A stretch of DNA of 64,000 bases, from NCBI GenBank assembly GCA_002067865.1, contig MVRC01000011.1, positions 62,001 to 126,000 of the forward strand, read 5' to 3'. Below are positions 1 to 64,000 of this stretch, piece after piece (positions within the stretch are counted from its first letter, which is position 1; every line of letters starts with the position of its first letter). The position numbers and the translations under genes are program-made. The notes under the pieces are model-generated. The model worked only from the letters and a program-made list of their open reading frames with translations. It searched no databases and had not been told where the DNA came from. The stretch is from Methanomassiliicoccales archaeon PtaU1.Bin124 (GTDB lineage: Archaea > Thermoplasmatota > Thermoplasmata > Methanomassiliicoccales > UBA472).

Positions 1-976
1 CCCGCGGCACCTCCAGGAACACCTCGGACAGCTTGTCCTCCTTCTTCGCCTCGCGCAATTGGTTCTTGAAGTTGGACATCATGCCGCCGGGGATCTGGTA
101 TATGAGCACGTCCGTGTCGATGGCTATGTGCTCCGACTCGAACGCCGCGTACTTCTTGCGCACGCCTTTAAAGTACTCGGCGATCTCGGCCAGCTTCTTC
201 AGGTCCAGACCCGTGTCCCATTCCGTGCCGCGCAGCATCGCCACGACCGTCTCGGTGGGCGAATGGGACGTGCCCATGCTGAACGAGGAGATCGCCGTGT
301 CGACGATCTCTGCGCCGGCCTCGACGGCCTTGAACGTCGCCGGCAGCGCCATGCCAGAGGTGGTGTGCGAGTGGAAGTGCACCGGCAGAGCGGTCTCCTC
401 CCGCAGCTGTTTGACCAGCTCGTAAGCGTCCATGGGGGAGATCAGCCCGGCCATGTCCTTGATGCAGATCGTGTCCGCTCCCAGCTCCTGCAGCCTGCGG
501 GCGAACTTGAGGTAATAGGGAATGTCGTGCACAGGGGAGATGGTGTAGGAGATACCCGCCTCCACCACGCCGCCGTTCTTCTTGACAGCGCGCATGGCCG
601 TCTGCAGGTTGCGCGGGTCGTTCAGCGCATCGAATATGCGGAACACGTCGATGCCGCGCTCGCACGCCTTCTCCACGAACTTCTCCACTATGTCATCGCT
701 GTAGTGCCTGTAGCCCACGATGTTCTGCCCGCGCAGCAGCATCTGGAAGGGGGTGTTGGGCATCTCCTTCTTCAGCTTGGTGATGCGCTCCCACGGGTCC
801 TCCTTGAGGAATCTCAGGCAGGTATCGAACGTGGCGCCGCCCCACATCTCCACGGACCAGTAGCCTATCTCGTCCATCAGCGGGGCGATGGGCAGCATGT
901 CCTCGGTGCGCATCCTGGTGGCGATCAATGACTGATGCCCGTCGCGCAGCACCAGGTCGGTAACTTTCACTTTCAT
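1..976 (-). CDS. PycB/OadA-type carboxyltransferase subunit (partial, 3' end outside window)
   Basis: The protein begins MKVKVTDLVLRDGHQS, the start of the pyruvate carboxylase subunit B / oxaloacetate decarboxylase alpha TIM-barrel family. About 325 residues are in the window; the C terminus lies beyond position 1. Visible family features are the catalytic-lysine region CIKDMAG near residue 172 and the metal-binding HFHSHTT near residues 200-205. The enzyme class moves a carboxyl group between biotin and pyruvate/oxaloacetate. A GGTGA ribosome site precedes the ATG. The gene lies 9 bp downstream of a PccB/MmdA-type gene, with biotin ligase further upstream, so it is probably part of a biotin-dependent carboxylase, decarboxylase or transcarboxylase. 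Whether a biotin-carrier domain is fused at its C terminus cannot be seen. Confidence 0.9.
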   Translation of the reverse strand, partial: MKVKVTDLVLRDGHQSLIATRMRTEDMLPIAPLMDEIGYWSVEMWGGATFDTCLRFLKEDPWERITKLKKEMPNTPFQMLLRGQNIVGYRHYSDDIVEKFVEKACERGIDVFRIFDALNDPRNLQTAMRAVKKNGGVVEAGISYTISPVHDIPYYLKFARRLQELGADTICIKDMAGLISPMDAYELVKQLREETALPVHFHSHTTSGMALPATFKAVEAGAEIVDTAISSFSMGTSHSPTETVVAMLRGTEWDTGLDLKKLAEIAEYFKGVRKKYAAFESEHIAIDTDVLIYQIPGGMMSNFKNQLREAKKEDKLSEVFLEVPR

Positions 977-985
977 CAGGTCACC

Positions 986-2536
986 TCAGAGGGGCATGTT
1001 GCCATGCTTTCTTGCCGGCCTGGCCTCGCGCTTCCTTTCCAGCATGTGGAGGGCTGTGATCAGGCGGGGCCTGGTCTCCTTCGGCTCGATGATGTCGTCG
1101 ATGTAGCCCCTCTCCGCGGCCACGAAGGCGGATGCATAGGCCTTGCGGTACTCGGAGATGAGCTCGTCCCTCTTCACCTGGGGGTCATCGGCCATGATGA
1201 GCTCCTGCTTGTAGACGATGTTGATCGCGCCCTCCGGTCCGACCACGGCGATCTCTGCCGATGGCCAGGCCAGATTGATATCGGTGCGGATGTGCTTGGA
1301 CGCCATGACGCAGTAAGCGCCGCCGATGGCCTTCCTGGTGACCAGCGTGATCTTGGGGCAGGTGGCCTCACAATATGCGTAAAGCAGTTTGGTGCTGTTC
1401 CTGATGAGCCCCTCATACTCCTGCTCCTTGCTGGGCAGGTATCCAGGGACGTCCACCAAGGATATGATCGGGATGTTGAACGCGTCGCAGAAGCGCACGA
1501 AGCGGGCCGCCTTGATAGATGCGTGGTTGTCCAGTGTGCCAGCGAACGCGGACGGGTCGTTGGCCACGATGCCGACGGTGCTGCCGTCCATGCGGGCGAA
1601 GCCGACCGTCATGTTCTTGGCGAAGCTGTCCTGCACTTCGAAGTAATCGCCCGTGTCGACGATCTTCTTGATCACGTCGATCATCTCATAGGGCTTCTGC
1701 GGGTCCTCTGGAATGATCGACTCCAGCGATTCGTCACGCCTCTCCGGGTCGTCCTTGCTCTTCTGCATCGGGCAGGGGTCGAGGTTGTTGGACGGCAAAT
1801 AGGAGAGAAGCTTCTTCGCCCGCTTGATGCAGTCCAGGTCATCCTCGCACACGAAGTGTGCGGTCCCGGAGCGGTGAGCGTGCGTGGTGGCACCGCCCAG
1901 CTCTTCGAAGCTGACGGTCTCGTTCTGCACCGCCTTGATGACGTCCGGCCCGACCATGAACATGTGGGCCTTCTTGTCGACCATGAAGACGAAATCTGCC
2001 AGGCCTGGTCCGTAGGTCATCCCGCCCGCGCACGGCCCCATGACCAATGCCAGCTGAGGAACGACCCCCGATGCCAGCGAGCAGCGGAAGAACATCTCCC
2101 CGAAGCCCTGCAGTGATTCGGCGCCCTCCTGGATCCTGGCGCCGCCTGTGTCGTATATGCCGATGACCGGGCTGCCGGTCTTCACGGCCATGTCGTAGAC
2201 CTTGCAGATCTTCATGGCGTGCATCTTACCGACGGAGCCGGCGAAAACGGTGAAGTCCTGGGCGAAGATGAAGACCTGGCGTCCGTCGATGGTGCCGTGA
2301 CCTGTGACCACACCGTCGCCTGGAAGCTTGTTCTTGTCCATGCCGAAAGAGCAGGACTGGTGCGTCACGAAGGCATCGAACTCGACGAAGCTGCCCGGGT
2401 CGAGGAGGGCGTCGATCCTCTCCCTGGCGGTGAGCTTGCCCTGCTTGCGGTGCTTCTCCACCCGCTCCGGGCCGCCGCCTATCTTGGACCTCTTCTTCAG
2501 CTCCTTCAGTTCCTTGTTCCTTTCCTCTACGCCCAA
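986..2536 (-). CDS. Acyl-CoA carboxylase/decarboxylase carboxyltransferase subunit (PccB/MmdA family)
   Basis: This 516-residue protein has the usual length and order of the propionyl-CoA carboxylase beta / methylmalonyl-CoA decarboxylase alpha family. The start GKLTARERIDALLDPGSFVE is typical, followed by the N-half oxyanion region (YDTGGARIQEG), MGPCAGGMTYGPGL, and the C-half block VDVPGYLPS and KAIGGAYCVMASK. It transfers carboxyl groups between biotin and an acyl-CoA (propionyl/methylmalonyl-CoA most likely). The start is TTG at 2536 after a GGAGGCGA ribosome site. No biotin carboxylase or biotin-carrier gene is visible. The PycB/OadA-type gene follows after 9 bp, a pairing that resembles the 12S + 5S subunits of methylmalonyl-CoA carboxytransferase. 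Substrate is inferred. Confidence 0.9.
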   Translation of the reverse strand: MGVEERNKELKELKKRSKIGGGPERVEKHRKQGKLTARERIDALLDPGSFVEFDAFVTHQSCSFGMDKNKLPGDGVVTGHGTIDGRQVFIFAQDFTVFAGSVGKMHAMKICKVYDMAVKTGSPVIGIYDTGGARIQEGAESLQGFGEMFFRCSLASGVVPQLALVMGPCAGGMTYGPGLADFVFMVDKKAHMFMVGPDVIKAVQNETVSFEELGGATTHAHRSGTAHFVCEDDLDCIKRAKKLLSYLPSNNLDPCPMQKSKDDPERRDESLESIIPEDPQKPYEMIDVIKKIVDTGDYFEVQDSFAKNMTVGFARMDGSTVGIVANDPSAFAGTLDNHASIKAARFVRFCDAFNIPIISLVDVPGYLPSKEQEYEGLIRNSTKLLYAYCEATCPKITLVTRKAIGGAYCVMASKHIRTDINLAWPSAEIAVVGPEGAINIVYKQELIMADDPQVKRDELISEYRKAYASAFVAAERGYIDDIIEPKETRPRLITALHMLERKREARPARKHGNMPL

Positions 2537-2613
2537 TTCAATCGCCTCCAGGTCTCTCTCTTGGTATCTAACGGATTTTATTAACTGTTATTGCCTGAAA
2601 TATTCCGATAATC

Positions 2614-3348
2614 CTAAGTTTCATCATAGCGCAGCGTGTAGACCGAATCCAGCCGGTATGTGAGCCCGTCGTCGCCCTTGATGATGAGCGCCCCCGTCTC
2701 ATCCACGTACATGGCCTTGCCGGAGATGCGCTGGTCCCCCACGCTTCCCACCACATGGCGGTCGATCGTTCCGGAGAGGCGGACGTACTCATCGATGCCG
2801 ACCTCACCTTTGGAATATTTTGTGTAGAAATCGTCCAGGTGGAAGAGCAGCTTGTGCAGGAACGCCTCGCTGCCGTATTCCCTCCCTCCCAGGTATGACA
2901 GAGACCCGGGCCTCTCCCCTTCCAGCTCGTTCATGGCCGAGTTCAGGTTCACCCCGATGCCCAGGACCAGGTGGGTGATCTGCCCGCCCTGCGAGACGGA
3001 TTCGGTCAAAAGGCCAGCGATCTTCCTTCCGGCCACGATCACGTCGTTGGGCCATTTCAGCATGGCCTCCATGCCAGTCGTTTCGGAAATGGCCTGAGCC
3101 ACCGGGATGCCGAAGAGCACGTTCATGCGCAGCATCTCCCCCGGCGTCATGTTCGGCCTCAAAATGATGGAAAGGTAGATGCCCCCCTCAGGCGAGGACC
3201 AGCTCCGGCCCATTCGGCCCTTGCCCGCCGTCTGCCTCTTCGCCACCACGACCGTGCCCTCCTCCTCGCCGGCCAGCGCCATCCGCTTGGCCTCGTCGTT
3301 GGTGGAGGACAGTTCCTCCTTGAGGACCACCTTCCTTCCGATGATCAT
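2614..3348 (-). CDS. birA: Biotin--protein ligase
   Basis: The 244-residue protein is a biotin protein ligase without the N-terminal DNA-binding HTH of bacterial BirA repressors: it begins directly with the catalytic domain (SSTNDEAKRMA at about residues 14-24). The biotinyl-AMP loop GKGRMGRSW lies near residues 43-51, and KWPNDVIVAGRKIAGLL near residues 98-114 carries the conserved KWPND. A small C-terminal SH3-like domain follows. It attaches biotin to a carrier-protein lysine, which fits the biotin-dependent carboxyltransferase genes 77 bp downstream. The ATG is 11 bp after the stop of the double-ACT gene, so the genes are likely co-transcribed. Confidence 0.93.
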   Translation of the reverse strand: MIIGRKVVLKEELSSTNDEAKRMALAGEEEGTVVVAKRQTAGKGRMGRSWSSPEGGIYLSIILRPNMTPGEMLRMNVLFGIPVAQAISETTGMEAMLKWPNDVIVAGRKIAGLLTESVSQGGQITHLVLGIGVNLNSAMNELEGERPGSLSYLGGREYGSEAFLHKLLFHLDDFYTKYSKGEVGIDEYVRLSGTIDRHVVGSVGDQRISGKAMYVDETGALIIKGDDGLTYRLDSVYTLRYDET

Positions 3349-3359
3349 CGGCGACCAGC

Positions 3360-4289
3360 TCAGACCTTCATTTCCTTGAAGGACAGCAGCTCGTAATGAC
3401 CGTCGAGTTCGGACAGCTTGCCGCTCAGGTCGTTCATCAGCGCCATGGTGCCGCCCTTCTGCTGGGTGACATCGGCCACGATCCGGATCGTCATCCTCTC
3501 ATAGAAGACCAGGACCCTGGTGCTCAGGCTAAGCATGTTGACGTTGGCCCTGCCCAGCACGTTGGTGATGCTGTAGACCGCGCCCGGCTTGTCCGGGATG
3601 CAGATCTCGAACTCGGCCAGCTTGGTGTCGGCCGGAAGGAACGATAATGAAAGGACATAGGCATCGGTATCGGCCACCATCATGACCAATGCGCCGTCCT
3701 TCACGTCCTCCATGTTCGCCATCAGTTCCGATGAGAGCGGCAGGGAGCCATGGTGGATCTTCGAGGCGGTCTTCTGCTTGGTGCGGATGGCCTTCACCTT
3801 GACGGCGCTGCCGGAGGCGATGCCCTTGGTATAGCGGTCGCTGATGTTGGAAACCGAGATCTCCATGGCATCTACGTTCGCCAGCGCGAGGTTCTTCTGC
3901 TTCTTCAGCGTGTCGAACTCCTCGCGCAGCTGCGCCACCTCGCCGTAATAGGAGAGGTCGACCAACATCTTCCACACCATGGTGACGTTGCCGATCATAC
4001 TGATGCTGACGGAGTTCAGGATATCGATGTTGCGATCGGCCAGGAACTTTGAGACCTGGGCGCAGGAACCGGGAGAATCGGTCATGTGGAACGTGGCCTG
4101 GCATATCTGCCTGTAGTTCTCCGGCCCAAAGCTCGACGCCACGATCTCATATCCGCTCACGCCGTCCCTTTCATAGCGGAACATCGTGGTATAGACCTGG
4201 CTTCCTTCCACCAGCCCCATGGCGCGGGCAATGCGTTCGCCCAGGATGACCTTGGAGCTATGCAGTCTGGCGAAATCGTACAGTCTCAT
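3360..4289 (-). CDS. Double ACT-domain protein
   Basis: The 309-residue protein shows two ACT-like segments: one near residues 68-120 (FHMTDSPGSCAQVSKFLADR) and one near residues 225-285 (CIPDKPGAVYSITNVLGR). The middle holds a charged helical region (LREEFDTLKKQK). ACT domains usually bind small ligands such as amino acids and regulate a partner enzyme or transcription. No catalytic domain is recognisable, so I call it a regulatory protein of unknown ligand. I prefer the ATG at 4289 (MRLYDFARLHS) over the TTG at 4310. It is first in the apparent operon with birA and the carboxyltransferase genes, so a role in controlling that pathway is possible but inferred. Confidence 0.75.
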   Translation of the reverse strand: MRLYDFARLHSSKVILGERIARAMGLVEGSQVYTTMFRYERDGVSGYEIVASSFGPENYRQICQATFHMTDSPGSCAQVSKFLADRNIDILNSVSISMIGNVTMVWKMLVDLSYYGEVAQLREEFDTLKKQKNLALANVDAMEISVSNISDRYTKGIASGSAVKVKAIRTKQKTASKIHHGSLPLSSELMANMEDVKDGALVMMVADTDAYVLSLSFLPADTKLAEFEICIPDKPGAVYSITNVLGRANVNMLSLSTRVLVFYERMTIRIVADVTQQKGGTMALMNDLSGKLSELDGHYELLSFKEMKV

Positions 4290-4341
4290 CTTCGGACCCA
4301 GGGGGCTCAATGTCCTAACGCTTGATAAACGTTGTCATTGT

Positions 4342-4359
4342 ATATTCCTAAAGGAATAT
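4342..4359. promoter_or_regulatory. Inverted repeat upstream of the ACT/birA operon
   Basis: ATATTCC-TAAA-GGAATAT is a perfect 7-bp inverted repeat with a 4-nt spacer. It lies 53 bp upstream of the preferred ATG of the double-ACT gene, in the only gap before that operon. Its AT-rich arms could be part of the promoter or an operator. No regulator is identified. Confidence 0.45.
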
Positions 4360-4367
4360 TTCATACC

Positions 4368-5102
4368 TCATTGGCATGGGTCCACCTGGCAGCTGCAGGA
4401 GAGCATGTCGTGCACCGGCTCGACATCCAGGACCGCCTTTCCTTTCAGGGTCATCGAGACCACCACCCCATCCTCGACGTTCACCATCTGTCTGCTGCGC
4501 AGCTCCTCGATGGCATTGGAGATTACCTCCCTGACGACCGAATCAGGCTGGTTCGCCTTGGCCAGGGACAGCTCCTTGATGCACATCTCCGCGGGGATGA
4601 GGCCGAGCATGTCCACGATGGGCCTCGCCCCTTCGGCGAACGGGTTGAAGAACTGCACGTCCAGATCGGCAGTGTCGAGGTTCTCCCTCGCCTGCGTCCC
4701 TGAACTAACAAGGATGAGCTCATCCTCGGACAATGCGTCGGTGAGCCTCCTTTCACATTGCGCCTCGGTCGGTCTCTGGAGCACGACCATCGGATGCTGG
4801 CTGATGAGGAAAATAATGCCATCGATGATCGAATCCACGCTCACCCGGACCGAGCGGAAATAATCCTTGGTGTCCACGACCCCTTCGGCGGTATTGTCCA
4901 GGCGGGAGGCCCACATGACATCGGACATGATGAGCTTAGGTAGGTTGATGACGTAGTTAGGGGTCAGATGGACCTCCGAACCGTCCACGCGATACCTGTC
5001 ATCCCTCAATCCCAGGAGGCAACCTTCTGGACAAACGAACCATTTCCAGTCATCCCAGATCTCATCAGGGATGGGGTCGAAGCTCATGTTCACGTCCTTC
5101 AT
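4368..5102 (-). CDS. Conserved-looking protein of unknown function (244 aa)
   Basis: I do not recognise this family. The protein is acidic and soluble with no membrane segment. It starts with an aromatic-rich stretch (DEIWDDWKWFVCPEGC), has a central helical region and ends in a Cys-rich tail (CSCQVDPCQ), so four cysteines are available at the termini. The segment near residues 185-225 (VVREVISNAIEELRSRQM) looks like a helical hairpin. It is transcribed divergently from the first PadR gene, and its stop lies 78 bp before the ACT gene start on the same strand. Coding potential is good (frame open throughout, codon use like its neighbours). Confidence 0.6.
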   Translation of the reverse strand: MKDVNMSFDPIPDEIWDDWKWFVCPEGCLLGLRDDRYRVDGSEVHLTPNYVINLPKLIMSDVMWASRLDNTAEGVVDTKDYFRSVRVSVDSIIDGIIFLISQHPMVVLQRPTEAQCERRLTDALSEDELILVSSGTQARENLDTADLDVQFFNPFAEGARPIVDMLGLIPAEMCIKELSLAKANQPDSVVREVISNAIEELRSRQMVNVEDGVVVSMTLKGKAVLDVEPVHDMLSCSCQVDPCQ

Positions 5103-5115
5103 GAGGACAGGGGGT

Positions 5116-5125
5116 GTTAATTAAC
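5116..5125. promoter_or_regulatory. GTTAATTAAC palindrome in a divergent promoter region
   Basis: A perfect 10-bp palindrome lies 14 bp upstream of the ATG at 5102 and about 100 bp from the divergent PadR start. It could be an AT-rich operator or part of the minus-strand promoter. Confidence 0.3.
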
Positions 5126-5179
5126 GTTCCCTCTTTTTTTCTCACCTTTGATAATAGAAGAGAAAATATCGGGCGCATC

Positions 5180-5201
5180 TTTTTATAAGTAGACATCTAC
5201 T
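5180..5201 (+). promoter_or_regulatory. TATA box abutting a palindromic PadR operator candidate
   Basis: TTTTTATAA (5180-5188) is a clear archaeal TATA box 40 bp before the PadR ATG. Directly abutting it is AGTAGA-CA-TCTACT (5188-5201), a perfect 14-bp palindrome. A repressor bound there would block TBP/TFB assembly, so autoregulation by the adjacent PadR protein is the simplest reading. Confidence 0.6.
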
Positions 5202-5227
5202 AGAAAACGTTCTCTCGGGGTTATCAG

Positions 5228-5761
5228 ATGATCGGCAAGGGATACGTTTACCGCGGCAACAAGATCAGTCCATCCCAGTTCCTCATGATGGTCCTTCTCA
5301 GGCACGGTTCCATGTATGGATACGAGCTGCTCAAGACCATGAGGGAGGAGTTCACTGGTCTGTGGGAGCCTCAGACCGGGGCCTTCTATCCCGCCTTGAA
5401 GAAGCTCGAGGGGCATAAGCTGGTGAAGGTGGAGACCAGGGATGGGAAGGACTACTATTCCCTGACCCCTGAAGGGGAGAAGTGGATGTGGGAGACGGTC
5501 GACACCACGTCCAAGGAGGTCCGCTTCCTTTCCCGTTACATCGAGATCCTGGCCCAGGCTGCCATGGAGCGCGTGAAGCCGGTCGACGGCGAGGAGGAGA
5601 TCAACAACGGGGCGCTGCCGTGGCAATTGCTCCACCTGGTCGATGACCTCGACATCCCGACGGTCCGGTTGAGCACCATGAGGATGGTGAAGGGCATGTT
5701 GGAGAGCAAGGTGCGGGACCTGGAGAAGGAGATATCCAGGCTGGAAGAGGAAAGCATCTGA
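5228..5761 (+). CDS. PadR-family transcriptional regulator
   Basis: The 177-residue protein has the PadR winged helix: SPSQFLMMVLLRHGSMYGYE near residues 15-34, then the long recognition region LWEPQTGAFYPALKKLEGHK and the wing with YYSLTPEG. The C-terminal half is helical and probably forms the dimer (VRDLEKEISRLEEE). PadR proteins are usually ligand-responsive repressors of exporters or detoxification genes. A paralogue lies 122 bp downstream, followed immediately by an ABC exporter, so both probably regulate that exporter and themselves. Confidence 0.92.
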   Translation: MIGKGYVYRGNKISPSQFLMMVLLRHGSMYGYELLKTMREEFTGLWEPQTGAFYPALKKLEGHKLVKVETRDGKDYYSLTPEGEKWMWETVDTTSKEVRFLSRYIEILAQAAMERVKPVDGEEEINNGALPWQLLHLVDDLDIPTVRLSTMRMVKGMLESKVRDLEKEISRLEEESI

Positions 5762-5807
5762 TTTTTACTTCCGAGCAGCCGTTCTAAACCAGCGAAAGCT
5801 CCCGAAC

Positions 5808-5817
5808 TTTTTATATA
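5808..5817 (+). promoter_or_regulatory. TATA box of the second PadR/ABC exporter operon
   Basis: TTTTTATATA lies 67 bp upstream of the ATG at 5884 and just before a long inverted repeat. Spacing puts the transcription start inside that repeat. Confidence 0.55.
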
Positions 5818-5831
5818 GTGAAGGCTCGCAA

Positions 5832-5864
5832 TAGGTGGCGGTCAACTGAGTAGAGCGCCACCTA
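5832..5864. promoter_or_regulatory. 9-bp inverted repeat (TAGGTGGCG-N15-CGCCACCTA)
   Basis: The two arms are perfect. The element begins 15 bp downstream of the TATA box and ends 19 bp before the start codon. It could be an operator for one of the two PadR proteins, or a 5'-leader hairpin. It is GC-rich and unlike the AT-rich site in front of the first PadR gene, which suggests that the two regulators see different DNA sites. Confidence 0.55.
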
Positions 5865-5883
5865 CCAAGATACGGAGCCAGAC

Positions 5884-6453
5884 ATGTTTCCGAGACATTA
5901 CCAATACAAAGGCAACCGGATCAGCCCGCCCCAATTCCTTATGCTGGTCGTGCTGAGGAAGGGACCGATGTACGGGTACGAGGTCCTGAAGGCCCTGCGC
6001 GAGGAGTTCCAGGATTTCTGGGAGCCGCAGACCGGGACCGTGTACCCGGCATTGAAGCGGCTGGAGGAGCAGGGGCTGATATCCACCGAGCTGCAGGACG
6101 GCAAGGAATATTACTCCCTCACCGAGGATGGCAGGTTGTGGATGGTGGCCAACCTGGAACCGGTGCTGGGGGAGGCCCAGTTCATGGGCAGGTACTTCAC
6201 ATTTTTAGGCCAGGCGGCAGCTGAGATCGTTGGTAAAGACGAGAGGACGCAGCAGCAGATCGAGAACGTGTTCCAGCTGCCGCTGCATCTGGCCTCGCTG
6301 CTGCGGGACGATCTGACCCCGGAGGAGAGGTTGCACATGATGAGGACGGCCAGGTCCAAGATGTCGCACCATCTGATAGAACTGGACAGGGCAATAACGA
6401 AATACGAATCGATGGCAAAGGAAGGGAAGGACAAGGTCGGAAAGGAGGAGTGA
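5884..6453 (+). CDS. PadR-family transcriptional regulator (second copy)
   Basis: The 189-residue protein is clearly paralogous to the upstream PadR: KGNRISPPQFLMLVVLRKG, MYGYEVLKALREEF, FWEPQTGTVYPALKRLEEQ and YYSLTEDG align with the same positions. The C-terminal helical domain differs. It is the first gene of the exporter operon: its stop at 6451-6453 is followed one base later by the GTG of the ABC ATPase. This makes it the likely direct regulator of the exporter. Tandem PadR copies suggest local duplication. Confidence 0.92.
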   Translation: MFPRHYQYKGNRISPPQFLMLVVLRKGPMYGYEVLKALREEFQDFWEPQTGTVYPALKRLEEQGLISTELQDGKEYYSLTEDGRLWMVANLEPVLGEAQFMGRYFTFLGQAAAEIVGKDERTQQQIENVFQLPLHLASLLRDDLTPEERLHMMRTARSKMSHHLIELDRAITKYESMAKEGKDKVGKEE

Positions 6454-6454
6454 A

Positions 6455-7453
6455 GTGACAGCGATAATCGAGGTAAAGGACCTGGTCAAGGTCTACAACG
6501 GGAACATACGTGCCGTAGACGGCATCACGTTCGACGTGGCCGAGGGCGAGGTCTTCGGGTTCCTCGGGCCGAACGGAGCCGGCAAGACTACCACCATCTC
6601 GGTCCTGACCACATTGCTGCAGCTGACGAGCGGTGAATGCACCGTCTGCGGTTACGATGTGGTCAAGCAACCGACGGATGTGCGAAGGTCCATTGGCCTG
6701 GTGCCTCAGGAGCTGACGGTCGACGATGACCTGACGGGCAGGGAGAACATGATGCTGCAGGCCACCCTCTATGGCGTAGAGCCGAAGGTGGCCAAGGAGA
6801 GGATCGACGAGCTGCTGGCGCTGGTCAAGCTGGAGGAGGCGGCGGACCGCATGGTCAAGACCTACTCCGGCGGCATGAGGAAGCGGCTGGAACTGTCTGA
6901 AGGTCTGATCCACCGACCCCGTGTGCTGTTCCTGGACGAGCCGACCCTGGGATTGGACATCCAAACCAGGACGACCATGTGGCAGCACATCCGTGACCTG
7001 AAGAAGAGCTCGAACATGACCGTGTTCCTCACCACCCACTACCTGGAGGAGGCAGACTCCCTGTGCGACCGCATCGGCATCATCGACATGGGCAAGATCA
7101 TGGCCATGGACACCCCGGCGACATTGAAGAAATCGCTCGGGGGAGACGTCATTTCGATCAAGATCCCAGGCGAGGTGGATTACACAGACGTCATCCAGTC
7201 CACCAGCGGCGTGCTGAGCGTGAAGAAGGAGGATTCCTCCTATCGTGTCAAGGTGATCAATGGCGAGACCGCCACCGCTCCGCTGCTGCAGGAGATATCT
7301 AAGAAGGGCGGGGCCGTCACCTATGTCAGCCTGGAACGCCCCAACATGGACCAGGTGTTCCTGGAATACACCGGTCGTTCGCTGAGGGACGCGGAGCAGT
7401 CGGGAGGATTTGACAAGCTTGCGGCCAGCAGGCAGATGAGGAGGTCGAGATGA
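6455..7453 (+). CDS. ABC transporter ATP-binding protein (DrrA type)
   Basis: The 332-residue ATPase has Walker A GPNGAGKTTT (near residue 38), Q-loop region LVPQELTVDDDL, signature YSGGMRKRLE, Walker B VLFLDEPTLGLD and switch His in LTTHYLEEAD. The C-terminal extension of about 100 residues is typical of the DrrA/CcmA drug-export class. GTG is the start codon. It energises export of an unknown amphipathic compound together with the permease whose ATG overlaps its stop. Confidence 0.94.
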   Translation: MTAIIEVKDLVKVYNGNIRAVDGITFDVAEGEVFGFLGPNGAGKTTTISVLTTLLQLTSGECTVCGYDVVKQPTDVRRSIGLVPQELTVDDDLTGRENMMLQATLYGVEPKVAKERIDELLALVKLEEAADRMVKTYSGGMRKRLELSEGLIHRPRVLFLDEPTLGLDIQTRTTMWQHIRDLKKSSNMTVFLTTHYLEEADSLCDRIGIIDMGKIMAMDTPATLKKSLGGDVISIKIPGEVDYTDVIQSTSGVLSVKKEDSSYRVKVINGETATAPLLQEISKKGGAVTYVSLERPNMDQVFLEYTGRSLRDAEQSGGFDKLAASRQMRRSR

Positions 7454-8253
7454 TGCTGCGCGAGACCTATGCGCTCTTCATCCGCGAGCTGAAGCACTGG
7501 TACCGGGCCAAGGTGCAGATCTTCATGATGCTCATCCAGCCGATCGTCTGGCTTGGACTGTTCGGGCAGGCGTTCCCCATCAAGCTGCCCCCAGTGGCGC
7601 TCAACGGCGCCCCGGACTACATGTCTTACATGTCCGTAGGCATGCTGGCCGTCACGGCGCTGTTCACCTGCATGTTCGCTGGCATGTCGGTCGTATGGGA
7701 CCGTCGGTTCGGCTTCCTGAACAAGCTCCGCGCCGCGCCGATATCGCGGGGGTCGATCCCGGTGTCCCGGGTCATGGCCGCCATGGTCCGTGCGGTGATA
7801 TCGGCCCTACTGGTGCTGCTCATCGCACTGCTGTTCGCTCACATCCCTGGGCTTCAGGGACTGACCGTCACGGCGGACTTCGGCATCCTCAACGCATTGG
7901 GCATATTGCTGATCCTCATGCTCCTGGCCACGGCCTTCGCGGCCATCTTCGTGGCGATATCGCTGACGATCAAGACCCAGGAGACGCTGTTCGCGGTGAT
8001 CAACCTGCTCAACCTGCCGCTGATGTTCGCCTCCGCCGCGCTGTTCCCCATCACGGGCATGCCGGACTGGCTGCAAGCGGTGGCGAAGGTGAACCCGCTC
8101 ACCCTGGCGGTGGACGGGATGAGGCAGCTGTTGTTCGCCGGTTCGGAGGGCATCTATCCCATCGGGGTCGACATCCTCGGGCTGCTGGCGTTCTCGTTGG
8201 TGCTGGTATCGTTGGGCATCGTCGTGGCGATGAGGGCGCTGAAGGAGAAGTGA
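7450..8253 (+). CDS. ABC-2 type permease
   Basis: The 267-residue membrane protein has about six hydrophobic segments and the ABC-2 family pattern: an N-terminal cytoplasmic part (LFIRELKHWYRAKVQ), a first membrane helix (IFMMLIQPIVWLGLFGQAF), and the conserved region with LPLMFASAALFPITGMP followed by NPLTLAVDGMRQLL. It forms the channel of the DrrAB-type exporter. It overlaps the ATPase gene by 4 bp (ATGA). Confidence 0.93.
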   Translation: MMLRETYALFIRELKHWYRAKVQIFMMLIQPIVWLGLFGQAFPIKLPPVALNGAPDYMSYMSVGMLAVTALFTCMFAGMSVVWDRRFGFLNKLRAAPISRGSIPVSRVMAAMVRAVISALLVLLIALLFAHIPGLQGLTVTADFGILNALGILLILMLLATAFAAIFVAISLTIKTQETLFAVINLLNLPLMFASAALFPITGMPDWLQAVAKVNPLTLAVDGMRQLLFAGSEGIYPIGVDILGLLAFSLVLVSLGIVVAMRALKEK

Positions 8254-8340
8254 GCGCTTCAAACCCTTTACTTTTCCATTTTCTTCTTTTTGTTGTACTA
8301 CCCTACAATTTAATATGATGGGCGGTCATTTCGCGTTCCA

Positions 8341-8736
8341 ATGGTCGATGACTCTGGCATATCCAGTTTGATCCTGGGCGTAGTGGGCATATGGATCGGT
8401 TTCCTGCTCACGATGATAGGGATTTTCGTGCGGAAAGGGTACATGAAGGCCAGGGAGTACAATTACCGACCTATGATGCCGAAGTTCATGAAAGAAATGA
8501 GCGATGAAGAGCTCGAGAGCGTGAACCGACGGTTCGTAGGACACGTGATATGGGTCGGCCTGCTGATGGTGTTGCTCAGCGTGGTGAACATATACTCCGC
8601 TTTGAACGGGGGCGGTCAGGATGCCTTCGTTCTGTTCTTCATCCCGCTCCTCCTTCTATTGGTCCTGTCCGCGGTGGCTTTCGTGGCCATTTACCGTTAC
8701 TCGAAGACCAAAAAGGTAGAAGGGGCTGGCCCTTAA
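8341..8736 (+). CDS. Small membrane protein of unknown function (131 aa)
   Basis: Three hydrophobic stretches are visible: near residues 5-28, 70-90 and 96-119. A charged cytoplasmic loop lies between the first two (MPKFMKEMSDEELESVNRRF). I do not recognise the family. An AT-rich promoter-like sequence (TTTAATATG) precedes the ATG, so it is probably a separate unit from the exporter upstream. It converges on the cooC gene. Confidence 0.6.
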   Translation: MVDDSGISSLILGVVGIWIGFLLTMIGIFVRKGYMKAREYNYRPMMPKFMKEMSDEELESVNRRFVGHVIWVGLLMVLLSVVNIYSALNGGGQDAFVLFFIPLLLLLVLSAVAFVAIYRYSKTKKVEGAGP

Positions 8737-8767
8737 AAGTTCAAAAGGGACTGACCGGCGCGGCCCA

Positions 8768-9565
8768 TCAACTATCATTGCTGGAGGCCATCAATGAATC
8801 GGCCAGCGCCGAGACGGCCTCCCCCATCGGACCATCTAGCGCCATATCGAAGGGCATCGTGCCTTCGAGATCGTAACCGCCCAGGCGCGGGTCGAACGGC
8901 AGGACCGCGAACACTTCGATCCCTTCCTTGGCCAAGGCCTTCCTGAGAATGTTCTCCTCCCCTCTCACCTTGTTCAATACCGCCGCCACCCGCTTCACCC
9001 CGACCTGTTTGGCCATCGCGGCCACCTTAGCGGCCGTTTCCACCGACCTCATGCCCGGCTCGACCACTGGCAGCATGATGTCGACCCTTTTGGTCGATGC
9101 TCTGCCGAGATGTTCCAGGCCTGCCTCGGCATCGATGACCAGGACATCGTCGCCTTTCAGCACCAGGTGGTCCATCAGCGCCCTCAACAATGTCGATTCT
9201 GGACAGAAGCAACCGCTTCCTCCGGATTCTATCGTTCCAAGAACAAGCAAACGGACATTAGGACCGCAGACGACGCCATACCTATCGAGGATGTCATCGA
9301 CCTGGGGGTTCAAACGGAACATGCCGCCATAACCTTCACCCGGCCTTGCCCCGGTACGTTCCTCGATGAGGTCCAGCATCTTCGAGACAGGGACGATCTT
9401 CTTCCTAGCCTCGGCATCGATGCCTAGGGCCGACGGCAATGAGCTGGCCGGGTCAGCATCGACCGCCACTACCCTGCTTCCACGCCTCGCCAGCTCCCTC
9501 GCTAGCAGCGCCGCCACCGTCGTCTTCCCCACTCCGCCCTTGCCGGCAATGGCCAGCCTGAGCAT
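8768..9565 (-). CDS. cooC: CooC-type nickel-insertion ATPase for CO dehydrogenase
   Basis: The 265-residue P-loop ATPase belongs to the MinD/SIMIBI class: GKGGVGKTT at residues 8-16 and VVAVDADPASS near 32-42. The diagnostic CooC feature is the C-x-C pair (C119, C121, in GSGCFCPEST), which in characterised CooC binds nickel at the dimer interface. VLVIDAEAGLEHLGR is the switch region. It is expected to load Ni into the C-cluster of CO dehydrogenase. It directly follows the CooT-like gene (ATG one base after that stop). No CO dehydrogenase gene is in the window. Confidence 0.88.
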   Translation of the reverse strand: MLRLAIAGKGGVGKTTVAALLARELARRGSRVVAVDADPASSLPSALGIDAEARKKIVPVSKMLDLIEERTGARPGEGYGGMFRLNPQVDDILDRYGVVCGPNVRLLVLGTIESGGSGCFCPESTLLRALMDHLVLKGDDVLVIDAEAGLEHLGRASTKRVDIMLPVVEPGMRSVETAAKVAAMAKQVGVKRVAAVLNKVRGEENILRKALAKEGIEVFAVLPFDPRLGGYDLEGTMPFDMALDGPMGEAVSALADSLMASSNDS

Positions 9566-9757
9566 TCACACCCTCTCGAATACGATGGCATGGGACACCA
9601 GGTCGGCCAATGCCAGCCTGACGTTGTCCACGACCTTCCGCTCGCCCAGGACGGTGATGAGCGTGGCCTGGTCGCCATCGATGATGATCTTGGCCACGTC
9701 CTGCATCAGCTCCTTGCGCTGGCCGGATTCCATGATAAATGCGTTGGACTCGCACAT
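9566..9757 (-). CDS. cooT: CooT-family small nickel-binding accessory protein
   Basis: This 63-residue protein begins MCESNAF and contains ELMQDVAKIIIDGDQATLI then GERKVV. This is the layout of the CooT family, small SH3-like dimers in which Cys2 binds Ni(II) and which assist CO dehydrogenase maturation. Cys2 is present here. The gene is translationally linked to cooC (adjacent, no gap), which strongly supports the assignment despite the short length. Confidence 0.8.
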   Translation of the reverse strand: MCESNAFIMESGQRKELMQDVAKIIIDGDQATLITVLGERKVVDNVRLALADLVSHAIVFERV

Positions 9758-9798
9758 ATCAACTCAAAAGGAGCCGGTGGTTAATAATTCAGTCGCTC

Positions 9799-10269
9799 CT
9801 AGGCGAACTTCCACTGGGAGAACCGATCATCCTCTTCGGCCCGCTTCCTCTTCTTCGGGGCCGGTTCGATTACCCCCTCCTGCAATGAAAGGAAGGTGTA
9901 ACGCACCGGCACGCGGCGGTTCGGACCGGTCCAGTAGGGGCAGCGGACGCATTTGAATCCCAATTTGACGTCCTCGCCAAGCAGCGTCTGGTTGTGGATC
10001 TCCTTTGTCTCCGACCCACATACAGGACACTTGCCGTTGCGCGCCTCATCCTTCGTCTCCCGATAGTTGATCTGGATCCTGGCAAGGTTGCGGAAGATGG
10101 CGGTGCGCCTGATCCTTTCCTCGCTGGCGGAGAACTCGGGGTCCTTGTCCTTCAACTTCTTTAGGACCAGTTCGGAGAAGCGACGCTGGGAGATCACCAT
10201 TCCTTTCTCCTTGATGACCTCAGTGATCGACTGCGACAAAACCTTGACGGGAGGGATGCGATAGGGCAT
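9799..10269 (-). CDS. Zinc-ribbon protein of unknown function (156 aa)
   Basis: The N-terminal ~75 residues are helical and basic and resemble a winged-helix fold (SQRRFSELVLKKLKDKDPE, SEERIRRTAIFRNLARI). A zinc ribbon follows with CPVCGSE and, about 25 residues later, CVRCPYW. The C-terminal tail is charged (KKRKRAEEDDRFSQWKF). The combination suggests nucleic-acid binding. I do not recognise a named family. It is on the same strand as cooTC, 41 bp upstream of cooT, so co-transcription is possible. Confidence 0.65.
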   Translation of the reverse strand: MPYRIPPVKVLSQSITEVIKEKGMVISQRRFSELVLKKLKDKDPEFSASEERIRRTAIFRNLARIQINYRETKDEARNGKCPVCGSETKEIHNQTLLGEDVKLGFKCVRCPYWTGPNRRVPVRYTFLSLQEGVIEPAPKKRKRAEEDDRFSQWKFA

Positions 10270-10350
10270 CGAACTGCCCCTATCGGAATATCGGTTAGAT
10301 AAAAGCGACGAGTGATCGGAACCGATCTCGTTAGCACATGACCTTAGGGA

Positions 10351-10779
10351 TCACTGGCCTTCGCATCGCCTCTTGAACGCCGCGTTCATGGCATCCAGAC
10401 CTTTCTGGCAGTCATCGATCGTGCTGCCGACCATGGACGTCGCCAATCCCCTGAACACGATGCTCTGATACAGCTTGGTCCTCCGGTCGTTCAGGGGTTC
10501 GACCACGAAGACATGCACGTCCCTGAGAATGCCTGGTTTGATCGAGCCGTGGAACTCCAGCCTTCTTCCGTGGTCCACCTTTATCAGCTTGCTCCGGAAT
10601 CGGTTCTCCTTCCTTCCTGGAGGAACGACGTTGACCGCAAAGACCTCGCCCTCTTTCACCGTTCCATCCATCTTCGTGATGAACGAGTTCCATGTGGAAT
10701 AGGAACCAAAGTCTGTCAGTTCGTTCCACACCGCCCCTGCTGCCGCATCTATCTCGACGAACCCCCGGATCTCCCTCAT
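10351..10779 (-). CDS. SRPBCC-fold (START-like) protein
   Basis: The 142-residue protein shows the SRPBCC pattern: VEIDAAAGAVWNELTDFGSY at the start, a central antiparallel sheet, then a long C-terminal helix (DDCQKGLDAMNAAFKRR). The fold binds hydrophobic ligands or acts in polyketide and lipid chemistry, but no specific activity can be read. The ATG at 10779 is preceded by GGTGG and is preferred over the ATG at 10806. Confidence 0.75.
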   Translation of the reverse strand: MREIRGFVEIDAAAGAVWNELTDFGSYSTWNSFITKMDGTVKEGEVFAVNVVPPGRKENRFRSKLIKVDHGRRLEFHGSIKPGILRDVHVFVVEPLNDRRTKLYQSIVFRGLATSMVGSTIDDCQKGLDAMNAAFKRRCEGQ

Positions 10780-10827
10780 GCTGCCACCATTCGAGGGGAA
10801 TGGCATAATGTTTGCTGAGGCCTTTGA

Positions 10828-11043
10828 TTACGAGGTGTCCTTATCATCTTCATCGTTGAAAATGAACAGTTCGTCCATGGTCGTTCCCAACACAACGGCG
10901 ATGTCATGGGCCAGACGCAATGAGGGGTTGTACTTCCCCTTCTCCAGGAACACGATGGTCTCCCGCCTTACTCCGACCTTTTCGGCCAGTTGCTCTTGGG
11001 TCATGTTCTTCTTGGCCCGCCATTCCTTGATGGTGGTCTTCAC
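10828..11043 (-). CDS. XRE-family HTH regulator
   Basis: The short protein (71 residues from the GTG at 11043) is a single XRE/Cro [43 protein letters not shown], then a conserved [10 protein letters not shown]. The GTG overlaps the TGA of the upstream membrane-protein gene by 4 bp (GTGA), so the pair is translationally coupled. Such small XRE/membrane-protein pairs usually autoregulate. A triple GTTA-N8-TAAC site lies in front of the operon. Confidence 0.88.
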
Positions 11044-11438
11044 TCCACATCTCCCTCCCTGCCCACGTACCAATTGAAGCCGAAGGTTGAGACCACCATG
11101 ACAATCAAGATCGCGCCGATCGCCTGGGGCATGCTGATCTTGTATCCCCCGCCCATACCGAACACCAGGGCGATAGAGATGACCAATATCAGGACCGTAT
11201 ACCAGGAATAGGTCATCGCCAGCGTTCCGATGCGAGCCACCCGTTCATCCTTCAGCGGCTGTCTCAATCCCAGGTACTCGAACAGACCGGTGCCGAACAG
11301 GCCCACACCCAGCATTATCTCCAACCAGAGGATCTCATCGAGGTTTTCGATGAATATCATCAATACGCCGCATGCGACAAGGAGGATGCCGCCAAGTAGC
11401 ATGCTGATCGTTCTAGCCCTGACCAGATCGACGGTCAT
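11040..11438 (-). CDS. Four-helix membrane protein paired with XRE regulator
   Basis: The 132-residue protein has four hydrophobic helices near residues 10-28, 34-52, 70-92 and 100-120. The loop [20 protein letters not shown] recalls DUF2178-type membrane proteins, which often accompany small XRE regulators (inference from pattern only). A GGAGGGG ribosome site precedes the ATG. Function is unknown. Coupling to the regulator suggests that it senses or transmits a membrane signal. Confidence 0.65.
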
Positions 11439-11532
11439 GCCTTACCCCTCCCGGTATGAGGTGTTCTTTCCATCTGCCCGCTTGAACCGGCCATGTCCTG
11501 ATTTGACGCAGACCATTTCATCACCATTAATT

Positions 11533-11599
11533 GTTATATATTTCTAACAATTAGTTATGTAATTATAACATTAGTATTTAAAAGTTATCTATTTCTAAC
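11533..11599. promoter_or_regulatory. Three GTTA-N8-TAAC operator sites flanking a TATA box
   Basis: Sites lie at 11533-11548, 11554-11569 and 11584-11599. Each has a GTTA arm, exactly 8 nt, and a TAAC arm. The first extends to a 9-bp arm pair (TAATTGTTA / TAACAATTA). On the minus strand TTTTAAATACT (about 11573-11583) is a TATA box between the second and third sites. Centre spacings of 21 and 30 bp are near two and three helical turns. The array controls the membrane protein/XRE operon and is probably bound by that XRE protein. The remainder of the 312-bp gap (11439-11750) holds only the leader of that operon and the promoter of the next gene. Confidence 0.7.
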
Positions 11600-11701
11600 A
11601 TTCACCCCTCCCTCAAAGTATGATCTGGATCAACTGCCAGAAACGGATCTCTCCCTCCTTATCGATCATTTGCCCCATCCAACGCCATCTGACCGATCCA
11701 C

Positions 11702-11711
11702 CTTTAAAAAA
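11702..11711 (+). promoter_or_regulatory. TATA-like box of the cyclic-diphosphoglycerate synthase gene
   Basis: CTTTAAAAAA lies about 40 bp upstream of the ATG at 11751, a normal archaeal spacing. Confidence 0.4.
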
Positions 11712-11750
11712 ACAGTTATATGGGGGCAGGTCCCACAATCGATCGATACT

Positions 11751-13097
11751 ATGACGCGGACCAAGGTCATCATCATGGGCGCGGCGGGCCGGGACTTTCA
11801 CAACTTCAACACGTTCTTCCGTCGGAACAAGGACTATGAGGTGGTGGCGTTCACCGCCGCACAGATACCGAACATCGCCGGAAGGCGCTATCCCAAGGAA
11901 CTGGCCGGACCTTTGTATCCTCAAGGCATCCCGATCCATCCAGAGGAGGATCTGGTCAAGCTGATCAAGAAGCACGAGGCCCAGCAGGTGGTCTTCGCCT
12001 ACTCTGACATCTCCCATGTGGAGCTGATGCACAAGGCATCGACCGTTCTCGCGGCCGGTGCCGATTTCCGACTCATGGGCAATAGCGGCATCTATCTCGA
12101 GGCGAAGGTGCCGGTCATAAGCGTCTGCGCCGTCCGCACCGGGGCGGGGAAGAGCCAAACGACCAGGTACATCTGCAAGATGCTGAAGGAGCAGGGCCAC
12201 AATGTCGTGGCCATCCGCCATCCCATGCCCTATGGCGACCTGGTCAAGCAGAAGGTGCAGAGATACGCCAGGCTGGAGGACCTGGACCGTTACGAATGCA
12301 CCATCGAGGAGAGGGAGGAGTACGAGCCGCTCATCGTCAAGGGCATCATCGTCTACGCCGGGGTGGACTACCAGGCCATACTGGACGAGGCGCAGAAGGA
12401 GGCGGATGTGATCGTGTGGGACGGAGGGAACAACGACCTTCCGTTCATCCGCAGCAATCTTCACATCGTCGTGGCAGACCCTCATCGTGCGGGGCATGAA
12501 CTTTTGTACCACCCGGGCGAGGCGAACGTGCGCATGGCCGATGTGGTCATCATCAACAAGGTCCAAACGGCCGACAGGATGGACATACTCCAGGTGAAAC
12601 AGGACGTGGCGATGCTGAATCCCAACGCGATCGTCATCGAGGCGGCCTCGCCCATCCACGCGGACAGCTGCCAGCTCATTCGCGGCAGGAGGACGCTGGT
12701 GGTGGAGGACGGACCGACCGTCACGCACGGCGGGATGAAGTATGGGGCGGGAACGATCGCCGCCGAGGACCACTGCTCCGGCGTCGTGATCGACCCCAGG
12801 CCGTACGCGGTCGGCACCATCGCCTCCACCTATGAGAAGTACCCCCATCTCGGGCCGATCCTTCCGGCCATGGGCTACGGCGAGGAGCAGGTGAAGGACC
12901 TGGAAGAGACGATCAACAGGGCCGATGTGGACGTGGTCGTCTCCGGAACGCCGGTCGATCTCAACCGCATCATCAAGAGCAACAAGACCATCGTCCGGGT
13001 GAGGTACGAGCTGGCGGAGATCGGCCATCCGACCCTTCGGGAGATCATCGAGGAGAGGCTCGGCGCAATGCTGGACAGGAGCGGAGAGGAAGGCTGA
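11751..13097 (+). CDS. Cyclic 2,3-diphosphoglycerate synthase
   Basis: The 448-residue protein starts MTRTKVIIMGAAGRDFHNFN. An N-terminal Rossmann-like domain is followed by a P-loop domain (VCAVRTGAGKSQTTRYI near residues 123-139) and a DxxG-like VIVWDGGNNDLPF. This is the arrangement of the cyclic 2,3-diphosphoglycerate synthase family, which cyclises 2,3-bisphosphoglycerate with ATP to make an archaeal solute and phosphate store. The ATG at 11751 is chosen because upstream in-frame sequence contains the TATA-like box and is unlike the family. Some family members are only annotated as GTPases, so the activity is probable, not proven. Confidence 0.8.
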   Translation: MTRTKVIIMGAAGRDFHNFNTFFRRNKDYEVVAFTAAQIPNIAGRRYPKELAGPLYPQGIPIHPEEDLVKLIKKHEAQQVVFAYSDISHVELMHKASTVLAAGADFRLMGNSGIYLEAKVPVISVCAVRTGAGKSQTTRYICKMLKEQGHNVVAIRHPMPYGDLVKQKVQRYARLEDLDRYECTIEEREEYEPLIVKGIIVYAGVDYQAILDEAQKEADVIVWDGGNNDLPFIRSNLHIVVADPHRAGHELLYHPGEANVRMADVVIINKVQTADRMDILQVKQDVAMLNPNAIVIEAASPIHADSCQLIRGRRTLVVEDGPTVTHGGMKYGAGTIAAEDHCSGVVIDPRPYAVGTIASTYEKYPHLGPILPAMGYGEEQVKDLEETINRADVDVVVSGTPVDLNRIIKSNKTIVRVRYELAEIGHPTLREIIEERLGAMLDRSGEEG

Positions 13098-13180
13098 AAC
13101 ATACTTTAGAGAACGATATTCTTGGTCCGGGGTGGTATACTACCATTCCGTTATTATTCTCGTTTCTGATAATGATAATG

Positions 13181-13200
13181 AGGGGGTTTATATCCCCCCT
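13181..13200. promoter_or_regulatory. GC inverted repeat enclosing a TATA box
   Basis: AGGGGG-TTTATAT-CCCCCCT places TTTATAT, a TATA box, in the loop of a short GC inverted repeat about 90 bp before the histidine kinase start. The arms would occupy the BRE position and the DNA just downstream of TATA. Confidence 0.4.
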
Positions 13201-13288
13201 AATCGATATATCCTCAGCAGGGATGGGATGATCAACGTGCTTTCGAGTACGATGATCCGTCCTGACTTGGATGGATGGGATGCAGTAG

Positions 13289-14116
13289 ATGTTGGTACAG
13301 AGCACGGTGGTGGACATGTCCATCATCGATCTGGCGGACGCTCCCGAGTGGGCTCGGAGGAAGAAGGTCGCCAGAAGGCCGATACAGGCGGTGGGCAGGT
13401 CTCAAAGGACCCTAGACCATTTTGTCGACGGCGAGGATTATCGACCAGCATCGCTGCCAAGCGTCGAAGAGGAGCTGGAATACCAGCGCACCATGAGGCA
13501 GATGCTTCGGCATGACCTGCAGAACAAGCTTACCGTGGCCCAGGGAGGTCTGGAGCTGTTCGAGCGGGAGCGGCAGGACCGCTTCCTGGAGATGGCCAAG
13601 AGGAACCTGGACGCGTGCGGCGAGATCGTCGCGAAGATGTCCTCGCTGGAGAAATCTCTGGCACCGATCGAACTGATGCCCGTGGACGTCGTGGCGATGG
13701 CCGAGCGCGTGTTCCGCTGCCACGAGGGCCGGGGCGTGGACCTCAGGATCGAAGGGGACGGTCTGGCCATGGCGGACGGCACACTTTTCCATGTGATCGA
13801 GAACCTGGTGTCCAATGCCCTGAGACATGCCGACCCATCATGCGTGACGGTGAGCGTGGAGGAGAAAGGCCAGAAGGTGCTGCTGAAGGTCATCGATGAC
13901 GGCAACGGCATACCTCTGGAGGCTAGGGAACAATTGTTCCACGAGGGGTTCAAGTTCGGGCCCAAGGCCAACACCGGTCTGGGCCTCTACATCGTGAGCC
14001 GCATCGTGCAGCGGTACCATGGCCGCATCTGGTTCGAAGACAATCTACCTCATGGCACCATCTTCAACATCGAGCTCAGGAGCGGGAAGGCCTTCGACCT
14101 GCCCGAATGCCTCTGA
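13289..14116 (+). CDS. Soluble sensor histidine kinase
   Basis: The 275-residue protein has a HisKA-like H-box (LRHDLQNKLTVAQGGLELFE, near residues 75-94) and a HATPase_c domain with N-box HVIENLVSNALRHA, G1 DDGNGIP and G2 NTGLGLYIVSRIV. No membrane helix or PAS/GAF domain is present: the first 65 residues are a charged linker. It should autophosphorylate on the H-box His, with an unknown input and a response regulator encoded elsewhere. An in-frame TAG directly upstream of the ATG fixes the earliest start; the ATG at 13316 is an alternative. Confidence 0.9.
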   Translation: MLVQSTVVDMSIIDLADAPEWARRKKVARRPIQAVGRSQRTLDHFVDGEDYRPASLPSVEEELEYQRTMRQMLRHDLQNKLTVAQGGLELFERERQDRFLEMAKRNLDACGEIVAKMSSLEKSLAPIELMPVDVVAMAERVFRCHEGRGVDLRIEGDGLAMADGTLFHVIENLVSNALRHADPSCVTVSVEEKGQKVLLKVIDDGNGIPLEAREQLFHEGFKFGPKANTGLGLYIVSRIVQRYHGRIWFEDNLPHGTIFNIELRSGKAFDLPECL

Positions 14117-14124
14117 TCTTCTCT

Positions 14125-14700
14125 TCACTTGCTCGTGCAATAGAACTCTCCACAATATTGGCCTGTCACAGGACAGCCATTGCATTTGTGCTCCTTGAAC
14201 GAAGGGCAATCGGAACATTCCAGATCGATGCCGCACGGGGCCTCGTCCGCTCGCTCCGGCCTCAGGTCGGACGTGACGATGAAATCGTTCTCTGCCGAAA
14301 TGATGATGTTGAACTCCACCTCGCTGACCGTCGGATTGGACCGGAGATGGCCGTTCACGATCGCCTCCAGCGTGGTGACGCTCTCACTGAAGAAGAACAG
14401 GCAGAGGTTGTGCCTGCCGGAGACGCTGAAGCCGTTGGCGAAATAAGGGCATCCGTGGAACATCTTCAAGATCCCGCTGGGATTGGTCGATGTCAGATCG
14501 ACCTTGGCCAGATACATGCCCATCTTCAGCGGATTGATGCCGACCTGTTTCTGCAGCACCCCATCCTTCCTTAGCCTGGCCACTCTAGCGGCCACAGAGG
14601 GTTGAGACAGCTTCAGCGCGGTGGCCATCGCTTCCTGGGAGATATCGGGGTCCTTCGCCATCATCGAGACGATCTTGCGATCCTTCTCGTCAATCTTCAT
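14125..14700 (-). CDS. Lrp/AsnC-family regulator with a C-terminal cysteine cluster
   Basis: Residues 1-60 form the Lrp winged helix (ISQEAMATALKLSQPSVAAR) and 62-145 the RAM-like ligand/dimer domain. The protein then continues for about 40 residues not usual in Lrp proteins, carrying seven cysteines: C156, C162, C165, C173, C176, C183 and C188. That spacing suggests a zinc or Fe-S site. The gene is divergent from the hybrid-cluster-protein gene with a 126-bp AT-rich shared region, so I infer that it is a redox- or nitrosative-stress-responsive regulator of hcp. Lrp-type DNA binding is secure; cluster binding is not. Confidence 0.85.
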   Translation of the reverse strand: MKIDEKDRKIVSMMAKDPDISQEAMATALKLSQPSVAARVARLRKDGVLQKQVGINPLKMGMYLAKVDLTSTNPSGILKMFHGCPYFANGFSVSGRHNLCLFFFSESVTTLEAIVNGHLRSNPTVSEVEFNIIISAENDFIVTSDLRPERADEAPCGIDLECSDCPSFKEHKCNGCPVTGQYCGEFYCTSK

Positions 14701-14769
14701 AGACCTGAAAACCGATAGTTCAATATAAATATTATGATTTAATATAGGTAATTATTAGAAATATCCTAT

Positions 14770-14797
14770 TTTCAATAGTGAAACCAATTATATATTA
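14770..14797 (+). promoter_or_regulatory. hcp promoter with small inverted repeat
   Basis: TTTCA-ATAG-TGAAA (14770-14783) is followed by the TATA-like ATTATATATTA (about 14786-14797), 30 bp before the preferred hcp start. The repeat is a possible site for the divergent Lrp-type regulator. Confidence 0.4.
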
Positions 14798-14826
14798 TCA
14801 TCACAACTCACCCCACAGTGAGCAAA

Positions 14827-16122
14827 ATGTCAATGTACTGCAATCAATGCCAGCAAACGGCAAAGGGCATCGCCTGCACGACCAGGGGAGTATGTGGAAA
14901 GGACGAGGACGTTTCCAGCCTGCAGGAGACCCTTCTCTATGGCCTCAAGGGGATCGCCGCATATGCGTACCATGCGCGCGAACTGGGCAAGACCGATGAG
15001 GAAGTGAGCGCCTTCATCGAAGAGGCGCTGTTCAAGACCCTCACCAATGTGGACTTCTCCACCCAGGACCTGTGGAACACCCTACTGAAGGCGGGCATGA
15101 TCAATCTGAAGACGATGCAGATGCTGGATGCCGGTAACACGGAGCATTTCGGTCTTCCCTCGCCGACCAAGGTCAAGACCGGCAAGGTAAGGGGACCGGG
15201 CATACTGGTCACCGGGCACGACCTGCTGGACCTCGAGGCGTTGCTGAAGCAGACCGAAGGTCGCGGCATCAACGTCTACACCCACGGAGAGATGCTTCCC
15301 GCCAACGCCTATCCCAAGCTGAACAAGTACAAGCACCTCATAGGCAACTACGGCGGTGCATGGCAGAAGCAGAAGAAGGAGTTCGATGAGTTCAAGGGGC
15401 CGATACTGGTAACGACCAATTGCATCATGATCCCGCCCGAATCGTACAAGGACAGGATCTTCACCACCAGCGTGGTCGCTGCGCCAGGGGCCAAGCACAT
15501 CGCCGACAGGAACGACTTCAGCGAGATCATCAAGCTGGCCGAGAAGATCGGCGACATCGGGGAGAAGGGCGGTCCGGACGTGCTGACCGGCGCCCATCAC
15601 AAAGCGGTCCTATCCCTGGCCCCGAAGGTCATCGAGGCGGTCAAGGCAGGCAAGATAAAGCACATCTTCCTCATCGGAGGTTGTGACGGTGCCACCCCTG
15701 GAAGGGATTATTACACCACCCTGGCCGAGAGCGTTCCAAAGGACTGTCTCATATTGACCCTGGCCTGCGGCAAGTACCGTTTCAACGAGAAGGACTTCGG
15801 CGACATCGATGGCATCCCAAGGCTGCTGGACATGGGGCAGTGCAACGATGCCTATTCCGCCATCATCGTGGCGGTCGAACTGGCAAAGGCGTTCAACGTC
15901 GAGGTGAACCAACTGCCGTTGAGCATCGTGCTCTCCTGGTTCGAGCAGAAGGCGGTGGCCATCGTCCTCACGTTGCTGGCGCTGGGCATCAAGAACGTCA
16001 AGGTAGGCCCGACGCTCCCAGCGTTCATCACGCCCAACAACTGGAAGGTCATCCAGGACAACTATGGCTGGAAGGCGGTGGGAGAACCGGCGGTCGATCT
16101 CAAGGAAATGCTCGGCCAGTAA
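14827..16122 (+). CDS. hcp: Hybrid cluster protein (hydroxylamine reductase)
   Basis: The 431-residue protein is of the short class. It starts MSMYCNQCQQT, giving the proximal cluster ligands (C5, C8, then C17 and C23). C-terminal hybrid-cluster regions are visible: TTNCIMIPP, FLIGGCDGATPGRDYY, LACGKYRFN and MGQCNDAYSAI. Hcp reduces nitric oxide and/or hydroxylamine in anaerobes and protects against nitrosative stress. Placing the start at ATG 14827 matches the family N terminus and gives an almost leaderless message from the TATA box; GTG at 14818 is the alternative. It is divergent from the Cys-tailed Lrp regulator. Confidence 0.95.
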   Translation: MSMYCNQCQQTAKGIACTTRGVCGKDEDVSSLQETLLYGLKGIAAYAYHARELGKTDEEVSAFIEEALFKTLTNVDFSTQDLWNTLLKAGMINLKTMQMLDAGNTEHFGLPSPTKVKTGKVRGPGILVTGHDLLDLEALLKQTEGRGINVYTHGEMLPANAYPKLNKYKHLIGNYGGAWQKQKKEFDEFKGPILVTTNCIMIPPESYKDRIFTTSVVAAPGAKHIADRNDFSEIIKLAEKIGDIGEKGGPDVLTGAHHKAVLSLAPKVIEAVKAGKIKHIFLIGGCDGATPGRDYYTTLAESVPKDCLILTLACGKYRFNEKDFGDIDGIPRLLDMGQCNDAYSAIIVAVELAKAFNVEVNQLPLSIVLSWFEQKAVAIVLTLLALGIKNVKVGPTLPAFITPNNWKVIQDNYGWKAVGEPAVDLKEMLGQ

Positions 16123-16141
16123 TCTCTTCCGTAATTTCTTT

Positions 16142-16165
16142 GGACCGTCGAAAACGGTCCTTTTT
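16142..16165 (+). terminator. Hairpin plus T-run after hcp
   Basis: GGACCGT-CGAAA-ACGGTCC followed by TTTTT, 19 bp after the hcp stop. Confidence 0.75.
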
Positions 16166-16245
16166 CTCATTTTTCCTCGGCGTTATCGATCCCTCTTACA
16201 GCGATAGAAAAGGTGATGTATCCTGGGCCATATGGCGAGCGCAAT

Positions 16246-16329
16246 GCGGGGGTAGTCAAGCCTGGCCAACGGCGCGGGACTTAAGATCCCGTCCTTAGTG
16301 GTTCGTGGGTTCAAATCCCTCCCCCCGCA
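16246..16329 (+). tRNA. tRNA-Leu (anticodon TAA)
   Basis: The acceptor stem GCGGGGG pairs with CCCCCGC, with discriminator A at 16329. The anticodon arm is CGGGA-CTTAAGA-TCCCG, giving anticodon TAA. A T-arm with GTTCAAATC is present. The long variable arm is typical of class II tRNA-Leu. CCA is not encoded. The 3' end marks an abrupt change to AT-rich DNA. Confidence 0.93.
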
Positions 16330-16390
16330 CATTCATGCTTAGCCAGATATCTCATATTTTCTGTCAATCAGAGGGTTTTTAGTACCTGCA

Positions 16391-16507
16391 ATGAAAATTC
16401 TATACATTCATTGGCGGACTTCAAGAATGAATAAAAAATCTCTAACTGCAATCAACTATGATGTTTGCTTGAAGTCAGCATTTTCTGACCTTGGAAACAT
16501 TCGGTAA
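16391..16507 (+). pseudogene. 38-codon fragment resembling a glycosyltransferase N terminus
   Basis: The reading frame gives MKILYIHWRT, then NKKSLTAINYDVCLKSAF and SDLGNIR before TAA. The beta-strand start followed by a polar loop and YDVxLKxAFxxLGN resembles the first strand and helix of some GT-B glycosyltransferases (pattern memory, not a search). If so, it is a remnant truncated in the islet; it could equally be a chance short ORF. Confidence 0.25.
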
Positions 16508-16602
16508 TCACAGGGGATTATTATTTCAAACGCCCTGATTCCTTTACGATTTTAAAAATGAAAACATAACTTTTATTCATAACGTAGAAGTTCATCATTT
16601 CT

Positions 16603-17238
16603 ATGGGAAGTAAAAAGAAGGGTTATGAACCAGAGAGTATGAAAGAATTGGAGGATTTATTCTATAACCCAGACAGGTATGAGGATAGAAAAAAATATGA
16701 AAATGGTTTTGCAAAACAAGTCATGACAGAATCTTTTGAAAGAAAAATAATTGATTTATATAAAGGAAATATTGAGAAAATAAAAGAGGTTCCAAACATA
16801 AAAACTCCAGATTTCATATCAAAAAACAGGAAAATAATTGTTGAAGCTACATCAATTTCAATGCCCTCTCAACAAAGTGAACAATTGGAGAAAGACGATA
16901 TTGACCGATGGCGGAAGGGAACGAAAAGAATCGATAAAATTAATGAAGCGATTAATCATGCCATTGAGAAAAATTATCAATATCTTGGCGAAAAATACGG
17001 ATATGAAAAATCCACTGGAAGTTATTTTTTAGTTGTTGATGTAGATTGTCGGATCGAATTTTTCTATAACTTTTTTAATGAATTGGATAAGGCCGTCTCA
17101 CAATCAATATTTAATGAATCGGGACTTGATGGAATTATCTTCATAACCGAATCATCTGATATTTCAAAGAGAATTGCGATACTGAAAAAAGGTAGTAAAT
17201 TGCCAAATGGGGTCGAGATCCCATTAATTGAAATTTAA
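16603..17238 (+). CDS. Putative PD-(D/E)XK-like nuclease-fold protein (211 aa)
   Basis: The protein is lysine-rich with AT-biased codons. A possible nuclease core is KTPDFISKNRKIIVEATS near residues 66-83, matching the PD-x(n)-ExT pattern of the restriction-endonuclease-like fold. Helices and a later strand (SYFLVVDVDCRIEFFY) follow. The first 60 residues are charged and helical. No partner methylase or toxin-antitoxin gene is adjacent. The nuclease call is weak. It lies in the foreign AT-rich islet, where defence-related genes are common. Confidence 0.5.
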   Translation: MGSKKKGYEPESMKELEDLFYNPDRYEDRKKYENGFAKQVMTESFERKIIDLYKGNIEKIKEVPNIKTPDFISKNRKIIVEATSISMPSQQSEQLEKDDIDRWRKGTKRIDKINEAINHAIEKNYQYLGEKYGYEKSTGSYFLVVDVDCRIEFFYNFFNELDKAVSQSIFNESGLDGIIFITESSDISKRIAILKKGSKLPNGVEIPLIEI

Positions 17239-17413
17239 ATTCATTTCAACTATATTTATTAACAATTTATTTCGAATGGGTAATGCTAAAAAAAGTCATT
17301 CACCTTTTCCAACTCAATTTTTATCCAAAACACCGTTAGCTTCTAGGCTACTTGGATATATAATAAATGATTCACTTGATTTCAATATATCATATAAAAA
17401 TCTAATATTGATA

Positions 17414-18262
17414 TTATATTTTACCAAAAATATTCTTTTTAACGATTTCACCATATTTTAATTTCGCTTCTTCATAACTCATTTTATTCATGATAAGATT
17501 ATTACTAAGATCAATAATTTGATCCCTAATAAAGTGATATTTCACGCATCTCGAATAATATTTTAAACAATTAATTAATATTATTTGAATTTCAACTAGA
17601 TAAATGGAGAAAATAAAAATATTTATTTTGTTAATCAATGGATCTATTGGATAGAAAATTAATAGTAATATTCCCAATCCTAGAGAAAAAATAATGATGG
17701 GATAAATAAACAAATTTTTCGAAGCCATTTTAAATGTTGCTGAACCAATGTGTTCGAATCCATAATTCTCCAAAATTTTTCTTCCAATTATTAGAATTAT
17801 GAAAATTGTTACAGTAATAAATATTATTATTGAAATATAAAAACCAATAATGCCATCTCCAGAAAATATTTTATACATGACATATATCAAAGAAATAATC
17901 CCGAGGGCAATTGATAAAAAACCCAGAACCACCCCGGGCTCCATCTTGAATACTTCTTTTCGCAAATCTGATGACGAATAATCAATCAAATCCGATTCTC
18001 TCTTACTATTATACCATATAAATAATAAATTTAATCCAAATGAAATAAAAAGTACACTGGTATAATACGGAATAATATCATCAAACTGAATTTCTTTTCC
18101 AAAACCAAATTGACCTTCTTTGAGCAAAATTAACAGAGATACTAAAGAAGCAATTCCCGTTGCGATAAGGCCAGATAATATATTCCGATTTGAATTTCCC
18201 AAATCATTATAATAATTCCTTTCTGATTGTAAGTATAATAAAAAGGAATTTTCATCCACCAT
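17414..18262 (-). CDS. Multi-helix membrane protein of the AT-rich islet (282 aa)
   Basis: At least five hydrophobic stretches are visible, near residues 28-48, 66-84, 110-132, 138-160 and 185-230. The N terminus is short and polar (FLLYLQSERNYYNDLGNSNR) and the C-terminal tail of about 50 residues is cytoplasmic-looking and charged (MSYEEAKLKYGEIVKKN). I do not recognise the family. Codons are AT-rich. A membrane protein beside a nuclease-like gene is reminiscent of small defence modules, but nothing in the sequence shows an effector function. Confidence 0.55.
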   Translation of the reverse strand: MVDENSFLLYLQSERNYYNDLGNSNRNILSGLIATGIASLVSLLILLKEGQFGFGKEIQFDDIIPYYTSVLFISFGLNLLFIWYNSKRESDLIDYSSSDLRKEVFKMEPGVVLGFLSIALGIISLIYVMYKIFSGDGIIGFYISIIIFITVTIFIILIIGRKILENYGFEHIGSATFKMASKNLFIYPIIIFSLGLGILLLIFYPIDPLINKINIFIFSIYLVEIQIILINCLKYYSRCVKYHFIRDQIIDLSNNLIMNKMSYEEAKLKYGEIVKKNIFGKI

Positions 18263-18574
18263 CGAATTTTACATCACATGCATCTTATTAATATTTATCA
18301 ATTTTTACAATTGATTATTAATTATTTCCAATTTTTTGAATTTTCGAGATAGAATAAATTATCAAGATTTATCTTCATTCGCAGAATTTCAAAATGAACG
18401 GTAATGATCATAATAAAGTGGATTCCTTCACCTCTCATAACTGGGGGAATCAAATTTGCATATGGGATTGCTCTCTGAAAAATGGATACTAAAAATGTAC
18501 TTTTTCAAAAAATGCAGTTTGATTACGAAGTTCGATGAACATTCTTTTTATTCGTGCAACTTTATTCCCGGCGG

Positions 18575-19528
18575 ATGGATGACAAGGACCTCAAGATCTT
18601 CCAGATGCTCCTCATAAACAACAGGGTCACGCATAGGGAGATCTCCGAGAAGCTAGGCATCTCTGTCACATCAGTTCATCGCCGCGTGCAAAATCTCATC
18701 GACCAAGGCATTTTCTCCAAGTTCACCGCCAATATTTCCACCGGCTACCTAAAGGCCATTCCAGTCAAAGTGATCGGGACGAGCGAATGCACTTCCATCG
18801 GTTGCTGCACCAGCGGCGAATGCACCGCGGCAAACGGTTGCATGAAGAAGATATCCAGGCGCGATTACGTCGAGAAGGTCTACCACTTCGGTTCGAACGT
18901 GACCATAACCACTCTTTTGCTCAAGGGGCTTGATGAGCTAGGCCCAGCCGTCGAACACGTTCGGGACAGCCTGGAGATCAAGAAACCGACCGTCGTCCTT
19001 CCCTGCAGGGTCACCTCGGCCAACACCCCCATCCATAAGAAGTATACTGGGACTGCACCGCTCTCCAAGCTCGATTTCAATATCATCAAAGCGTTCCATG
19101 AGGATGCTCGTAAACCCCTCAAGGACGTCGCCAATGAGCTTGACATCTCTGTGAAGACCGTAAGGAATCATTTTGACAAGATGGTCGAACAAGGGTCGAT
19201 CGAGCTGGGGACCAACTGGAAACCGGAGAAGACCTCAGGGATCTACTCGGTGGTGCACATCGACCTCAATCCCGGCAGCGACAAGAACCTTTACATCGCC
19301 AAGATGAGCCAGAAGTTTGGTCCGCGGATACTTGTATCGTTGGAGGCCAGCAATCTTCCCGATCTTATCGTTCTGAGCTGCTGGTCCCCGACAATGGACC
19401 AACATGTCGGAATGGTCGAGGAGATGTCCCAGGAGTCCGATGTCGCTTTGGCCTATTCGCGCGTGATCCGAAGCACCTGGCTGTTCAACAGTTGGCGCAC
19501 CAAGCTCCTTAACGACATGTGCATGTAA
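18575..19528 (+). CDS. Two-winged-helix Lrp-like regulator with central Cys cluster
   Basis: The 317-residue protein carries two HTH units: one at the N terminus (THREISEKLGISVTSVHRRV) and one near residue 170 (LKDVANELDISVKTVRNHFD). Between them is a Cys-rich insert with C72, C77, C78, C83 and C89 (the segment ECTSIGCC then CTAANGC), suggesting metal or Fe-S binding. The ATG at 18575 is chosen over the GTG at 18554. It ends about 300 bp before the ech hydrogenase operon on the same strand, so control of that operon is plausible, by inference only. Confidence 0.8.
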   Translation: MDDKDLKIFQMLLINNRVTHREISEKLGISVTSVHRRVQNLIDQGIFSKFTANISTGYLKAIPVKVIGTSECTSIGCCTSGECTAANGCMKKISRRDYVEKVYHFGSNVTITTLLLKGLDELGPAVEHVRDSLEIKKPTVVLPCRVTSANTPIHKKYTGTAPLSKLDFNIIKAFHEDARKPLKDVANELDISVKTVRNHFDKMVEQGSIELGTNWKPEKTSGIYSVVHIDLNPGSDKNLYIAKMSQKFGPRILVSLEASNLPDLIVLSCWSPTMDQHVGMVEEMSQESDVALAYSRVIRSTWLFNSWRTKLLNDMCM

Positions 19529-19680
19529 ATGCGAGTTCGATAAGAATCACATCAGTCAATAACTCACTGGCCATCTGATTTGAATCCCCGTTTTTTCCTA
19601 TTGACGTTAAAAAAGGGAACTTTTTAGTCCGAGAACTGGAGTTTTTTTTCGCACAACCGGCTAACACGTCATTAAAACCG

Positions 19681-19827
19681 ATGATTGTGATGAATCGGGC
19701 GAGGTCTCAAGAATTCAGGCCTTGGGGGATCATAGACGTGTATGGGTTCGTCATAAATGTGAATGGAAAGGACAAATCGAATTTCTTAGACCACAGCGAA
19801 ATCAAGATCACTGGCCAGGTGAGCTGA
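19681..19827 (+). CDS. Candidate 48-aa small protein directly upstream of echA
   Basis: An ATG-started frame reads MIVMNRARSQEFRPWGIID and ends EIKITGQVS before TGA at 19825-19827. The echA ATG follows after a single base, so ribosomes finishing this frame could re-initiate on echA. The sequence is mixed polar/hydrophobic without a membrane helix or Cys. No family is recognised. It may be a leader or a real small subunit. Before it, 19529-19680 contains a T-run (19651-19659) and no gene. Confidence 0.4.
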   Translation: MIVMNRARSQEFRPWGIIDVYGFVINVNGKDKSNFLDHSEIKITGQVS

Positions 19828-19828
19828 A

Positions 19829-21700
19829 ATGGCTGACACCCTCACCACGTTGCTGGTCGTTCTGTTGGTGGTCGCACCTTTGATCGGCGGACTAGGAAGC
19901 CTTGCGATCTTCAAGCTTTCTGCGATTCGCAAGATCGTCATTTCGACCGCAGTCGTCTTGATCACGTCGGTCCTGGGATTATCCTATCTGGTGCTTTCGA
20001 ACGGTGCGATCGATTATAATGCCAGCGACCTGTCCTCGATCAGCATCATCATCACCCTGCTGGACCTGGTCCTGATATTCGCCTTCATCTGCCTGGCATA
20101 CAAGCAGAAAAGCATACTGGCAGCCCTCTTTGCTTTCCTCCAGCTGTCCGCCCTGGTCTTCATCGAGATCGGCGGCGTCGGCGAGCACGGGATGGTCATA
20201 CACATCGACCAGCTCAGTCTGATGATGGCGTTCATCACATCGGTCATCGGCTCGATCATCTGCGTCTATGGCCTCAGATACATGGAGCACTACGAGAAGC
20301 ACGGCCGGTTCTTCGCGGCCATGCTACTATTCCTGGCCGCCATGAATGGAGCAGTGTTCTCCAACAGCCTGCTGTGGTTGTTCTTCTTCTGGGAATTGAC
20401 CACCCTATGCTCCTACCTGCTCATCGGCCACACCGAGACGGAGCAGGCCAAGCGTTCGGCCATCACCGCTGCCGAGTACACTCTCGGTGGCGGGGTGGCG
20501 TTGATATTCGGCATCGGTCTCAGCATGTTCTACTTCGATACCGTATTCATCGACCAGATCCCGCTCGGTTCATCCCTGGCCGGGCTGGAACTTCTTCCCC
20601 TGGCGTTGATGGCCGTGGCCGCTTTCACCAAGTCGGCCCAGCTGCCGTTCCAGAAATGGTTACTGGGAGCCATGGTGGCGCCCACTCCCGTTTCCGCATT
20701 GCTGCACTCCGCCACCATGGTCAATCTGGGGGTCTACCTGCTGCTGAGGCTGATCCCCAACCTCCACGGCACCGGGTTCCTCATCACGACCATCGGCATG
20801 GTCGGTCTCATCTCGTTCCTAGTGACAGCAGTCCTGGCCATGACCCAGAGCAATGCCAAGCGCGTGTTGGCCTACTCCACCATCAGCAATCTAGGGCTGA
20901 TCATCGCCTGCATCGGTCTGGACACGTCCCTGGCGCTCACGGCGGCGATGCTGCTGCTTCTGTTCCACGCCATTTCCAAAGCCCTGCTCTTCATGTCCGT
21001 CGGTGTCGTTAAGGAGGAGACCGGTTCGGAGGACATCGATGCCATGGAGGGGCTGAGGGCCAAGCTCCCGCTGATCGCCGCTGCGATCTTGATAGGCATT
21101 TCCATGATGGTCCTGCCTCCGTTCGGCATGTTCGCATCGAAGTGGCTGCTCAGCGAGGCGGTGACATCCCTTCCGATCTTAGCCCTGTTCCTGGTGCTAG
21201 GGTTCGGAGCCACCCTGGTCTACTACGCCAAGTGGCTGGGGCAGGTGTTCACGAGGGGGAAGGAGACCGAGGTCATCGAGAAGCATCACACAGACCGCGT
21301 CTATGCCTTCGCCCTGATCGCGACCGCAGTCATCGGCTTCATGGCCACGGCCGGTATCGGGCCGATCCTGGACGGGCTCATCAACCCCTACGTGTCCAAC
21401 GTCTTCGACCCTACACTGTCCGTCAGATCGTTGGACCTGGTCAGTTCGCTGGGGGTGTTCCCGATAATGATGGTGATAATGCTGGCCATCATCATCGTCG
21501 CTCTCGTGGTCCGCTCGACCAAGCTCCCGCCAGTCATGGACGTATATGCCTGCGGTGAGAGCAGCGAGGTGCGGACGGGAACGTTCTATTACTGGTCAGA
21601 GGAACGGGTCGCGCACCTCAGCCAGGCATCGAACATCGGGATGTACGCCCTGCTGTTCGGCCTTCTGTCCGTCATAGTGGTCTTGGGGGTGGTCGCCTGA
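19829..21700 (+). CDS. echA: Ech-type membrane hydrogenase subunit A (antiporter-like)
   Basis: The 623-residue protein has many transmembrane helices and the NuoL/MrpA core: the lysine/glutamate proton path in LLWLFFFWELTTLCSYLLIG, the helix with FTKSAQLPFQKWLLGAM, PTPVSALLHSATMV, and LFHAISKALLFMSVG. It is the proton- or sodium-translocating module of a group 4 [NiFe] hydrogenase. It heads a compact operon whose order matches EchABCDEF. Length is typical for EchA. Confidence 0.93.
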   Translation: MADTLTTLLVVLLVVAPLIGGLGSLAIFKLSAIRKIVISTAVVLITSVLGLSYLVLSNGAIDYNASDLSSISIIITLLDLVLIFAFICLAYKQKSILAALFAFLQLSALVFIEIGGVGEHGMVIHIDQLSLMMAFITSVIGSIICVYGLRYMEHYEKHGRFFAAMLLFLAAMNGAVFSNSLLWLFFFWELTTLCSYLLIGHTETEQAKRSAITAAEYTLGGGVALIFGIGLSMFYFDTVFIDQIPLGSSLAGLELLPLALMAVAAFTKSAQLPFQKWLLGAMVAPTPVSALLHSATMVNLGVYLLLRLIPNLHGTGFLITTIGMVGLISFLVTAVLAMTQSNAKRVLAYSTISNLGLIIACIGLDTSLALTAAMLLLLFHAISKALLFMSVGVVKEETGSEDIDAMEGLRAKLPLIAAAILIGISMMVLPPFGMFASKWLLSEAVTSLPILALFLVLGFGATLVYYAKWLGQVFTRGKETEVIEKHHTDRVYAFALIATAVIGFMATAGIGPILDGLINPYVSNVFDPTLSVRSLDLVSSLGVFPIMMVIMLAIIIVALVVRSTKLPPVMDVYACGESSEVRTGTFYYWSEERVAHLSQASNIGMYALLFGLLSVIVVLGVVA

Positions 21701-21705
21701 GCACT

Positions 21706-22563
21706 TTGGAACTGATCATCTCCATTTTCCTCTGGGCGCTCATCCCGCTGATCGTCGGGGTCATGCTGGGCCTGGATCGGATCGTCACCGCCCGCATGCA
21801 GGGCCGCAAGGGTCCGTCGGTGCTGCAGTCGATTCGTGACCTGCTGAAGCTGCTGGGAAAGAAGGGGAGCATGGTAAACCGCTCCCAGGTGGCATTCGTC
21901 TATCTGGCACTGGCGCTTCAGGCCATCGCCGCCTTCATACTCATCATCGGCAGCGACATCCTCACCGCCTTCCTGCTGTCCGGCGCCGGATCGTTCATGA
22001 TGGTCGTGGCGGCCCTGTCGGTCCGCTCCCCATATTCTCATTTGGGGGCGCACCGTGAACTGGTACAGATCATGGCCACCGAGCCGGTCGTTATGCTTGT
22101 CGTGTTGTCGATGGGCTATGCCAGCGGTTCGTTCATTAGCTCGAATCTGGAGGGTGCCCTGGTCCTCACTCTGCCCCTGGCAGTGATCGCCATGGTCCCC
22201 ACCCTTCTCATCCGGCTGGAGAAGTCCCCGTTCGACATCGCGACGGCCCATTCCGAGATCGTCTCCGGTCCCTATGTGGAACTGTCTGGAAGGACACTTG
22301 GCATATCCAAGCTGGCCCACTGGTACGAACTGGTGGTCATGTTCGGCATATTCCTGCTCTTCTTCAGCATGTCCGATCCTATACTGGACGTGGTCGTGAA
22401 GGTCATCGTCCTGGTGACGGTGGTCTTCGCGATCGCTTTGATAGACAATTCGACGGCCCGGCTGACCCGCTGGAGGATGCTCCGCTTCAGCCTGACATAT
22501 TGCCTGGGGGCGGTCATGCTCAATCTGGTCATCCTCTATCTGATCAACGGAGGTGTGTTCTGA
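21706..22563 (+). CDS. echB: Ech hydrogenase subunit B (NuoH-like)
   Basis: The 285-residue membrane protein has eight or so helices and the NuoH/HyfC marks: GLDRIVTARMQGRKGPSVLQ near the start and the loop EKSPFDIATAHSEIVSGPYV near residue 174, which lies at the interface with the hydrogenase arm. TTG at 21706 is the only plausible start near the echA stop. It anchors the peripheral arm to the membrane. Its TGA overlaps the ATG of echC. Confidence 0.92.
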   Translation: MELIISIFLWALIPLIVGVMLGLDRIVTARMQGRKGPSVLQSIRDLLKLLGKKGSMVNRSQVAFVYLALALQAIAAFILIIGSDILTAFLLSGAGSFMMVVAALSVRSPYSHLGAHRELVQIMATEPVVMLVVLSMGYASGSFISSNLEGALVLTLPLAVIAMVPTLLIRLEKSPFDIATAHSEIVSGPYVELSGRTLGISKLAHWYELVVMFGIFLLFFSMSDPILDVVVKVIVLVTVVFAIALIDNSTARLTRWRMLRFSLTYCLGAVMLNLVILYLINGGVF

Positions 22564-23003
22564 TGGCAACAAGAAACGACGAGCTATCGCCCTGGATACT
22601 GCACTTTGATACCGGCTCATGCAACGGATGCGACATCGAGATATGGTCCCTGCTAACGCCCAGATATGACATCGAAAGGTTCGGGATGATCAACAAGGGG
22701 AATCCGAAGCACGCCGACATCCTGTTGGTCACCGGACCGGTCACGAAGAAGTGCGCTACGCGGTTGAAGACCCTCTACGACATGATGCCAGATCCTAAAT
22801 TGGTGGTAGCTTGCGGTGACTGCGCATCGACCGGCGCTCCTTTCGTCGGATGCTATAACGTCTGCGGGGGAGTGGATTCTGTCATCCCGGTCGACGTTTA
22901 CGTGCCTGGGTGCGCTTGCCGCCCAGAGGTCCTGATCGACGGAGTGGTGATGGCACTGCAGAAATGGAACGAGAAGAGAACAATGGAGGAGGTGAAGGCA
23001 TGA
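22563..23003 (+). CDS. echC: Ech hydrogenase small subunit C (NuoB-like)
   Basis: The 146-residue protein is the [4Fe-4S] small subunit. Ligand motifs are GSCNGCDIE near residues 20-28, the GDC of VVACGDCAS, and VPGCACRPE. This is the proximal cluster that passes electrons to the NiFe site. The start ATG overlaps the echB stop (TGATG), excluding the longer upstream frame. The end overlaps the echD start. Confidence 0.94.
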   Translation: MATRNDELSPWILHFDTGSCNGCDIEIWSLLTPRYDIERFGMINKGNPKHADILLVTGPVTKKCATRLKTLYDMMPDPKLVVACGDCASTGAPFVGCYNVCGGVDSVIPVDVYVPGCACRPEVLIDGVVMALQKWNEKRTMEEVKA

Positions 23004-23344
23004 GCATCCATGCAAATGACGGAGCGATCGAAAAGATCGCTGAGCGACAGAGCCTTGAAAACGTCAGGCTGGCCACGATCATCACCGTGGACAAGGGCGA
23101 TGGCAACCTGGAGCTGATATATGTCCTCGATGTGAATGGCGCACTGACCTCCATCAACTGTGAATTCCCTCAGGACCAGGAGCTTGCCAGCCTTTCATCG
23201 GTCTTCGCCGGCGCGGAGAACATGGAGCGGGAGATCATCGACCTGATGGGCATCAGGTTCGAGGGGATCAGGGGCGGGCTTTTCCTGGAACCTGGGTCTA
23301 GCATCATAGCGCCGTTGAGAAAGCAGCCATTGGGGGTGAAGTGA
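23000..23344 (+). CDS. echD: Ech hydrogenase subunit D (NuoC-like)
   Basis: The 114-residue protein corresponds to the NuoC-like subunit: LELIYVLDVNG, then EREIIDLMGIRFEGI, the ERExxDxxGIxFxGh-type motif of the family. It has no cofactor and connects small and large subunits. ATG at 23000 overlaps the TGA of echC by the ATGA arrangement. Confidence 0.88.
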   Translation: MSIHANDGAIEKIAERQSLENVRLATIITVDKGDGNLELIYVLDVNGALTSINCEFPQDQELASLSSVFAGAENMEREIIDLMGIRFEGIRGGLFLEPGSSIIAPLRKQPLGVK

Positions 23345-23345
23345 A

Positions 23346-24413
23346 ATGACAAAAACGACATTGATACCGGTCGGTCCTCAGCATCCAGTGTTCCTGGAAC
23401 CGCTGAACATCAGTCTGAAATTAAAGGAGGAGACCGTGGTGGGAGCGGAGATCAACTACGGGTTCAACCACAGAGGCCTGGAGAAGGCCATGGCGGCCGA
23501 CTTCAGGAGGACGATCTACATGTGCGAGCGGATCTGTGGCATCTGCTCGTTCTATCATTCCACAGCCTATTGCCAGTCGATGGAATCGCTGTTCAAGGTC
23601 GAGGTGCCAGAGCGCGCGAGGTTCATCAGATTGGTCATGATGGAATGCCAGCGCCTGACCTCCCACACCCTTGCGTTGGGCCACACGGCCGAGGCTATGG
23701 GATACGAAAGCCTGTTCATGCAGCTGTTCCGGGAGAGGGAGGCGCTGATGAGGCTTGTGAACGACATCTCTGGCAACCGCGTGCATTACAGCATTAACAC
23801 GATCGGCGGCGTAAGGCGCGACATCCCTATGGAGAAGCAGAAGGAGATGCTGAGCGTTCTCGACGGACTGGAGACAAGATTCGCCAAGCTGGCCAAGGTC
23901 TTCAAGGATGACAGGACGATCAAGGAAAGGACCATCGGAAAGGGCGTTCTGACAAAGGAGATGGCCAAGAAGTATTGCGTGGTCGGTCCTGTCGCCCGTG
24001 CCAGCGGTATCCCCGAGGACATCCGCACATCCTATTGCCGCGACCTGGACTTCCAGCCGATAGTGCGTGATGAAGGCGACTCCTACGCGCGCAGCATGGT
24101 TCGTGTAGATGAGACGTTCCAGTCGATACAGCTCATCCGGAAGGCTTTAACCATGTTGCCAGAAGGTCCGCTCGAGGTACCGGTCAAGGGCAACCCCTCC
24201 GGTGAGGCGTTCATCAGGCTCGAGGCCCCGCGCGGCGAGGTCATTTACTATGTCAAGGCAAAGGGGACCGTCGATCTGGAGCGGATCAAGGTGAAGACTC
24301 CTGCGTTCGTGAACGTCGCTGCCCTATCGGCCATGGTGCCTGGTTGCGAGATGCCAGACATCCCTGTGATCACGGTATCGGTCGATCCATGCATCTGCTG
24401 CACGGAGAGGTGA
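23346..24413 (+). CDS. echE: Ech hydrogenase large subunit E (NiFe site)
   Basis: The 355-residue protein carries both NiFe motifs: CERICGICSFYH at about residues 59-70 and the C-terminal DPCICCTER. The four nickel-ligand cysteines (CxxC twice) are all present, so this is a true hydrogenase rather than the Cys-free complex I homologue. It ends right after the second motif, with no C-terminal peptide to be removed by a maturation protease. It reduces protons with ferredoxin electrons or runs in reverse. Confidence 0.95.
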   Translation: MTKTTLIPVGPQHPVFLEPLNISLKLKEETVVGAEINYGFNHRGLEKAMAADFRRTIYMCERICGICSFYHSTAYCQSMESLFKVEVPERARFIRLVMMECQRLTSHTLALGHTAEAMGYESLFMQLFREREALMRLVNDISGNRVHYSINTIGGVRRDIPMEKQKEMLSVLDGLETRFAKLAKVFKDDRTIKERTIGKGVLTKEMAKKYCVVGPVARASGIPEDIRTSYCRDLDFQPIVRDEGDSYARSMVRVDETFQSIQLIRKALTMLPEGPLEVPVKGNPSGEAFIRLEAPRGEVIYYVKAKGTVDLERIKVKTPAFVNVAALSAMVPGCEMPDIPVITVSVDPCICCTER

Positions 24414-24417
24414 GAGC

Positions 24418-24765
24418 TTGACCATGCTATCCACGGTCTTCAGGAACTTGGTGTCGAAACCGGACACTGTAAAATATCCATACGCCGCCGCGGACATCCC
24501 ATCTGGAAACCGCGGGAGGGTGGAGTGGAACATGGATGCATGCATCCTGTGTGGCCTCTGCGAGAAGCGCTGCCCGACCCTGGCGGTCAAGGTCGACAAA
24601 CGTTCAGGGGAGATAACGGTCCAGGTACCGAGATGCATCGCCTGTGGTGTGTGCATTGATGTTTGCTCCAAGGATGCAATAACGATGACGCCCGAGTACT
24701 CCAAACCCTGCTATGGCAAGGAAGTGCGGTCCTACCAGAAGGAGATGAAGACCGTCAGCGAATGA
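24418..24765 (+). CDS. echF: Ech hydrogenase subunit F (2x[4Fe-4S] ferredoxin-like)
   Basis: The 115-residue protein has two CxxCxxCxxxCP-type sets, CILCGLCEKRCP and CIACGVCIDVCS, and so carries two [4Fe-4S] clusters that accept electrons from ferredoxin. TTG at 24418 or ATG at 24424 could start it. It closes the operon; a hairpin terminator lies 32 bp downstream. Confidence 0.92.
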   Translation: MTMLSTVFRNLVSKPDTVKYPYAAADIPSGNRGRVEWNMDACILCGLCEKRCPTLAVKVDKRSGEITVQVPRCIACGVCIDVCSKDAITMTPEYSKPCYGKEVRSYQKEMKTVSE

Positions 24766-24796
24766 TCCAACCCTACGGCTTGCTATATGCATTATC

Positions 24797-24821
24797 GGAC
24801 CGGGATGGCGGTCCATTTTTT
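24797..24821 (+). terminator. Terminator of the ech operon
   Basis: GGACCG-GGATGG-CGGTCC followed by a six-T run. Confidence 0.7.
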
Positions 24822-24940
24822 CTCGATCCTCTGGTGGATTGTACTAGTGACCCTGGCGCTGGTGTCGGTCCGATGACCATTACCCCGGTCTACGCCAACG
24901 ACAAAAATATTTCATCATGTAATCGACTCTCCTCTGTTGT

Positions 24941-25396
24941 ATGGTCGATCAAGCGGACTGGGATTCGATATCCATCATGTTCAAAAAGCTGGATGAGAGC
25001 CCAGGAAATTATATGAAGTCAGTTATATACAAATGGAGCAAAGCGCTGGAAGCCATACTCAATGACCTTGACATCACTGCCACACAACTTGAACTGTTAG
25101 CAGCGGTGGCCACTCTGATGAAGGATGGGAAACCGGTCACCCAACAGGATATTTCCACATTCACCCGAAAGGACAAGAACACGGTCTCAGGGGTCATGAG
25201 GACATTGGAAGCGAACGGACTGGTCACGAGGTCGAACAGCAAGGACGACCTCAGATCGAAATACATCATCATCACCGATGATGGATTCAGCATGGTCAAA
25301 AAAGCCCTGGCAGAGGTGCTCGTGATCGATGAACAGTTCTTCCCCAACGCGAAGGAGAACGCTGAATTGAAACGGCTTCTGAAGAAACATATCTGA
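24941..25396 (+). CDS. MarR-family transcriptional regulator
   Basis: The 151-residue protein has a MarR winged helix: ITATQLELLAAVATLMKDGK, then TQQDISTFTRKDKNTVSGVM as recognition helix, and the wing with DDLRSKYIIITDDG. Terminal helices would form the dimer. MarR proteins are typically ligand-responsive repressors. A strong palindromic site lies just after this gene in front of a membrane protein/oxidoreductase pair, which is the likely target. Confidence 0.9.
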   Translation: MVDQADWDSISIMFKKLDESPGNYMKSVIYKWSKALEAILNDLDITATQLELLAAVATLMKDGKPVTQQDISTFTRKDKNTVSGVMRTLEANGLVTRSNSKDDLRSKYIIITDDGFSMVKKALAEVLVIDEQFFPNAKENAELKRLLKKHI

Positions 25397-25445
25397 TTTT
25401 TTCCCTCGGCAATAATTATTTATATGATTCTTCCTTATCACGATT

Positions 25446-25478
25446 TAGTACGTATACGTACATTACGAATACGTACTA
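25446..25478. promoter_or_regulatory. Palindromic operator, probable MarR target
   Basis: TAGTACGTAT (25446-25455) and ATACGTACTA (25469-25478) are perfect inverted arms with a 13-nt spacer. Nested in the left half is the 14-bp palindrome GTACGTATACGTAC (25448-25461). A TATA-like TTTATAT sits about 25 bp upstream, so the element overlaps the predicted transcription start of the gene at 25588. Confidence 0.65.
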
Positions 25479-25587
25479 CATTGTAATGGGCCTACCGTGG
25501 CCTAATGATCAGCGCTGGATGAGTGGCCAAGGTGAACTGAACATGTCAGCGCAAGCCAGATCAAAATAAAAAAACGGAGGAAAAACA

Positions 25588-26343
25588 ATGGAAACAGATA
25601 CAATTCGAGATATCGGACCGAGAATGGTCGATGGTCATAATGTTGGAGACGTGACAAGGGATCAAAAGAGCATTGTTCGTATTGGCGGGGTGGCAGGACT
25701 GCTTGCTGGTTTCAGTTTCATTCTTGCTGCGATCGCTTTGCTTGGGGGGTCCGTCTCGAACGGCCCAAACGAGCTAGTTCAAAATTTTCCACAGGTCAGC
25801 ACGTCCATGGCGATCGGCGACGGCCTGTATTTGATCACGGTCCTGTCCCTGTTCATACTTGTCATCGCACTCTATCATGAGCTACGCAGGCAAAATTCAT
25901 TTCTCGCTATGGTGGGCGGCGGCATAGGATCGATCGGACTTTCAGCTCTGGCAATTGGGTCTATGCCGCATGTCGCTTACAGCAAGATCTCCGAAATATT
26001 CCACTCCCCCACCACTACATCCGAGGAACAGACCTCTCTTGTTCACATGTGGCAGGCGGTCCATGGCATATTCAATGAGATGGACACCGTTGGTTTCATG
26101 CTCCTGGCGCTTGGTTTCATTATCCTTTCGCTGGCGATGAGGAGGTCGCCTAGCTTCGGAAGGCGGGTCGGATGCGCGGGAGTCATCCTGGGGGCGACCG
26201 TGCTCTTCGGGATGTCCATCTTCACTATGGATTCCAGCGCGATCTTCCCCTTCGTCCTGATAGCGTTCGTCATCATGCCAGTACTATTCGGGTCGAACCT
26301 ATTCCGCATATCGAGAAGGAAGTTACCAGGGGTGGATGGATGA
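25588..26343 (+). CDS. Six-helix membrane protein (DUF4386-like)
   Basis: The 251-residue protein has six hydrophobic segments after a polar N terminus of about 30 residues. GGVAGLLAGFSFILAAIALL begins the first helix; the later MWQAVHGIFNEMDTVGFMLL and AMRRSPSFGRRVG resemble DUF4386-type membrane proteins (pattern only). Strong ribosome site GGAGG lies before the ATG. Its TGA overlaps the ATG of the oxidoreductase gene, so both are expressed together, probably under the MarR regulator upstream. Confidence 0.7.
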   Translation: METDTIRDIGPRMVDGHNVGDVTRDQKSIVRIGGVAGLLAGFSFILAAIALLGGSVSNGPNELVQNFPQVSTSMAIGDGLYLITVLSLFILVIALYHELRRQNSFLAMVGGGIGSIGLSALAIGSMPHVAYSKISEIFHSPTTTSEEQTSLVHMWQAVHGIFNEMDTVGFMLLALGFIILSLAMRRSPSFGRRVGCAGVILGATVLFGMSIFTMDSSAIFPFVLIAFVIMPVLFGSNLFRISRRKLPGVDG

Positions 26344-27299
26344 AAGCCATTTACTATTCCAGGTATGGACCGCCCGAGGTCCTTCAGCTCCGGGAGGTGG
26401 AAAGACCGGTACCAGGACCCGATGAGGTCCTCATCAAGGTCCACGCGACCAGCGTCACGAATGCAGATTGCTACATGCGAAGGGCCGAGACCCTTCTGAG
26501 CAGGCTGTTCCTCGGTCTATTTAGGCCACGAAGGAATATCCTGGGCACAGAGTTCGCTGGGGATGTAGCAGCTGTCGGTGAGGACGTTGTCAAGTTCCGG
26601 GTGGGTGAGAAGGTGTATGGGTTCACAGGCTTTCGGCTCGGGGCCTACGCCGATTACGTCTGCCTCTCCCAGCATGATTCCCTGGTCGCGATGCCTGAGA
26701 CATTGAATTATGATGAGGCTGCTGCCATTGTCGATGGAACCACCACAGCCCTTTTCTTTTTAAAGGACAAGGCCAACATAAGGAAGGGGCAAAAGATCCT
26801 GATCGTCGGGGGTTCTGGCAGCATCGGTTCAGCAGCGATCCAGGTGGCACGGTATTTTGAGGCTGAGGTAACAGCAGTATGCAGTTCGCGCAACTTCGAT
26901 CTGGTCAGGTCCCTTGGTGCGATCAAGGTCATCGACTATTCAAAAGAAGATTTTTCGAAAAATGGCGAGAGGTACGACATAATCTTCGACGCTGTGAATA
27001 AGAGTTCGTTCGCCGTGTGCAGGGGCTCATTGACCAACAATGGTTGTTATCTCACGACCGTCATAAGGACTAAATGTTATCTTCAGATGTGCTGGACCAA
27101 GCTGAGCCGAGGAAAAAGGGTCTTTTGCGGTATGTCCATCGATAAGACCGATTCCCTAAGGATGTTGAATGGGCTGATCGCGTCTGGAGACTATAGACCG
27201 GTCATCGACCGCAGCTATCGCCTGGAAGATATGGTCGAAGCACATCATTATGTGGAGGGCGGGCACAAGAAAGGGAATGTAGCCATTATCGTCGCGTAG
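26340..27299 (+). CDS. Zinc-independent MDR-family NAD(P)H oxidoreductase (quinone-reductase-like)
   Basis: The 319-residue protein is a medium-chain dehydrogenase/reductase: MKAIYYSRYGPPEVLQLREV at the start, then GTEFAGDVAAVGEDVVKFRVG, and the nucleotide site ILIVGGSGSIGSAAIQVARY. Catalytic-zinc cysteine/histidine residues are absent, as in quinone/enone reductases. The ATG at 26340 overlaps the stop of the membrane-protein gene. It probably reduces an electrophilic compound that induces the MarR-controlled operon. The stop codon is TAG. Confidence 0.88.
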   Translation: MKAIYYSRYGPPEVLQLREVERPVPGPDEVLIKVHATSVTNADCYMRRAETLLSRLFLGLFRPRRNILGTEFAGDVAAVGEDVVKFRVGEKVYGFTGFRLGAYADYVCLSQHDSLVAMPETLNYDEAAAIVDGTTTALFFLKDKANIRKGQKILIVGGSGSIGSAAIQVARYFEAEVTAVCSSRNFDLVRSLGAIKVIDYSKEDFSKNGERYDIIFDAVNKSSFAVCRGSLTNNGCYLTTVIRTKCYLQMCWTKLSRGKRVFCGMSIDKTDSLRMLNGLIASGDYRPVIDRSYRLEDMVEAHHYVEGGHKKGNVAIIVA

Positions 27300-27498
27300 T
27301 CAACTCCAATTTTAAAACAGCCATTGTCAAACAGGCTGAATGTAGATCTCACTGAACAAAACGGGTCCACCAGCCTTTGGCAATGGTTCTGTTCTTTCTC
27401 AGACCGGGTATCTCAAACAAGGGTATTTTCACCGCTCGATCCACATTCTTCATTCTTCGAACGATAAATCAATAAGGTCCCCGGAAAAATACGGGGAT

Positions 27499-27819
27499 AT
27501 GCTCCCACCTCACTGGCTATGCAAGCATTGTGGCATGATAATCAACGATTCCGGAAGCGAGCCAAGGTCATGCACGTACTGCGGCCACGAGGGTTTTCAA
27601 TATTTGGGGTTCGAAGGAGAATACGATGGCATCGATGCCAGGGCCGAGATCGGCGTGATATTCGACCCGGAAAAATTCACCCCGGAGATGAAGGACCGTT
27701 ACTGGAGATACATGACCGGGTCGGAGAGGGTCGAGCATCAAAAGAAGATCGATGAAATGGCCGATCTGGTCAGGAAGAGGATGGAAGAGATCGGATGCCT
27801 CGGCAATCTGTTCGAATAA
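27499..27819 (+). CDS. Small zinc-ribbon protein (106 aa)
   Basis: Two CxxC knuckles (CKHCGMI and CTYCGHEGF) form an N-terminal zinc ribbon or rubredoxin-like site, followed by an acidic helical tail (SERVEHQKKIDEMADLVRKR). Function is not recognisable. It is preceded by 199 bp (27300-27498) in which I see no gene. Confidence 0.6.
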   Translation: MLPPHWLCKHCGMIINDSGSEPRSCTYCGHEGFQYLGFEGEYDGIDARAEIGVIFDPEKFTPEMKDRYWRYMTGSERVEHQKKIDEMADLVRKRMEEIGCLGNLFE

Positions 27820-27871
27820 ATGGGAGAATGGGCATCGGAACGTGATGTCCGATGCCTTGTTTTATAAATGT

Positions 27872-29326
27872 TTACGGCACGAACAGGAAGTTCTTGAACT
27901 GCCACATGTCCTTCTCCATGTGGTTGGCCTGGTTCTCCTTGAAGTAGATCTTCCGGTTCTTCATCGGCGTCCAGTCCGATGGCGTGGACACGAACTTGCC
28001 CAGGTACGGCATGGCTACCTTGAGCACGAACTCGTGCGGCAGGTCCTCTGGGGTGCACAGCCCCTCACGCGGATGCTCGATCATCCACATGACGGCCGAT
28101 ATGATACCCAGTGCGACCTGAACAGTGGTCGCGTTCTGTCCCGGGGCCAGCTTCCTTGCCTCATCTATCGTCAGGATGCTGCCACACCACCAGGAACCGT
28201 ACTCGTGGCCCATCAGCAGGGCGCCCAGAGTGTCCGATCCGGAGACGATCTCCTTCTCCTGTAGGATCCTCAGCTTGGGCTGCATCTCGTAGTTCCTGGC
28301 CCTCAGCTCATGCAGCGAGGCGATCGTCTCGTCGCACGGCATGTAGGAGTAGCAGACGGTGGGCCGGTAGATGGCCTTGCCGTCCTTCCATACGGTCAGC
28401 TTGTCCGAGAGGCCGAACGCCTCGCCGTGCCGGATGGCCATTCCCACGATCTCGCAGTCCGGGACCCAGGACCTCACCCAGGTGTTCATCCCCATCTGGG
28501 CGAGCATGATCTGGTTCTTCGGACCATAGGATGGGATGTGCGCCAGAGGGGGCAGCTTCTTCTCGTGCGTCCCCCAGCCGATCTCCGCCGGGGCGGTGCC
28601 TTCCTCCCTCAGTCCCTCGATGCTCCAGGTGCCGACGAACTCGTCCACCTTCTTTGGGTTGTTGGTGACCTGGGTGTCCCTTTCGGAGCAATGTATGACC
28701 TTGACCTTCAGGGCCATGGCCAGCTCGGCGTACTTATGGTCCTTGACCAAGGCTCTGAACTTCTTGCCCTTCTCCTTGCTGACCTTCTTGTCGGCGATCA
28801 TCATCTCGGATATGTCGACGAGCGCTTGCTTAACGAAATGAGAGATCAGACCGGGGTTGGCCCCATGGTCGATGATGGCGGTCGTACCGTTGTCCCAGCC
28901 CTTCGTCTTCTCCTTCAGGATCATCTGCCTGGCATAGAGTGACTTCTCCACCGGGTCCTTGGTCTCGATCTCGCCGACCGAGTCCCAGACCTCGAGGGAG
29001 GTGTTGACGAAGAGCACGTCATGGGACTGGCACCATCTGATGACCGTGCAGGTGTCGATGTTCCAGGCCAGGTCTATCAATAGCCCGCCTGGCGGGAGGT
29101 GCTCGGATAGAACGGATTCAAGATTGTCCGGGTTGATCCTCTGGTGAACGTAGTGGATGCCCTTGCTGGTCCACTCCTTAAGGTCGGTGACCTTGTTCTC
29201 AAAGTCGATTATGGTGATGTTGCCATAATCAATCTCGACATGCTTCAGCAGAATCGGAAGCGTGCATCTCGCCACAGAGCCGAACCCGATTATCAGGACC
29301 TTTCCATCGAACTTCATCATTTCCAA
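27872..29326 (-). CDS. Homospermidine synthase
   Basis: The 484-residue protein belongs to the saccharopine-dehydrogenase-like family, with the NAD site VLIIGFGSVARCTLPILLKH at the N terminus. Family marks of bacterial-type homospermidine synthase are DLAWNIDTCTVIRWCQ, IDHGANPGLISHFVKQAL, EIGWGTHEK and MGHEYGSWWCGS. Length equals that of bacterial enzymes (about 475-480). It converts putrescine or spermidine to sym-homospermidine with NAD. A minus-strand TATA-like ATTTATTTAG lies about 45 bp upstream. It neighbours an SSAT-like acetyltransferase, suggesting local polyamine metabolism. Confidence 0.87.
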   Translation of the reverse strand: MEMMKFDGKVLIIGFGSVARCTLPILLKHVEIDYGNITIIDFENKVTDLKEWTSKGIHYVHQRINPDNLESVLSEHLPPGGLLIDLAWNIDTCTVIRWCQSHDVLFVNTSLEVWDSVGEIETKDPVEKSLYARQMILKEKTKGWDNGTTAIIDHGANPGLISHFVKQALVDISEMMIADKKVSKEKGKKFRALVKDHKYAELAMALKVKVIHCSERDTQVTNNPKKVDEFVGTWSIEGLREEGTAPAEIGWGTHEKKLPPLAHIPSYGPKNQIMLAQMGMNTWVRSWVPDCEIVGMAIRHGEAFGLSDKLTVWKDGKAIYRPTVCYSYMPCDETIASLHELRARNYEMQPKLRILQEKEIVSGSDTLGALLMGHEYGSWWCGSILTIDEARKLAPGQNATTVQVALGIISAVMWMIEHPREGLCTPEDLPHEFVLKVAMPYLGKFVSTPSDWTPMKNRKIYFKENQANHMEKDMWQFKNFLFVP

Positions 29327-29442
29327 AAAACCTCTCGATATTTTACCTATTTTTTAGCGGATATCAAACCTAAATAAATCATTTTTGGCGCGTGAGAAAA
29401 TTAGGGCGAGAATGTGCTAACGATTGTGGAGGGAAGATCCCC

Positions 29443-29946
29443 TCACAAAGACCGGGCCAGATCGTTCAATGTTTCCCCGTCGATGCGATACACGGTCCAA
29501 TCGGACATCGGCCTCGCCCCCATCCGCCGGTAGAAGGCGATCGAGGTCTCGTTCGAATCCAAGCACCACCAGTCCAATCGGCCGCAATTTCTTTCCACGG
29601 CGATCTTGGCCAAGCAGGCGAACATGGTCCGGCCGATGCCCTTGCCCCTTTGCTCCTCGTTCACATAGAGGTCCTCGAGGTACAGGTTCGCCTTGCCCAG
29701 GAAGGTGGAATAGTTATGGAAGAAGAGGGCGAATGCAACGGGGCTGCCATCAAGCTCTCCGATGATGACCTCCGCCTGCCGCTTCGCGATGATCGAATCG
29801 TAGATGTCAGCCTTCGTCGCTGACACCTCCGGCAACAGTCCCTCGTACTCGGCCAGTTTCATAATGAAGCTCAGGATGAGATCGACGTCTCCCTCATCGA
29901 CCGACCTGATCACAAATCCAGGGACCTTCGTTTCATATCTGACCAT
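29443..29946 (-). CDS. GNAT N-acetyltransferase, SSAT (diamine acetyltransferase)-like
   Basis: About 167 residues from the ATG at 29946 (earlier ATGs at 30009 and 30036 are possible). The GNAT core is clear: NLYLEDLYVNEEQRGKGIGR binds acetyl-CoA, and WWCLDSNETSIAFYRRMGA then WTVYRIDG follow. The LYLEDLYV and N-xxSIxFYxRxGA patterns match spermidine/spermine and thialysine N-acetyltransferases more than generic RimI types. It may acetylate a polyamine. That fits the homospermidine synthase gene 116 bp downstream on the same strand. Confidence 0.8.
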   Translation of the reverse strand: MVRYETKVPGFVIRSVDEGDVDLILSFIMKLAEYEGLLPEVSATKADIYDSIIAKRQAEVIIGELDGSPVAFALFFHNYSTFLGKANLYLEDLYVNEEQRGKGIGRTMFACLAKIAVERNCGRLDWWCLDSNETSIAFYRRMGARPMSDWTVYRIDGETLNDLARSL

Positions 29947-30051
29947 GCGGAAGAGGTCCATGCCGTGGGCGGGGATAACACTTTTCACCACCTGCCTAGT
30001 TTCGTTCATCCGCCCGGAACCATATTGACGGTCCATCGCTCATTCACATTC

Positions 30052-30471
30052 ATGTCAGAACTGGAAAGGAACGTGCCTGCAAGTGGTTCGTGCTCCAAGT
30101 ATGAGGAGGCGGACCTCTACCTCCGCCTGTTCTCTATGTATTCCTCGGAGGAGCTGTCCTCTGCGTTCAGATGGTTCCATTCCAGGTTCAACGCGAAGGA
30201 CCTTGACGATTTTGAGAAGGAGTGTCCGCCTGGCAGTGTGGAGAGGTCGAATTTCTGGAAGATCGGAAATTTCTTCGATCTCATCGGAACGTTACTGAAG
30301 CGGGAATATCTGGACAAGGAACTGTTGATCGATCTCTGCCCCGACGATGTTCGGTCATATTGGACGAAGGCCTCTCCTCTGGTCAAGGAGATGCGACCGA
30401 AGTATAACGACCCCCGGCTCTATGCGGACCTGGAACTGCTCTATGAGGAGATACAGAAGGAAATGGCATGA
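30052..30471 (+). CDS. Unknown helical protein (139 aa)
   Basis: The acidic, all-helical protein (DLYLRLFSMYSSEELSSAFR; FFDLIGTLLKREYLDKELLI; LYADLELLYEEIQKEMA) has no metal motif or membrane helix. Its composition, with regularly spaced aromatic residues, resembles small DUF4760-like proteins, but I make no assignment. It is convergent with the GMC oxidoreductase gene. Confidence 0.6.
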   Translation: MSELERNVPASGSCSKYEEADLYLRLFSMYSSEELSSAFRWFHSRFNAKDLDDFEKECPPGSVERSNFWKIGNFFDLIGTLLKREYLDKELLIDLCPDDVRSYWTKASPLVKEMRPKYNDPRLYADLELLYEEIQKEMA

Positions 30472-30488
30472 TCTGCCATTGACCATCC

Positions 30489-31778
30489 TCAGTCGCTCTG
30501 GTCACTTTTTTCCACCGCGCTGCAGACCCGCGACGCAATGGCTGCGGCCAGCACCATGGTGGGCATGCCCTGTGACCTCGGGACCAATGATAGATCGGCC
30601 ACCCAGAGGTTCTCGGGAAGGACGGCTGGATGCATAGTTACGACCTCCTCACGGTGCAGCGGCACGGTTCCTCCGAGGTGGCCGCCGTTGATCATGCCTA
30701 ACGTGATCGGCCCCTTCACCCCGGCACCGGACATGATATCCTCCACCAGTTCGCCAGCCTCCTTTATCGAAGCCTCGTCCTTACCGCTCAATGCCTTCTC
30801 CACATTCCCATCAGCGTCGACATGTCCGTTAGCCTCATCGGCCAGCTTGACCATGACCCCGACCCTGTCATCGATCCCGACCTTGCGCCATGCTGGTTGG
30901 AAGAAATGGGATAGGAGGTCCAGATAGGGGGAGATTATGTAGTCATCCTTCTTGGCATACCAGACCATCGGCATCTCGTCCAGTTGTTCCGATTCTTTCT
31001 TCATGCCGCCGAAGGTGAACACAGGGTCGATCCACAGCGTGTCGCTGATCGAGGTTCCCGTCCGTCTCAGTATCTGGGCCGTGCCGATCCCGCCTGCGGC
31101 CAGAACCACCCGGTCCGCTTTGATCGTTGTCACGCCAGAGCTGGTCACGGCATGAACCCCGACCGCATGGCCGTCCTCGATCATGACATCCCGGACCTCG
31201 TGACCGTAATGGACCTGGGCCCCTGATGCCATGGCCTCCTCGACCCATGCCCTCGAGTCCCATCTGGCGCCCATGGCGCAACCAAGTTCGCACATGCCGC
31301 AGCAGATGCAACGGTCCTGGCTGAGGGCCTTGGGCGTCAAGGCCGGGTTCAACCCCATCTCTTGGGCCACATCGAACATTTGGCTCGTGGTCGGCCTCCA
31401 TCTCTCTCTAGGAACGATGCATAGGTGGAGCGACTCGATGATCTCTGCGAACTCAGTGCTCAGATCAAGCCCGATCTCCTTCAGCCCCTTGTCGGCCGGT
31501 AGTATGTTGCCGCAGGAGATGGTCGTGCAGCCCCCCGCCCCCCTCACCATGACCAGATCGCCCGATCTGGCGGTCCTCATATGCGGGAACAGCCTGGAAA
31601 TGGTCCTCTCGCTCCCCAGCAGCCCGGTCCTTCTCAGCGCCCCGGCGTGCATGACCTTCCGGGTCAGCGCCTTGAACGGGTCACCCGCCTCTAGAACGTG
31701 CACCTCATGGCCAGCGGCGCTAAGCTTCTTCGCTGCCATCGCTCCGGCGGCGCCTGTTCCGACCACCAGGACCCTCAT
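30489..31778 (-). CDS. GMC-type FAD oxidoreductase with an Fe-S-like Cys motif
   Basis: The 429-residue flavoprotein starts MRVLVVGTGAAGAMAAKKLS (FAD GxGxxG). The GMC family signature region VRGAGGCTTISCGN and the C-terminal NLWVADLSLVPRSQGM follow. Residues 157-167 (CICCGMCELGC) hold five cysteines with CX2CX2CX3C spacing, like a [4Fe-4S] site. It probably oxidises an alcohol or reduces a double bond, passing electrons to an iron-sulfur partner. The ATG at 31778 overlaps the end of the preceding gene. It is last in a four-gene operon with an acyl-activating fusion. Confidence 0.82.
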   Translation of the reverse strand: MRVLVVGTGAAGAMAAKKLSAAGHEVHVLEAGDPFKALTRKVMHAGALRRTGLLGSERTISRLFPHMRTARSGDLVMVRGAGGCTTISCGNILPADKGLKEIGLDLSTEFAEIIESLHLCIVPRERWRPTTSQMFDVAQEMGLNPALTPKALSQDRCICCGMCELGCAMGARWDSRAWVEEAMASGAQVHYGHEVRDVMIEDGHAVGVHAVTSSGVTTIKADRVVLAAGGIGTAQILRRTGTSISDTLWIDPVFTFGGMKKESEQLDEMPMVWYAKKDDYIISPYLDLLSHFFQPAWRKVGIDDRVGVMVKLADEANGHVDADGNVEKALSGKDEASIKEAGELVEDIMSGAGVKGPITLGMINGGHLGGTVPLHREEVVTMHPAVLPENLWVADLSLVPRSQGMPTMVLAAAIASRVCSAVEKSDQSD

Positions 31779-32368
31779 GCCCCCTCCCAGACCAGCTCCG
31801 CCTCGCAAGGGCATCGGCTGCCGTCGTTCTTTCTTATGAACCTCATGCTCATCCTCGGGTTCAGACCCTCCACCACTCCTTCGTCCATGGCGCTCATCAC
31901 GGCGCAGGTGGAGGCCCCATATCCATCGGCCAGCGAGCAACGGTTCACGATCATCCTGACATCACTGCCGACCTCTACCATCTCAAACTCTATTCCCAGG
32001 ATGCGGTAAAGCAGCCTTGCCGCTGCCATCAGGTCATTCTGACCGTCAGATAGTCTCAGTTCGGAACGGATCATCTTTCCCAGCTCTACACCGGAGCTAT
32101 GCAAGGCATCTCTTCCCAGTGCCATGCCTTTCTCTGCTCCTTTCCTCTCGATCAGTATCCTGACCAGCGTGGCATGCTTCCGCGCCATGGCAACACGGAA
32201 TTCTCCGGGGGTCCTAGGCATCGTCCTATGCATGATCGGGTCCGTCATGTTTTCATCCGAGATCAGTCCAGAGAGGGTCGTGGAAACCTTTCCATCGACC
32301 AGCTCCAGCCATTTGATCATGAGCCTGCCCCTGATGAACGCCGAGGCCAGTTTCAACCTGAAACTCAT
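31775..32368 (-). CDS. Unknown protein in lipid-like operon (197 aa)
   Basis: The soluble protein has a basic helical N terminus (RLKLASAFIRGRLMIKWLEL), a central helical part, and a C-terminal sheet-like part with cysteines (VNRCSLADGYG, RCPCEAELVWEG). The C-terminal half resembles the small alpha/beta 4-vinyl-reductase or L-2-amino-thiazoline-carboxylate-hydrolase folds, but I cannot decide. It overlaps both neighbours by 4 bp, so it is an integral part of the operon and may be a ligand-binding or carrier-like partner of the acyl-ligase fusion. Confidence 0.6.
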   Translation of the reverse strand: MSFRLKLASAFIRGRLMIKWLELVDGKVSTTLSGLISDENMTDPIMHRTMPRTPGEFRVAMARKHATLVRILIERKGAEKGMALGRDALHSSGVELGKMIRSELRLSDGQNDLMAAARLLYRILGIEFEMVEVGSDVRMIVNRCSLADGYGASTCAVMSAMDEGVVEGLNPRMSMRFIRKNDGSRCPCEAELVWEGA

Positions 32369-35121
32369 CTCCTGGCCTCCCTGCCGACATGCAGCGCCCC
32401 TTCCGACCTCGGTGCATCGGAATAAAGGGATGCCACCACCGTCGAGAACCTGCTCATGAGCACCTTTCGCTTCAGCTTCATGTTGGCGGTCATCTCACCC
32501 TTGCCGATGTCCAGGTCGTACGGCAGGACCGCCCATGCCTTGGGCCTCTCCGGGTCAGATAGCTGTCTTCCCACCTTCCCCATCTGCTCATCCCAGTAAC
32601 TTCCTGGTCTGCCTCCATATTCCGGTTCGACCCAGAGCAACGCGGTACCGAACGGCCGGCCGTCCACGATCAGCATCGCCTCCACCACACCGGGTATCTG
32701 GCGCAATGCCGATTCCACCTTGGCCGGCATGATGTTCTTGCCATAGGAGTTGATCATGACCTCCTTGATCCGGCCCTCGATGGCCAAACTTCCATCGGCG
32801 GTGATCCGCCCCAGGTCTCCGGTGCGGAGCGGACCCAGCATACGTTCGGACAGCGGATAGTATCCCCTCATGAGCTGCTTCCCGCTCACCAGGATCTCAC
32901 CCTCCGGTGAGATGCTGACCTGTGTATCAGGCAGCGGTTCTCCCACGGTGCCGATCCGGTTCCTTCCCACCTGGTTCAGCGTGATCAATGGCGCCTCTGT
33001 CAGCCCATAGGCGTTGTGCACCTCGATACCCAGCGAGCGAAGTTTGAGCAGCAGGCCATCATCGCAGGGGGCGGAGCCGACGATCAACTGGCTGCACCTG
33101 TCCAGACCCGCTCTCTTCAACATCATCCTGCCCATGCGGAGCTTCAGCCAGGAGCTTTTACCATTAGAGTCATCGGAATAAAGCTTGAACAGCGACGACC
33201 CCTCGAACGCATCCCACAGCTTCTCGTAGAATCGGGGGACGGAGAAGAACACGTTAGGCCTCACCTCCTTGAGAGCTGGGCGAAGCTGTCGGAACTCTTC
33301 GAGGAAGTTGAGGTCTAGAGCGGCAGGGGCATAATAAGGAGCGTAGGTCCCCAGGATCCCTTCGACCACATGGTTCATCGGCAGGAACGAAAGATAGCTG
33401 ATGTCGCTATTTCGCGCCGTCCATGGCGGAAGGGAAGCGATGGCCTCGGCTATCCATCTCAGGTTGCCGTGGTCGAACACCACGCCTCTGGGCCGGCCGG
33501 TCGTGCCCGAGGTGTATCTTATCGTGGCAATGTCGTCGAACTCGACCATGGGCATATCGATGTCCCTATCACCCTTAGCCAGGATATCGGCCCATTCCAT
33601 TGCCCCATCGATCGACCCCTCCCTCAGGAAGGAGATGCATTTCACGTCCGGAAGCATCGATGGCAGCTTTTCAAAGGCAGAACAACCGATGAACAGCATC
33701 TTTGCCTTGCAGTCACCGATGATCTCGACGATCTCGGATGCCGGGGAGGTGTAGTAGAGTGGAACGCTCACCGCTCCGGCCAGCCCGATGGCCGATTCGA
33801 TGATTAGGTAGCGCACTGAGTTGAGGCCGACGACCGCGACCCGATCCCCCTTTTCAATGCCAGTGGCCAGCAGCGCCTTTGCCAGTCGTTGGATGTTCTC
33901 CTTGACCTCCACGGCATCGCTCTCGACCCTTTTGCCATCTATGACATTGGCCAGCCTGACCTTCCGTCTGGTCCGGCCCAGGCGGAACAGGACCTGCTCA
34001 TGCACGGTCCTCTCGCTGCGATGCATGAAACCATATCTGCTGCCGAAGGCTAGCGCCTTATCCATCATCGGTTTCCATTCGAACACCGCCTTGCCGAGGA
34101 TATCGTCCATCGTGTCCCGGCGGAAGACCTGGCCCTGCTCCAGGTAGGACATGAGCGGTCGCATGTCGCCCTCGCTTCCTTTTGCCGCGGCCCTCTTCCC
34201 GGAAGATACGATCAGCGCATTCCTCATCGTGTCGGGAAGACGCAAGAACCGGGCCTTGGGCAGGTCCACGGACAGCTCCCTCTTGGCCCACTCCCTGGTG
34301 AAGTCCACCAGGTCCTTCACGGAGGGAAGACGTTCGTGCGGTGGTATCAGATGGGCCGTCCTGCCCTCCCCTCTATGGTCTATGGTGATGCGGACCATGG
34401 CATCAGCCGCCACATCGCCTGGCACAAGGTTCACCTTGGCGTCAGGTTCGATGGGCATCGTTCTCAGGCGGCCTGTCAGATAGAGCCGCAGCGGGTAGTA
34501 CAAAGTGTTGAACGTCCTGATCCACCCGGTCTTGGAATCGCCCACGATCATTGCTGGGCGGAACATGGAAAAGGGAAGGCCAGATTTTCGGACGACCGTC
34601 TCGCCTTCGGCCTTCGACCTTTCATAGTTGCTGGAGAAATCGGAACCGATCGCGTCCTCCGAGATCGTTCCCTTGGTCTGGCCACACACATAGGCGGTCG
34701 AGATGTGCGAGAAGCGAAATAGCCCATGGTCCTCATGGATCTCCCTGGCTAGACCGATCAGGTTCTCCACACCGTGCACATTGGTCTTGCGGAGGGCGTC
34801 GACGTCCTTGTTCAGATCGAGGTCGGCAGCGGCGTTGATGATGATGTCGCTTCGCTTGATGATCAAGCTTTGGTCCTCTGGCTTCAATCCCAGTCCGTCC
34901 AGACAAATATCTCCAGGTATGGGAACGACCCTCTTTTCCACCTGGTCGGCCAGTTCGGGCCAGTCCCACCACGCTCTTCTCAATCGATTGGCCGCCTCCT
35001 CCCTGGAGCGGGAACGGACCAGCACGATGACCTCGACATCCTCGTCCATGAGCCTTCGGGCGATGAGCGTTCCCAGGAATCCGGTGCCGCCGGTCAGCAG
35101 AACGCCCGGCCTACCCGCCAT
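32365..35121 (-). CDS. Fusion: extended SDR (thioester-reductase-like) + long-chain acyl-CoA synthetase
   Basis: The 918-residue protein has two enzymes. Residues 1-370 form an extended SDR of the NAD_binding_4 kind, with GGTGFLG at 11-17 and Y166-xxx-K170. Residues 375-900 form an adenylating (ANL) domain with YTSGTTGRPRG at 536-546, YGLTE at 705-709, TGDLGR at 767-772 and the A10 lysine in NMKLKRK near 882. No carrier-protein (phosphopantetheine) domain lies between them. Carboxylic acid reductases have the opposite order with a carrier. The protein likely activates a long-chain acid and reduces or modifies the acyl product. ATG at 35121 is preferred; it overlaps the upstream gene. Confidence 0.85.
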   Translation of the reverse strand: MAGRPGVLLTGGTGFLGTLIARRLMDEDVEVIVLVRSRSREEAANRLRRAWWDWPELADQVEKRVVPIPGDICLDGLGLKPEDQSLIIKRSDIIINAAADLDLNKDVDALRKTNVHGVENLIGLAREIHEDHGLFRFSHISTAYVCGQTKGTISEDAIGSDFSSNYERSKAEGETVVRKSGLPFSMFRPAMIVGDSKTGWIRTFNTLYYPLRLYLTGRLRTMPIEPDAKVNLVPGDVAADAMVRITIDHRGEGRTAHLIPPHERLPSVKDLVDFTREWAKRELSVDLPKARFLRLPDTMRNALIVSSGKRAAAKGSEGDMRPLMSYLEQGQVFRRDTMDDILGKAVFEWKPMMDKALAFGSRYGFMHRSERTVHEQVLFRLGRTRRKVRLANVIDGKRVESDAVEVKENIQRLAKALLATGIEKGDRVAVVGLNSVRYLIIESAIGLAGAVSVPLYYTSPASEIVEIIGDCKAKMLFIGCSAFEKLPSMLPDVKCISFLREGSIDGAMEWADILAKGDRDIDMPMVEFDDIATIRYTSGTTGRPRGVVFDHGNLRWIAEAIASLPPWTARNSDISYLSFLPMNHVVEGILGTYAPYYAPAALDLNFLEEFRQLRPALKEVRPNVFFSVPRFYEKLWDAFEGSSLFKLYSDDSNGKSSWLKLRMGRMMLKRAGLDRCSQLIVGSAPCDDGLLLKLRSLGIEVHNAYGLTEAPLITLNQVGRNRIGTVGEPLPDTQVSISPEGEILVSGKQLMRGYYPLSERMLGPLRTGDLGRITADGSLAIEGRIKEVMINSYGKNIMPAKVESALRQIPGVVEAMLIVDGRPFGTALLWVEPEYGGRPGSYWDEQMGKVGRQLSDPERPKAWAVLPYDLDIGKGEMTANMKLKRKVLMSRFSTVVASLYSDAPRSEGALHVGREARR

Positions 35122-36343
35122 GGCAGCATCCTCTCTCTGCCAGGAACTCACCCAGCAGCACTCTGTTCTTCGCCATGCGGGCTATCTGCTCGTCATAGCC
35201 CTTCCGGATGGTGGCCTTGATCCTGGCGCCGTCCTGCATGATCGTATCGACCATCTTCCTGGCCCCTTCCCAGTCGACCCTCTGTCCTGCTCGGAAGAAC
35301 AGCTCGTCGCGGATACCTATCTCAGCAAATAGATCGTCCAGCCTGCGGTCATGGCCGATGGCCATCATGGGAACGGCGGAGGCCATCGAAAGCACCGCCG
35401 CATGATACCTCGATGTGATGAGAGCGTCCAGCCGTCTCAAGCAGTTCGTCATCTGGAATGCGTTCAGCTCCCTGGAGCTCCTGATGACAGCGCATTCGGG
35501 ATGCTTCATCTTGCTAAGCACTTCGCGGGCCAGCGGTTCATCCAGGCTTTCCATGCTGATGAGGACGACATCCTTGTCATATTTCTCCACGATCTCATCG
35601 GCCAGCTTGGCGAACCCGTCCGCCAGGAGCCTGGATGCGAGCACGCGGTCCTTCGACCTGGAGAAGTAATAGGGCCAGCGATAGCAGTTGCATTTCCGAC
35701 CGAAAGGCCTAGCGACGACTGGCCAGAGATTGAAATCGACCAGCGCCATGCCAACCCTTCCATTGCATTCCTTGCCGTTGAGACGGGTCCCGTTCGTCCC
35801 GCCCAGGCCGAAATCGAACGCTGGGTCGGCAGTGACCTTGATCGGGGCGGTCACGCCCCACTTGTTCAGCCTCTCTGCTGCGTTGAACGTCCTGGTCACG
35901 ATAAGATCGGTCTTGGATGCGTGCTCCTTGACCTTGCCCACGTTCTCAGGCCTCAGGTCACCGGCATCGACCGCGTAGGCCAGGCTCGACCTGTTCGCGC
36001 TGTCGGCGCATCTGGTGGCCCATAGATACGCGCTCAAGAGGGAGGAGGTCCAGGTGTCCATGTAACAGCTGCCCTCCACCAGCATCATCAGGTCGCTCTG
36101 CTTGATCAATCTCCTCAAGGTGAGATGATAGATGGATGGGATCGATTCGATATGCAGGTGTTCGTCCTCGTTGACGTACCTGCGCAGATTCTCCACATTC
36201 AAAGATGGAACGGTTATGTGGGTGTCCGGGCCGCACACCCTTCTGATGTCATCAATGATCTTCAGCAGCCTCGCCTCAGACCCGGTGTTGTTCGCGCCAT
36301 TGTAACCAACCAGCACGATCCTCATATCCTTACCATTGTCCAT
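35111..36343 (-). CDS. Polysaccharide pyruvyl transferase family protein
   Basis: The 410-residue protein starts RIVLVGYNGANNTGSEARLL, the N-terminal motif of the CsaB/polysaccharide pyruvyl transferase family, and ends its core with LITSRYHAAVLSMASAVPMM, the conserved SxRxH region. Family members ketalise sugars of surface polymers with phosphoenolpyruvate; related GT-B proteins have other roles. It is the first gene of an overlapping four-gene operon with the acyl-ligase fusion, suggesting synthesis of a modified surface glycolipid (inference). A terminator-like hairpin separates it from the upstream gene. Confidence 0.82.
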   Translation of the reverse strand: MDNGKDMRIVLVGYNGANNTGSEARLLKIIDDIRRVCGPDTHITVPSLNVENLRRYVNEDEHLHIESIPSIYHLTLRRLIKQSDLMMLVEGSCYMDTWTSSLLSAYLWATRCADSANRSSLAYAVDAGDLRPENVGKVKEHASKTDLIVTRTFNAAERLNKWGVTAPIKVTADPAFDFGLGGTNGTRLNGKECNGRVGMALVDFNLWPVVARPFGRKCNCYRWPYYFSRSKDRVLASRLLADGFAKLADEIVEKYDKDVVLISMESLDEPLAREVLSKMKHPECAVIRSSRELNAFQMTNCLRRLDALITSRYHAAVLSMASAVPMMAIGHDRRLDDLFAEIGIRDELFFRAGQRVDWEGARKMVDTIMQDGARIKATIRKGYDEQIARMAKNRVLLGEFLAERGCCHGG

Positions 36344-36383
36344 TGCCTTGGCCTGCCATTCTCTCTGGTGATAATAAAATCGT

Positions 36384-36418
36384 CCCTTCCTCGCCTAGGG
36401 GAGTCGGGCGGGGAAGGG
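36384..36418 (-). terminator. Minus-strand hairpin terminator
   Basis: CCCTTCCTCGCC and GGCGGGGAAGGG pair with one mismatch. On the minus strand the hairpin is followed by TTTTATTAT. It ends the ribbon-helix-helix gene unit and isolates the pyruvyl-transferase operon, whose promoter overlaps the AT-rich tail. Confidence 0.6.
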
Positions 36419-36426
36419 AATGTACT

Positions 36427-36810
36427 TCATCCTTTGACCTTGACCTCGGAGACCATGGCGCACTTCGTCAGAACCTGAAATCTGGTCAAGGTGTGGGGTA
36501 TCAGCACCTTGGTACAGTTCTTGATAGACATGACCCTCTGGTCGAACGTGTCCCAATCAATGTCTTCCGCGAACTCGAGCGTTTTGATGTTGTGGAAGAG
36601 CACCGCCCCCTTGAGCGATTCCAGGTCCTTCTTGGAGACCTGCAAGCTGCTCAGGTTGCCAATTCTGTAGTTGGTGGTGCTGATGTCCTCCACCAATGCC
36701 CGCATCACGATGGTCGTCAGCTCTCCGATCGACATCTCTCGTTTCTTCGCCTCGGCGGTGAACTTGGCGTAGACCTCGTCATCTATGCCCCTGATCGTGA
36801 CATCTGTCAT
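36427..36810 (-). CDS. Ribbon-helix-helix-like small protein (127 aa)
   Basis: The first 45 residues (MTDVTIRGIDDEVYAKFTAE then REMSIGELTTIVMRALVE) match a ribbon-helix-helix DNA-binding domain. The remaining 80 residues are an unfamiliar alpha/beta region (LEFAEDIDWDTFDQRVMSIK), perhaps a ligand or partner domain. The ATG at 36810 is the family-like start, although the frame is open further upstream. It lies 5 bp after a two-helix membrane protein gene. No toxin gene is visible. Confidence 0.65.
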   Translation of the reverse strand: MTDVTIRGIDDEVYAKFTAEAKKREMSIGELTTIVMRALVEDISTTNYRIGNLSSLQVSKKDLESLKGAVLFHNIKTLEFAEDIDWDTFDQRVMSIKNCTKVLIPHTLTRFQVLTKCAMVSEVKVKG

Positions 36811-36815
36811 GTTGA

Positions 36816-37151
36816 TTACCGCCTCTTTGCATAGGGATTCCTTCTGGTCGCATAAGCAGCTGCTATGAAGAAGCCGCCAATGAACATCAGCAATATCGGG
36901 AAGACCGCGTACCATGGCACGGTGTAGCCGAGAATGCCTAGGAACCATATGCCTCCGAATACGAAGAACAACGAGCCTATGACGGAACCGAACCATCTTA
37001 CCACCCGTCCCTCGCTAGGATCTAGCTGGACCATCGGCATGTAGGTCTCTCCCGGTTCCGGCGTTCCTTCAGCGCCGAGAAGCTGGCGCCGCACGTTCTC
37101 CCTGAATGTGGCATCATGCTCCAATTCATCAGGTGTGGTCTTATCTGTCAT
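36816..37151 (-). CDS. Two-helix membrane protein (111 aa)
   Basis: A polar N terminus of about 50 residues (TTPDELEHDATFRENVRRQL) precedes two membrane helices (VIGSLFFVFGGIWFLGILGY and WYAVFPILLMFIGGFFIAAA) and a basic end. ATG at 37151 is chosen because upstream frame sequence lies in the AT-rich promoter area. It is co-transcribed with the ribbon-helix-helix gene. Function unknown. Confidence 0.6.
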   Translation of the reverse strand: MTDKTTPDELEHDATFRENVRRQLLGAEGTPEPGETYMPMVQLDPSEGRVVRWFGSVIGSLFFVFGGIWFLGILGYTVPWYAVFPILLMFIGGFFIAAAYATRRNPYAKRR

Positions 37152-37305
37152 ATCCGTCACCAAATCACCATTGCACCAAAGCAACAAATGCACCATAGCA
37201 TATTTAATAATTTGCCATCGGTCCAAGAAAAACGACCGAGCTGGACATGATGGCCAGATGACCGAAGTGCATTCATCCGCATAGTTTATTGAGCTTGCAC
37301 GGACC

Positions 37306-37803
37306 ATGTCTGTGACGGGGGTCATTCCATTGAGGATCGAGGTCTTTCATGCATCGAAGTATGGGAATGGAGCGAATGTCGCAGAGGAGATTAAGACGGA
37401 ATTGGCGGCGAAGGGACATCAGGTGAGCGTCCATCATATGAAGGAGGTAAAGCCGAAGCAGCTGCCTCAGGCAGACCTGTACATTTTCGGGTCGCCTGGA
37501 CGAATTGGGAAGCCCATCGGTTTGGCAAGGCGCTTCCTGAAGAATGTCATCCTGCCGTCCGGCACGAAATATGCCATATTCTCGACAGAGGCGCCGGCAC
37601 AGCCAGACAAGAAGACGGGGAAGATGCCCACCCCTGAGGAGATCGCCAAGTGGCAGCGCATCAAGCCGATCATGGACGAACTGCTCAAGGGGAAAGGTCT
37701 GGTCAAGGTGGGCGACATGACCGTGCACGTCGTCAACCTCAAGGGACCTCTGGAAGAGAATTGGCAGAGGACGGTGGAGGAGTTCGTGGCGAAGATCGAC
37801 TGA
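37306..37803 (+). CDS. Flavodoxin-domain protein
   Basis: The 165-residue protein contains a flavodoxin fold: IEVFHASKYGNGANVAEEIK (FMN phosphate loop), DLYIFGSPGRIGKPIG, then AIFSTEAPAQPDKKTGK. It resembles the short flavodoxins and protoporphyrinogen-oxidase-like HemG proteins. It should bind FMN and carry electrons between unknown partners. Start is ATG at 37306. Confidence 0.8.
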   Translation: MSVTGVIPLRIEVFHASKYGNGANVAEEIKTELAAKGHQVSVHHMKEVKPKQLPQADLYIFGSPGRIGKPIGLARRFLKNVILPSGTKYAIFSTEAPAQPDKKTGKMPTPEEIAKWQRIKPIMDELLKGKGLVKVGDMTVHVVNLKGPLEENWQRTVEEFVAKID

Positions 37804-37821
37804 TCTCTCCACCCTTTTCCG

Positions 37822-38049
37822 TCAGTGCTCGAGGCTCTGAGGATTCTGCATTCTTCTAGTTCCCTCTCCCTTCGGGCGGTCCTTCTCCATCGGGTCCATC
37901 TCCATCACTTTCTGATCGGCGGACACGTTCTTTACCTCACGGCGTAAGAGCAGGTCATCCTCGCTCGGAACTCTTGACATCTGGCAGGTCCTCAGGTATT
38001 TGGGGTCGATGTTGCTCATCATGATGATAGCGAAGGCATAGGTGGGCAT
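37822..38049 (-). CDS. Doubtful small ORF (75 aa)
   Basis: The frame MPTYAFAIIMMSNIDPKYLR continues to a charged, Met-rich tail (VMEMDPMEKDRPKGEGTRRM). It is the only candidate in the 373-bp gap between flavodoxin and the HTH-10 gene. There is no recognisable family and no strong ribosome site. Apart from this I see nothing in that gap. Confidence 0.25.
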   Translation of the reverse strand: MPTYAFAIIMMSNIDPKYLRTCQMSRVPSEDDLLLRREVKNVSADQKVMEMDPMEKDRPKGEGTRRMQNPQSLEH

Positions 38050-38176
38050 CACCCTGTTCCCGCCCTGGGCCGGGTTCAAAATTCACTACACAGAAATAAT
38101 GCGATGCTTACTGGCATGAACACAACCCGTCCTGGGACGGCAAAGGGTTCATCATCCGGGTACCGAATGATCGCTT

Positions 38177-38863
38177 ATGAAGGTCATAGACGCAACCGTC
38201 CGTGTGCAGCACGAATGCAGCATGTGCAACTTATCCAGGTCATATCCCGATGCAAGGATGGCGGTGTGGTGCAATGGCAGCACCGACTGTCTCCAGGTGA
38301 TGACCGACAAATCGGGCGACCTGGAATCCATCTTGGATGCGGTCCAGGGGAGGTCGATCACGGAGGAGATCCTCCGGGAAAGGTTCTCCGCCATGACGAT
38401 CATCCGGGAATGTGCCTGCGATGGCGAGTACATCCCTGGGATCATACAGAAGGCGGGGTGCTGGTCCATCGGCCCCAGCACGTACGAGGGAGGGTACGAG
38501 GTCCACCGCCTCGTCGCACCGAGCAAGAACCGGTTGAGGGAGTGCGTTTCGATGCTGAGGCTCATCGGGAAGGTGGAGATATCATCGATGAGGTCCCGGG
38601 AGACGGATGAGACGCTCAAGGACCTGGGGATCCTCCCAGTCCCGGTCCTGGAGGGCCTGACAGAGAAGCAGATCGAGGTGCTGGTCTCCGCTCATGAGAA
38701 CGGCATCTTCTCCATCCCGGCGAAGATGAAGATGGACGATGTGGCGAAGAAGTTGGGAATGTCGCGATCGACCTACGGAGAGCATCTGCGCAAGGCGATG
38801 AACACCGTGATGGACAACTCGTATCCCATGCTGAAGTTGTTCGCCGTTCCCCGCACGAAATGA
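38177..38863 (+). CDS. HTH-10 (bacterio-opsin activator type) regulator
   Basis: The 228-residue protein ends with the HTH-10 domain found in archaeal Bat-like regulators: LTEKQIEVLVSAHENGIFSI and DVAKKLGMSRSTYGEHLRKA. The N-terminal ~150 residues form a small sensor region with several cysteines (HECSMC; CACDGEY; AGCWS). It likely regulates transcription in response to redox or a ligand. Its target is not obvious; it lies upstream of the HerA-like ATPase gene on the same strand. Confidence 0.85.
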   Translation: MKVIDATVRVQHECSMCNLSRSYPDARMAVWCNGSTDCLQVMTDKSGDLESILDAVQGRSITEEILRERFSAMTIIRECACDGEYIPGIIQKAGCWSIGPSTYEGGYEVHRLVAPSKNRLRECVSMLRLIGKVEISSMRSRETDETLKDLGILPVPVLEGLTEKQIEVLVSAHENGIFSIPAKMKMDDVAKKLGMSRSTYGEHLRKAMNTVMDNSYPMLKLFAVPRTK

Positions 38864-38944
38864 CATCGATCTGAGCTATCTCGGTACATCCTCCACGGCA
38901 ACCATTTAGTGCGATGATACTCATGGTCAGTTGGGGAGAATAGC

Positions 38945-41350
38945 TTGCAGGACTTTGAGAAGCTGGGAGCGTTCTATCTGGGTAGCACGTACGATCTGGC
39001 CGCGAAGGCAAGGAAGGACGAGCTCGTCCTATACGATTCGAAGGACCTGGTGACCCATGCCGTCTGCGTAGGCATGACAGGCAGCGGTAAGACTGGGCTC
39101 TGCGTCTGCCTTCTGGAAGAAGCGGCCATCGACGGCATACCTTCCATCATCATCGATCCCAAGGGGGACATCACCAACCTGTTCCTCAACTTCCCTGAGC
39201 TAAGGAAGGAGGATTTCCTTCCCTGGATAAACATTGATGATGCGAACAAGAAGGGGCTCTCTCCCGAAGATTTTGCCGCCAAACAGGCCGAGACCTGGAA
39301 GAACGGCCTGGCCTCCTGGGGGGAGGATGGCGCCCGCATCAAGAAATTGCGCGATTCCACTGATCTCACAATCTACACCCCCGGCAGCAATGCCGGCCTG
39401 CCAGTATCGATACTCAAGTCTTTCTCGGCCCCGCCTCAGGAGATCATCAATGACGATGAGCTGTTGCAGGAGAGGGTCAGCACCACGGTGACCAGCCTGC
39501 TCGGTCTCATCGGGATCGATGCGGACCCGATCAGGTCCAGGGAGCACATCCTCATGTCCACCATACTCTCGGACGCATGGAGGAAAGGTTCCAGCCTCGA
39601 TCTGGCCGGTCTGATCCAGCAGGTCCAGACGCCTGCGGTCAAAAAGATAGGGGTGCTGGACCTCGACGCATTCTATCCTTCGAAGGAGAGATTTGCCCTG
39701 GCCATGCAATTGAACAATCTGCTGGCCGCGCCCAGCTTCCGGTTATGGATGGAGGGGGAGCCTCTGGACGTGAAGAGCTTCCTGTATACGCCAGAGGGGA
39801 AGCCCAGGACCTCGATCTTCTCCATCGCCCATCTCAGCGATGCTGAAAGGATGTTTTTCGTTTCGCTCCTCCTGAACCACGTGGTAGGCTGGATGCGAAC
39901 CCAATCTGGTACGACAAGTTTGAGGGCCATCCTTTACATCGACGAGGTGTTCGGTTATCTCCCACCCGTGGCCAACCCGCCGTCCAAGCTGCCGCTGCTG
40001 ACATTGATGAAGCAGGCCAGGGCGTTCGGGGTAGGGGTAACACTGGTCACGCAGAACCCGGTGGACCTGGACTACAAGGGGCTTTCGAACACTGGCACGT
40101 GGTTCATCGGCAGGTTGCAGACCGATCGCGACAAGATTCGCATACTGGACGCTCTGGAAGGGGCCTCGGCCGGTTCGGGAAAGCAGTTCAACCGAGCCGA
40201 GATGGACCAGATCATAGCAGGGCTGGGGAACAGGGTCTTCCTGATGCATAACGTCAACGACGACCAGCCGACGGTGTTCACCTCCCGCTGGGCCTTGTCG
40301 TATCTCAGGGGGCCGCTGACCAGGGACCAGATCAAGGTCCTGATGGACCCGATCAAGGCGAAGAGGGTCGTCAGACCTCCCGAACCCGCGGCAGTTCCCG
40401 TTCAAGCGGCGCAGGCCCAGCCACAAACGATCGGCGCTAAATCAATGGCGCCCTCATCCTCCAGGCCCGTCCTGCCCGCCGAGGTCCCTCAGTACTTCCT
40501 GCCATCAAAGAATGCCAGGCCATCTAATTCCTATAAGCCAAAGCTGTTGGGAATGGCCCAGATCAGGTTCTCGGACGTAAAGAAGAAGGTCGATGTCACC
40601 AGAGACCTCAATTTCCTTGCCCCCGTTACGACCGGTCCGATACCGGTCAATTGGGAAACGGCGGCGCGAGCAGAGCTGGCCACCGCCGATCTTGGAAGCG
40701 CCCCGATCGAGCCTGCCCGGTTCGAAGAACTTCCTTCGGCCGCCTCGGCTCAAAAAAGCTATGCCGCCTGGCAGAAGGACATGATCAACTGGTTGGTCCG
40801 CAGCCAGAAACTGGATCTCCTGTTCAGCCCAAGCCTTAACCAGATATCCCAGGCAGGGGAGAAGGAGAGCGATTTCAGAATAAGGATGCAGCTGGCCTCG
40901 AGGGAGAGGACAGATGATGAAGTGGACAAGCTGCGCAAGAAGTACGCTCCCAAGCTTGCCACGCTGGATGATCGAATTCGCAAGGCGGAGGCGACTTTGG
41001 ACCGGGAGAAGGACCAGGAACGGCTGCGAAAGCAGCAGAGCACCATCTCCCTCGGCTCGACCCTTCTGGACGCGGTCATGGGCAGGAAGGTCAAGTCCGG
41101 CGCGACCAGGACCATTAACGATTACGAAAGGGCCAGGAAGGAGAAGAAGGACATCGAGTACGCCGATGACAACCTCGATTCGCTGAGAGAACAGCGCAAG
41201 AAGCTGGACGAGGAGTTCCAGGCAGAGGTCAAGGCCATGGGCCAGAAGAACGACCCTTTGACAGAGAAACTGGAGACCGTCTCCGTACCGACCACCAAGA
41301 CCAACGTCACCGTCAAGCTGTTCGCCCTGGTCTGGGACCCGGAGGATTAA
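38945..41350 (+). CDS. HerA-like / DUF853-type ATPase
   Basis: The 801-residue protein has Walker A GMTGSGKTG near residues 42-50, Walker B ILYIDEVFGYLPP near 322-334, and a sensor region TLVTQNPVDLDYKGL with an Arg-rich ending, all typical of HerA/FtsK-type hexameric ATPases. Residues 480-590 are a Pro/Ala-rich linker and 640-760 a long charged coiled coil (RKKYAPKLATLDDRIRKAEA). The role of this HerA subgroup is unknown; it may pump or remodel DNA or protein. TTG at 38945 is the start. It is a single-gene unit. Confidence 0.82.
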   Translation: MQDFEKLGAFYLGSTYDLAAKARKDELVLYDSKDLVTHAVCVGMTGSGKTGLCVCLLEEAAIDGIPSIIIDPKGDITNLFLNFPELRKEDFLPWINIDDANKKGLSPEDFAAKQAETWKNGLASWGEDGARIKKLRDSTDLTIYTPGSNAGLPVSILKSFSAPPQEIINDDELLQERVSTTVTSLLGLIGIDADPIRSREHILMSTILSDAWRKGSSLDLAGLIQQVQTPAVKKIGVLDLDAFYPSKERFALAMQLNNLLAAPSFRLWMEGEPLDVKSFLYTPEGKPRTSIFSIAHLSDAERMFFVSLLLNHVVGWMRTQSGTTSLRAILYIDEVFGYLPPVANPPSKLPLLTLMKQARAFGVGVTLVTQNPVDLDYKGLSNTGTWFIGRLQTDRDKIRILDALEGASAGSGKQFNRAEMDQIIAGLGNRVFLMHNVNDDQPTVFTSRWALSYLRGPLTRDQIKVLMDPIKAKRVVRPPEPAAVPVQAAQAQPQTIGAKSMAPSSSRPVLPAEVPQYFLPSKNARPSNSYKPKLLGMAQIRFSDVKKKVDVTRDLNFLAPVTTGPIPVNWETAARAELATADLGSAPIEPARFEELPSAASAQKSYAAWQKDMINWLVRSQKLDLLFSPSLNQISQAGEKESDFRIRMQLASRERTDDEVDKLRKKYAPKLATLDDRIRKAEATLDREKDQERLRKQQSTISLGSTLLDAVMGRKVKSGATRTINDYERARKEKKDIEYADDNLDSLREQRKKLDEEFQAEVKAMGQKNDPLTEKLETVSVPTTKTNVTVKLFALVWDPED

Positions 41351-41410
41351 GCTACCGCCGAAATTGATAATCAGATATCGCGGGCCATCTGGCCGTGGTC
41401 GACTCCCTCC

Positions 41411-41420
41411 TTTAAATAAA
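41411..41420 (+). promoter_or_regulatory. TATA box of the VOC gene
   Basis: TTTAAATAAA lies 34 bp before the ATG at 41454, which also has GGAGGT at 41442-41447. Confidence 0.6.
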
Positions 41421-41453
41421 CGAGGCTCGAATTGAATTTGCGGAGGTTATCAT

Positions 41454-41822
41454 ATGGCGAGAGTGGTCCATTTTGAGATATCCTGCGACGTTCCGGAGCG
41501 AGCGGTCAAATTCTACGAGGAAGTGTTCGGCTGGACGAACCAACGGTGGATGGATCAGCCCTACTGGCTGATAATGACGGGCGATAGGAAGACACCAGGG
41601 ATCGATGGTGCCATACAGCCCCGCACGGACTTCAAGCAACCCGTCATCAACACGATCCAGGTCGACTCCATCGACGAGACCATCGCGAAGATCAAGGAGA
41701 AGGGCGGGACCGTCCTGACAGACAAGATGGACGTGCCGAAAGTGGGAGTGATGGTCTACTTCAAGGACCCCGATGGCAACATTTCAGGCGCGATGCAGTT
41801 CGATCGCGATGCCATGATGTGA
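41454..41822 (+). CDS. VOC-superfamily (glyoxalase-like) protein
   Basis: The 122-residue protein has the two beta-alpha-beta-beta-beta halves of the VOC fold: VVHFEISCDVPERAVKFYEE plus VFGW, and later INTIQVDSIDETIAKIKEKG with MVYFKDPDGNISGAMQF. Potential metal ligands include H6 and the late Glu/Asp positions. Substrate is not deducible: family members include glyoxalases, epimerases and dioxygenases. Confidence 0.85.
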   Translation: MARVVHFEISCDVPERAVKFYEEVFGWTNQRWMDQPYWLIMTGDRKTPGIDGAIQPRTDFKQPVINTIQVDSIDETIAKIKEKGGTVLTDKMDVPKVGVMVYFKDPDGNISGAMQFDRDAMM

Positions 41823-41911
41823 TCCATCGCTTGTTCTCATCCTTCCCACGGTACCCGCAGGGATAATCAGAGGGAAAGGGCTAAGACCGGGATGGGAATG
41901 TCAAGGTTCAG

Positions 41912-43150
41912 ATGCAGCGCCAGCCCGCCTCCGCATTGGACCTTTTCACCGATTCGGTTCGATCGATGGGCGATGCCACGATGGTGTCGGTCCTGGAGTT
42001 CGACCGCCATCTGGATGCACACCGCATGGAGGTCGCGGCCCGTCGCTGTCTGGATGCATATCCCATCCTCTCATCCAGATTGGTGAGGGGAAAGGGGCCA
42101 GCCTATTGGGAGCATGTCGATAGCAGGTCCGAACAACTGGTGACGGTCGTCGACATCGGAAATGGTGATTACAGACCGTACATCGTCCTGGCGGTCGACC
42201 CGTTCGCATCCCCGCAAATGGCAGTTCGCATGCTGCGCTCACATGAGCATGATGTCCTGGTCATCAACCTGGCACATGCGGCGGCCGATGGGTCTGGGCT
42301 GAAGGAACTGGCATCCTCATTGCTGAAGGCGTACATCGATCCCGATTCCATACGACCAGCCCATGGCCTTCCCGTTCGGGACACGCTATGGACCGGATCG
42401 TTGTTGGAAGAGGACTTGACAGACGATGTGCAGCTGGTCAACACGATGTGGCCTTCATCGTTGAGATCTTCAAACGGGACATCCACCTACCACCGATGCA
42501 CGATCGCCCCGGAAGGCGTCGCAGCGATGAAGTCCCTGGCCTCACGTTACAACGGAACCATCAACGACCTGCTCATGGCATCGTTCTACCTATCGCTGAG
42601 CGAATTCTGCGGTCATTACGACAAGCAGGGCATCTCATTCCCGGTGAATTTGCGTCAGCATCTGCGAGACGGCTCGAGGTGCATGACCAACCAGGCGGCC
42701 AACGTCGGTTTCTCTATCTCCCGTTCCCCTCAAGATACGCTGAACGAGGTTCTACCGAAGGTGGTACAAGAGACGTCCAGGTTGAAACAGGGGCGCATCG
42801 GCATACGTGAGCAGGTGGCGTTCGACAGATGCTGCGACCCCGAAGGCCTGGCCGTTCATAGGATGGTGGAGGAGATGGCGCAGCAGCAGAGGCAGGGCCA
42901 AGCCAACATCTTCATCTCCAATCCCGGGCCGATCACTTTGCCGACCTTCCCAGGCCTGGCCGATGCATATCTGGCATATCCTGGCGGATACATGCCGACC
43001 ACCTGCTTCATCATCACCACCTTCCAAGGCTCGATGTCCATCACGATGGGATACCAGCAGGACCAGGCGTCCACGGAGGCGACCTCGGTCATGATGGACG
43101 GTTTCCTTGACAATCTGGGAATAGGGCGTCAATTCGTCCATATCTTGTAA
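41912..43150 (+). CDS. Condensation-domain-like acyltransferase
   Basis: The 412-residue protein resembles the chloramphenicol-acetyltransferase/condensation superfamily (wax-ester synthase and alcohol acyltransferase relatives). The HxxxDG motif is H122-AAA-D126-G127 in LAHAAADGSG, and the late region has SISRSPQDTLNEVLP and ISNPGPITLP, typical of standalone condensation-like proteins. It probably joins an acyl donor to an alcohol or amine. A methyltransferase gene follows after 17 bp, suggesting a small biosynthetic pair. Confidence 0.75.
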   Translation: MQRQPASALDLFTDSVRSMGDATMVSVLEFDRHLDAHRMEVAARRCLDAYPILSSRLVRGKGPAYWEHVDSRSEQLVTVVDIGNGDYRPYIVLAVDPFASPQMAVRMLRSHEHDVLVINLAHAAADGSGLKELASSLLKAYIDPDSIRPAHGLPVRDTLWTGSLLEEDLTDDVQLVNTMWPSSLRSSNGTSTYHRCTIAPEGVAAMKSLASRYNGTINDLLMASFYLSLSEFCGHYDKQGISFPVNLRQHLRDGSRCMTNQAANVGFSISRSPQDTLNEVLPKVVQETSRLKQGRIGIREQVAFDRCCDPEGLAVHRMVEEMAQQQRQGQANIFISNPGPITLPTFPGLADAYLAYPGGYMPTTCFIITTFQGSMSITMGYQQDQASTEATSVMMDGFLDNLGIGRQFVHIL

Positions 43151-43167
43151 GCTCGGTCTTTGAACAG

Positions 43168-43950
43168 GTGAGGTTATTTTCATCGTCAAGTCCATCACTG
43201 AGCGTGGTCAACAACGTCACGCCCATATCCCAACTGAAGCGGCAGATCGGATGGCTGGGTGGATCTTGGAAGTGGCTGCTCCAGAACAAGATGGTCCCTC
43301 AGGCAGGATGCCGCGGAAGGCCGTCCGCTCTGGACGTTGGCTGCGGTCCGGGACTGGTCATGGAACTTTTCTCTCCGGATCTGGATGTCAAGGGCATTGA
43401 CATCGACCCGGAGGCGGTATCGGCGGCAAGGGAACGGGGACTGGACGTCATCCAGGCAGATGCGGCCGACCTGCCCTTCGATGATGGGAGCTTCGACATC
43501 GTCTACTGTTCGTTCACATTGTTATGGGTCGAGGATGCGCTTCAAGCGGTCAAGGAAATGGCGCGAGTGTCCAGAGGTGTCGTGGCCTGCCTGGCGGAAC
43601 CGGACTATGGCGGAAGGGTCTGTCATCCTCCCGAGGTGGCCTCGTTGGACAGGTACATCATCGGATCGCTCATCGAGGAAGGTGCTGACCCATTCATAGG
43701 GAGGCGACTGGGAGGTCTGATGGAGGCGACCGGGCTGAAGGTCGAGTCCGGGGTCCACTCCGGCATTTGGGCGCCGGCCCAGCTGAGGGCCGAGGCGGCA
43801 CAGGAGTGGGGGTCGATCAGGCAGGCCGTAGGCGATAGGGCGAGCCCCGACGAACTGGAACTGGCCCGCAAGGCTTGGGATGCTGCGCTGGCTGAATGCA
43901 CGCTCTTCCTCTTCAACCCGGTCTTCTACGCCATCGGTCGCAAGGCATGA
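43168..43950 (+). CDS. SAM-dependent methyltransferase (type 11)
   Basis: The 260-residue protein has motif I ALDVGCGPGLVMELF, the acidic post-I strand GIDIDPEAV, DAADLPFDDGSFDIVYC and the helix with WVEDALQAVKEMARV: a class I methyltransferase of the UbiE/SmtA kind. The substrate is unknown. GTG at 43168 is the earliest start; GTG at 43204 is possible. It follows the acyltransferase gene and may act on its product. Confidence 0.85.
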   Translation: MRLFSSSSPSLSVVNNVTPISQLKRQIGWLGGSWKWLLQNKMVPQAGCRGRPSALDVGCGPGLVMELFSPDLDVKGIDIDPEAVSAARERGLDVIQADAADLPFDDGSFDIVYCSFTLLWVEDALQAVKEMARVSRGVVACLAEPDYGGRVCHPPEVASLDRYIIGSLIEEGADPFIGRRLGGLMEATGLKVESGVHSGIWAPAQLRAEAAQEWGSIRQAVGDRASPDELELARKAWDAALAECTLFLFNPVFYAIGRKA

Positions 43951-45300
43951 TCACATGCTGGAGTGACGGTCCAGACAGATGTAATCCCCATGTTCTCGGG
44001 CCAATGGGCAGCCCCCGCCGCAGACGTCCTTCATGCCGCAGGTGGGGCACTTGCCATCCAGATACCTCCTCTCCCTGATGCGCTTGCACAGGTCGTGGTC
44101 CCAGATCTTCTCCCATGGATCGCCCAGTATGTTGCCTAGCGGCTCATAGAAGCTCTGGCAGGGCAGCACGGTGCCGTCCGGCTCGACCGCCATGTTCAGC
44201 GAGCAGGCGGTGCACTGCTTGATCCCGAGGCCAAAGTTGATCGGGTTGAGCTCGTGATAGGGCGTCGGGGTGTACCAGATGAGCCTGACATGGTTCTCGT
44301 CCGCGATGCGCTTCAGCAGCATCAGGGCCTCGGTCAGCTCTGCAAAGCTCACCCCCTCGGCGTCCACTCCCTTCCCTGAGCGGATGATGCCGTTGAATGC
44401 GACATGCTCCACCCCGAGCGAGATCAGGAAGCGCATCGTCGCCTCCAGATCCCCCAGGTTGGAACGCATGATGGTCGTGTTGGTGCTGACGTACATCTTT
44501 TCCTGCAGGGCCACCTTCAGGCCGGCGATCGTCTCCTTCCAGGCCCCTACCTCGCCCACCAATCTATCATGCAGCGGTGCATTGGACGATAACACAGTGA
44601 TCTGCACGTGGTCCAGTCCCTTCACGACCAGGTCATGGAGGTAGCCATCCTTGGCCAGGCTGCGCCCGTTGGTCACCAGGCCAGTGACCTGGCCGTGCAA
44701 CTCTGACCTTGCCACCAGGTCCGCCAGCCCGTCGAACAGCGTGGGTTCTCCTCCGGTGAAGACGATATGGGGGATACCGAGGTCCCAGGTCTTGTCGATG
44801 ACCTGCTTCCACTGCTCCACCGTCAGCTCCTTCAGCTCCCTGGGCTCGTTGTAGCAATGGGAGCATTTGTTCTGGCAGCGATAGGTGAGCGCCAGGTCCA
44901 TGCGGTAAGGCGCCGGGAAGTCATCCTTGCCAATTGTCGGCTTGTCCGGGCCGATCATGCGGAGGATCTCATCCTTTCCGGCCAGATAGGTCGTCAGCTG
45001 TCTCTTCATCGAGGCGAAATGCTCTGCTGCCCTCGATCTGTCCAGGCCCTTGTACCTTCGCCGCATGTACTTGACCGCGGCCTTCTCCGTCCTGTCCTCC
45101 AAGGCGCAGCGCACATAATCGAGCGCGGTGCCGTTCAGGAAGATGATGCTGGAAGCATCCACCAATAATGAGCCAGTGCTGGCCGAATCGACGCGGAGGT
45201 GGAACCGGTGGCCCTTTAGATCGCCGGTGCCATCGAACTTGTACACCCCCTGTCTCAGGCCCTTGCCGTACAGCTCCCTCCACCACTGCTTGAACGTCAT
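43951..45300 (-). CDS. Radical SAM/SPASM peptide-modifying-type enzyme with PqqD-like N terminus
   Basis: The 449-residue protein has the radical SAM CX3CX2C motif (C142, C146, C149) and GGEP (183-186). Its C-terminal SPASM domain is complete: C-x9-G-x4-C (SLNMAVEPDG region), then CPTCGMKDVCGGGC (CX2CX5CX3C) and a last Cys. Residues 25-90 resemble a PqqD-like peptide-recognition domain. This domain set is that of RiPP-maturing enzymes making thioether or C-C links (family knowledge). The ATG overlaps by 4 bp the end of a membrane-protein gene whose tail is (Cys-Ala)x6, the likely substrate. It converges on the methyltransferase gene, with no gap between the ORF ends. Confidence 0.88.
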   Translation of the reverse strand: MTFKQWWRELYGKGLRQGVYKFDGTGDLKGHRFHLRVDSASTGSLLVDASSIIFLNGTALDYVRCALEDRTEKAAVKYMRRRYKGLDRSRAAEHFASMKRQLTTYLAGKDEILRMIGPDKPTIGKDDFPAPYRMDLALTYRCQNKCSHCYNEPRELKELTVEQWKQVIDKTWDLGIPHIVFTGGEPTLFDGLADLVARSELHGQVTGLVTNGRSLAKDGYLHDLVVKGLDHVQITVLSSNAPLHDRLVGEVGAWKETIAGLKVALQEKMYVSTNTTIMRSNLGDLEATMRFLISLGVEHVAFNGIIRSGKGVDAEGVSFAELTEALMLLKRIADENHVRLIWYTPTPYHELNPINFGLGIKQCTACSLNMAVEPDGTVLPCQSFYEPLGNILGDPWEKIWDHDLCKRIRERRYLDGKCPTCGMKDVCGGGCPLAREHGDYICLDRHSSM

Positions 45301-46940
45301 CTTCCCCCTCCAGCACAAGCGCAGGCGCATGCGCAGGCACAGGCGCAGTGACCGCCCCCGCCCGAGAACCCACTTCCATCACCGGTCGTGACGGGTATCG
45401 GGTTCGTGACGCTCACCACATCCCTCGATAGGCCGCGCATGTCGTTCACCAGGTTATTGGTCGCCGATTGCACCTGGGAGACATAGTCCTGTGCAGCCTT
45501 GCCGATGTCCAGGCCCGGACCGGACGCTCCCGTGCCTCCATGCGGGATCAGTATGGGCAGGGGGAAGACCTCCCGCCTCATCCTTCCCGGGTAGTCCTTG
45601 TCGAGCATCATCCAGTCGCTCCTCTCGTCCAGGGACTTGGCTATGTCCTCCGGCGTGTTCGCTTCCTTGACCTGTTGCCAGGCCTTCTCGCAGATGACCC
45701 CGTAATAGTTCTGGGTGGCCTCGTGGTCGAACCCCTTCATCTTCTGCTGGGTGGCCTGGATCAGATGCACCAGGGTGTCCTTCAGCTTGGTCCGGTCCAT
45801 GACCTGGTCGGAGCGGATTGCCTCGAGGTATTCCGTCTCGTACTGCCTGTCGCTGCTGCTCGCCAGTTTCTTGAGCCGCATCGGGGCGTCCTGGGAGACG
45901 ACCTCCACCTTCCCCTTCATGATCAGCGAGAACAGGATCATCGTGGCCACCATCTCCAGCGGCCTCTCCAGCACCACCGCCGCCTCGACCGCGGTCAGGT
46001 CCCGTCTCGGTCCGGCGCCGATCACGTTCATCTCCGGGTCGTAGTAATCCTTGCTCCTCCTCCGTGCCTGGGCGATGCTGCCGAACAATCCCAAGGTGAT
46101 TATGAACCCGAAGATCAGCACGGGCAATAGGGTTGAGATCAAGGTGAAGAGATCGTCCCAGAAGCTGGGGGCCTCCTGAAGGAAATACCTGTCCACGTAG
46201 CCCATCGGGAATCCCACGCCCACATCATATGCGCCGGTCTCCTGTTCGTTCGGGCTGACATTGTTCCTGGTCCAGGTCGCCACCACCTTATTGATGGAAC
46301 CGTCCCAGGTCAGACTGTCGTATGGGTTGCTCTCCAGCCACATGGCCTGCGAGGCGTTGTTGAACCCGGCAGGGAAGATGATCTTCTCCACCAGCAGACC
46401 CGTGTTCCCCACCTGATATGAAGGATCGAACCAGGTGGGCTTGAACTTGACACCTACCGTTCCATTCACCAGTGTGTTGATGTAGACCATGTGGGGATTG
46501 TTCACATGGAAGAACAGCTCGAACGAACCCGCCGTCTGAATGAGCGTCTGCAGGTAATTGCCGAACTCCACGGCCATGCCTGGTGTGACATACGGGGAGT
46601 CATGTACCTGAGCCGGTGAATAATCATGTCCCTGGACCCTGATTGATGCGGTGGCCGAGCTACCGTCATAGTACTTGTTCGGCATGCCGATGTCGACCCC
46701 ATCCAGATAGCCTACGTTGGTGAAGACGAAGCGGTAATCTATGTCGACGCTGCCATCCTTTTGGACGGTCACGTTGACATCCTCCTCCGTGAGCGAGAAC
46801 GAATAATTGGCCGCGGCCACGTTCTGCTGCCCTCCCAGGCCTAACAGGTTCATCCCGCCCAGAACCACTATGAGCGCCAAGGCCAGCACTGCCACCTTGG
46901 CAGTGCAAGAATTACGAAACCGGTCCATGACCATCACCAT
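45297..46940 (-). CDS. DUF2207-like membrane protein ending in a (Cys-Ala)x6 tail
   Basis: About 547 residues. A signal/anchor helix (VAVLALALIVVLGG) is followed by an extracellular beta-rich domain (about 45-260), a membrane helix (LISTLLPVLIFGFIITLGLF) and a cytoplasmic part of about 250 residues with YYDPEMNVIG, as in DUF2207 proteins. The C terminus is a Gly/Ser linker, then GGGGH, six Cys-Ala dipeptides and GGGR. Codons in the repeat alternate TGC/TGT and GCC/GCA/GCT, so the repeat is kept at protein level. Starts at 46940, 46934 or 46928 are possible. Coupled to the radical SAM gene; the tail is a probable modification target. Confidence 0.82.
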   Translation of the reverse strand: MVMVMDRFRNSCTAKVAVLALALIVVLGGMNLLGLGGQQNVAAANYSFSLTEEDVNVTVQKDGSVDIDYRFVFTNVGYLDGVDIGMPNKYYDGSSATASIRVQGHDYSPAQVHDSPYVTPGMAVEFGNYLQTLIQTAGSFELFFHVNNPHMVYINTLVNGTVGVKFKPTWFDPSYQVGNTGLLVEKIIFPAGFNNASQAMWLESNPYDSLTWDGSINKVVATWTRNNVSPNEQETGAYDVGVGFPMGYVDRYFLQEAPSFWDDLFTLISTLLPVLIFGFIITLGLFGSIAQARRRSKDYYDPEMNVIGAGPRRDLTAVEAAVVLERPLEMVATMILFSLIMKGKVEVVSQDAPMRLKKLASSSDRQYETEYLEAIRSDQVMDRTKLKDTLVHLIQATQQKMKGFDHEATQNYYGVICEKAWQQVKEANTPEDIAKSLDERSDWMMLDKDYPGRMRREVFPLPILIPHGGTGASGPGLDIGKAAQDYVSQVQSATNNLVNDMRGLSRDVVSVTNPIPVTTGDGSGFSGGGGHCACACACACACAGGGR

Positions 46941-47302
46941 TTCGGAGACTCCTCAAGCGTTGTGACGGTGCCGCAATATGGGCAGGTGATGACGACCCCG
47001 CCTTGAACGACCTTGATGTCCTTCTCAGAAAGGGTGGCCCCGCAGCTGCGGCACTTCAGCTCCTTCCGCTCGGTCTGACCGGTCCCCTCCATCTTCACAT
47101 TGAAGTTCTGGGTGACCAGGGTCGGCTTGGCCGCTTGGATCTTCTGGCTGCGGTAGTTGTAGAACAACAGCACGACCGCCAGAAGTACCAGCACCGCTCC
47201 GGTCATGATGTTCTGAGCTCCCCCCGCGATGAGGAAGATCGCACCTAATATGATCAGCACGATGGCAACGAAGACGATGAGGCCTTCAACGATCCTATTC
47301 AA
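46934..47302 (-). CDS. Two-helix membrane protein with C-terminal zinc ribbon
   Basis: The 122-residue protein has two membrane helices (IVFVAIVLIILGAIFLIAGG and MTGAVLVLLAVVLLFYNY), then a soluble part with CRSCGATL and CPYCGTVT, a zinc ribbon. It begins the operon leading to the DUF2207-like protein and the radical SAM enzyme; its TGA overlaps a start codon of the next gene (TGATG). It may be a structural partner of the membrane complex. Function inferred from position only. Confidence 0.7.
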   Translation of the reverse strand: MNRIVEGLIVFVAIVLIILGAIFLIAGGAQNIMTGAVLVLLAVVLLFYNYRSQKIQAAKPTLVTQNFNVKMEGTGQTERKELKCRSCGATLSEKDIKVVQGGVVITCPYCGTVTTLEESPKW

Positions 47303-47391
47303 TTTCCTTTCCCCGGGCGCACAATGTGCATCCCTGCCTATAAAGTTGACCTGGCCGTAGTTAGAATTCTATGGAAAAATAGAAAGGAAAG

Positions 47392-47408
47392 GTCGGTTCT
47401 GGACCGAC
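47392..47408 (-). terminator. Minus-strand terminator after the 67-aa gene
   Basis: GTCGGT-TCTGG-ACCGAC forms a hairpin; on the minus strand it is followed by a T-rich stretch ending in ATTTTTCC. Confidence 0.55.
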
Positions 47409-47421
47409 ACGAAGAGGATGA

Positions 47422-47625
47422 TCAGGCTTCCCAGAGTTCTTCCGCGATGATCGGCTTGTTGTCGTCCAACCTCATGATGTCAACGAAGACATACTTGCCC
47501 TTGGGGATCCCGAGCTCCTTCAGCTTCTTCTTGACCTCCCTCTTGCAGTCCTCATTGTTCGCACATTCGATCTCCCCTTTGGAGATGTTGCCAGACACGT
47601 TGATGGCATATTCGTACTTGGACAT
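47422..47625 (-). CDS. Small protein of unknown function (67 aa)
   Basis: The frame reads MSKYEYAINVSGNISKGEIE, then a charged helix (KREVKKKLKELGIPKG) and KYVFVDIMRL. It looks like a compact alpha/beta protein, has normal codon use and is bounded by a terminator hairpin. No family is recognised. The start is the only ATG near the beginning. Confidence 0.55.
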   Translation of the reverse strand: MSKYEYAINVSGNISKGEIECANNEDCKREVKKKLKELGIPKGKYVFVDIMRLDDNKPIIAEELWEA

Positions 47626-47702
47626 TTGATCGGCGCCAGAACGCGGTACGCAAATAAGGGTTTTTCAGTGGAGAAATGGAATATCTCATAGGGAAAAAGA
47701 AA

Positions 47703-47720
47703 GAGGGGTTGCCCCCTCTG
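47703..47720 (-). terminator. Minus-strand terminator after the 48-aa gene
   Basis: AGAGGGG-TTGC-CCCCTCT hairpin; on the minus strand a TTTCTTTTTCCC run follows. Confidence 0.65.
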
Positions 47721-47780
47721 CATAGATCCCAGAAGCTCTGGGGACTGGTGGTCAATCAATATCAGTCGGTTCCGTTTTGG

Positions 47781-47927
47781 TCACTTCAGCTTTTCCTTGA
47801 CCTTGTGCCCGGCACCGACTATGTCCTTCTTCAGTTCTCCACCATGTTCCTTGATCTCGCTTCCAGCCTTCTTTGCCCCTTCCTTTAGCTTGTCGTCGAA
47901 TTCGAATCGACCTTTCTTTTCAGCCAT
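47781..47927 (-). CDS. Highly charged 48-aa protein
   Basis: MAEKKGRFEFDDKLKEGAKK is followed by an amphipathic Lys/Glu-rich helix (EIKEHGGELKKDIVGAGHKV). A strong GGAGGAAA ribosome site before the ATG at 47927 and a terminator downstream support expression. The composition resembles CsbD/LEA-like stress peptides, but no family is assigned. Confidence 0.55.
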   Translation of the reverse strand: MAEKKGRFEFDDKLKEGAKKAGSEIKEHGGELKKDIVGAGHKVKEKLK

Positions 47928-48061
47928 CGAATTTCCTCCCCTAGGGAATATGTTACCATGGGAGCACATTAAGCTTGTCATGGCAATAATCGACAAAATT
48001 GCCATACTATTGCCGTTCTGTCCAATCTCAGTATCATTATGGTAACTTTTTTCAGGAAATC

Positions 48062-48068
48062 TTTATAA
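48062..48068 (+). promoter_or_regulatory. TATA box of the LuxE-like gene
   Basis: TTTATAA lies 24 bp before the ATG at 48092, so the transcript is probably leaderless. Confidence 0.6.
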
Positions 48069-48091
48069 CCGTGCCATTGTTGCCAACCCCG

Positions 48092-49456
48092 ATGGGCTTC
48101 TCCAATTACATAAACGATTTCAACAGGCTCACTGCAAAATATGTGCCTCTGGGTAATGAATGGACGCCATCGGAGCAGGCGGTCTGCGGGGTAGGCGATC
48201 CGTTCCGGGTGCCTGTCGAGCAGGCAGACGCCCTCCGATTCAAGGCGGTCAAGTACCAGTTCATCAGGCATTTCGAAAAGAACCGCATCTATCGCCGCTA
48301 TTGCCGCCAGTCCCACATCGCTCCCGAGGACATCCGCACGATGGACGATTTCCACCGCATACCGCTCATCCCGACCGATTTCTTCAAGGACCATCCGCGG
48401 GGAAAGGACTTCGCCCTATGGCTGGCCAACCTATATACCGGTGATGTGCCGACCATCCACATCCACGGACGGAACCCCTCGTACGACAACGTCATCGATG
48501 CCTTCAACACCTCTGGCATGGCCGCCATGTATAGCAGCGGGACAGGGGGGCGCCACACCTTCGTGCCGAGGGACATGCGCAGCTTCAACCTGAACGAGAT
48601 CGCGCTTTCCAAGAACGCCATCTCCATGTTCTATCCGAACTGGAGCCCAAAGATGAAGGGCTACCTCATGCTGCCAAATCCCTTCAAGACCAATCTCTTC
48701 GCCGGACGCCTGGCGACCGTCTTCTTCGATGTCATGACCAAGGTGGACGTGGCCATCGACCGCACCATCAACACCGAGCTGATCCGAAGGACCATGGCCA
48801 AGGAGAAGGACCTAAGGGCCAAGCTCACCCGTTCCTTATCAAGCTGGACCTATCGCAAGACCATCGACAATATCATCAACTGGATGGAAGTGAACGAGAA
48901 GGAGGGGAACGAGGTCGCCATCGTCGGCGCCCCTTACCTGCTTCACTCGGCCATCATGAAGCTCAAGGAGGATGGGCGCTCGTTCGATTTCAGCGGCCGG
49001 GGCATCGTCCTTACGGGCGGTGGCTGGAAGGTGCACGAGCAGCGCCGCATGCCGGAGACAGAGTTCCGCAAGGAGCTTCAGCAGACCCTGGGCATCGAGC
49101 CTGACCGCTGCCTCGACCTCTACGGAATGGTCGAAGGCAATGGCTGGATGACCCAATGCCCGGAAGGGCACCATCTGCACATCCCCACCACCTACCTGCA
49201 TCCCATGGTGCTGGACGAGGAGTATCGGCCGTTGGGATATGGTGAATCCGGCCGGTTCGCTTTCCTGGACGGGTCCATGTACGGTTATCCCGGTTTCGTC
49301 ATCACGGGCGACAGGGTCACGATGCTGGAACGCTGCCCCCACTGTGGCAGGCCGGGTCCGGTCCTGGAACCAGGCGTGACCCGCATCTCCGGAAAGGACG
49401 GTAGGGGATGTTCGGACGAGGTCCGCAGCATCATCTCGCGGGATCTGAGGGGTTGA
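48092..49456 (+). CDS. LuxE-family acyl-protein synthetase-like enzyme
   Basis: The 454-residue protein belongs to the ANL superfamily, LuxE branch: FNTSGMAAMYSSGTGGRHTF holds the P-loop-like S/T/G stretch, GIVLTGGGWKVHEQRRMPET and DLYGMVEGNGWMTQCPEGHH cover the adenylate-binding core. Late CPHCGRPGPVLEPG adds a possible zinc knuckle. LuxE in luminous bacteria activates fatty acids and transfers them to a Cys. The substrate here is unknown. ATG at 48092 follows a TATA box by 24 bp. It overlaps a transglutaminase-like gene. Confidence 0.82.
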   Translation: MGFSNYINDFNRLTAKYVPLGNEWTPSEQAVCGVGDPFRVPVEQADALRFKAVKYQFIRHFEKNRIYRRYCRQSHIAPEDIRTMDDFHRIPLIPTDFFKDHPRGKDFALWLANLYTGDVPTIHIHGRNPSYDNVIDAFNTSGMAAMYSSGTGGRHTFVPRDMRSFNLNEIALSKNAISMFYPNWSPKMKGYLMLPNPFKTNLFAGRLATVFFDVMTKVDVAIDRTINTELIRRTMAKEKDLRAKLTRSLSSWTYRKTIDNIINWMEVNEKEGNEVAIVGAPYLLHSAIMKLKEDGRSFDFSGRGIVLTGGGWKVHEQRRMPETEFRKELQQTLGIEPDRCLDLYGMVEGNGWMTQCPEGHHLHIPTTYLHPMVLDEEYRPLGYGESGRFAFLDGSMYGYPGFVITGDRVTMLERCPHCGRPGPVLEPGVTRISGKDGRGCSDEVRSIISRDLRG

Positions 49457-50439
49457 ACATCTTGATCGGACTGGCGGAGATGAAGGACAAGGAGTACATC
49501 CCGACCAAGGTGTACATGTCCCTCCTCATCAGGGGAACGTTCTCCCTGGGGAAGATCATCCTGCTGAACATGCGGGAGCTGAAGAGGCTGCGGGTCATCC
49601 CGGAGGGCTCGGAACATTATGTCCAGCCGCCGAAACAATATCAAATTCCCGAATACAAGGAAGGGATGAGGTCGTGCCGCTCCGAGGAGAAATATCTCCG
49701 CCCCACGCTGTACTGCGACCCTAATGACCCGATCGTCGTGGCCTTGGCCAACGAGCTGGGGGCTTTCCAGGTCTCCGACCGCGAGTTCGCCGAGAGGGCC
49801 TTCAAATTCGTGAAGGACAAGCTGCTGCTGAACGAGAGGCAGATGAACGAGGTGGGTGAGACGTTCCAGAGGGGCTCCGGGACTTGTTTTCACCTCATCA
49901 CTGCGTTCATCGCATTATGCCGCTGTGCCGGTATCAAGGCACGTTACAAGATCTTCGCCATGAAGATGATCCCTTCGTGGTATGACGTGGTCATCCAGCC
50001 CGATCCGTTCATCAAAAAATGGTACGACTCGCTGGGTTATTTCGTTCTAGAAGGGGAGGGCGAGGTTTTCCTCGACGGAGAATGGGTGGTGGCGAACGTC
50101 ACGCCTGAGGCGGACTGGCAAGCAGCCACCGGTACCCCCATCAACAAGCTGGGCGAGGATTCGCTGGGCAACTGGTACAACGCCGTGCCTGGCACGGAGA
50201 TGATATTGGAATCGATGCCCTATGGCCTGGCCTTCTCATTGTTCATTCTGCATACCATCGCGCCCGGCTCGATGGAAAGGGTCAACATCAACATCGAGAA
50301 GCAGAAGGAGCGGGGCCGGGAGATCATCGACGCCTCAGGCGGTCTGGAGGAATATGACCGTCGTGCCAGGGCAAGGCAGGGCCCGAAACTCCCCAAGGTG
50401 GAGCTGGAGCCCATGAACCAGATCATTTTCGATAAATAG
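49453..50439 (+). CDS. Transglutaminase-like cysteine protein
   Basis: The 328-residue protein contains a transglutaminase/protease core: GSGTCFHLITAFIALCRCAGIKARY has the catalytic Cys followed by the conserved helix, and the later DGEWVVANVTPEADW may hold the His/Asp partners. It lacks a signal peptide. TTG at 49453 overlaps the luxE-like stop (TTGA), making a translationally coupled pair. Such domains can hydrolyse or transfer acyl groups on proteins, so a joint acyl-protein system is conceivable, but this is inference. Confidence 0.75.
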   Translation: MNILIGLAEMKDKEYIPTKVYMSLLIRGTFSLGKIILLNMRELKRLRVIPEGSEHYVQPPKQYQIPEYKEGMRSCRSEEKYLRPTLYCDPNDPIVVALANELGAFQVSDREFAERAFKFVKDKLLLNERQMNEVGETFQRGSGTCFHLITAFIALCRCAGIKARYKIFAMKMIPSWYDVVIQPDPFIKKWYDSLGYFVLEGEGEVFLDGEWVVANVTPEADWQAATGTPINKLGEDSLGNWYNAVPGTEMILESMPYGLAFSLFILHTIAPGSMERVNINIEKQKERGREIIDASGGLEEYDRRARARQGPKLPKVELEPMNQIIFDK

Positions 50440-50455
50440 CCTCGCGATCGTTCTT

Positions 50456-51481
50456 CTAAATCGGCCAGTGGCGGGTCGCTACGCTCACCATCGCCCGCAT
50501 GTTGGCCAACGGCGTCCTCGGCGCGAAACCACATCCCGGGGCCAGGACGTCGCACCCATCCCGAAGGCATTCTTGCGCCTCATTCGAGACGTCCTCCGTT
50601 CTCCCGAAGAGAAGCGTGCTGGTGGGATTTACGTTACCGATGACCGCCGCCTTTCCCCTGGCCTGTTCCTTCACCCAGCCGATGTCCATACACTGGTCCA
50701 CGCTGATGCCCTTCGCCCTGGAGCGCAGCATGAGAGGCATGTTCTGATGGGTATCCCCGCAGATGTGCAGGATGCCATATCCCCCGGCCTGGTCTATCTC
50801 GTGCAGGACGAACTTCTGATAGGGCAATGCGAACTCCTCGTACTGGGAAGGGCTGAGGATGTCCCCGCTGGCGGTGGCATCGATCAAGGTGATGACATCG
50901 GCTCCAGCATCGATGGCCGCCTTGGCGAACGCCACGTCCCATTCCATCGCCTTCTCCAACGCCTCCTTCACGACATCAGGACGCAGAATGAGGTCCATCA
51001 AGGTGACTTGGCCTCCCCTCAGCTGCGCCGCGAGCATGAATGGCGCCACAATTCCGCAGATGACCGGAACATCTTCCAGCCTTGACAGCTCATGAATTGC
51101 CTCCAGCAGCACCGGCGCCCTTCCATCCTTCCAGGGATCGGGGATAGGCGTATCGCTCACCATCTCCGGCTCGGACATCACCGTGTCGATGATGGCCGGC
51201 TGCCGGTCGACCGCATCGTATCCGGTGGCGGCGCCGAAGGCGGAAGCGTCCACCGTGACGTCGAAGGGGACCCTCACGCTCTCTATGCCAGCCAGATCAT
51301 GCGCTGCCTTCGCCAGGACGCTCATCTTCTTAGGATCGTGGTTCGCATCGGGCCAGTAGGAACCGCACGCTGCCATCAGTTCCACCGTCCCGGTCTGAAG
51401 CGGACATGCGCATGGAACCCTATCCACCGGCTGACGGTCCAACATGTTCAGCAGGCGTTCCTTCTCGTTCAGATGGTCCAT
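50456..51481 (-). CDS. Methylcobamide:CoM methyltransferase-like (MtaA/MtbA, UroD family)
   Basis: The 341-residue protein has the uroporphyrinogen-decarboxylase-fold of MtaA/MtbA/CmuA methyltransferases. A zinc site is visible: HICGDT near residue 240 (H-x-C) and APGCGFAPRTPLANM near residue 318 (third ligand Cys). This site activates the thiol of coenzyme M. DVITLIDATASGDILSP is the conserved central block. The protein lacks the arginine motif of true UroD. It would transfer methyl groups from a corrinoid protein to CoM in methyl-dependent methanogenesis; no corrinoid protein or substrate methyltransferase is nearby. Confidence 0.83.
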   Translation of the reverse strand: MDHLNEKERLLNMLDRQPVDRVPCACPLQTGTVELMAACGSYWPDANHDPKKMSVLAKAAHDLAGIESVRVPFDVTVDASAFGAATGYDAVDRQPAIIDTVMSEPEMVSDTPIPDPWKDGRAPVLLEAIHELSRLEDVPVICGIVAPFMLAAQLRGGQVTLMDLILRPDVVKEALEKAMEWDVAFAKAAIDAGADVITLIDATASGDILSPSQYEEFALPYQKFVLHEIDQAGGYGILHICGDTHQNMPLMLRSRAKGISVDQCMDIGWVKEQARGKAAVIGNVNPTSTLLFGRTEDVSNEAQECLRDGCDVLAPGCGFAPRTPLANMRAMVSVATRHWPI

Positions 51482-51575
51482 CTAAGAAGGTTATGCAGCG
51501 GCGTCCCGATATCTGTTCCGGAGGATTCACAGCAGTTATCATCATCGATGACCATACCGCCGATGGAGGTCTTTC

Positions 51576-52127
51576 ATGAGGGTCCTAGGCATAGTGGGCA
51601 GCCCCAGGCACAACGGCAACACCCAGATCTTGGTCGAACAGATCTTGAAAGGGGCGGAGGAGGAAGGCGCGGAGGTGGTGACGCTGGAGCTGTCCCACGC
51701 CCGCATAAGGGAATGCGATGGATGCAATCAATGCTGGAAGGGGGACGCCTGCGTCAAGAACGATGACATGAACCAATATTACCTGGAGATCGCCCACAGC
51801 GACGTGATCGTCTTCGGGACCCCGGTGTATTGGTATGGCCCCTCAGCCCTGATGAAGGGCTTCCTGGACCGGTTCGTCTATTTCAACTGCCCCGAGAACA
51901 GGCCCATGGTGAAAGGGAAGAGGGCCATCCTGGCCGTGCCGTTCGAGGAGAACGACCTCGAGACAGCCGACCCCTTGATCAGGATGTTCCGCAAGAGCCT
52001 GGCATATCTAGAAATGGAGCTGCAGGAGATCATACTTGCCCCTGGTGTCCTCAACAAGGGGGAGGTCACCAAGAAGCGCGATATAATGGAAGCGGCAAAG
52101 GCCGCAGGCAAGAGGTCCGTCAGATGA
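51576..52127 (+). CDS. Iron-sulfur flavoprotein (ISF family)
   Basis: The 183-residue protein has a flavodoxin-like FMN domain (GIVGSPRHNGNTQILVEQ; FGTPVYWYGPSALMKGFLDR) and the compact Cys motif CX2CX2CX5C at C47, C50, C53 and C59 that binds a [4Fe-4S] cluster in ISF. ISF proteins transfer electrons, for example from ferredoxin, and may reduce oxygen or peroxide in methanogens. Starts ATG at 51576. A second ISF paralogue is at 60649. Confidence 0.9.
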   Translation: MRVLGIVGSPRHNGNTQILVEQILKGAEEEGAEVVTLELSHARIRECDGCNQCWKGDACVKNDDMNQYYLEIAHSDVIVFGTPVYWYGPSALMKGFLDRFVYFNCPENRPMVKGKRAILAVPFEENDLETADPLIRMFRKSLAYLEMELQEIILAPGVLNKGEVTKKRDIMEAAKAAGKRSVR

Positions 52128-52170
52128 CGGTTGGGCATTATTGACCCACAACGATAACCAGACCCGGCCC

Positions 52171-52178
52171 TTTATATA
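52171..52178 (+). promoter_or_regulatory. TATA box of the surface-protein gene
   Basis: TTTATATA lies 35 bp before the GTG at 52213. Confidence 0.6.
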
Positions 52179-52212
52179 CGCCCCATCCCACCTTGCGTAG
52201 CGAGGGAGTCAG

Positions 52213-55200
52213 GTGGACAGCCAACGCTCTTCAGCGAAAGCAGTAGGTAGCAAGATCATCAGCTTTTTCTTTGCCGCATCGTTCATTTTCTCGGCGATCG
52301 GCATAGCATTGCCAGGCATCGCACTGGCCGGTGAGGGGACGATCGATGACGGATCACCCTCCGATGCCCCCATATTGGGCTATACGAACAGTCAACCATT
52401 GATCATTGACGATGATGCCGAGCTTGCCGCCGCCTCCTCTTCCGGATCTGGCACATCCTCCGACCCATATGTCATCACCGGCCTGTCCATCGATGCGGCA
52501 GGCGGTTACAAGGGCATTTACCTCGGGAACATCACCAAACATGTCGTCGTCCACGACTGCCTCATCAGAAATGTGGGTCTCCTATACTCATTCATCAGCG
52601 ACATGACCGGTTCCGGGGTCGCCATATACCGCACGGCCAACGATGTCGTCACCATACGGAACAACATCATCCAGGACTCCGCCCGGGGCATCAACGTCTA
52701 TGAATCGAACGGTGTCACGATCAGCGAGAACACCATCACCAACTGCAACCTGGTCGGCATCCTGCTGGCCACCGTCGACGGCTGCTCCCTCTTCCGCAAC
52801 GATGTCTCCGGCAGCTTCAACTGGGGCATTCTGGTCTATGGAACCGCCAACCGGGACGAGGAGAGCACGAACGTCAAGATCATGCAGAACAAGGTGCACG
52901 ACAACGGAGGAGACGGCATCTCTCTGGCCAATGCGGATTTCACCCTCATTCACGGCAACATGATTTCCGACAACGATGGACTGGCGATCAACATCGCCAA
53001 CAACGGCGTCCGTTGCAGCGACGGAACGATGGTCTACGCCAACTCCTTCTGGCGCAATTCCGGCAGCACCTCCGCCTATGACGTGAACCATGTCCAGGTG
53101 AGCGACTCAGGCAACAGCAGCAAGTACAACGTCAATGTCAACGGGGAATTGAACGGCAATTACTGGTATGACCTCTCCGAGTACGACCTCAGTCCGAACG
53201 GTTCGCTGTCGGTCGACGTCCCCATCGCCGGCACGGGCATGTTCTACGACCGTAACCCCTCCGGCATCCCCGTCAACCACCTTCCGTTCCAGATTGCCGG
53301 CGAAGATGGTGAGGCCTCGTTCCTTTCGATCATCGACATCGATGGCATCTACGGCTCTGGCACAGTGGCCGACCCCTATGTCCTGAAGGACCTCTGGATC
53401 AATGCCCAGGGAGGCCGTTTCGGCATTTATTTCAACGGCTCGGCCAATTGGGCCATTCCTGCCAACATCACCCTCGACTCGGCCAAGGTGTCCTATGTCC
53501 AGGACGACACGGGCGGATACGATGGTTCTGGCATATACATAAACGATACTGGCAGGGTCGCCGTCTCCGACATCGACAACCGCATCAGGTTGGTCGGATG
53601 CGAGGCCACCCGCAACCTCTACGGCATCAAGCTGGACGATGTGACTGGAGTGAACGTTACCGACTGCGTGGCGAACGCCAACAACATCACCGGGATCTAT
53701 GGAAAAGACCTTCTCAGCACCGCCATCGAGAACAACCAGTGCCAATACAACGGCGGATGGAACGTCACTGGCTACGGCATGTTCTTCATCTATGTGACTC
53801 AGCCCACCCTCATCTCTGGGAACAACTGTTCCTACAACCACGGCCTGCGCATGGACGGGACCACCGGTACCGCATATGCCTATGGCATCTACGCCATCTA
53901 CTGCAGCGGCCTGACCTTGAAGGACAATCAGGTATGGGGCAACTACGCGCTGGGCAACTATTCCGTGCCCAATTCCTATCTCCACACCTATGCGGTCGGT
54001 ATCCACATAGGCTACTCCACCTCCTGCCTGCTCATTGGAAATGTGGTCGCGACCCAGAGCGCCAGGCAGACATACTCAGGCGGTGGATATGCTTACGTAT
54101 ATGGCATCTCCACGGCAGAGAGCTCCCTCATAACAATGGAGAACAACCGCATCTTCGAGAATTCGGCCCACGACTCCATTTTCAACATGGCCTATGCAAT
54201 GAGGATCTTCTACACGGACGATGCGGTGGTGCGTAACAACGTCATCTCTCGGAACAATGGCTTCGATGCCAAGAAGACCAATGTAACTAACGCCAAGGGG
54301 CTATACGTCTTCGGCAGCCACAATGGCCTATACTCTCATAACCTGGTAGAGAACAACTACCAGCATGGGGCGTCATCTGGCTCGTCCTATGGGTTCGATC
54401 TGCTCTACAGCAACAACAATCTGCTCGTGGCAAATGTCGTGAAGAACAACAACGAGACTGGGGCGGGAAACGGGTATGGCATTTCCTCCTATCAATCGGA
54501 TAACAACCGGTTCTATCACAACGTCATCACCGGCCACGTAAGCTTGGGCCTTTGGTTCACCACCGGTAGCGATGGCAACTATGTGGTCTACAACGAGTTC
54601 TACCTCAACTGCGGTTCGACCTCTTCGTTCACGGCGGGCAAGGCACAGGCAGCGGACGAAACCGGGACCAACCACTGGTACGTGGACTACCGGGGCAACT
54701 ATTGGTTCGACTGGACCAGCCCCGACAACGATCACAACGGCATCATCGACTCGCCTTACGTCATGGACTCCGACCCGGTCACAGACCCGTTCCCGCTGGC
54801 CGACCCATCCGTCCTTGCTCCGTTCCGCATCGACAGCGATGCAGAGCTCATCGACATGGCCGAGAGCAGCGGCTGGACCGGGACCGGGACCGCCTCCGAT
54901 CCGATCGTCATCAGCAACTGTACGATCAGTGCGGGAGGAGATAGCGCCGCCATATACATCGGCAACACCACACTGCACATCATCATCCGCGACTGCCAGC
55001 TGACCGCAGCGGACCAGTATTGGACCAGCCTGTACCATTCGGCCGCCGGCCTGATCCTGCTGGGCGTTCAGGACGTCGACGTCCTGGACTGCACCATCAC
55101 CGGCAATTCTCGTTCGGGCATATCCTTGATGTCCGCCTCGTTCATCCGGATCGATGGCTGCACCATCTCTGGCAACGGGCAGATGGGTGCTGACACGAAC

Positions 55201-58200
55201 ATGTACGGTTACGGCATCAAGGCCCTGTACGGCACGAACGTGGCCATCTCCAACAACACCATCACCGGCAACGGTCCGGTGCCCGACGACCCCGCCCATA
55301 CGAGCAATCTCGGCACTGGTGTCATGGTGAGCGACGCACATGACTATTCCATTGAGAACAATGTGATAAGCGGTACTGTGGGCTATAACGCCTACGGCAT
55401 CAATATGGACTTTGTTTCCAGCTCCTCCGTCAAGGGCAACACGATCATAGAGAACGGCTTTTCTGGTGCCAACTCGGCTGGACTATACCTGACGAGCAGC
55501 GACTCCTTGAAGATCACTGGCAATGACATACGTGGAAACGGCAATCTGTCCACCAATGGCATCGGCATCTGGATGGAGACCACCACCGTCAGCGAGATCT
55601 CGCACAACGCCATCTCGTTCCATGACGGCAACGGGGCGTACCTGGCTTCGAACAGCAATATGAACACGCTCACCGAGAACGAGTTCTCACAGAACCTGAA
55701 GTTCGGCGTCAGCGTTGCCAGCAGCCAAGAGAACGTGATCTATGGAAACACCTTCCTCTCCAACCACGGCAGCACCGCGACCTATGATACGAACCATGTC
55801 CAGGCATATGACAACAGCGCCGTGGGGAACTCATGGTGCGGTACCATGGGCAACTACTGGAGCGACCTGACCGGGCCGGACGCCGATCAGAACCTGCGTG
55901 CGGATGGCGGGTATCCGATACCCTCCAGTCCGCTCAATGTCAAGGACCTGAACCCGACCATCCTTCCGTTTGGCTGGATCAGCATAACCGGTGATGCAGA
56001 CCTGCTCGTCCAGGCAACCGAGCGGGGCTGGGTCGGGGATGGGAGCGAGGCGAACCCGATCTTGATCGAAGGGCTCGCCCTGAACGGGTACTTCAGCCCC
56101 GGGGCGGTGCTCACGATGACCGGCACCACGCTCCACACGGTGATCCAGAACAATCTGCTGGCATTCGCCAAGTCAGCGGCCCATTCCCAGATACTTACCG
56201 TCAGCACCCAGAACATCATCGTCTCCGGGAACGTATTGCGTTATGCCAACTATGGGCTGGTCGACCAGATGAGCTCCGGCATCATCATTTCGAACAACAA
56301 CATAAATGATACCTGGCAGACCGGCATCGTGCTAATTGGCAGCATAGGGGCAGAGGTCAGAGCTAACACCATAACCGGCACGGTCGTGACCGCCACCGCT
56401 TCGGGGATCGCGGTCATGAGCGCGCATGACTGTCTGGTCTTCAGCAACGTCCTGGATGACAACAAGTATGGCATACGCGGCGAGATATCTGCCTATGCCA
56501 ACAAGTTCTACCAGAACTCCATAAGCGGGTCCACCCAGGTAGCCCTGTTCTTCGACTCCACCACACATACCAACCAGGTCTTCCAGAACTGGCTGAAGGA
56601 CAACGGCGACGGCACGCATCAGGCCATGGATGACAGCGCCCTGAACGCATGGTCGAATGACCGCGTCGGTAACTATTGGTATGGCCAGGTGACCCCCGAT
56701 GCGAACGGCGATGACATCGTCGATGCGGCCATCCCGATCAGCGGGGTAGGAGGAGCTTCCGACATGTTCCCGCTGGCGAGCATGGTCTCCAGGCCCGTTT
56801 CCTTGAGCGCGTCCATGGCCGGCGATAAGGTTCAGCTGTCCTGGACGGCCAGCAACTACTCCGTGCTGGACTCTCACGTAATGTACCGGGTGTATCGCTC
56901 GGTGGATGGAGGGCTGTTCTCATTGAGGACGGTCACGACCGACCTCTCGATCTTGGAAGATTATGTCGCGGGAGCGGCCAATATCAGATATCAGGTCGAG
57001 GCCGCCACGAGCTATGGCACCAGTGCCCGGTCCAGGACCGTTTCGATGAACGACGCCGAGGCGCCGGTCGTGCAGATCACCTCGCCGGCAGAAGGTTCGA
57101 CCATAACGACCTCGAACCTGCTGGTGGAATGGCACGCCTGGGACAACCAGAGCGGGCTTACCAACATGAACGTGAGGATCGACGGCGGGGACTGGGTTCC
57201 AAAATACCTGCAGACCAGCCACATCTTCTCCGGCCTGTCCCAAGGCCATCATAAGGTCGAGGTCATGGCGATCGACGGAATATTCCTCTCCACGATCGCT
57301 TCGGCGAACTTCACGGTAGAGCTACCACCTGTTCTGCACATCATCGCTCCGGCCGCTTCCAGCACCTTCGGTGTCGACTCTCTGACGGTGAGATGGGAGG
57401 GCTGGGCCAACCAGAGCGGCATCGACCATTACGAGATCAAGGTGGATGGCGGCGCCTGGACCAGTGTCAGCACTGCCGTTTCTTACCAGTTGACGGACCT
57501 GACGGAGGGGCAGCACACGATCTATGTCAAGGCTGTGTCGGGAATCTCCATCGAGACAATCGCCTCTGTCGCATTCACCTTGGCGGATGACCCATGGGTC
57601 AGCATCACCTCCCCCAAGGGTGTCATCAACACCACCATGGTCAATATCGTGTGGAACGGCGGGGATAATCTCAGCTCCATAGCCTATTATCTGGTCAAAT
57701 TGGACACTGGCGTCTGGACCAATGTCAGCACGGCCACCTCTTACACGGTCTTTGCCACGGAGGGCGATCATAATATCTATGTGAAGGCGGTGGATGCGGT
57801 CGGCCACGAGGCCATGGCACAATCGACGTTCACGCTCGATTCCACTGCGCCCTCTGTTACTTCCTACTCCCCCAACGGAGTGGTGACATCCCTCAACCCG
57901 ACGATCAGCATCGTCTTCTCCGAACTGATGAACCAGAGCTCGGTCGTGGTCACCATATCAGGGGTCGGCGTCAACAAGGTCTGGAGCGGTACCACCTTGA
58001 CCATCACGTTGGCGGCGCCATTGACGGCCGGTGCCTCCTACACGGTAATGGTGAACGGGAAGGACCTGGCAGGAAACGCAATGATGCCGGTGCAATGGAG
58101 CATCAGTACCGGGGCCGGTCAATGCTTCGTCCAGGGACACGTGCAAGGGACCGACGGGCAACCCATATCCGGAGCCACGGTCACTTGCACCGGAGGACAG

Positions 58201-58470
58201 AGCGCTCAGACCGATGTGAACGGCAATTACTCTTTCGAGCTTCCGCCTGGATCGTACACGATCTCGATCACCAAGACCGGATATGAGCCGATAGAAATTC
58301 AGGTCGAACTGTCGCCTGGAGAGATAGAATCGGTGGTCCGCACCATGACGTCCACATCGGCAAGTGGTAACAACGGCAGCGATGGGACGATGATGATCGT
58401 GGCCATTGTAGGGATAGCAGCCGTCGCTGGTGCTGGTGGGTTCCTCTACCTGAGGTCAAGGAAGAAGTGA
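52213..58470 (+). CDS. Giant secreted surface protein with beta-helix modules
   Basis: 2085 residues. A signal peptide (ISFFFAASFIFSAIGIALPG) is followed by four parallel-beta-helix (NosD/PbH1-type) modules starting near residues 62, 358, 869 and 1253. They are rich in GITxxN-type repeats, each ending with a GNYW-D motif and an Asp/Asn-rich loop. Then come an Fn3-like domain (about 1529-1616), three Ig-like repeats (about 1617, 1705, 1793), a Big_5-like domain (about 1876), a carboxypeptidase-regulatory-like domain (about 1971-2050), a membrane helix (about 2060-2080) and a basic end (RSRKK). It is likely an adhesin or surface-layer enzyme anchored by the C-terminal helix. GTG is the start codon. 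Confidence 0.86.
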   Translation: MDSQRSSAKAVGSKIISFFFAASFIFSAIGIALPGIALAGEGTIDDGSPSDAPILGYTNSQPLIIDDDAELAAASSSGSGTSSDPYVITGLSIDAAGGYKGIYLGNITKHVVVHDCLIRNVGLLYSFISDMTGSGVAIYRTANDVVTIRNNIIQDSARGINVYESNGVTISENTITNCNLVGILLATVDGCSLFRNDVSGSFNWGILVYGTANRDEESTNVKIMQNKVHDNGGDGISLANADFTLIHGNMISDNDGLAINIANNGVRCSDGTMVYANSFWRNSGSTSAYDVNHVQVSDSGNSSKYNVNVNGELNGNYWYDLSEYDLSPNGSLSVDVPIAGTGMFYDRNPSGIPVNHLPFQIAGEDGEASFLSIIDIDGIYGSGTVADPYVLKDLWINAQGGRFGIYFNGSANWAIPANITLDSAKVSYVQDDTGGYDGSGIYINDTGRVAVSDIDNRIRLVGCEATRNLYGIKLDDVTGVNVTDCVANANNITGIYGKDLLSTAIENNQCQYNGGWNVTGYGMFFIYVTQPTLISGNNCSYNHGLRMDGTTGTAYAYGIYAIYCSGLTLKDNQVWGNYALGNYSVPNSYLHTYAVGIHIGYSTSCLLIGNVVATQSARQTYSGGGYAYVYGISTAESSLITMENNRIFENSAHDSIFNMAYAMRIFYTDDAVVRNNVISRNNGFDAKKTNVTNAKGLYVFGSHNGLYSHNLVENNYQHGASSGSSYGFDLLYSNNNLLVANVVKNNNETGAGNGYGISSYQSDNNRFYHNVITGHVSLGLWFTTGSDGNYVVYNEFYLNCGSTSSFTAGKAQAADETGTNHWYVDYRGNYWFDWTSPDNDHNGIIDSPYVMDSDPVTDPFPLADPSVLAPFRIDSDAELIDMAESSGWTGTGTASDPIVISNCTISAGGDSAAIYIGNTTLHIIIRDCQLTAADQYWTSLYHSAAGLILLGVQDVDVLDCTITGNSRSGISLMSASFIRIDGCTISGNGQMGADTNMYGYGIKALYGTNVAISNNTITGNGPVPDDPAHTSNLGTGVMVSDAHDYSIENNVISGTVGYNAYGINMDFVSSSSVKGNTIIENGFSGANSAGLYLTSSDSLKITGNDIRGNGNLSTNGIGIWMETTTVSEISHNAISFHDGNGAYLASNSNMNTLTENEFSQNLKFGVSVASSQENVIYGNTFLSNHGSTATYDTNHVQAYDNSAVGNSWCGTMGNYWSDLTGPDADQNLRADGGYPIPSSPLNVKDLNPTILPFGWISITGDADLLVQATERGWVGDGSEANPILIEGLALNGYFSPGAVLTMTGTTLHTVIQNNLLAFAKSAAHSQILTVSTQNIIVSGNVLRYANYGLVDQMSSGIIISNNNINDTWQTGIVLIGSIGAEVRANTITGTVVTATASGIAVMSAHDCLVFSNVLDDNKYGIRGEISAYANKFYQNSISGSTQVALFFDSTTHTNQVFQNWLKDNGDGTHQAMDDSALNAWSNDRVGNYWYGQVTPDANGDDIVDAAIPISGVGGASDMFPLASMVSRPVSLSASMAGDKVQLSWTASNYSVLDSHVMYRVYRSVDGGLFSLRTVTTDLSILEDYVAGAANIRYQVEAATSYGTSARSRTVSMNDAEAPVVQITSPAEGSTITTSNLLVEWHAWDNQSGLTNMNVRIDGGDWVPKYLQTSHIFSGLSQGHHKVEVMAIDGIFLSTIASANFTVELPPVLHIIAPAASSTFGVDSLTVRWEGWANQSGIDHYEIKVDGGAWTSVSTAVSYQLTDLTEGQHTIYVKAVSGISIETIASVAFTLADDPWVSITSPKGVINTTMVNIVWNGGDNLSSIAYYLVKLDTGVWTNVSTATSYTVFATEGDHNIYVKAVDAVGHEAMAQSTFTLDSTAPSVTSYSPNGVVTSLNPTISIVFSELMNQSSVVVTISGVGVNKVWSGTTLTITLAAPLTAGASYTVMVNGKDLAGNAMMPVQWSISTGAGQCFVQGHVQGTDGQPISGATVTCTGGQSAQTDVNGNYSFELPPGSYTISITKTGYEPIEIQVELSPGEIESVVRTMTSTSASGNNGSDGTMMIVAIVGIAAVAGAGGFLYLRSRKK

Positions 58471-58514
58471 TCCCCGAAACCATTTACCCTTATCCTTTTC
58501 AGGGACCTTTTTTT

Positions 58515-60110
58515 TCATTTTTCCTTTTTCTCTTCACCTCTGGATGAAATGATGTCGTCGATCCGGACCACCATTATCGCAGCATCGGTGGCAGAGTTTA
58601 TCTCCTGCCGAACGAGACGCAATGGCTCGATGACGCCCAGTTCGCTCATGTCGGCCGTGCCTCCATGGAGCACCGCCACCCCTTCGTTCCTGGCCCCTGC
58701 TCTGTGTCTGCGGCGCAGCTCGATCAGGATGTCCATCGGGTCCATGCCCGCGTTCTCTGCCAGCGCCTTTGGCACCACCTCCAAGGCATCCGCATAGGCG
58801 GCTATGGCCAGCTGCTCCCTTCCACCGACCGAGTTGGCGAACTCCCGCAGGTCCATGGCCAGTTCGACCGCGGTGGCACCGCCGCCGATCACGATCTTGC
58901 CGTCCTCCAAGGTCACGGCCGTCACATTCAATGCGTCATCCAGGGATCGATCTGCCTCCTCCAGCACATGCTCCGAACCACCCCGGATGAAGAGCGATAC
59001 GGCCGTGGGGTTCTTGCATCCGGTGATGAACGTCATGTCCTCCCCCTCGATCCGCTGGACTTCGACCTCGTCGCAGACCCCAAGGTCGGCCTCTTCCAGG
59101 TCGGCAGGTCTGTCCACGATGTTGCCTCCCGTCGCTTTTGCGACCTTTTCCAGGTCCTGCTCGGAGACCTTCTGCAGCGCCATCAGCCCTTCCTTGGCCA
59201 GGAAGTGCTGTTCCAGCTCGTCGATGCCTTTCCCGCAGATGACCACGTTCGCCCCGCTCTGCTTGATCTGGGCCACCATTTTCCGCAGCATGTCCTCCTC
59301 CGCGTCCAGAAATGCGTGGAGCTGGGACGGGTCGTTGATCTCGATGCTGGCCTGGACCTCTGTCTTCTTGATCTCCAGCGCCCCACTGAGAAGCGCGATG
59401 CGAGCCTTCTCCACTTTCCTAGGCATGGACATCAGTGTAGGTGGTCTGTCCAACACCATCCCCCTTATGATCTCGGTGTCGACCGCCGAGCCTCCCTGCC
59501 GTTTCACTACATGGATATTGCCCAGATCGACCCGGGTCTTGCCGTTCCGCCTCTCCGCCACGGTGCGGACCGCGGCAACGGCCACATCGGCCAGGTGTTC
59601 CCTGAAACCGGACACGGCCTTGCTCATCATGGCGGTCATGGCCACCTTCCTCAGCATCTCCACGTCCTCGAAATGGACCGGTATGGAGATCTCGCTCGCC
59701 CGCTGCAATGCCCTGGCCGCCGAGATCATGTAGCCCCGGGATATCACGGTCGGATGGAGGTCCAGCTCCAGCAGGTCCTCCGCTTTCTTCAAGAGCTCTC
59801 CTGCCAGGACCATCGCCGTGGTCGTTCCGTCCCCGCACTCTTGGTCCATTGCCTTGGCCACCTCCACCATCATGCGGGCCGCGGGATGCTGCACATCGAT
59901 ATCGGCGGCGATGGTCGCCCCGTCGTTCGTGATGATGACATCCCCGGTGGAGGTCACCAGCATCTTGTCCATGCCTCTGGGGCCCAGCGTGGAACGTACC
60001 GCATCGGCTACTGCCCTTGCGGCAAAAATGTTGTCCAGCTTGGCCTCCTTACCCCTTTCCCTCGTGGTACCTTTCCTCAATATGAACAATGGAGTTTGAC
60101 CCATTCCCAT
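58515..60110 (-). CDS. Thermosome subunit (group II chaperonin)
   Basis: The 531-residue protein has group II chaperonin marks: LGPRGMDKMLVTSTGDVIIT, NDGATIAADIDVQHPAA, QECGDGTTTAMVLAGELL, and the C-terminal GGGATAVELAMDLREFA. It folds proteins in an ATP-driven double ring. The tail (RIDDIISSRGEEKKEK) lacks the GGM repeats of some paralogues. A minus-strand TATA-like ATTATAAC lies upstream. It is convergent with the surface-protein gene across T-runs. Confidence 0.95.
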   Translation of the reverse strand: MGMGQTPLFILRKGTTRERGKEAKLDNIFAARAVADAVRSTLGPRGMDKMLVTSTGDVIITNDGATIAADIDVQHPAARMMVEVAKAMDQECGDGTTTAMVLAGELLKKAEDLLELDLHPTVISRGYMISAARALQRASEISIPVHFEDVEMLRKVAMTAMMSKAVSGFREHLADVAVAAVRTVAERRNGKTRVDLGNIHVVKRQGGSAVDTEIIRGMVLDRPPTLMSMPRKVEKARIALLSGALEIKKTEVQASIEINDPSQLHAFLDAEEDMLRKMVAQIKQSGANVVICGKGIDELEQHFLAKEGLMALQKVSEQDLEKVAKATGGNIVDRPADLEEADLGVCDEVEVQRIEGEDMTFITGCKNPTAVSLFIRGGSEHVLEEADRSLDDALNVTAVTLEDGKIVIGGGATAVELAMDLREFANSVGGREQLAIAAYADALEVVPKALAENAGMDPMDILIELRRRHRAGARNEGVAVLHGGTADMSELGVIEPLRLVRQEINSATDAAIMVVRIDDIISSRGEEKKEK

Positions 60111-60203
60111 AATTTTCCCTCCCGTTCATGGTAATAACTTCGTGATGGAGGGTATATGTTATAATCGGTCGAGCATTGACGATGTCATCCATCGTTCCCA
60201 TTG

Positions 60204-60563
60204 TCATGATGACGGTCTGATCAATTTATCCTTTAAGTTGGCCACTCCCCACTCTCCCATGCTCTTCAGCACTGGCATGAGGCTTTCTCCTTTCTCTGTC
60301 AGGAAATATTCGACCCGGGGAGGGATCTCAGGGTACATGGTCCGACCCACCAGCCCATCTCTCTCCAGCTCCCTGAGTTGTTTAGTTAGCATCTTCGGGG
60401 ATATGCCAGGCATCTCCGAAGCGAGCTGATTGAATCTCAATGTCCTGCTCTTTAACCGCAGAAGGAGCAAGGGCTTCCATTTCCCCTCGATCAAAGCCAG
60501 GGTGGCCTCTACAGGACAAACGCAGCGTTGATCACATTCGTCGCATTTATTGCATGAGGCCAT
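60204..60563 (-). CDS. HxlR-family regulator with five N-terminal cysteines
   Basis: The 119-residue protein is a single winged helix of the HxlR/DUF24 type: GKWKPLLLLRLKSRTLRFNQ, EMPGISPKMLTKQLRELERD, and the wing with PPRVEYFLTEKG. Cysteines C4, C7, C10, C14 and C16 are packed into the first 16 residues, more than the one or two found in many family members, and could sense electrophiles or bind a metal or cluster. It is divergent from an iron-sulfur flavoprotein gene with an 85-bp intergenic gap, the likely target. Confidence 0.88.
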   Translation of the reverse strand: MASCNKCDECDQRCVCPVEATLALIEGKWKPLLLLRLKSRTLRFNQLASEMPGISPKMLTKQLRELERDGLVGRTMYPEIPPRVEYFLTEKGESLMPVLKSMGEWGVANLKDKLIRPSS

Positions 60564-60648
60564 TATAGTAACTAAAAGGTAACCTAGTATATTTTTCTAC
60601 CGTATGGTATTGAAATATAGTGATGATGTTCTTGGAGCAGAGGATCAA

Positions 60649-61197
60649 ATGGAAGTCATTGGAATCGTCAGTAGCCCTCGTAGGAACGGGAACACGGACA
60701 AATTGGTACAGTCGGCATTGGACGGCGCCAGCTCTGCCGGGCATAAGACCCGGAAGATCAATCTCAACGACCTGAACTTCAAAGGTTGCCAGGCATGCAA
60801 CTATTGCAGAGTGAACGATGGATGCAAACAGAAGGACGATCTGATCGGTGTGCTCGATGCGATCCGGAACGCCGACGCCGTGGTATTCGGAGTACCCATC
60901 TACATGGGTCAACTGAACGGAGAATTCCGTCTGTTCGAGGACCGCATGTTCTCGTTCATCGACGCAAGCTTCCATTCCCGGTTGAAGCCTGGCAAGAAGG
61001 CCATCATCATAACTAGCCAAGGGAACGGCGATGCCAAGGCGTTCGAACAGCCTTCGGACGATCTGGCGAAGATATTGGCCATGAGCGGGTTCAAGGTGAC
61101 CGACATCATCAGGATGTCAAATGGCAACAGTCCATCTGCTATCGACGATAGGAAAGAGCTGCTGGATATGGCCAGATCGGCCGGAATAGGATTGTAG
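60649..61197 (+). CDS. Iron-sulfur flavoprotein (ISF family), second copy
   Basis: The 182-residue protein starts MEVIGIVSSPRRNGNTDKLV. The [4Fe-4S] motif is again C47, C50, C53, C59 (CX2CX2CX5C), the same numbering as the paralogue at 51576. FMN loops are VFGVPIYMGQLNGEF and IITSQGNGDAKAF. The start is ATG at 60649 behind GGAGCAGAGG. Divergent HxlR control is likely. Stop is TAG. Confidence 0.9.
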   Translation: MEVIGIVSSPRRNGNTDKLVQSALDGASSAGHKTRKINLNDLNFKGCQACNYCRVNDGCKQKDDLIGVLDAIRNADAVVFGVPIYMGQLNGEFRLFEDRMFSFIDASFHSRLKPGKKAIIITSQGNGDAKAFEQPSDDLAKILAMSGFKVTDIIRMSNGNSPSAIDDRKELLDMARSAGIGL

Positions 61198-61214
61198 AAC
61201 GATTTCTCATAAAT

Positions 61215-61250
61215 GGCCACGTCATGTGACGATGGCCGTCCATTTTTTTT
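61215..61250 (+). terminator. Hairpin terminator after the ISF gene
   Basis: GGCCACGTCA-TG-TGACG-A-TGGCC with one bulged base, then an eight-T run. Confidence 0.65.
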
Positions 61251-61332
61251 AAAAAACGGGTCAAGAAGGAAGATATTAATATGAATGATTTATTAACAAT
61301 TGTGAATAACATAACGAAATGGACGTGAATAG

Positions 61333-62244
61333 ATGGTTTATGAAAATATACTGGAGACGATCGGTAGGACCCCGATCGTTAGGTTGAACCACATCGTCCC
61401 CTCGGGCTCGGCCGAGGTGCTGGCAAAGGTTGAGTCGTTCAATCCTCTCCATTCCGTCAAGGACCGGATCGCATTGGCGATGGTGGAAGAGGCCGAACGG
61501 AGGGGAGAGTTAGTGCCTGGAAAGGTCATTCTCGAACCGACGAGCGGGAACACTGGTATCGGCCTGGCCATGGTCACCGCGGCAAAGGGATACAAGCTCA
61601 TTTTGACCATGCCTGAGACGATGAGCGTGGAGAGGAGGAATCTATTGAAGGCGTTCGGAGCAGAGATCGTCCTCACCCCTGGGCCCGAGGGTATGAATGG
61701 GGCGGTGAACAAGGCCAAGGAGATCCAGCGATCGAGACCCGACCTCTACGTCCCGCTTCAGTTCGACAATCCCGCCAATCCTAACATTCACGAGATCACT
61801 ACGGCGCAGGAGATCCTCGAGGACGTCCCAGACATCGATGCCTTTGTGGCCGGGGTAGGTACGGGTGGCACGATAACAGGTGTGGCCCGTGCCCTGCGCT
61901 CCCGCGGTCTGACCACGAAGATCATAGCAGTGGAGCCGGCCAGCTCTCCGGTGCTGTCGGGTGGCAGACCGGGGCCGCATAGGATACAGGGGATAGGTGC
62001 TGGGTTTGTTCCTTCCGTACTAGACGTCACACTCCTGGACCGCATCGTTCAGGTAACGAACGAAGAGGCGTTCGCTGCGGCGAGGCTCCTGGCCAGAAAA
62101 GAGGGGATCTTGGCAGGGATATCCTCCGGAGCGGCCGTCCATGCTGCCCTGCAGGTCTCACAAGAGTTGGGGCCAGGCAGGAAAGTGGTGGTGATATTGC
62201 CAGATACAGGGGAACGGTATCTCAGTACCGGTCTGTTCGAGTGA
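61333..62244 (+). CDS. cysK: Cysteine synthase (O-acetylserine sulfhydrylase family)
   Basis: The 303-residue protein has the PLP enzyme marks: [20 protein letters not shown] with the Schiff-base lysine (K43 by count), [32 protein letters not shown] phosphate loop, and [15 protein letters not shown]. It makes cysteine from an O-acyl-serine and sulfide. It is not fused to a CBS domain. Single-gene unit with an AT-rich upstream region (61251-61332). Confidence 0.93.
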
Positions 62245-62393
62245 TCTCCATCCGACAGACCGCTCAATAGTTCCCTGACATCGGGGTATGCAAAAGTTGC
62301 ATGCCCTGCCCCTTTCTCCATTTCACTTTCTGAAATCGTTCCCACAACATTCATCAATCCTCATTTGTTAATGGGTCCGATTGGGGGAAAATC

Positions 62394-64000
62394 ATGATCC
62401 GGGTCCTTTTCATCGACGATGAGGATGCATTGCTCCATATGTGCAAGACATATCTGGAGCGGTCCAATGACCTGAAGGTCGACACGGCCAAGTCGGTCAA
62501 GGACGCCGACGATCTGATGGGGGCGTCGAGATATGACGCCATCGTCAGCGATTACCAGATGCCCTGGCGCACGGGCCTGGAGATGCTGAAGCGCCTCCGT
62601 ATGAAGAAGGACAAGATCCCATTCATCCTGTTCACCGGCAAAGGAAACGAGGATGTCGTCATCGACGCCTTGAACTCCGGGGCCGACTACTATCTCATGA
62701 AGGGCGGCGACCCGAAGGCCAAGTTCGCCGAGCTGGAGCATGCCATCCGTGATGCGGTCCATTCCCGCCGGTGGGAGGCCGCACTGCGCCTGAAGAACAT
62801 GGCGTTCGAGGAGTCGTCCACCGGAACGGTGGTTACCGACCCCCAGTTCAACATCTCGGAATGCAACGAGTCGTTCCTGAGAATGGTAGGCATCACCACC
62901 AAGACCGATGCCGTGGGCGCCCCCATGTCGAACTTCTTCCAGACCGTCGACGTGCTCGATGTCATCGCCACGTCCATGAGCATACTCGGCAGGTGGGAGG
63001 GAGAGTTCACCGCCAAGAAGAAGAACGGCTCGTCCTTCATCGCGTACAGCCTGGTCAGCGCGCTTCACGGCGGCTCGGACAAGCCCCAGGGATATCTGTT
63101 CAGCCTCACCGACGCGAGCAAGCGCAAACCCTCAGAAGCACAGGAGGCACCAAGGCCGAACGACCAGTTCCGCCAGATAGCGGAATGCTGCGGCGACTGG
63201 CTGGCGCTGGTCGATTCCAGCGGTTCCATCACATATTCCTCGCCATCTTCTCTGACATTATCTGGATACACGCCGGAGGAGCTGAAGGACACGATCATGG
63301 ACCAGTACGTCCACCCGGATGATGTGGACATGGTCACCGACAAGCTCAAGCAACTGTTCGAGAAGGGCGAGTCGGTCCCGTTCGAATACCGCTTCCATAC
63401 CAAAGATGACAGGTACATCGTGCTGGAAACGAAGGCGAGCGTTCTCGATGAGGGCGAGGACCGTCCATTGAAGATCCTTTTCCAGAGCAGGGACATGTCG
63501 CACCGTGCTCCCGTGGAGCCAGCGATCGTCGAGGCTGCACCGGTCGTACCTGATGCCTCGGCGGAAGTTCCCGGAGTGACGGCGGAGGAAGTGGAGGAAA
63601 CGAACGGAGACGTGTTCGTTCCGCTGCCCGCTTCGGGCGAGGTGGACTCACTGGGTCTCGAATCTGCATCACTTGGCCCCGAGTACAAGGTGGAGCGCAA
63701 GGACGACCTGGAGCGTTTGGAGGTGCTGCAGGGCCTGATCCTCGCCGAGCTGAAGAAGGGTGGGGAGGAGTCCTCGGTGCAGAACCTGCACCAGATGGAT
63801 GACATCGTGGCGAAGATGCTGGCCCATGCCAGGTATGCACAGGAGTATGCGGAGATCGGCAAGGAGCCGGCGTGGGCATCGGTCCACGACATCTGCGCAG
63901 AGGCGCTGTCCGACCTGGACATGGGGATCGTCCGCGTACAGGTGCTCACCAAGCGCCTCGACATCCGCGCCGATCCGCTGCTGAAGAAGGTGTTCCGCTC
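62394..64000 (+). CDS. Response-regulator/PAS sensor protein (truncated by window end)
   Basis: The frame starts MIRVLFIDDEDALLHMCKTY and stays open to the end (about 535 residues). A receiver domain spans about residues 1-120, with acid pocket DDED, phosphorylatable Asp in DAIVSDYQMP, and KGG after FILFTGKGNED. Two PAS domains follow (about 140-240 and 255-365; GYTPEELKDTIMDQYVHPDD is a PAS core). After an acidic linker (370-430) begins a helical segment (LEVLQGLILAELKKGGE), probably a histidine-kinase-like part that continues outside the window. It is a cytoplasmic two-component hybrid with no membrane helix. Confidence 0.88.
   Translation, partial: MIRVLFIDDEDALLHMCKTYLERSNDLKVDTAKSVKDADDLMGASRYDAIVSDYQMPWRTGLEMLKRLRMKKDKIPFILFTGKGNEDVVIDALNSGADYYLMKGGDPKAKFAELEHAIRDAVHSRRWEAALRLKNMAFEESSTGTVVTDPQFNISECNESFLRMVGITTKTDAVGAPMSNFFQTVDVLDVIATSMSILGRWEGEFTAKKKNGSSFIAYSLVSALHGGSDKPQGYLFSLTDASKRKPSEAQEAPRPNDQFRQIAECCGDWLALVDSSGSITYSSPSSLTLSGYTPEELKDTIMDQYVHPDDVDMVTDKLKQLFEKGESVPFEYRFHTKDDRYIVLETKASVLDEGEDRPLKILFQSRDMSHRAPVEPAIVEAAPVVPDASAEVPGVTAEEVEETNGDVFVPLPASGEVDSLGLESASLGPEYKVERKDDLERLEVLQGLILAELKKGGEESSVQNLHQMDDIVAKMLAHARYAQEYAEIGKEPAWASVHDICAEALSDLDMGIVRVQVLTKRLDIRADPLLKKVFR

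Follow-up and report, generated by a model that had tools for sequence, protein, structure and literature searches.

Introduction

Known radical SAM peptide maturases mostly act on short precursors which are later cut free. SkfB, other sactisynthases (AlbA and RumMC) and CteB of the ranthipeptides have an RRE-like N terminus, a radical SAM core and a SPASM domain, and act on Cys-rich substrates, short peptides whose leader is cleaved. In the His-Xaa-Ser system (HxsA repeat protein, HxsB/HxsC) and the CXXX-repeat peptides of NCBIfam, a short-period repeat tail lies beside radical SAM maturases, and the rSAM/lipoprotein system (TIGR04133) pairs a SPASM enzyme with a membrane-anchored target.

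Here we describe a locus in which a membrane protein (the carrier) ending in a Cys-Ala repeat is encoded next to a radical SAM/SPASM enzyme. The window, the whole stretch of 64,000 nucleotides that was analysed, lies on contig 11 of a 2.2 Mb genome (G000). An earlier note on this DNA had proposed that the carrier tail is modified in place by the enzyme. We found that one enzyme family tracks a near-constant Cys-repeat across two domains, including Asgard archaea and rumen or gut Lachnospiraceae, and the best reading of the system is RiPP-like radical SAM/SPASM protein maturation with a full-size integral membrane precursor.

Results

The operon in the window

Translation of the window placed three minus-strand genes in an overlapping operon (Table 1), and the coordinates, the gene set and the 4-bp overlap between carrier and enzyme given in the earlier note were all borne out. 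The overlap is a shared ATGA, in which the carrier stop TGA (45299-45297) runs into the enzyme ATG at 45300. The open reading frame of the enzyme also has a longer in-frame alternative start at 45330. In another genome (G014), a TGA that was flagged within the carrier is probably the terminal stop overlapping the enzyme start, and the tail of that carrier is normal.

Elsewhere in the window, the gene at 52213-58470 (+) encodes a secreted protein of 2085 aa that combines numerous repeats of the parallel-beta-helix type with Ig-like stretches, ends in a TM anchor and looks like a surface protein. A gene run at 29443-36343 includes a fused reductase/AMP-ligase (32365-35151), an oxidoreductase (30489-31940) and a polysaccharide-pyruvyl-transferase-like protein (35111-36343), and is possibly a lipid or polymer pathway.

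Table 1. Features of the Cys-Ala tail locus, in window coordinates
Feature	Position	Strand	Basis
Membrane protein with two TM helices and a CxxC...CxxC zinc ribbon at the C terminus; opens the operon in Thermoplasmatota	46934..47302	-	
Carrier membrane protein, 547 aa	45297..46940	-	Translation, hydropathy, AlphaFold model, alignment
Tail (CA)6GGGR, presumed core/substrate; last 16 codons before the stop	45300..45347	-	Alignment and codon test
Radical SAM/SPASM enzyme, 449 aa; PqqD-like (RRE) domain at the N terminus	43951..45300	-	Translation, Pfam, motif alignment, model
SAM-dependent methyltransferase of class I (PF08241); gene converges with that of the enzyme	43168..43950	+	Conserved archaeal cassette member

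The carrier is a predicted two-helix membrane protein with a disordered tail

The carrier starts with a signal/TM helix (aa 10-35), followed by a beta-sandwich ectodomain (48-245), a second TM helix (260-297), a helical domain predicted to be cytosolic (317-512) and the tail. The AlphaFold model (pLDDT 81) has the beta-sandwich, the long second TM helix and the helical domain, and the last 30 residues are disordered in it. By hydropathy, nearly all carriers have the N-terminal and the central TM helix. By the positive-inside rule, the basic residues ARRRSK after the second TM helix would give the tail a cytosolic location, on the same side as the enzyme.

The carrier had been called DUF2207-like. 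A weak sequence match to that family does exist, but the window carrier scores 14.4 bits against a Pfam cut-off of 24.4 (PF09972/PF20990), and PF20990 matches weakly in 5 of the 33 carriers; the likeness therefore stands below the level of family assignment. A search of the PDB with the carrier returned no sequence match. In its predicted fold, the ectodomain resembles ribophorin I of the human oligosaccharyltransferase (OST) complex and the N-terminal domain found in M1 aminopeptidases (E 5e-11 to 1e-6, with low whole-chain TM-scores).

The Cys-Ala tail is kept by selection on the protein

The translated carrier carries the claimed ending GGGGH-(CA)6-GGGR; its C terminus reads ...GSGFSGGGGH-CACACACACACA-GGGR-stop, and the codons of the tail are TGC GCC TGT GCC TGC GCA TGC GCC TGC GCT TGT GCT GGA GGG GGA AGA. 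None of the 16 tail residues varies among the 33 aligned archaeal carriers, whose alignment has a mean column identity of 38%; four of the 33 have a G or CAG inserted mid-tail. Among 51 non-identical DNA sequences encoding the tail, the pairwise difference was 0.000 at codon position 2 and 0.029 at position 1, the latter all from Arg codons, and reached 0.594 (59% of comparisons) at position 3. With position 2 fixed and position 3 differing in most comparisons, the repeat is kept by selection at the protein level, as had been claimed from the mixed codons of the window.

A DNA pattern of five Cys-Ala units matched in 15 of 390 Thermoplasmatota genomes, each with two overlapping matches, and therefore each with exactly six units. 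The same pattern read backwards had no match in these 390 genomes. Repeats of the (TGCGCC)n kind do exist in GC-rich genomes, and many listed pattern matches from Burkholderiales and Streptomyces are of that kind, so a low-complexity DNA repeat arising by chance at the gene end was considered. The mixed codons, the exact length, the fixed frame and the GGGR ending oppose such an origin, and it was rejected on the codon test and the reversed-pattern control; we regard its probability as negligible. Among the matches listed in the scan across genomes, those from beyond archaea and Bacillota were mostly simple repeats of high GC content that lacked GGGR; these were set aside, and the spread to further phyla is at least that found.

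Tail variants

The canonical archaeal form is (CA)6GGGR at the extreme C terminus. The Bacillota form, (CA)6GGGRAGC[ST]xKDFYxT..., has a short extension after the tail, and some Lachnospiraceae tails have CASS/CACASS repeats ending SSGRAGC. Family f34 of the Thermoplasmatota has the tail variant CACVSCACVSSCACACACAGGGAAGC, and one Asgard group has a variant tail ending [FY]R that is nearly invariant in six of six. Repeat types other than plain CA include CASS, CACVS, CHSA and CAHSS. Constant across the variants is Cys with small or His residues and, except in family f34, also a Gly-rich (or SSG) run with Arg at or near its end. In the enzyme tree, of which the outgroup rows are long-branched and the root is unreliable, the main tail variants fall in separate enzyme clades.

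Tail and enzyme are linked across genomes

When genomes were selected by the DNA pattern of the tail, the enzyme adjoined in 15 of 15 Thermoplasmatota genomes (identity 46-77%) and in 16 of 16 Lachnospiraceae genomes. When they were selected by the enzyme, in a protein search of 390 Thermoplasmatota genomes, a Cys-repeat carrier adjoined in all 21 genomes with a close homologue (E < 1e-70, the next match being only at 3e-31); this count includes the variant tails of G368, G371 and four genomes of family f34. Selection by the enzyme at the order level gave an adjoining tail in 24 of 24 genomes. The enzyme was found in 22 of 250 Lachnospiraceae genomes, always with an adjoining carrier (16 with the canonical ending and 6 of the CASS type). 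Carrier and enzyme occur together at 83 of the 89 loci examined, a descriptive figure and no unbiased rate, as some loci were chosen through one of the two genes. The earlier note had staked its proposal on this linkage, which held over about 1,900 genome scans (with overlapping draws), one Asgard subgroup excepted.

The cassette occurs in Thermoplasmatota, Asgard archaea and Bacillota. The carrier comes first in most archaea, and the enzyme usually comes first in Bacillota and also in family f34; in the Asgard CHSA group the two genes are divergent. That adjacency outlives these changes of order and orientation argues for function and against frozen synteny.

In Asgard archaea, the enzyme (E < 1e-45) is present in 67 and the canonical tail ending in 32 of 195 genomes, and a subset of the enzyme loci was inspected. 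In three of these genomes (G774, G795 and G908) the enzyme lies with a methyltransferase on a different contig from the carrier. In three others (G782, G801 and G806) the enzyme-methyltransferase pair is present and no carrier was found, and in G766, which has a carrier, the enzyme was not found at E < 1e-45. One CHSA-group enzyme (locus L418) also has no adjoining carrier. The separation of carrier and enzyme in Asgard archaea may reflect either MAG incompleteness or a true separation.

Two congeners of the window genome, G010 and G011, are near-complete and have neither enzyme nor carrier, which indicates that the system is dispensable and its distribution patchy. Three genomes (G490, G492 and G495) have two tail matches each. 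At locus L335, a single enzyme (6387-7808, +) lies between two tail-bearing carriers on opposite strands (4983-6284, -, and 7780-9063, +).

The enzyme resembles RRE-bearing peptide maturases

The window enzyme has a CX3CX2C motif (C142, C146 and C149), scores 71.4 bits against a cut-off of 29.5 for Radical_SAM (PF04055) and is also above the Pfam cut-off for SPASM. The complete set of SPASM ligands that had been claimed is in place, with all seven cysteines located (C363, C381, C418, C421, C427, C431 and C442). Nearly all archaeal enzymes keep the seven, and family f34 aligns without the last one. Bacillota enzymes keep three of the seven, so their auxiliary clusters probably differ. One Asgard alignment row lacks several cluster cysteines. 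Locus L355 (Asgard) has tandem enzymes at 2486-3709 (+) and 3753-5153 (+), the first of which is long-branched; the sequences suggest a degenerate partner next to an intact copy.

A PqqD-like N terminus had also been proposed. Pfam did not detect a PqqD domain in the window enzyme (P0001) by sequence alone, but PqqD (PF05402) matches 14 of 54 aligned homologues, above the cut-off in L139, and the AlphaFold model (pLDDT 86.7) starts with strands followed by three helices, of the RRE type. The homologues and the predicted fold thus place the enzyme with the RRE-containing maturases. The closest solved structures are SkfB, PqqE and SuiB by profile and SkfB, SuiB and CteB by fold, with SkfB as the best PDB match (profile E 1.4e-34, fold E 2e-18). 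Among the best 25 NCBIfam families for each of five enzymes, none reaches its curated cut-off; the named families below it include PqqE, NirJ, AhbD, AlbA, SkfB, HxsC and mycofactocin.

These fold matches bear on what the enzyme might do. Structures of anaerobic sulfatase-maturating enzymes with bound Cys peptides are also close fold matches, so the enzyme could turn Cys into another residue such as formylglycine. We consider this very unlikely, since no sulfatase-like protein is involved, six to eleven successive target cysteines would be unusual, and the motif that those enzymes recognise in sulfatases is Cys-X-Ala/Pro-X-Arg.

Another possibility is that the enzyme epimerises the tail, with alternate residues becoming D-amino acids and the resulting D/L peptide presenting all thiols for metal. 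The strict two-residue period of the repeat would fit this, as would the 1,3 pattern in which the epimerase PoyD proceeds from the C- towards the N-terminal part (PMC8326336). The fold matches of the enzyme include EpeE, which is a radical SAM epimerase with two clusters. We think epimerisation unlikely: EpeE ranks well below SkfB, SuiB and CteB, and the four- and five-residue variant repeats (CHSA, CASS and CAHSS) indicate that a period of two is not essential to the system.

A methyltransferase and a zinc-ribbon protein accompany the pair in archaea

Clustering of neighbouring open reading frames gave four conserved archaeal families, namely the carrier, the enzyme, the zinc-ribbon protein and a class I methyltransferase. 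The window methyltransferase (PF08241, 76 bits) has a stop codon that abuts the enzyme stop; neither this gene nor the spread over two domains appears in the earlier note. In 22 of 23 Thermoplasmatota loci (counted without family f34) and also in 12 Asgard loci, a methyltransferase adjoins the enzyme. Its gene converges with that of the enzyme in most Thermoplasmatota and runs in the same direction in Asgard archaea. The family has a conserved CLAEPDYGGR-like motif. The zinc-ribbon protein, suggested earlier as a third component, does belong to the cassette in Thermoplasmatota: at 21 of 23 loci a homologue immediately precedes the carrier, the other two being cut by contig ends. A few Asgard loci have it too. 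In Bacillota, the conserved genes are the enzyme and the carrier only. The clustering revealed no conserved protease gene near the cassette.

The zinc-ribbon protein, the Cys-rich and in variants His-rich repeats, and the several enzyme-methyltransferase pairs apart from any carrier would also suit an unmodified tail that acts as a metal-binding or Fe-S relay ribbon serving the enzyme (clusters, electrons or localisation), with the true substrate elsewhere. This appears improbable to us, as the enzyme family matches RRE-bearing peptide maturases, the pairing persists through shuffling of gene order, and the neighbourhood clustering gave no other conserved candidate substrate gene.

Discussion

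A near-unchanging repeat nearly always adjoins one enzyme family, and therefore the tail is very probably the substrate of the enzyme. That different tail variants accompany different enzyme clades, and that one enzyme is flanked by two carriers, also count for this, as do the closeness of the enzyme to solved peptide maturases and the disordered, predicted cytosolic tail; the loss of SPASM cysteines in Bacillota and the Asgard separations count against it. The two genes could also share a locus without an enzyme-substrate relation. From the uncleaved topology and the lack of a conserved protease gene nearby it is reasonable to infer that the tail is likely modified in place, uncleaved, on the membrane. 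The joint claim, that the tail is the substrate and stays attached to the carrier, is in our judgement quite probable.

We propose that the carrier would insert with its beta-sandwich outside, keeping the helical domain, the Gly-rich linker and the Cys-Ala tail on the cytosolic side. The enzyme, whose translation is coupled to that of the carrier, would then bind the carrier via its RRE-like N-terminal domain, and the flexible Gly linker would thread the tail into the active site, where 5'-deoxyadenosyl radicals may drive modification of the repeat cysteines. The favoured product would have thioether links from Cys sulfur to backbone carbon along the repeat. In archaea, the class I methyltransferase may also act and the zinc-ribbon membrane protein may assist. 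As the tail would not be cut off, the modified peptide would remain anchored at the cytosolic face of the membrane.

Thioether chemistry is favoured because the nearest relatives of the enzyme make thioethers, and by this analogy it may be the most likely single option, put forward tentatively. The sactisynthase AlbA does not tolerate Ala at its thioether acceptor sites, which counts against a Cys-Ala thioether, although in ruminococcin C1 Ala12 does serve as an acceptor (PMC8172795). A metal or redox role of the modified tail is speculative; the sole functional hint is that SMU.243, a DUF2207 protein of Streptococcus mutans, affects acid and oxidative stress tolerance (PMC10457818). It is possible, though we have our doubts, that the tail represents a new class of uncleaved, membrane-anchored peptide cofactor, in which a Cys-repeat on the cytosolic face is built in place by the radical SAM enzyme (with the methyltransferase in archaea) into a fixed metal or redox centre in Asgard archaea, Thermoplasmatota and gut Bacillota.

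If the modification in place is true, RiPP chemistry would extend to integral membrane proteins and the locus would point to a metal or redox site on the membrane that was not known before. With its defined 16-residue target, the pair lends itself to a direct biochemical test. In the openly licensed literature we found no description of the system and nothing relevant on DUF2207 with radical SAM, the tail peptide, Asgard RiPPs or repeat tails; no NCBIfam model covers the system, and we found no family model naming the enzyme or the carrier.

Compared with SkfB, AlbA, RumMC and CteB, the enzyme described here has the same domains and a Cys-rich partner, but that partner is the Cys-Ala C terminus of a membrane protein of about 550 aa with no sign of cleavage. 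A sactipeptide precursor is a short peptide with a cleaved leader, whereas the carrier has 547 aa and two TM helices; because of this architecture, and because the defining thioether is only proposed, we do not class the system as a sactipeptide. The HxsC model scores 67 bits on the window enzyme against a cut-off of 268, and the targets of the His-Xaa-Ser and CXXX systems are not DUF2207-like carriers. The TIGR04133 model of the rSAM/lipoprotein system scores 70.9 bits against 425. SMU.243 and its DUF2207 family share with the carrier an ectodomain, a TM helix and a cytosolic C-terminal domain, but the carrier falls below the family cut-off, and SMU.243 has no reported Cys-Ala tail or radical SAM partner (PMC10457818).

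The mycofactocin and PQQ systems are alike in having invariant C-terminal precursor residues beside a SPASM enzyme, and an argument from an invariant precursor end was earlier used to predict mycofactocin (PMC3023750). There, however, a short soluble precursor yields a small redox cofactor and no membrane-bound product. The present system departs from such cases in its large membrane carrier and its repeat, in showing no sign of cleavage and in spanning two domains of life.
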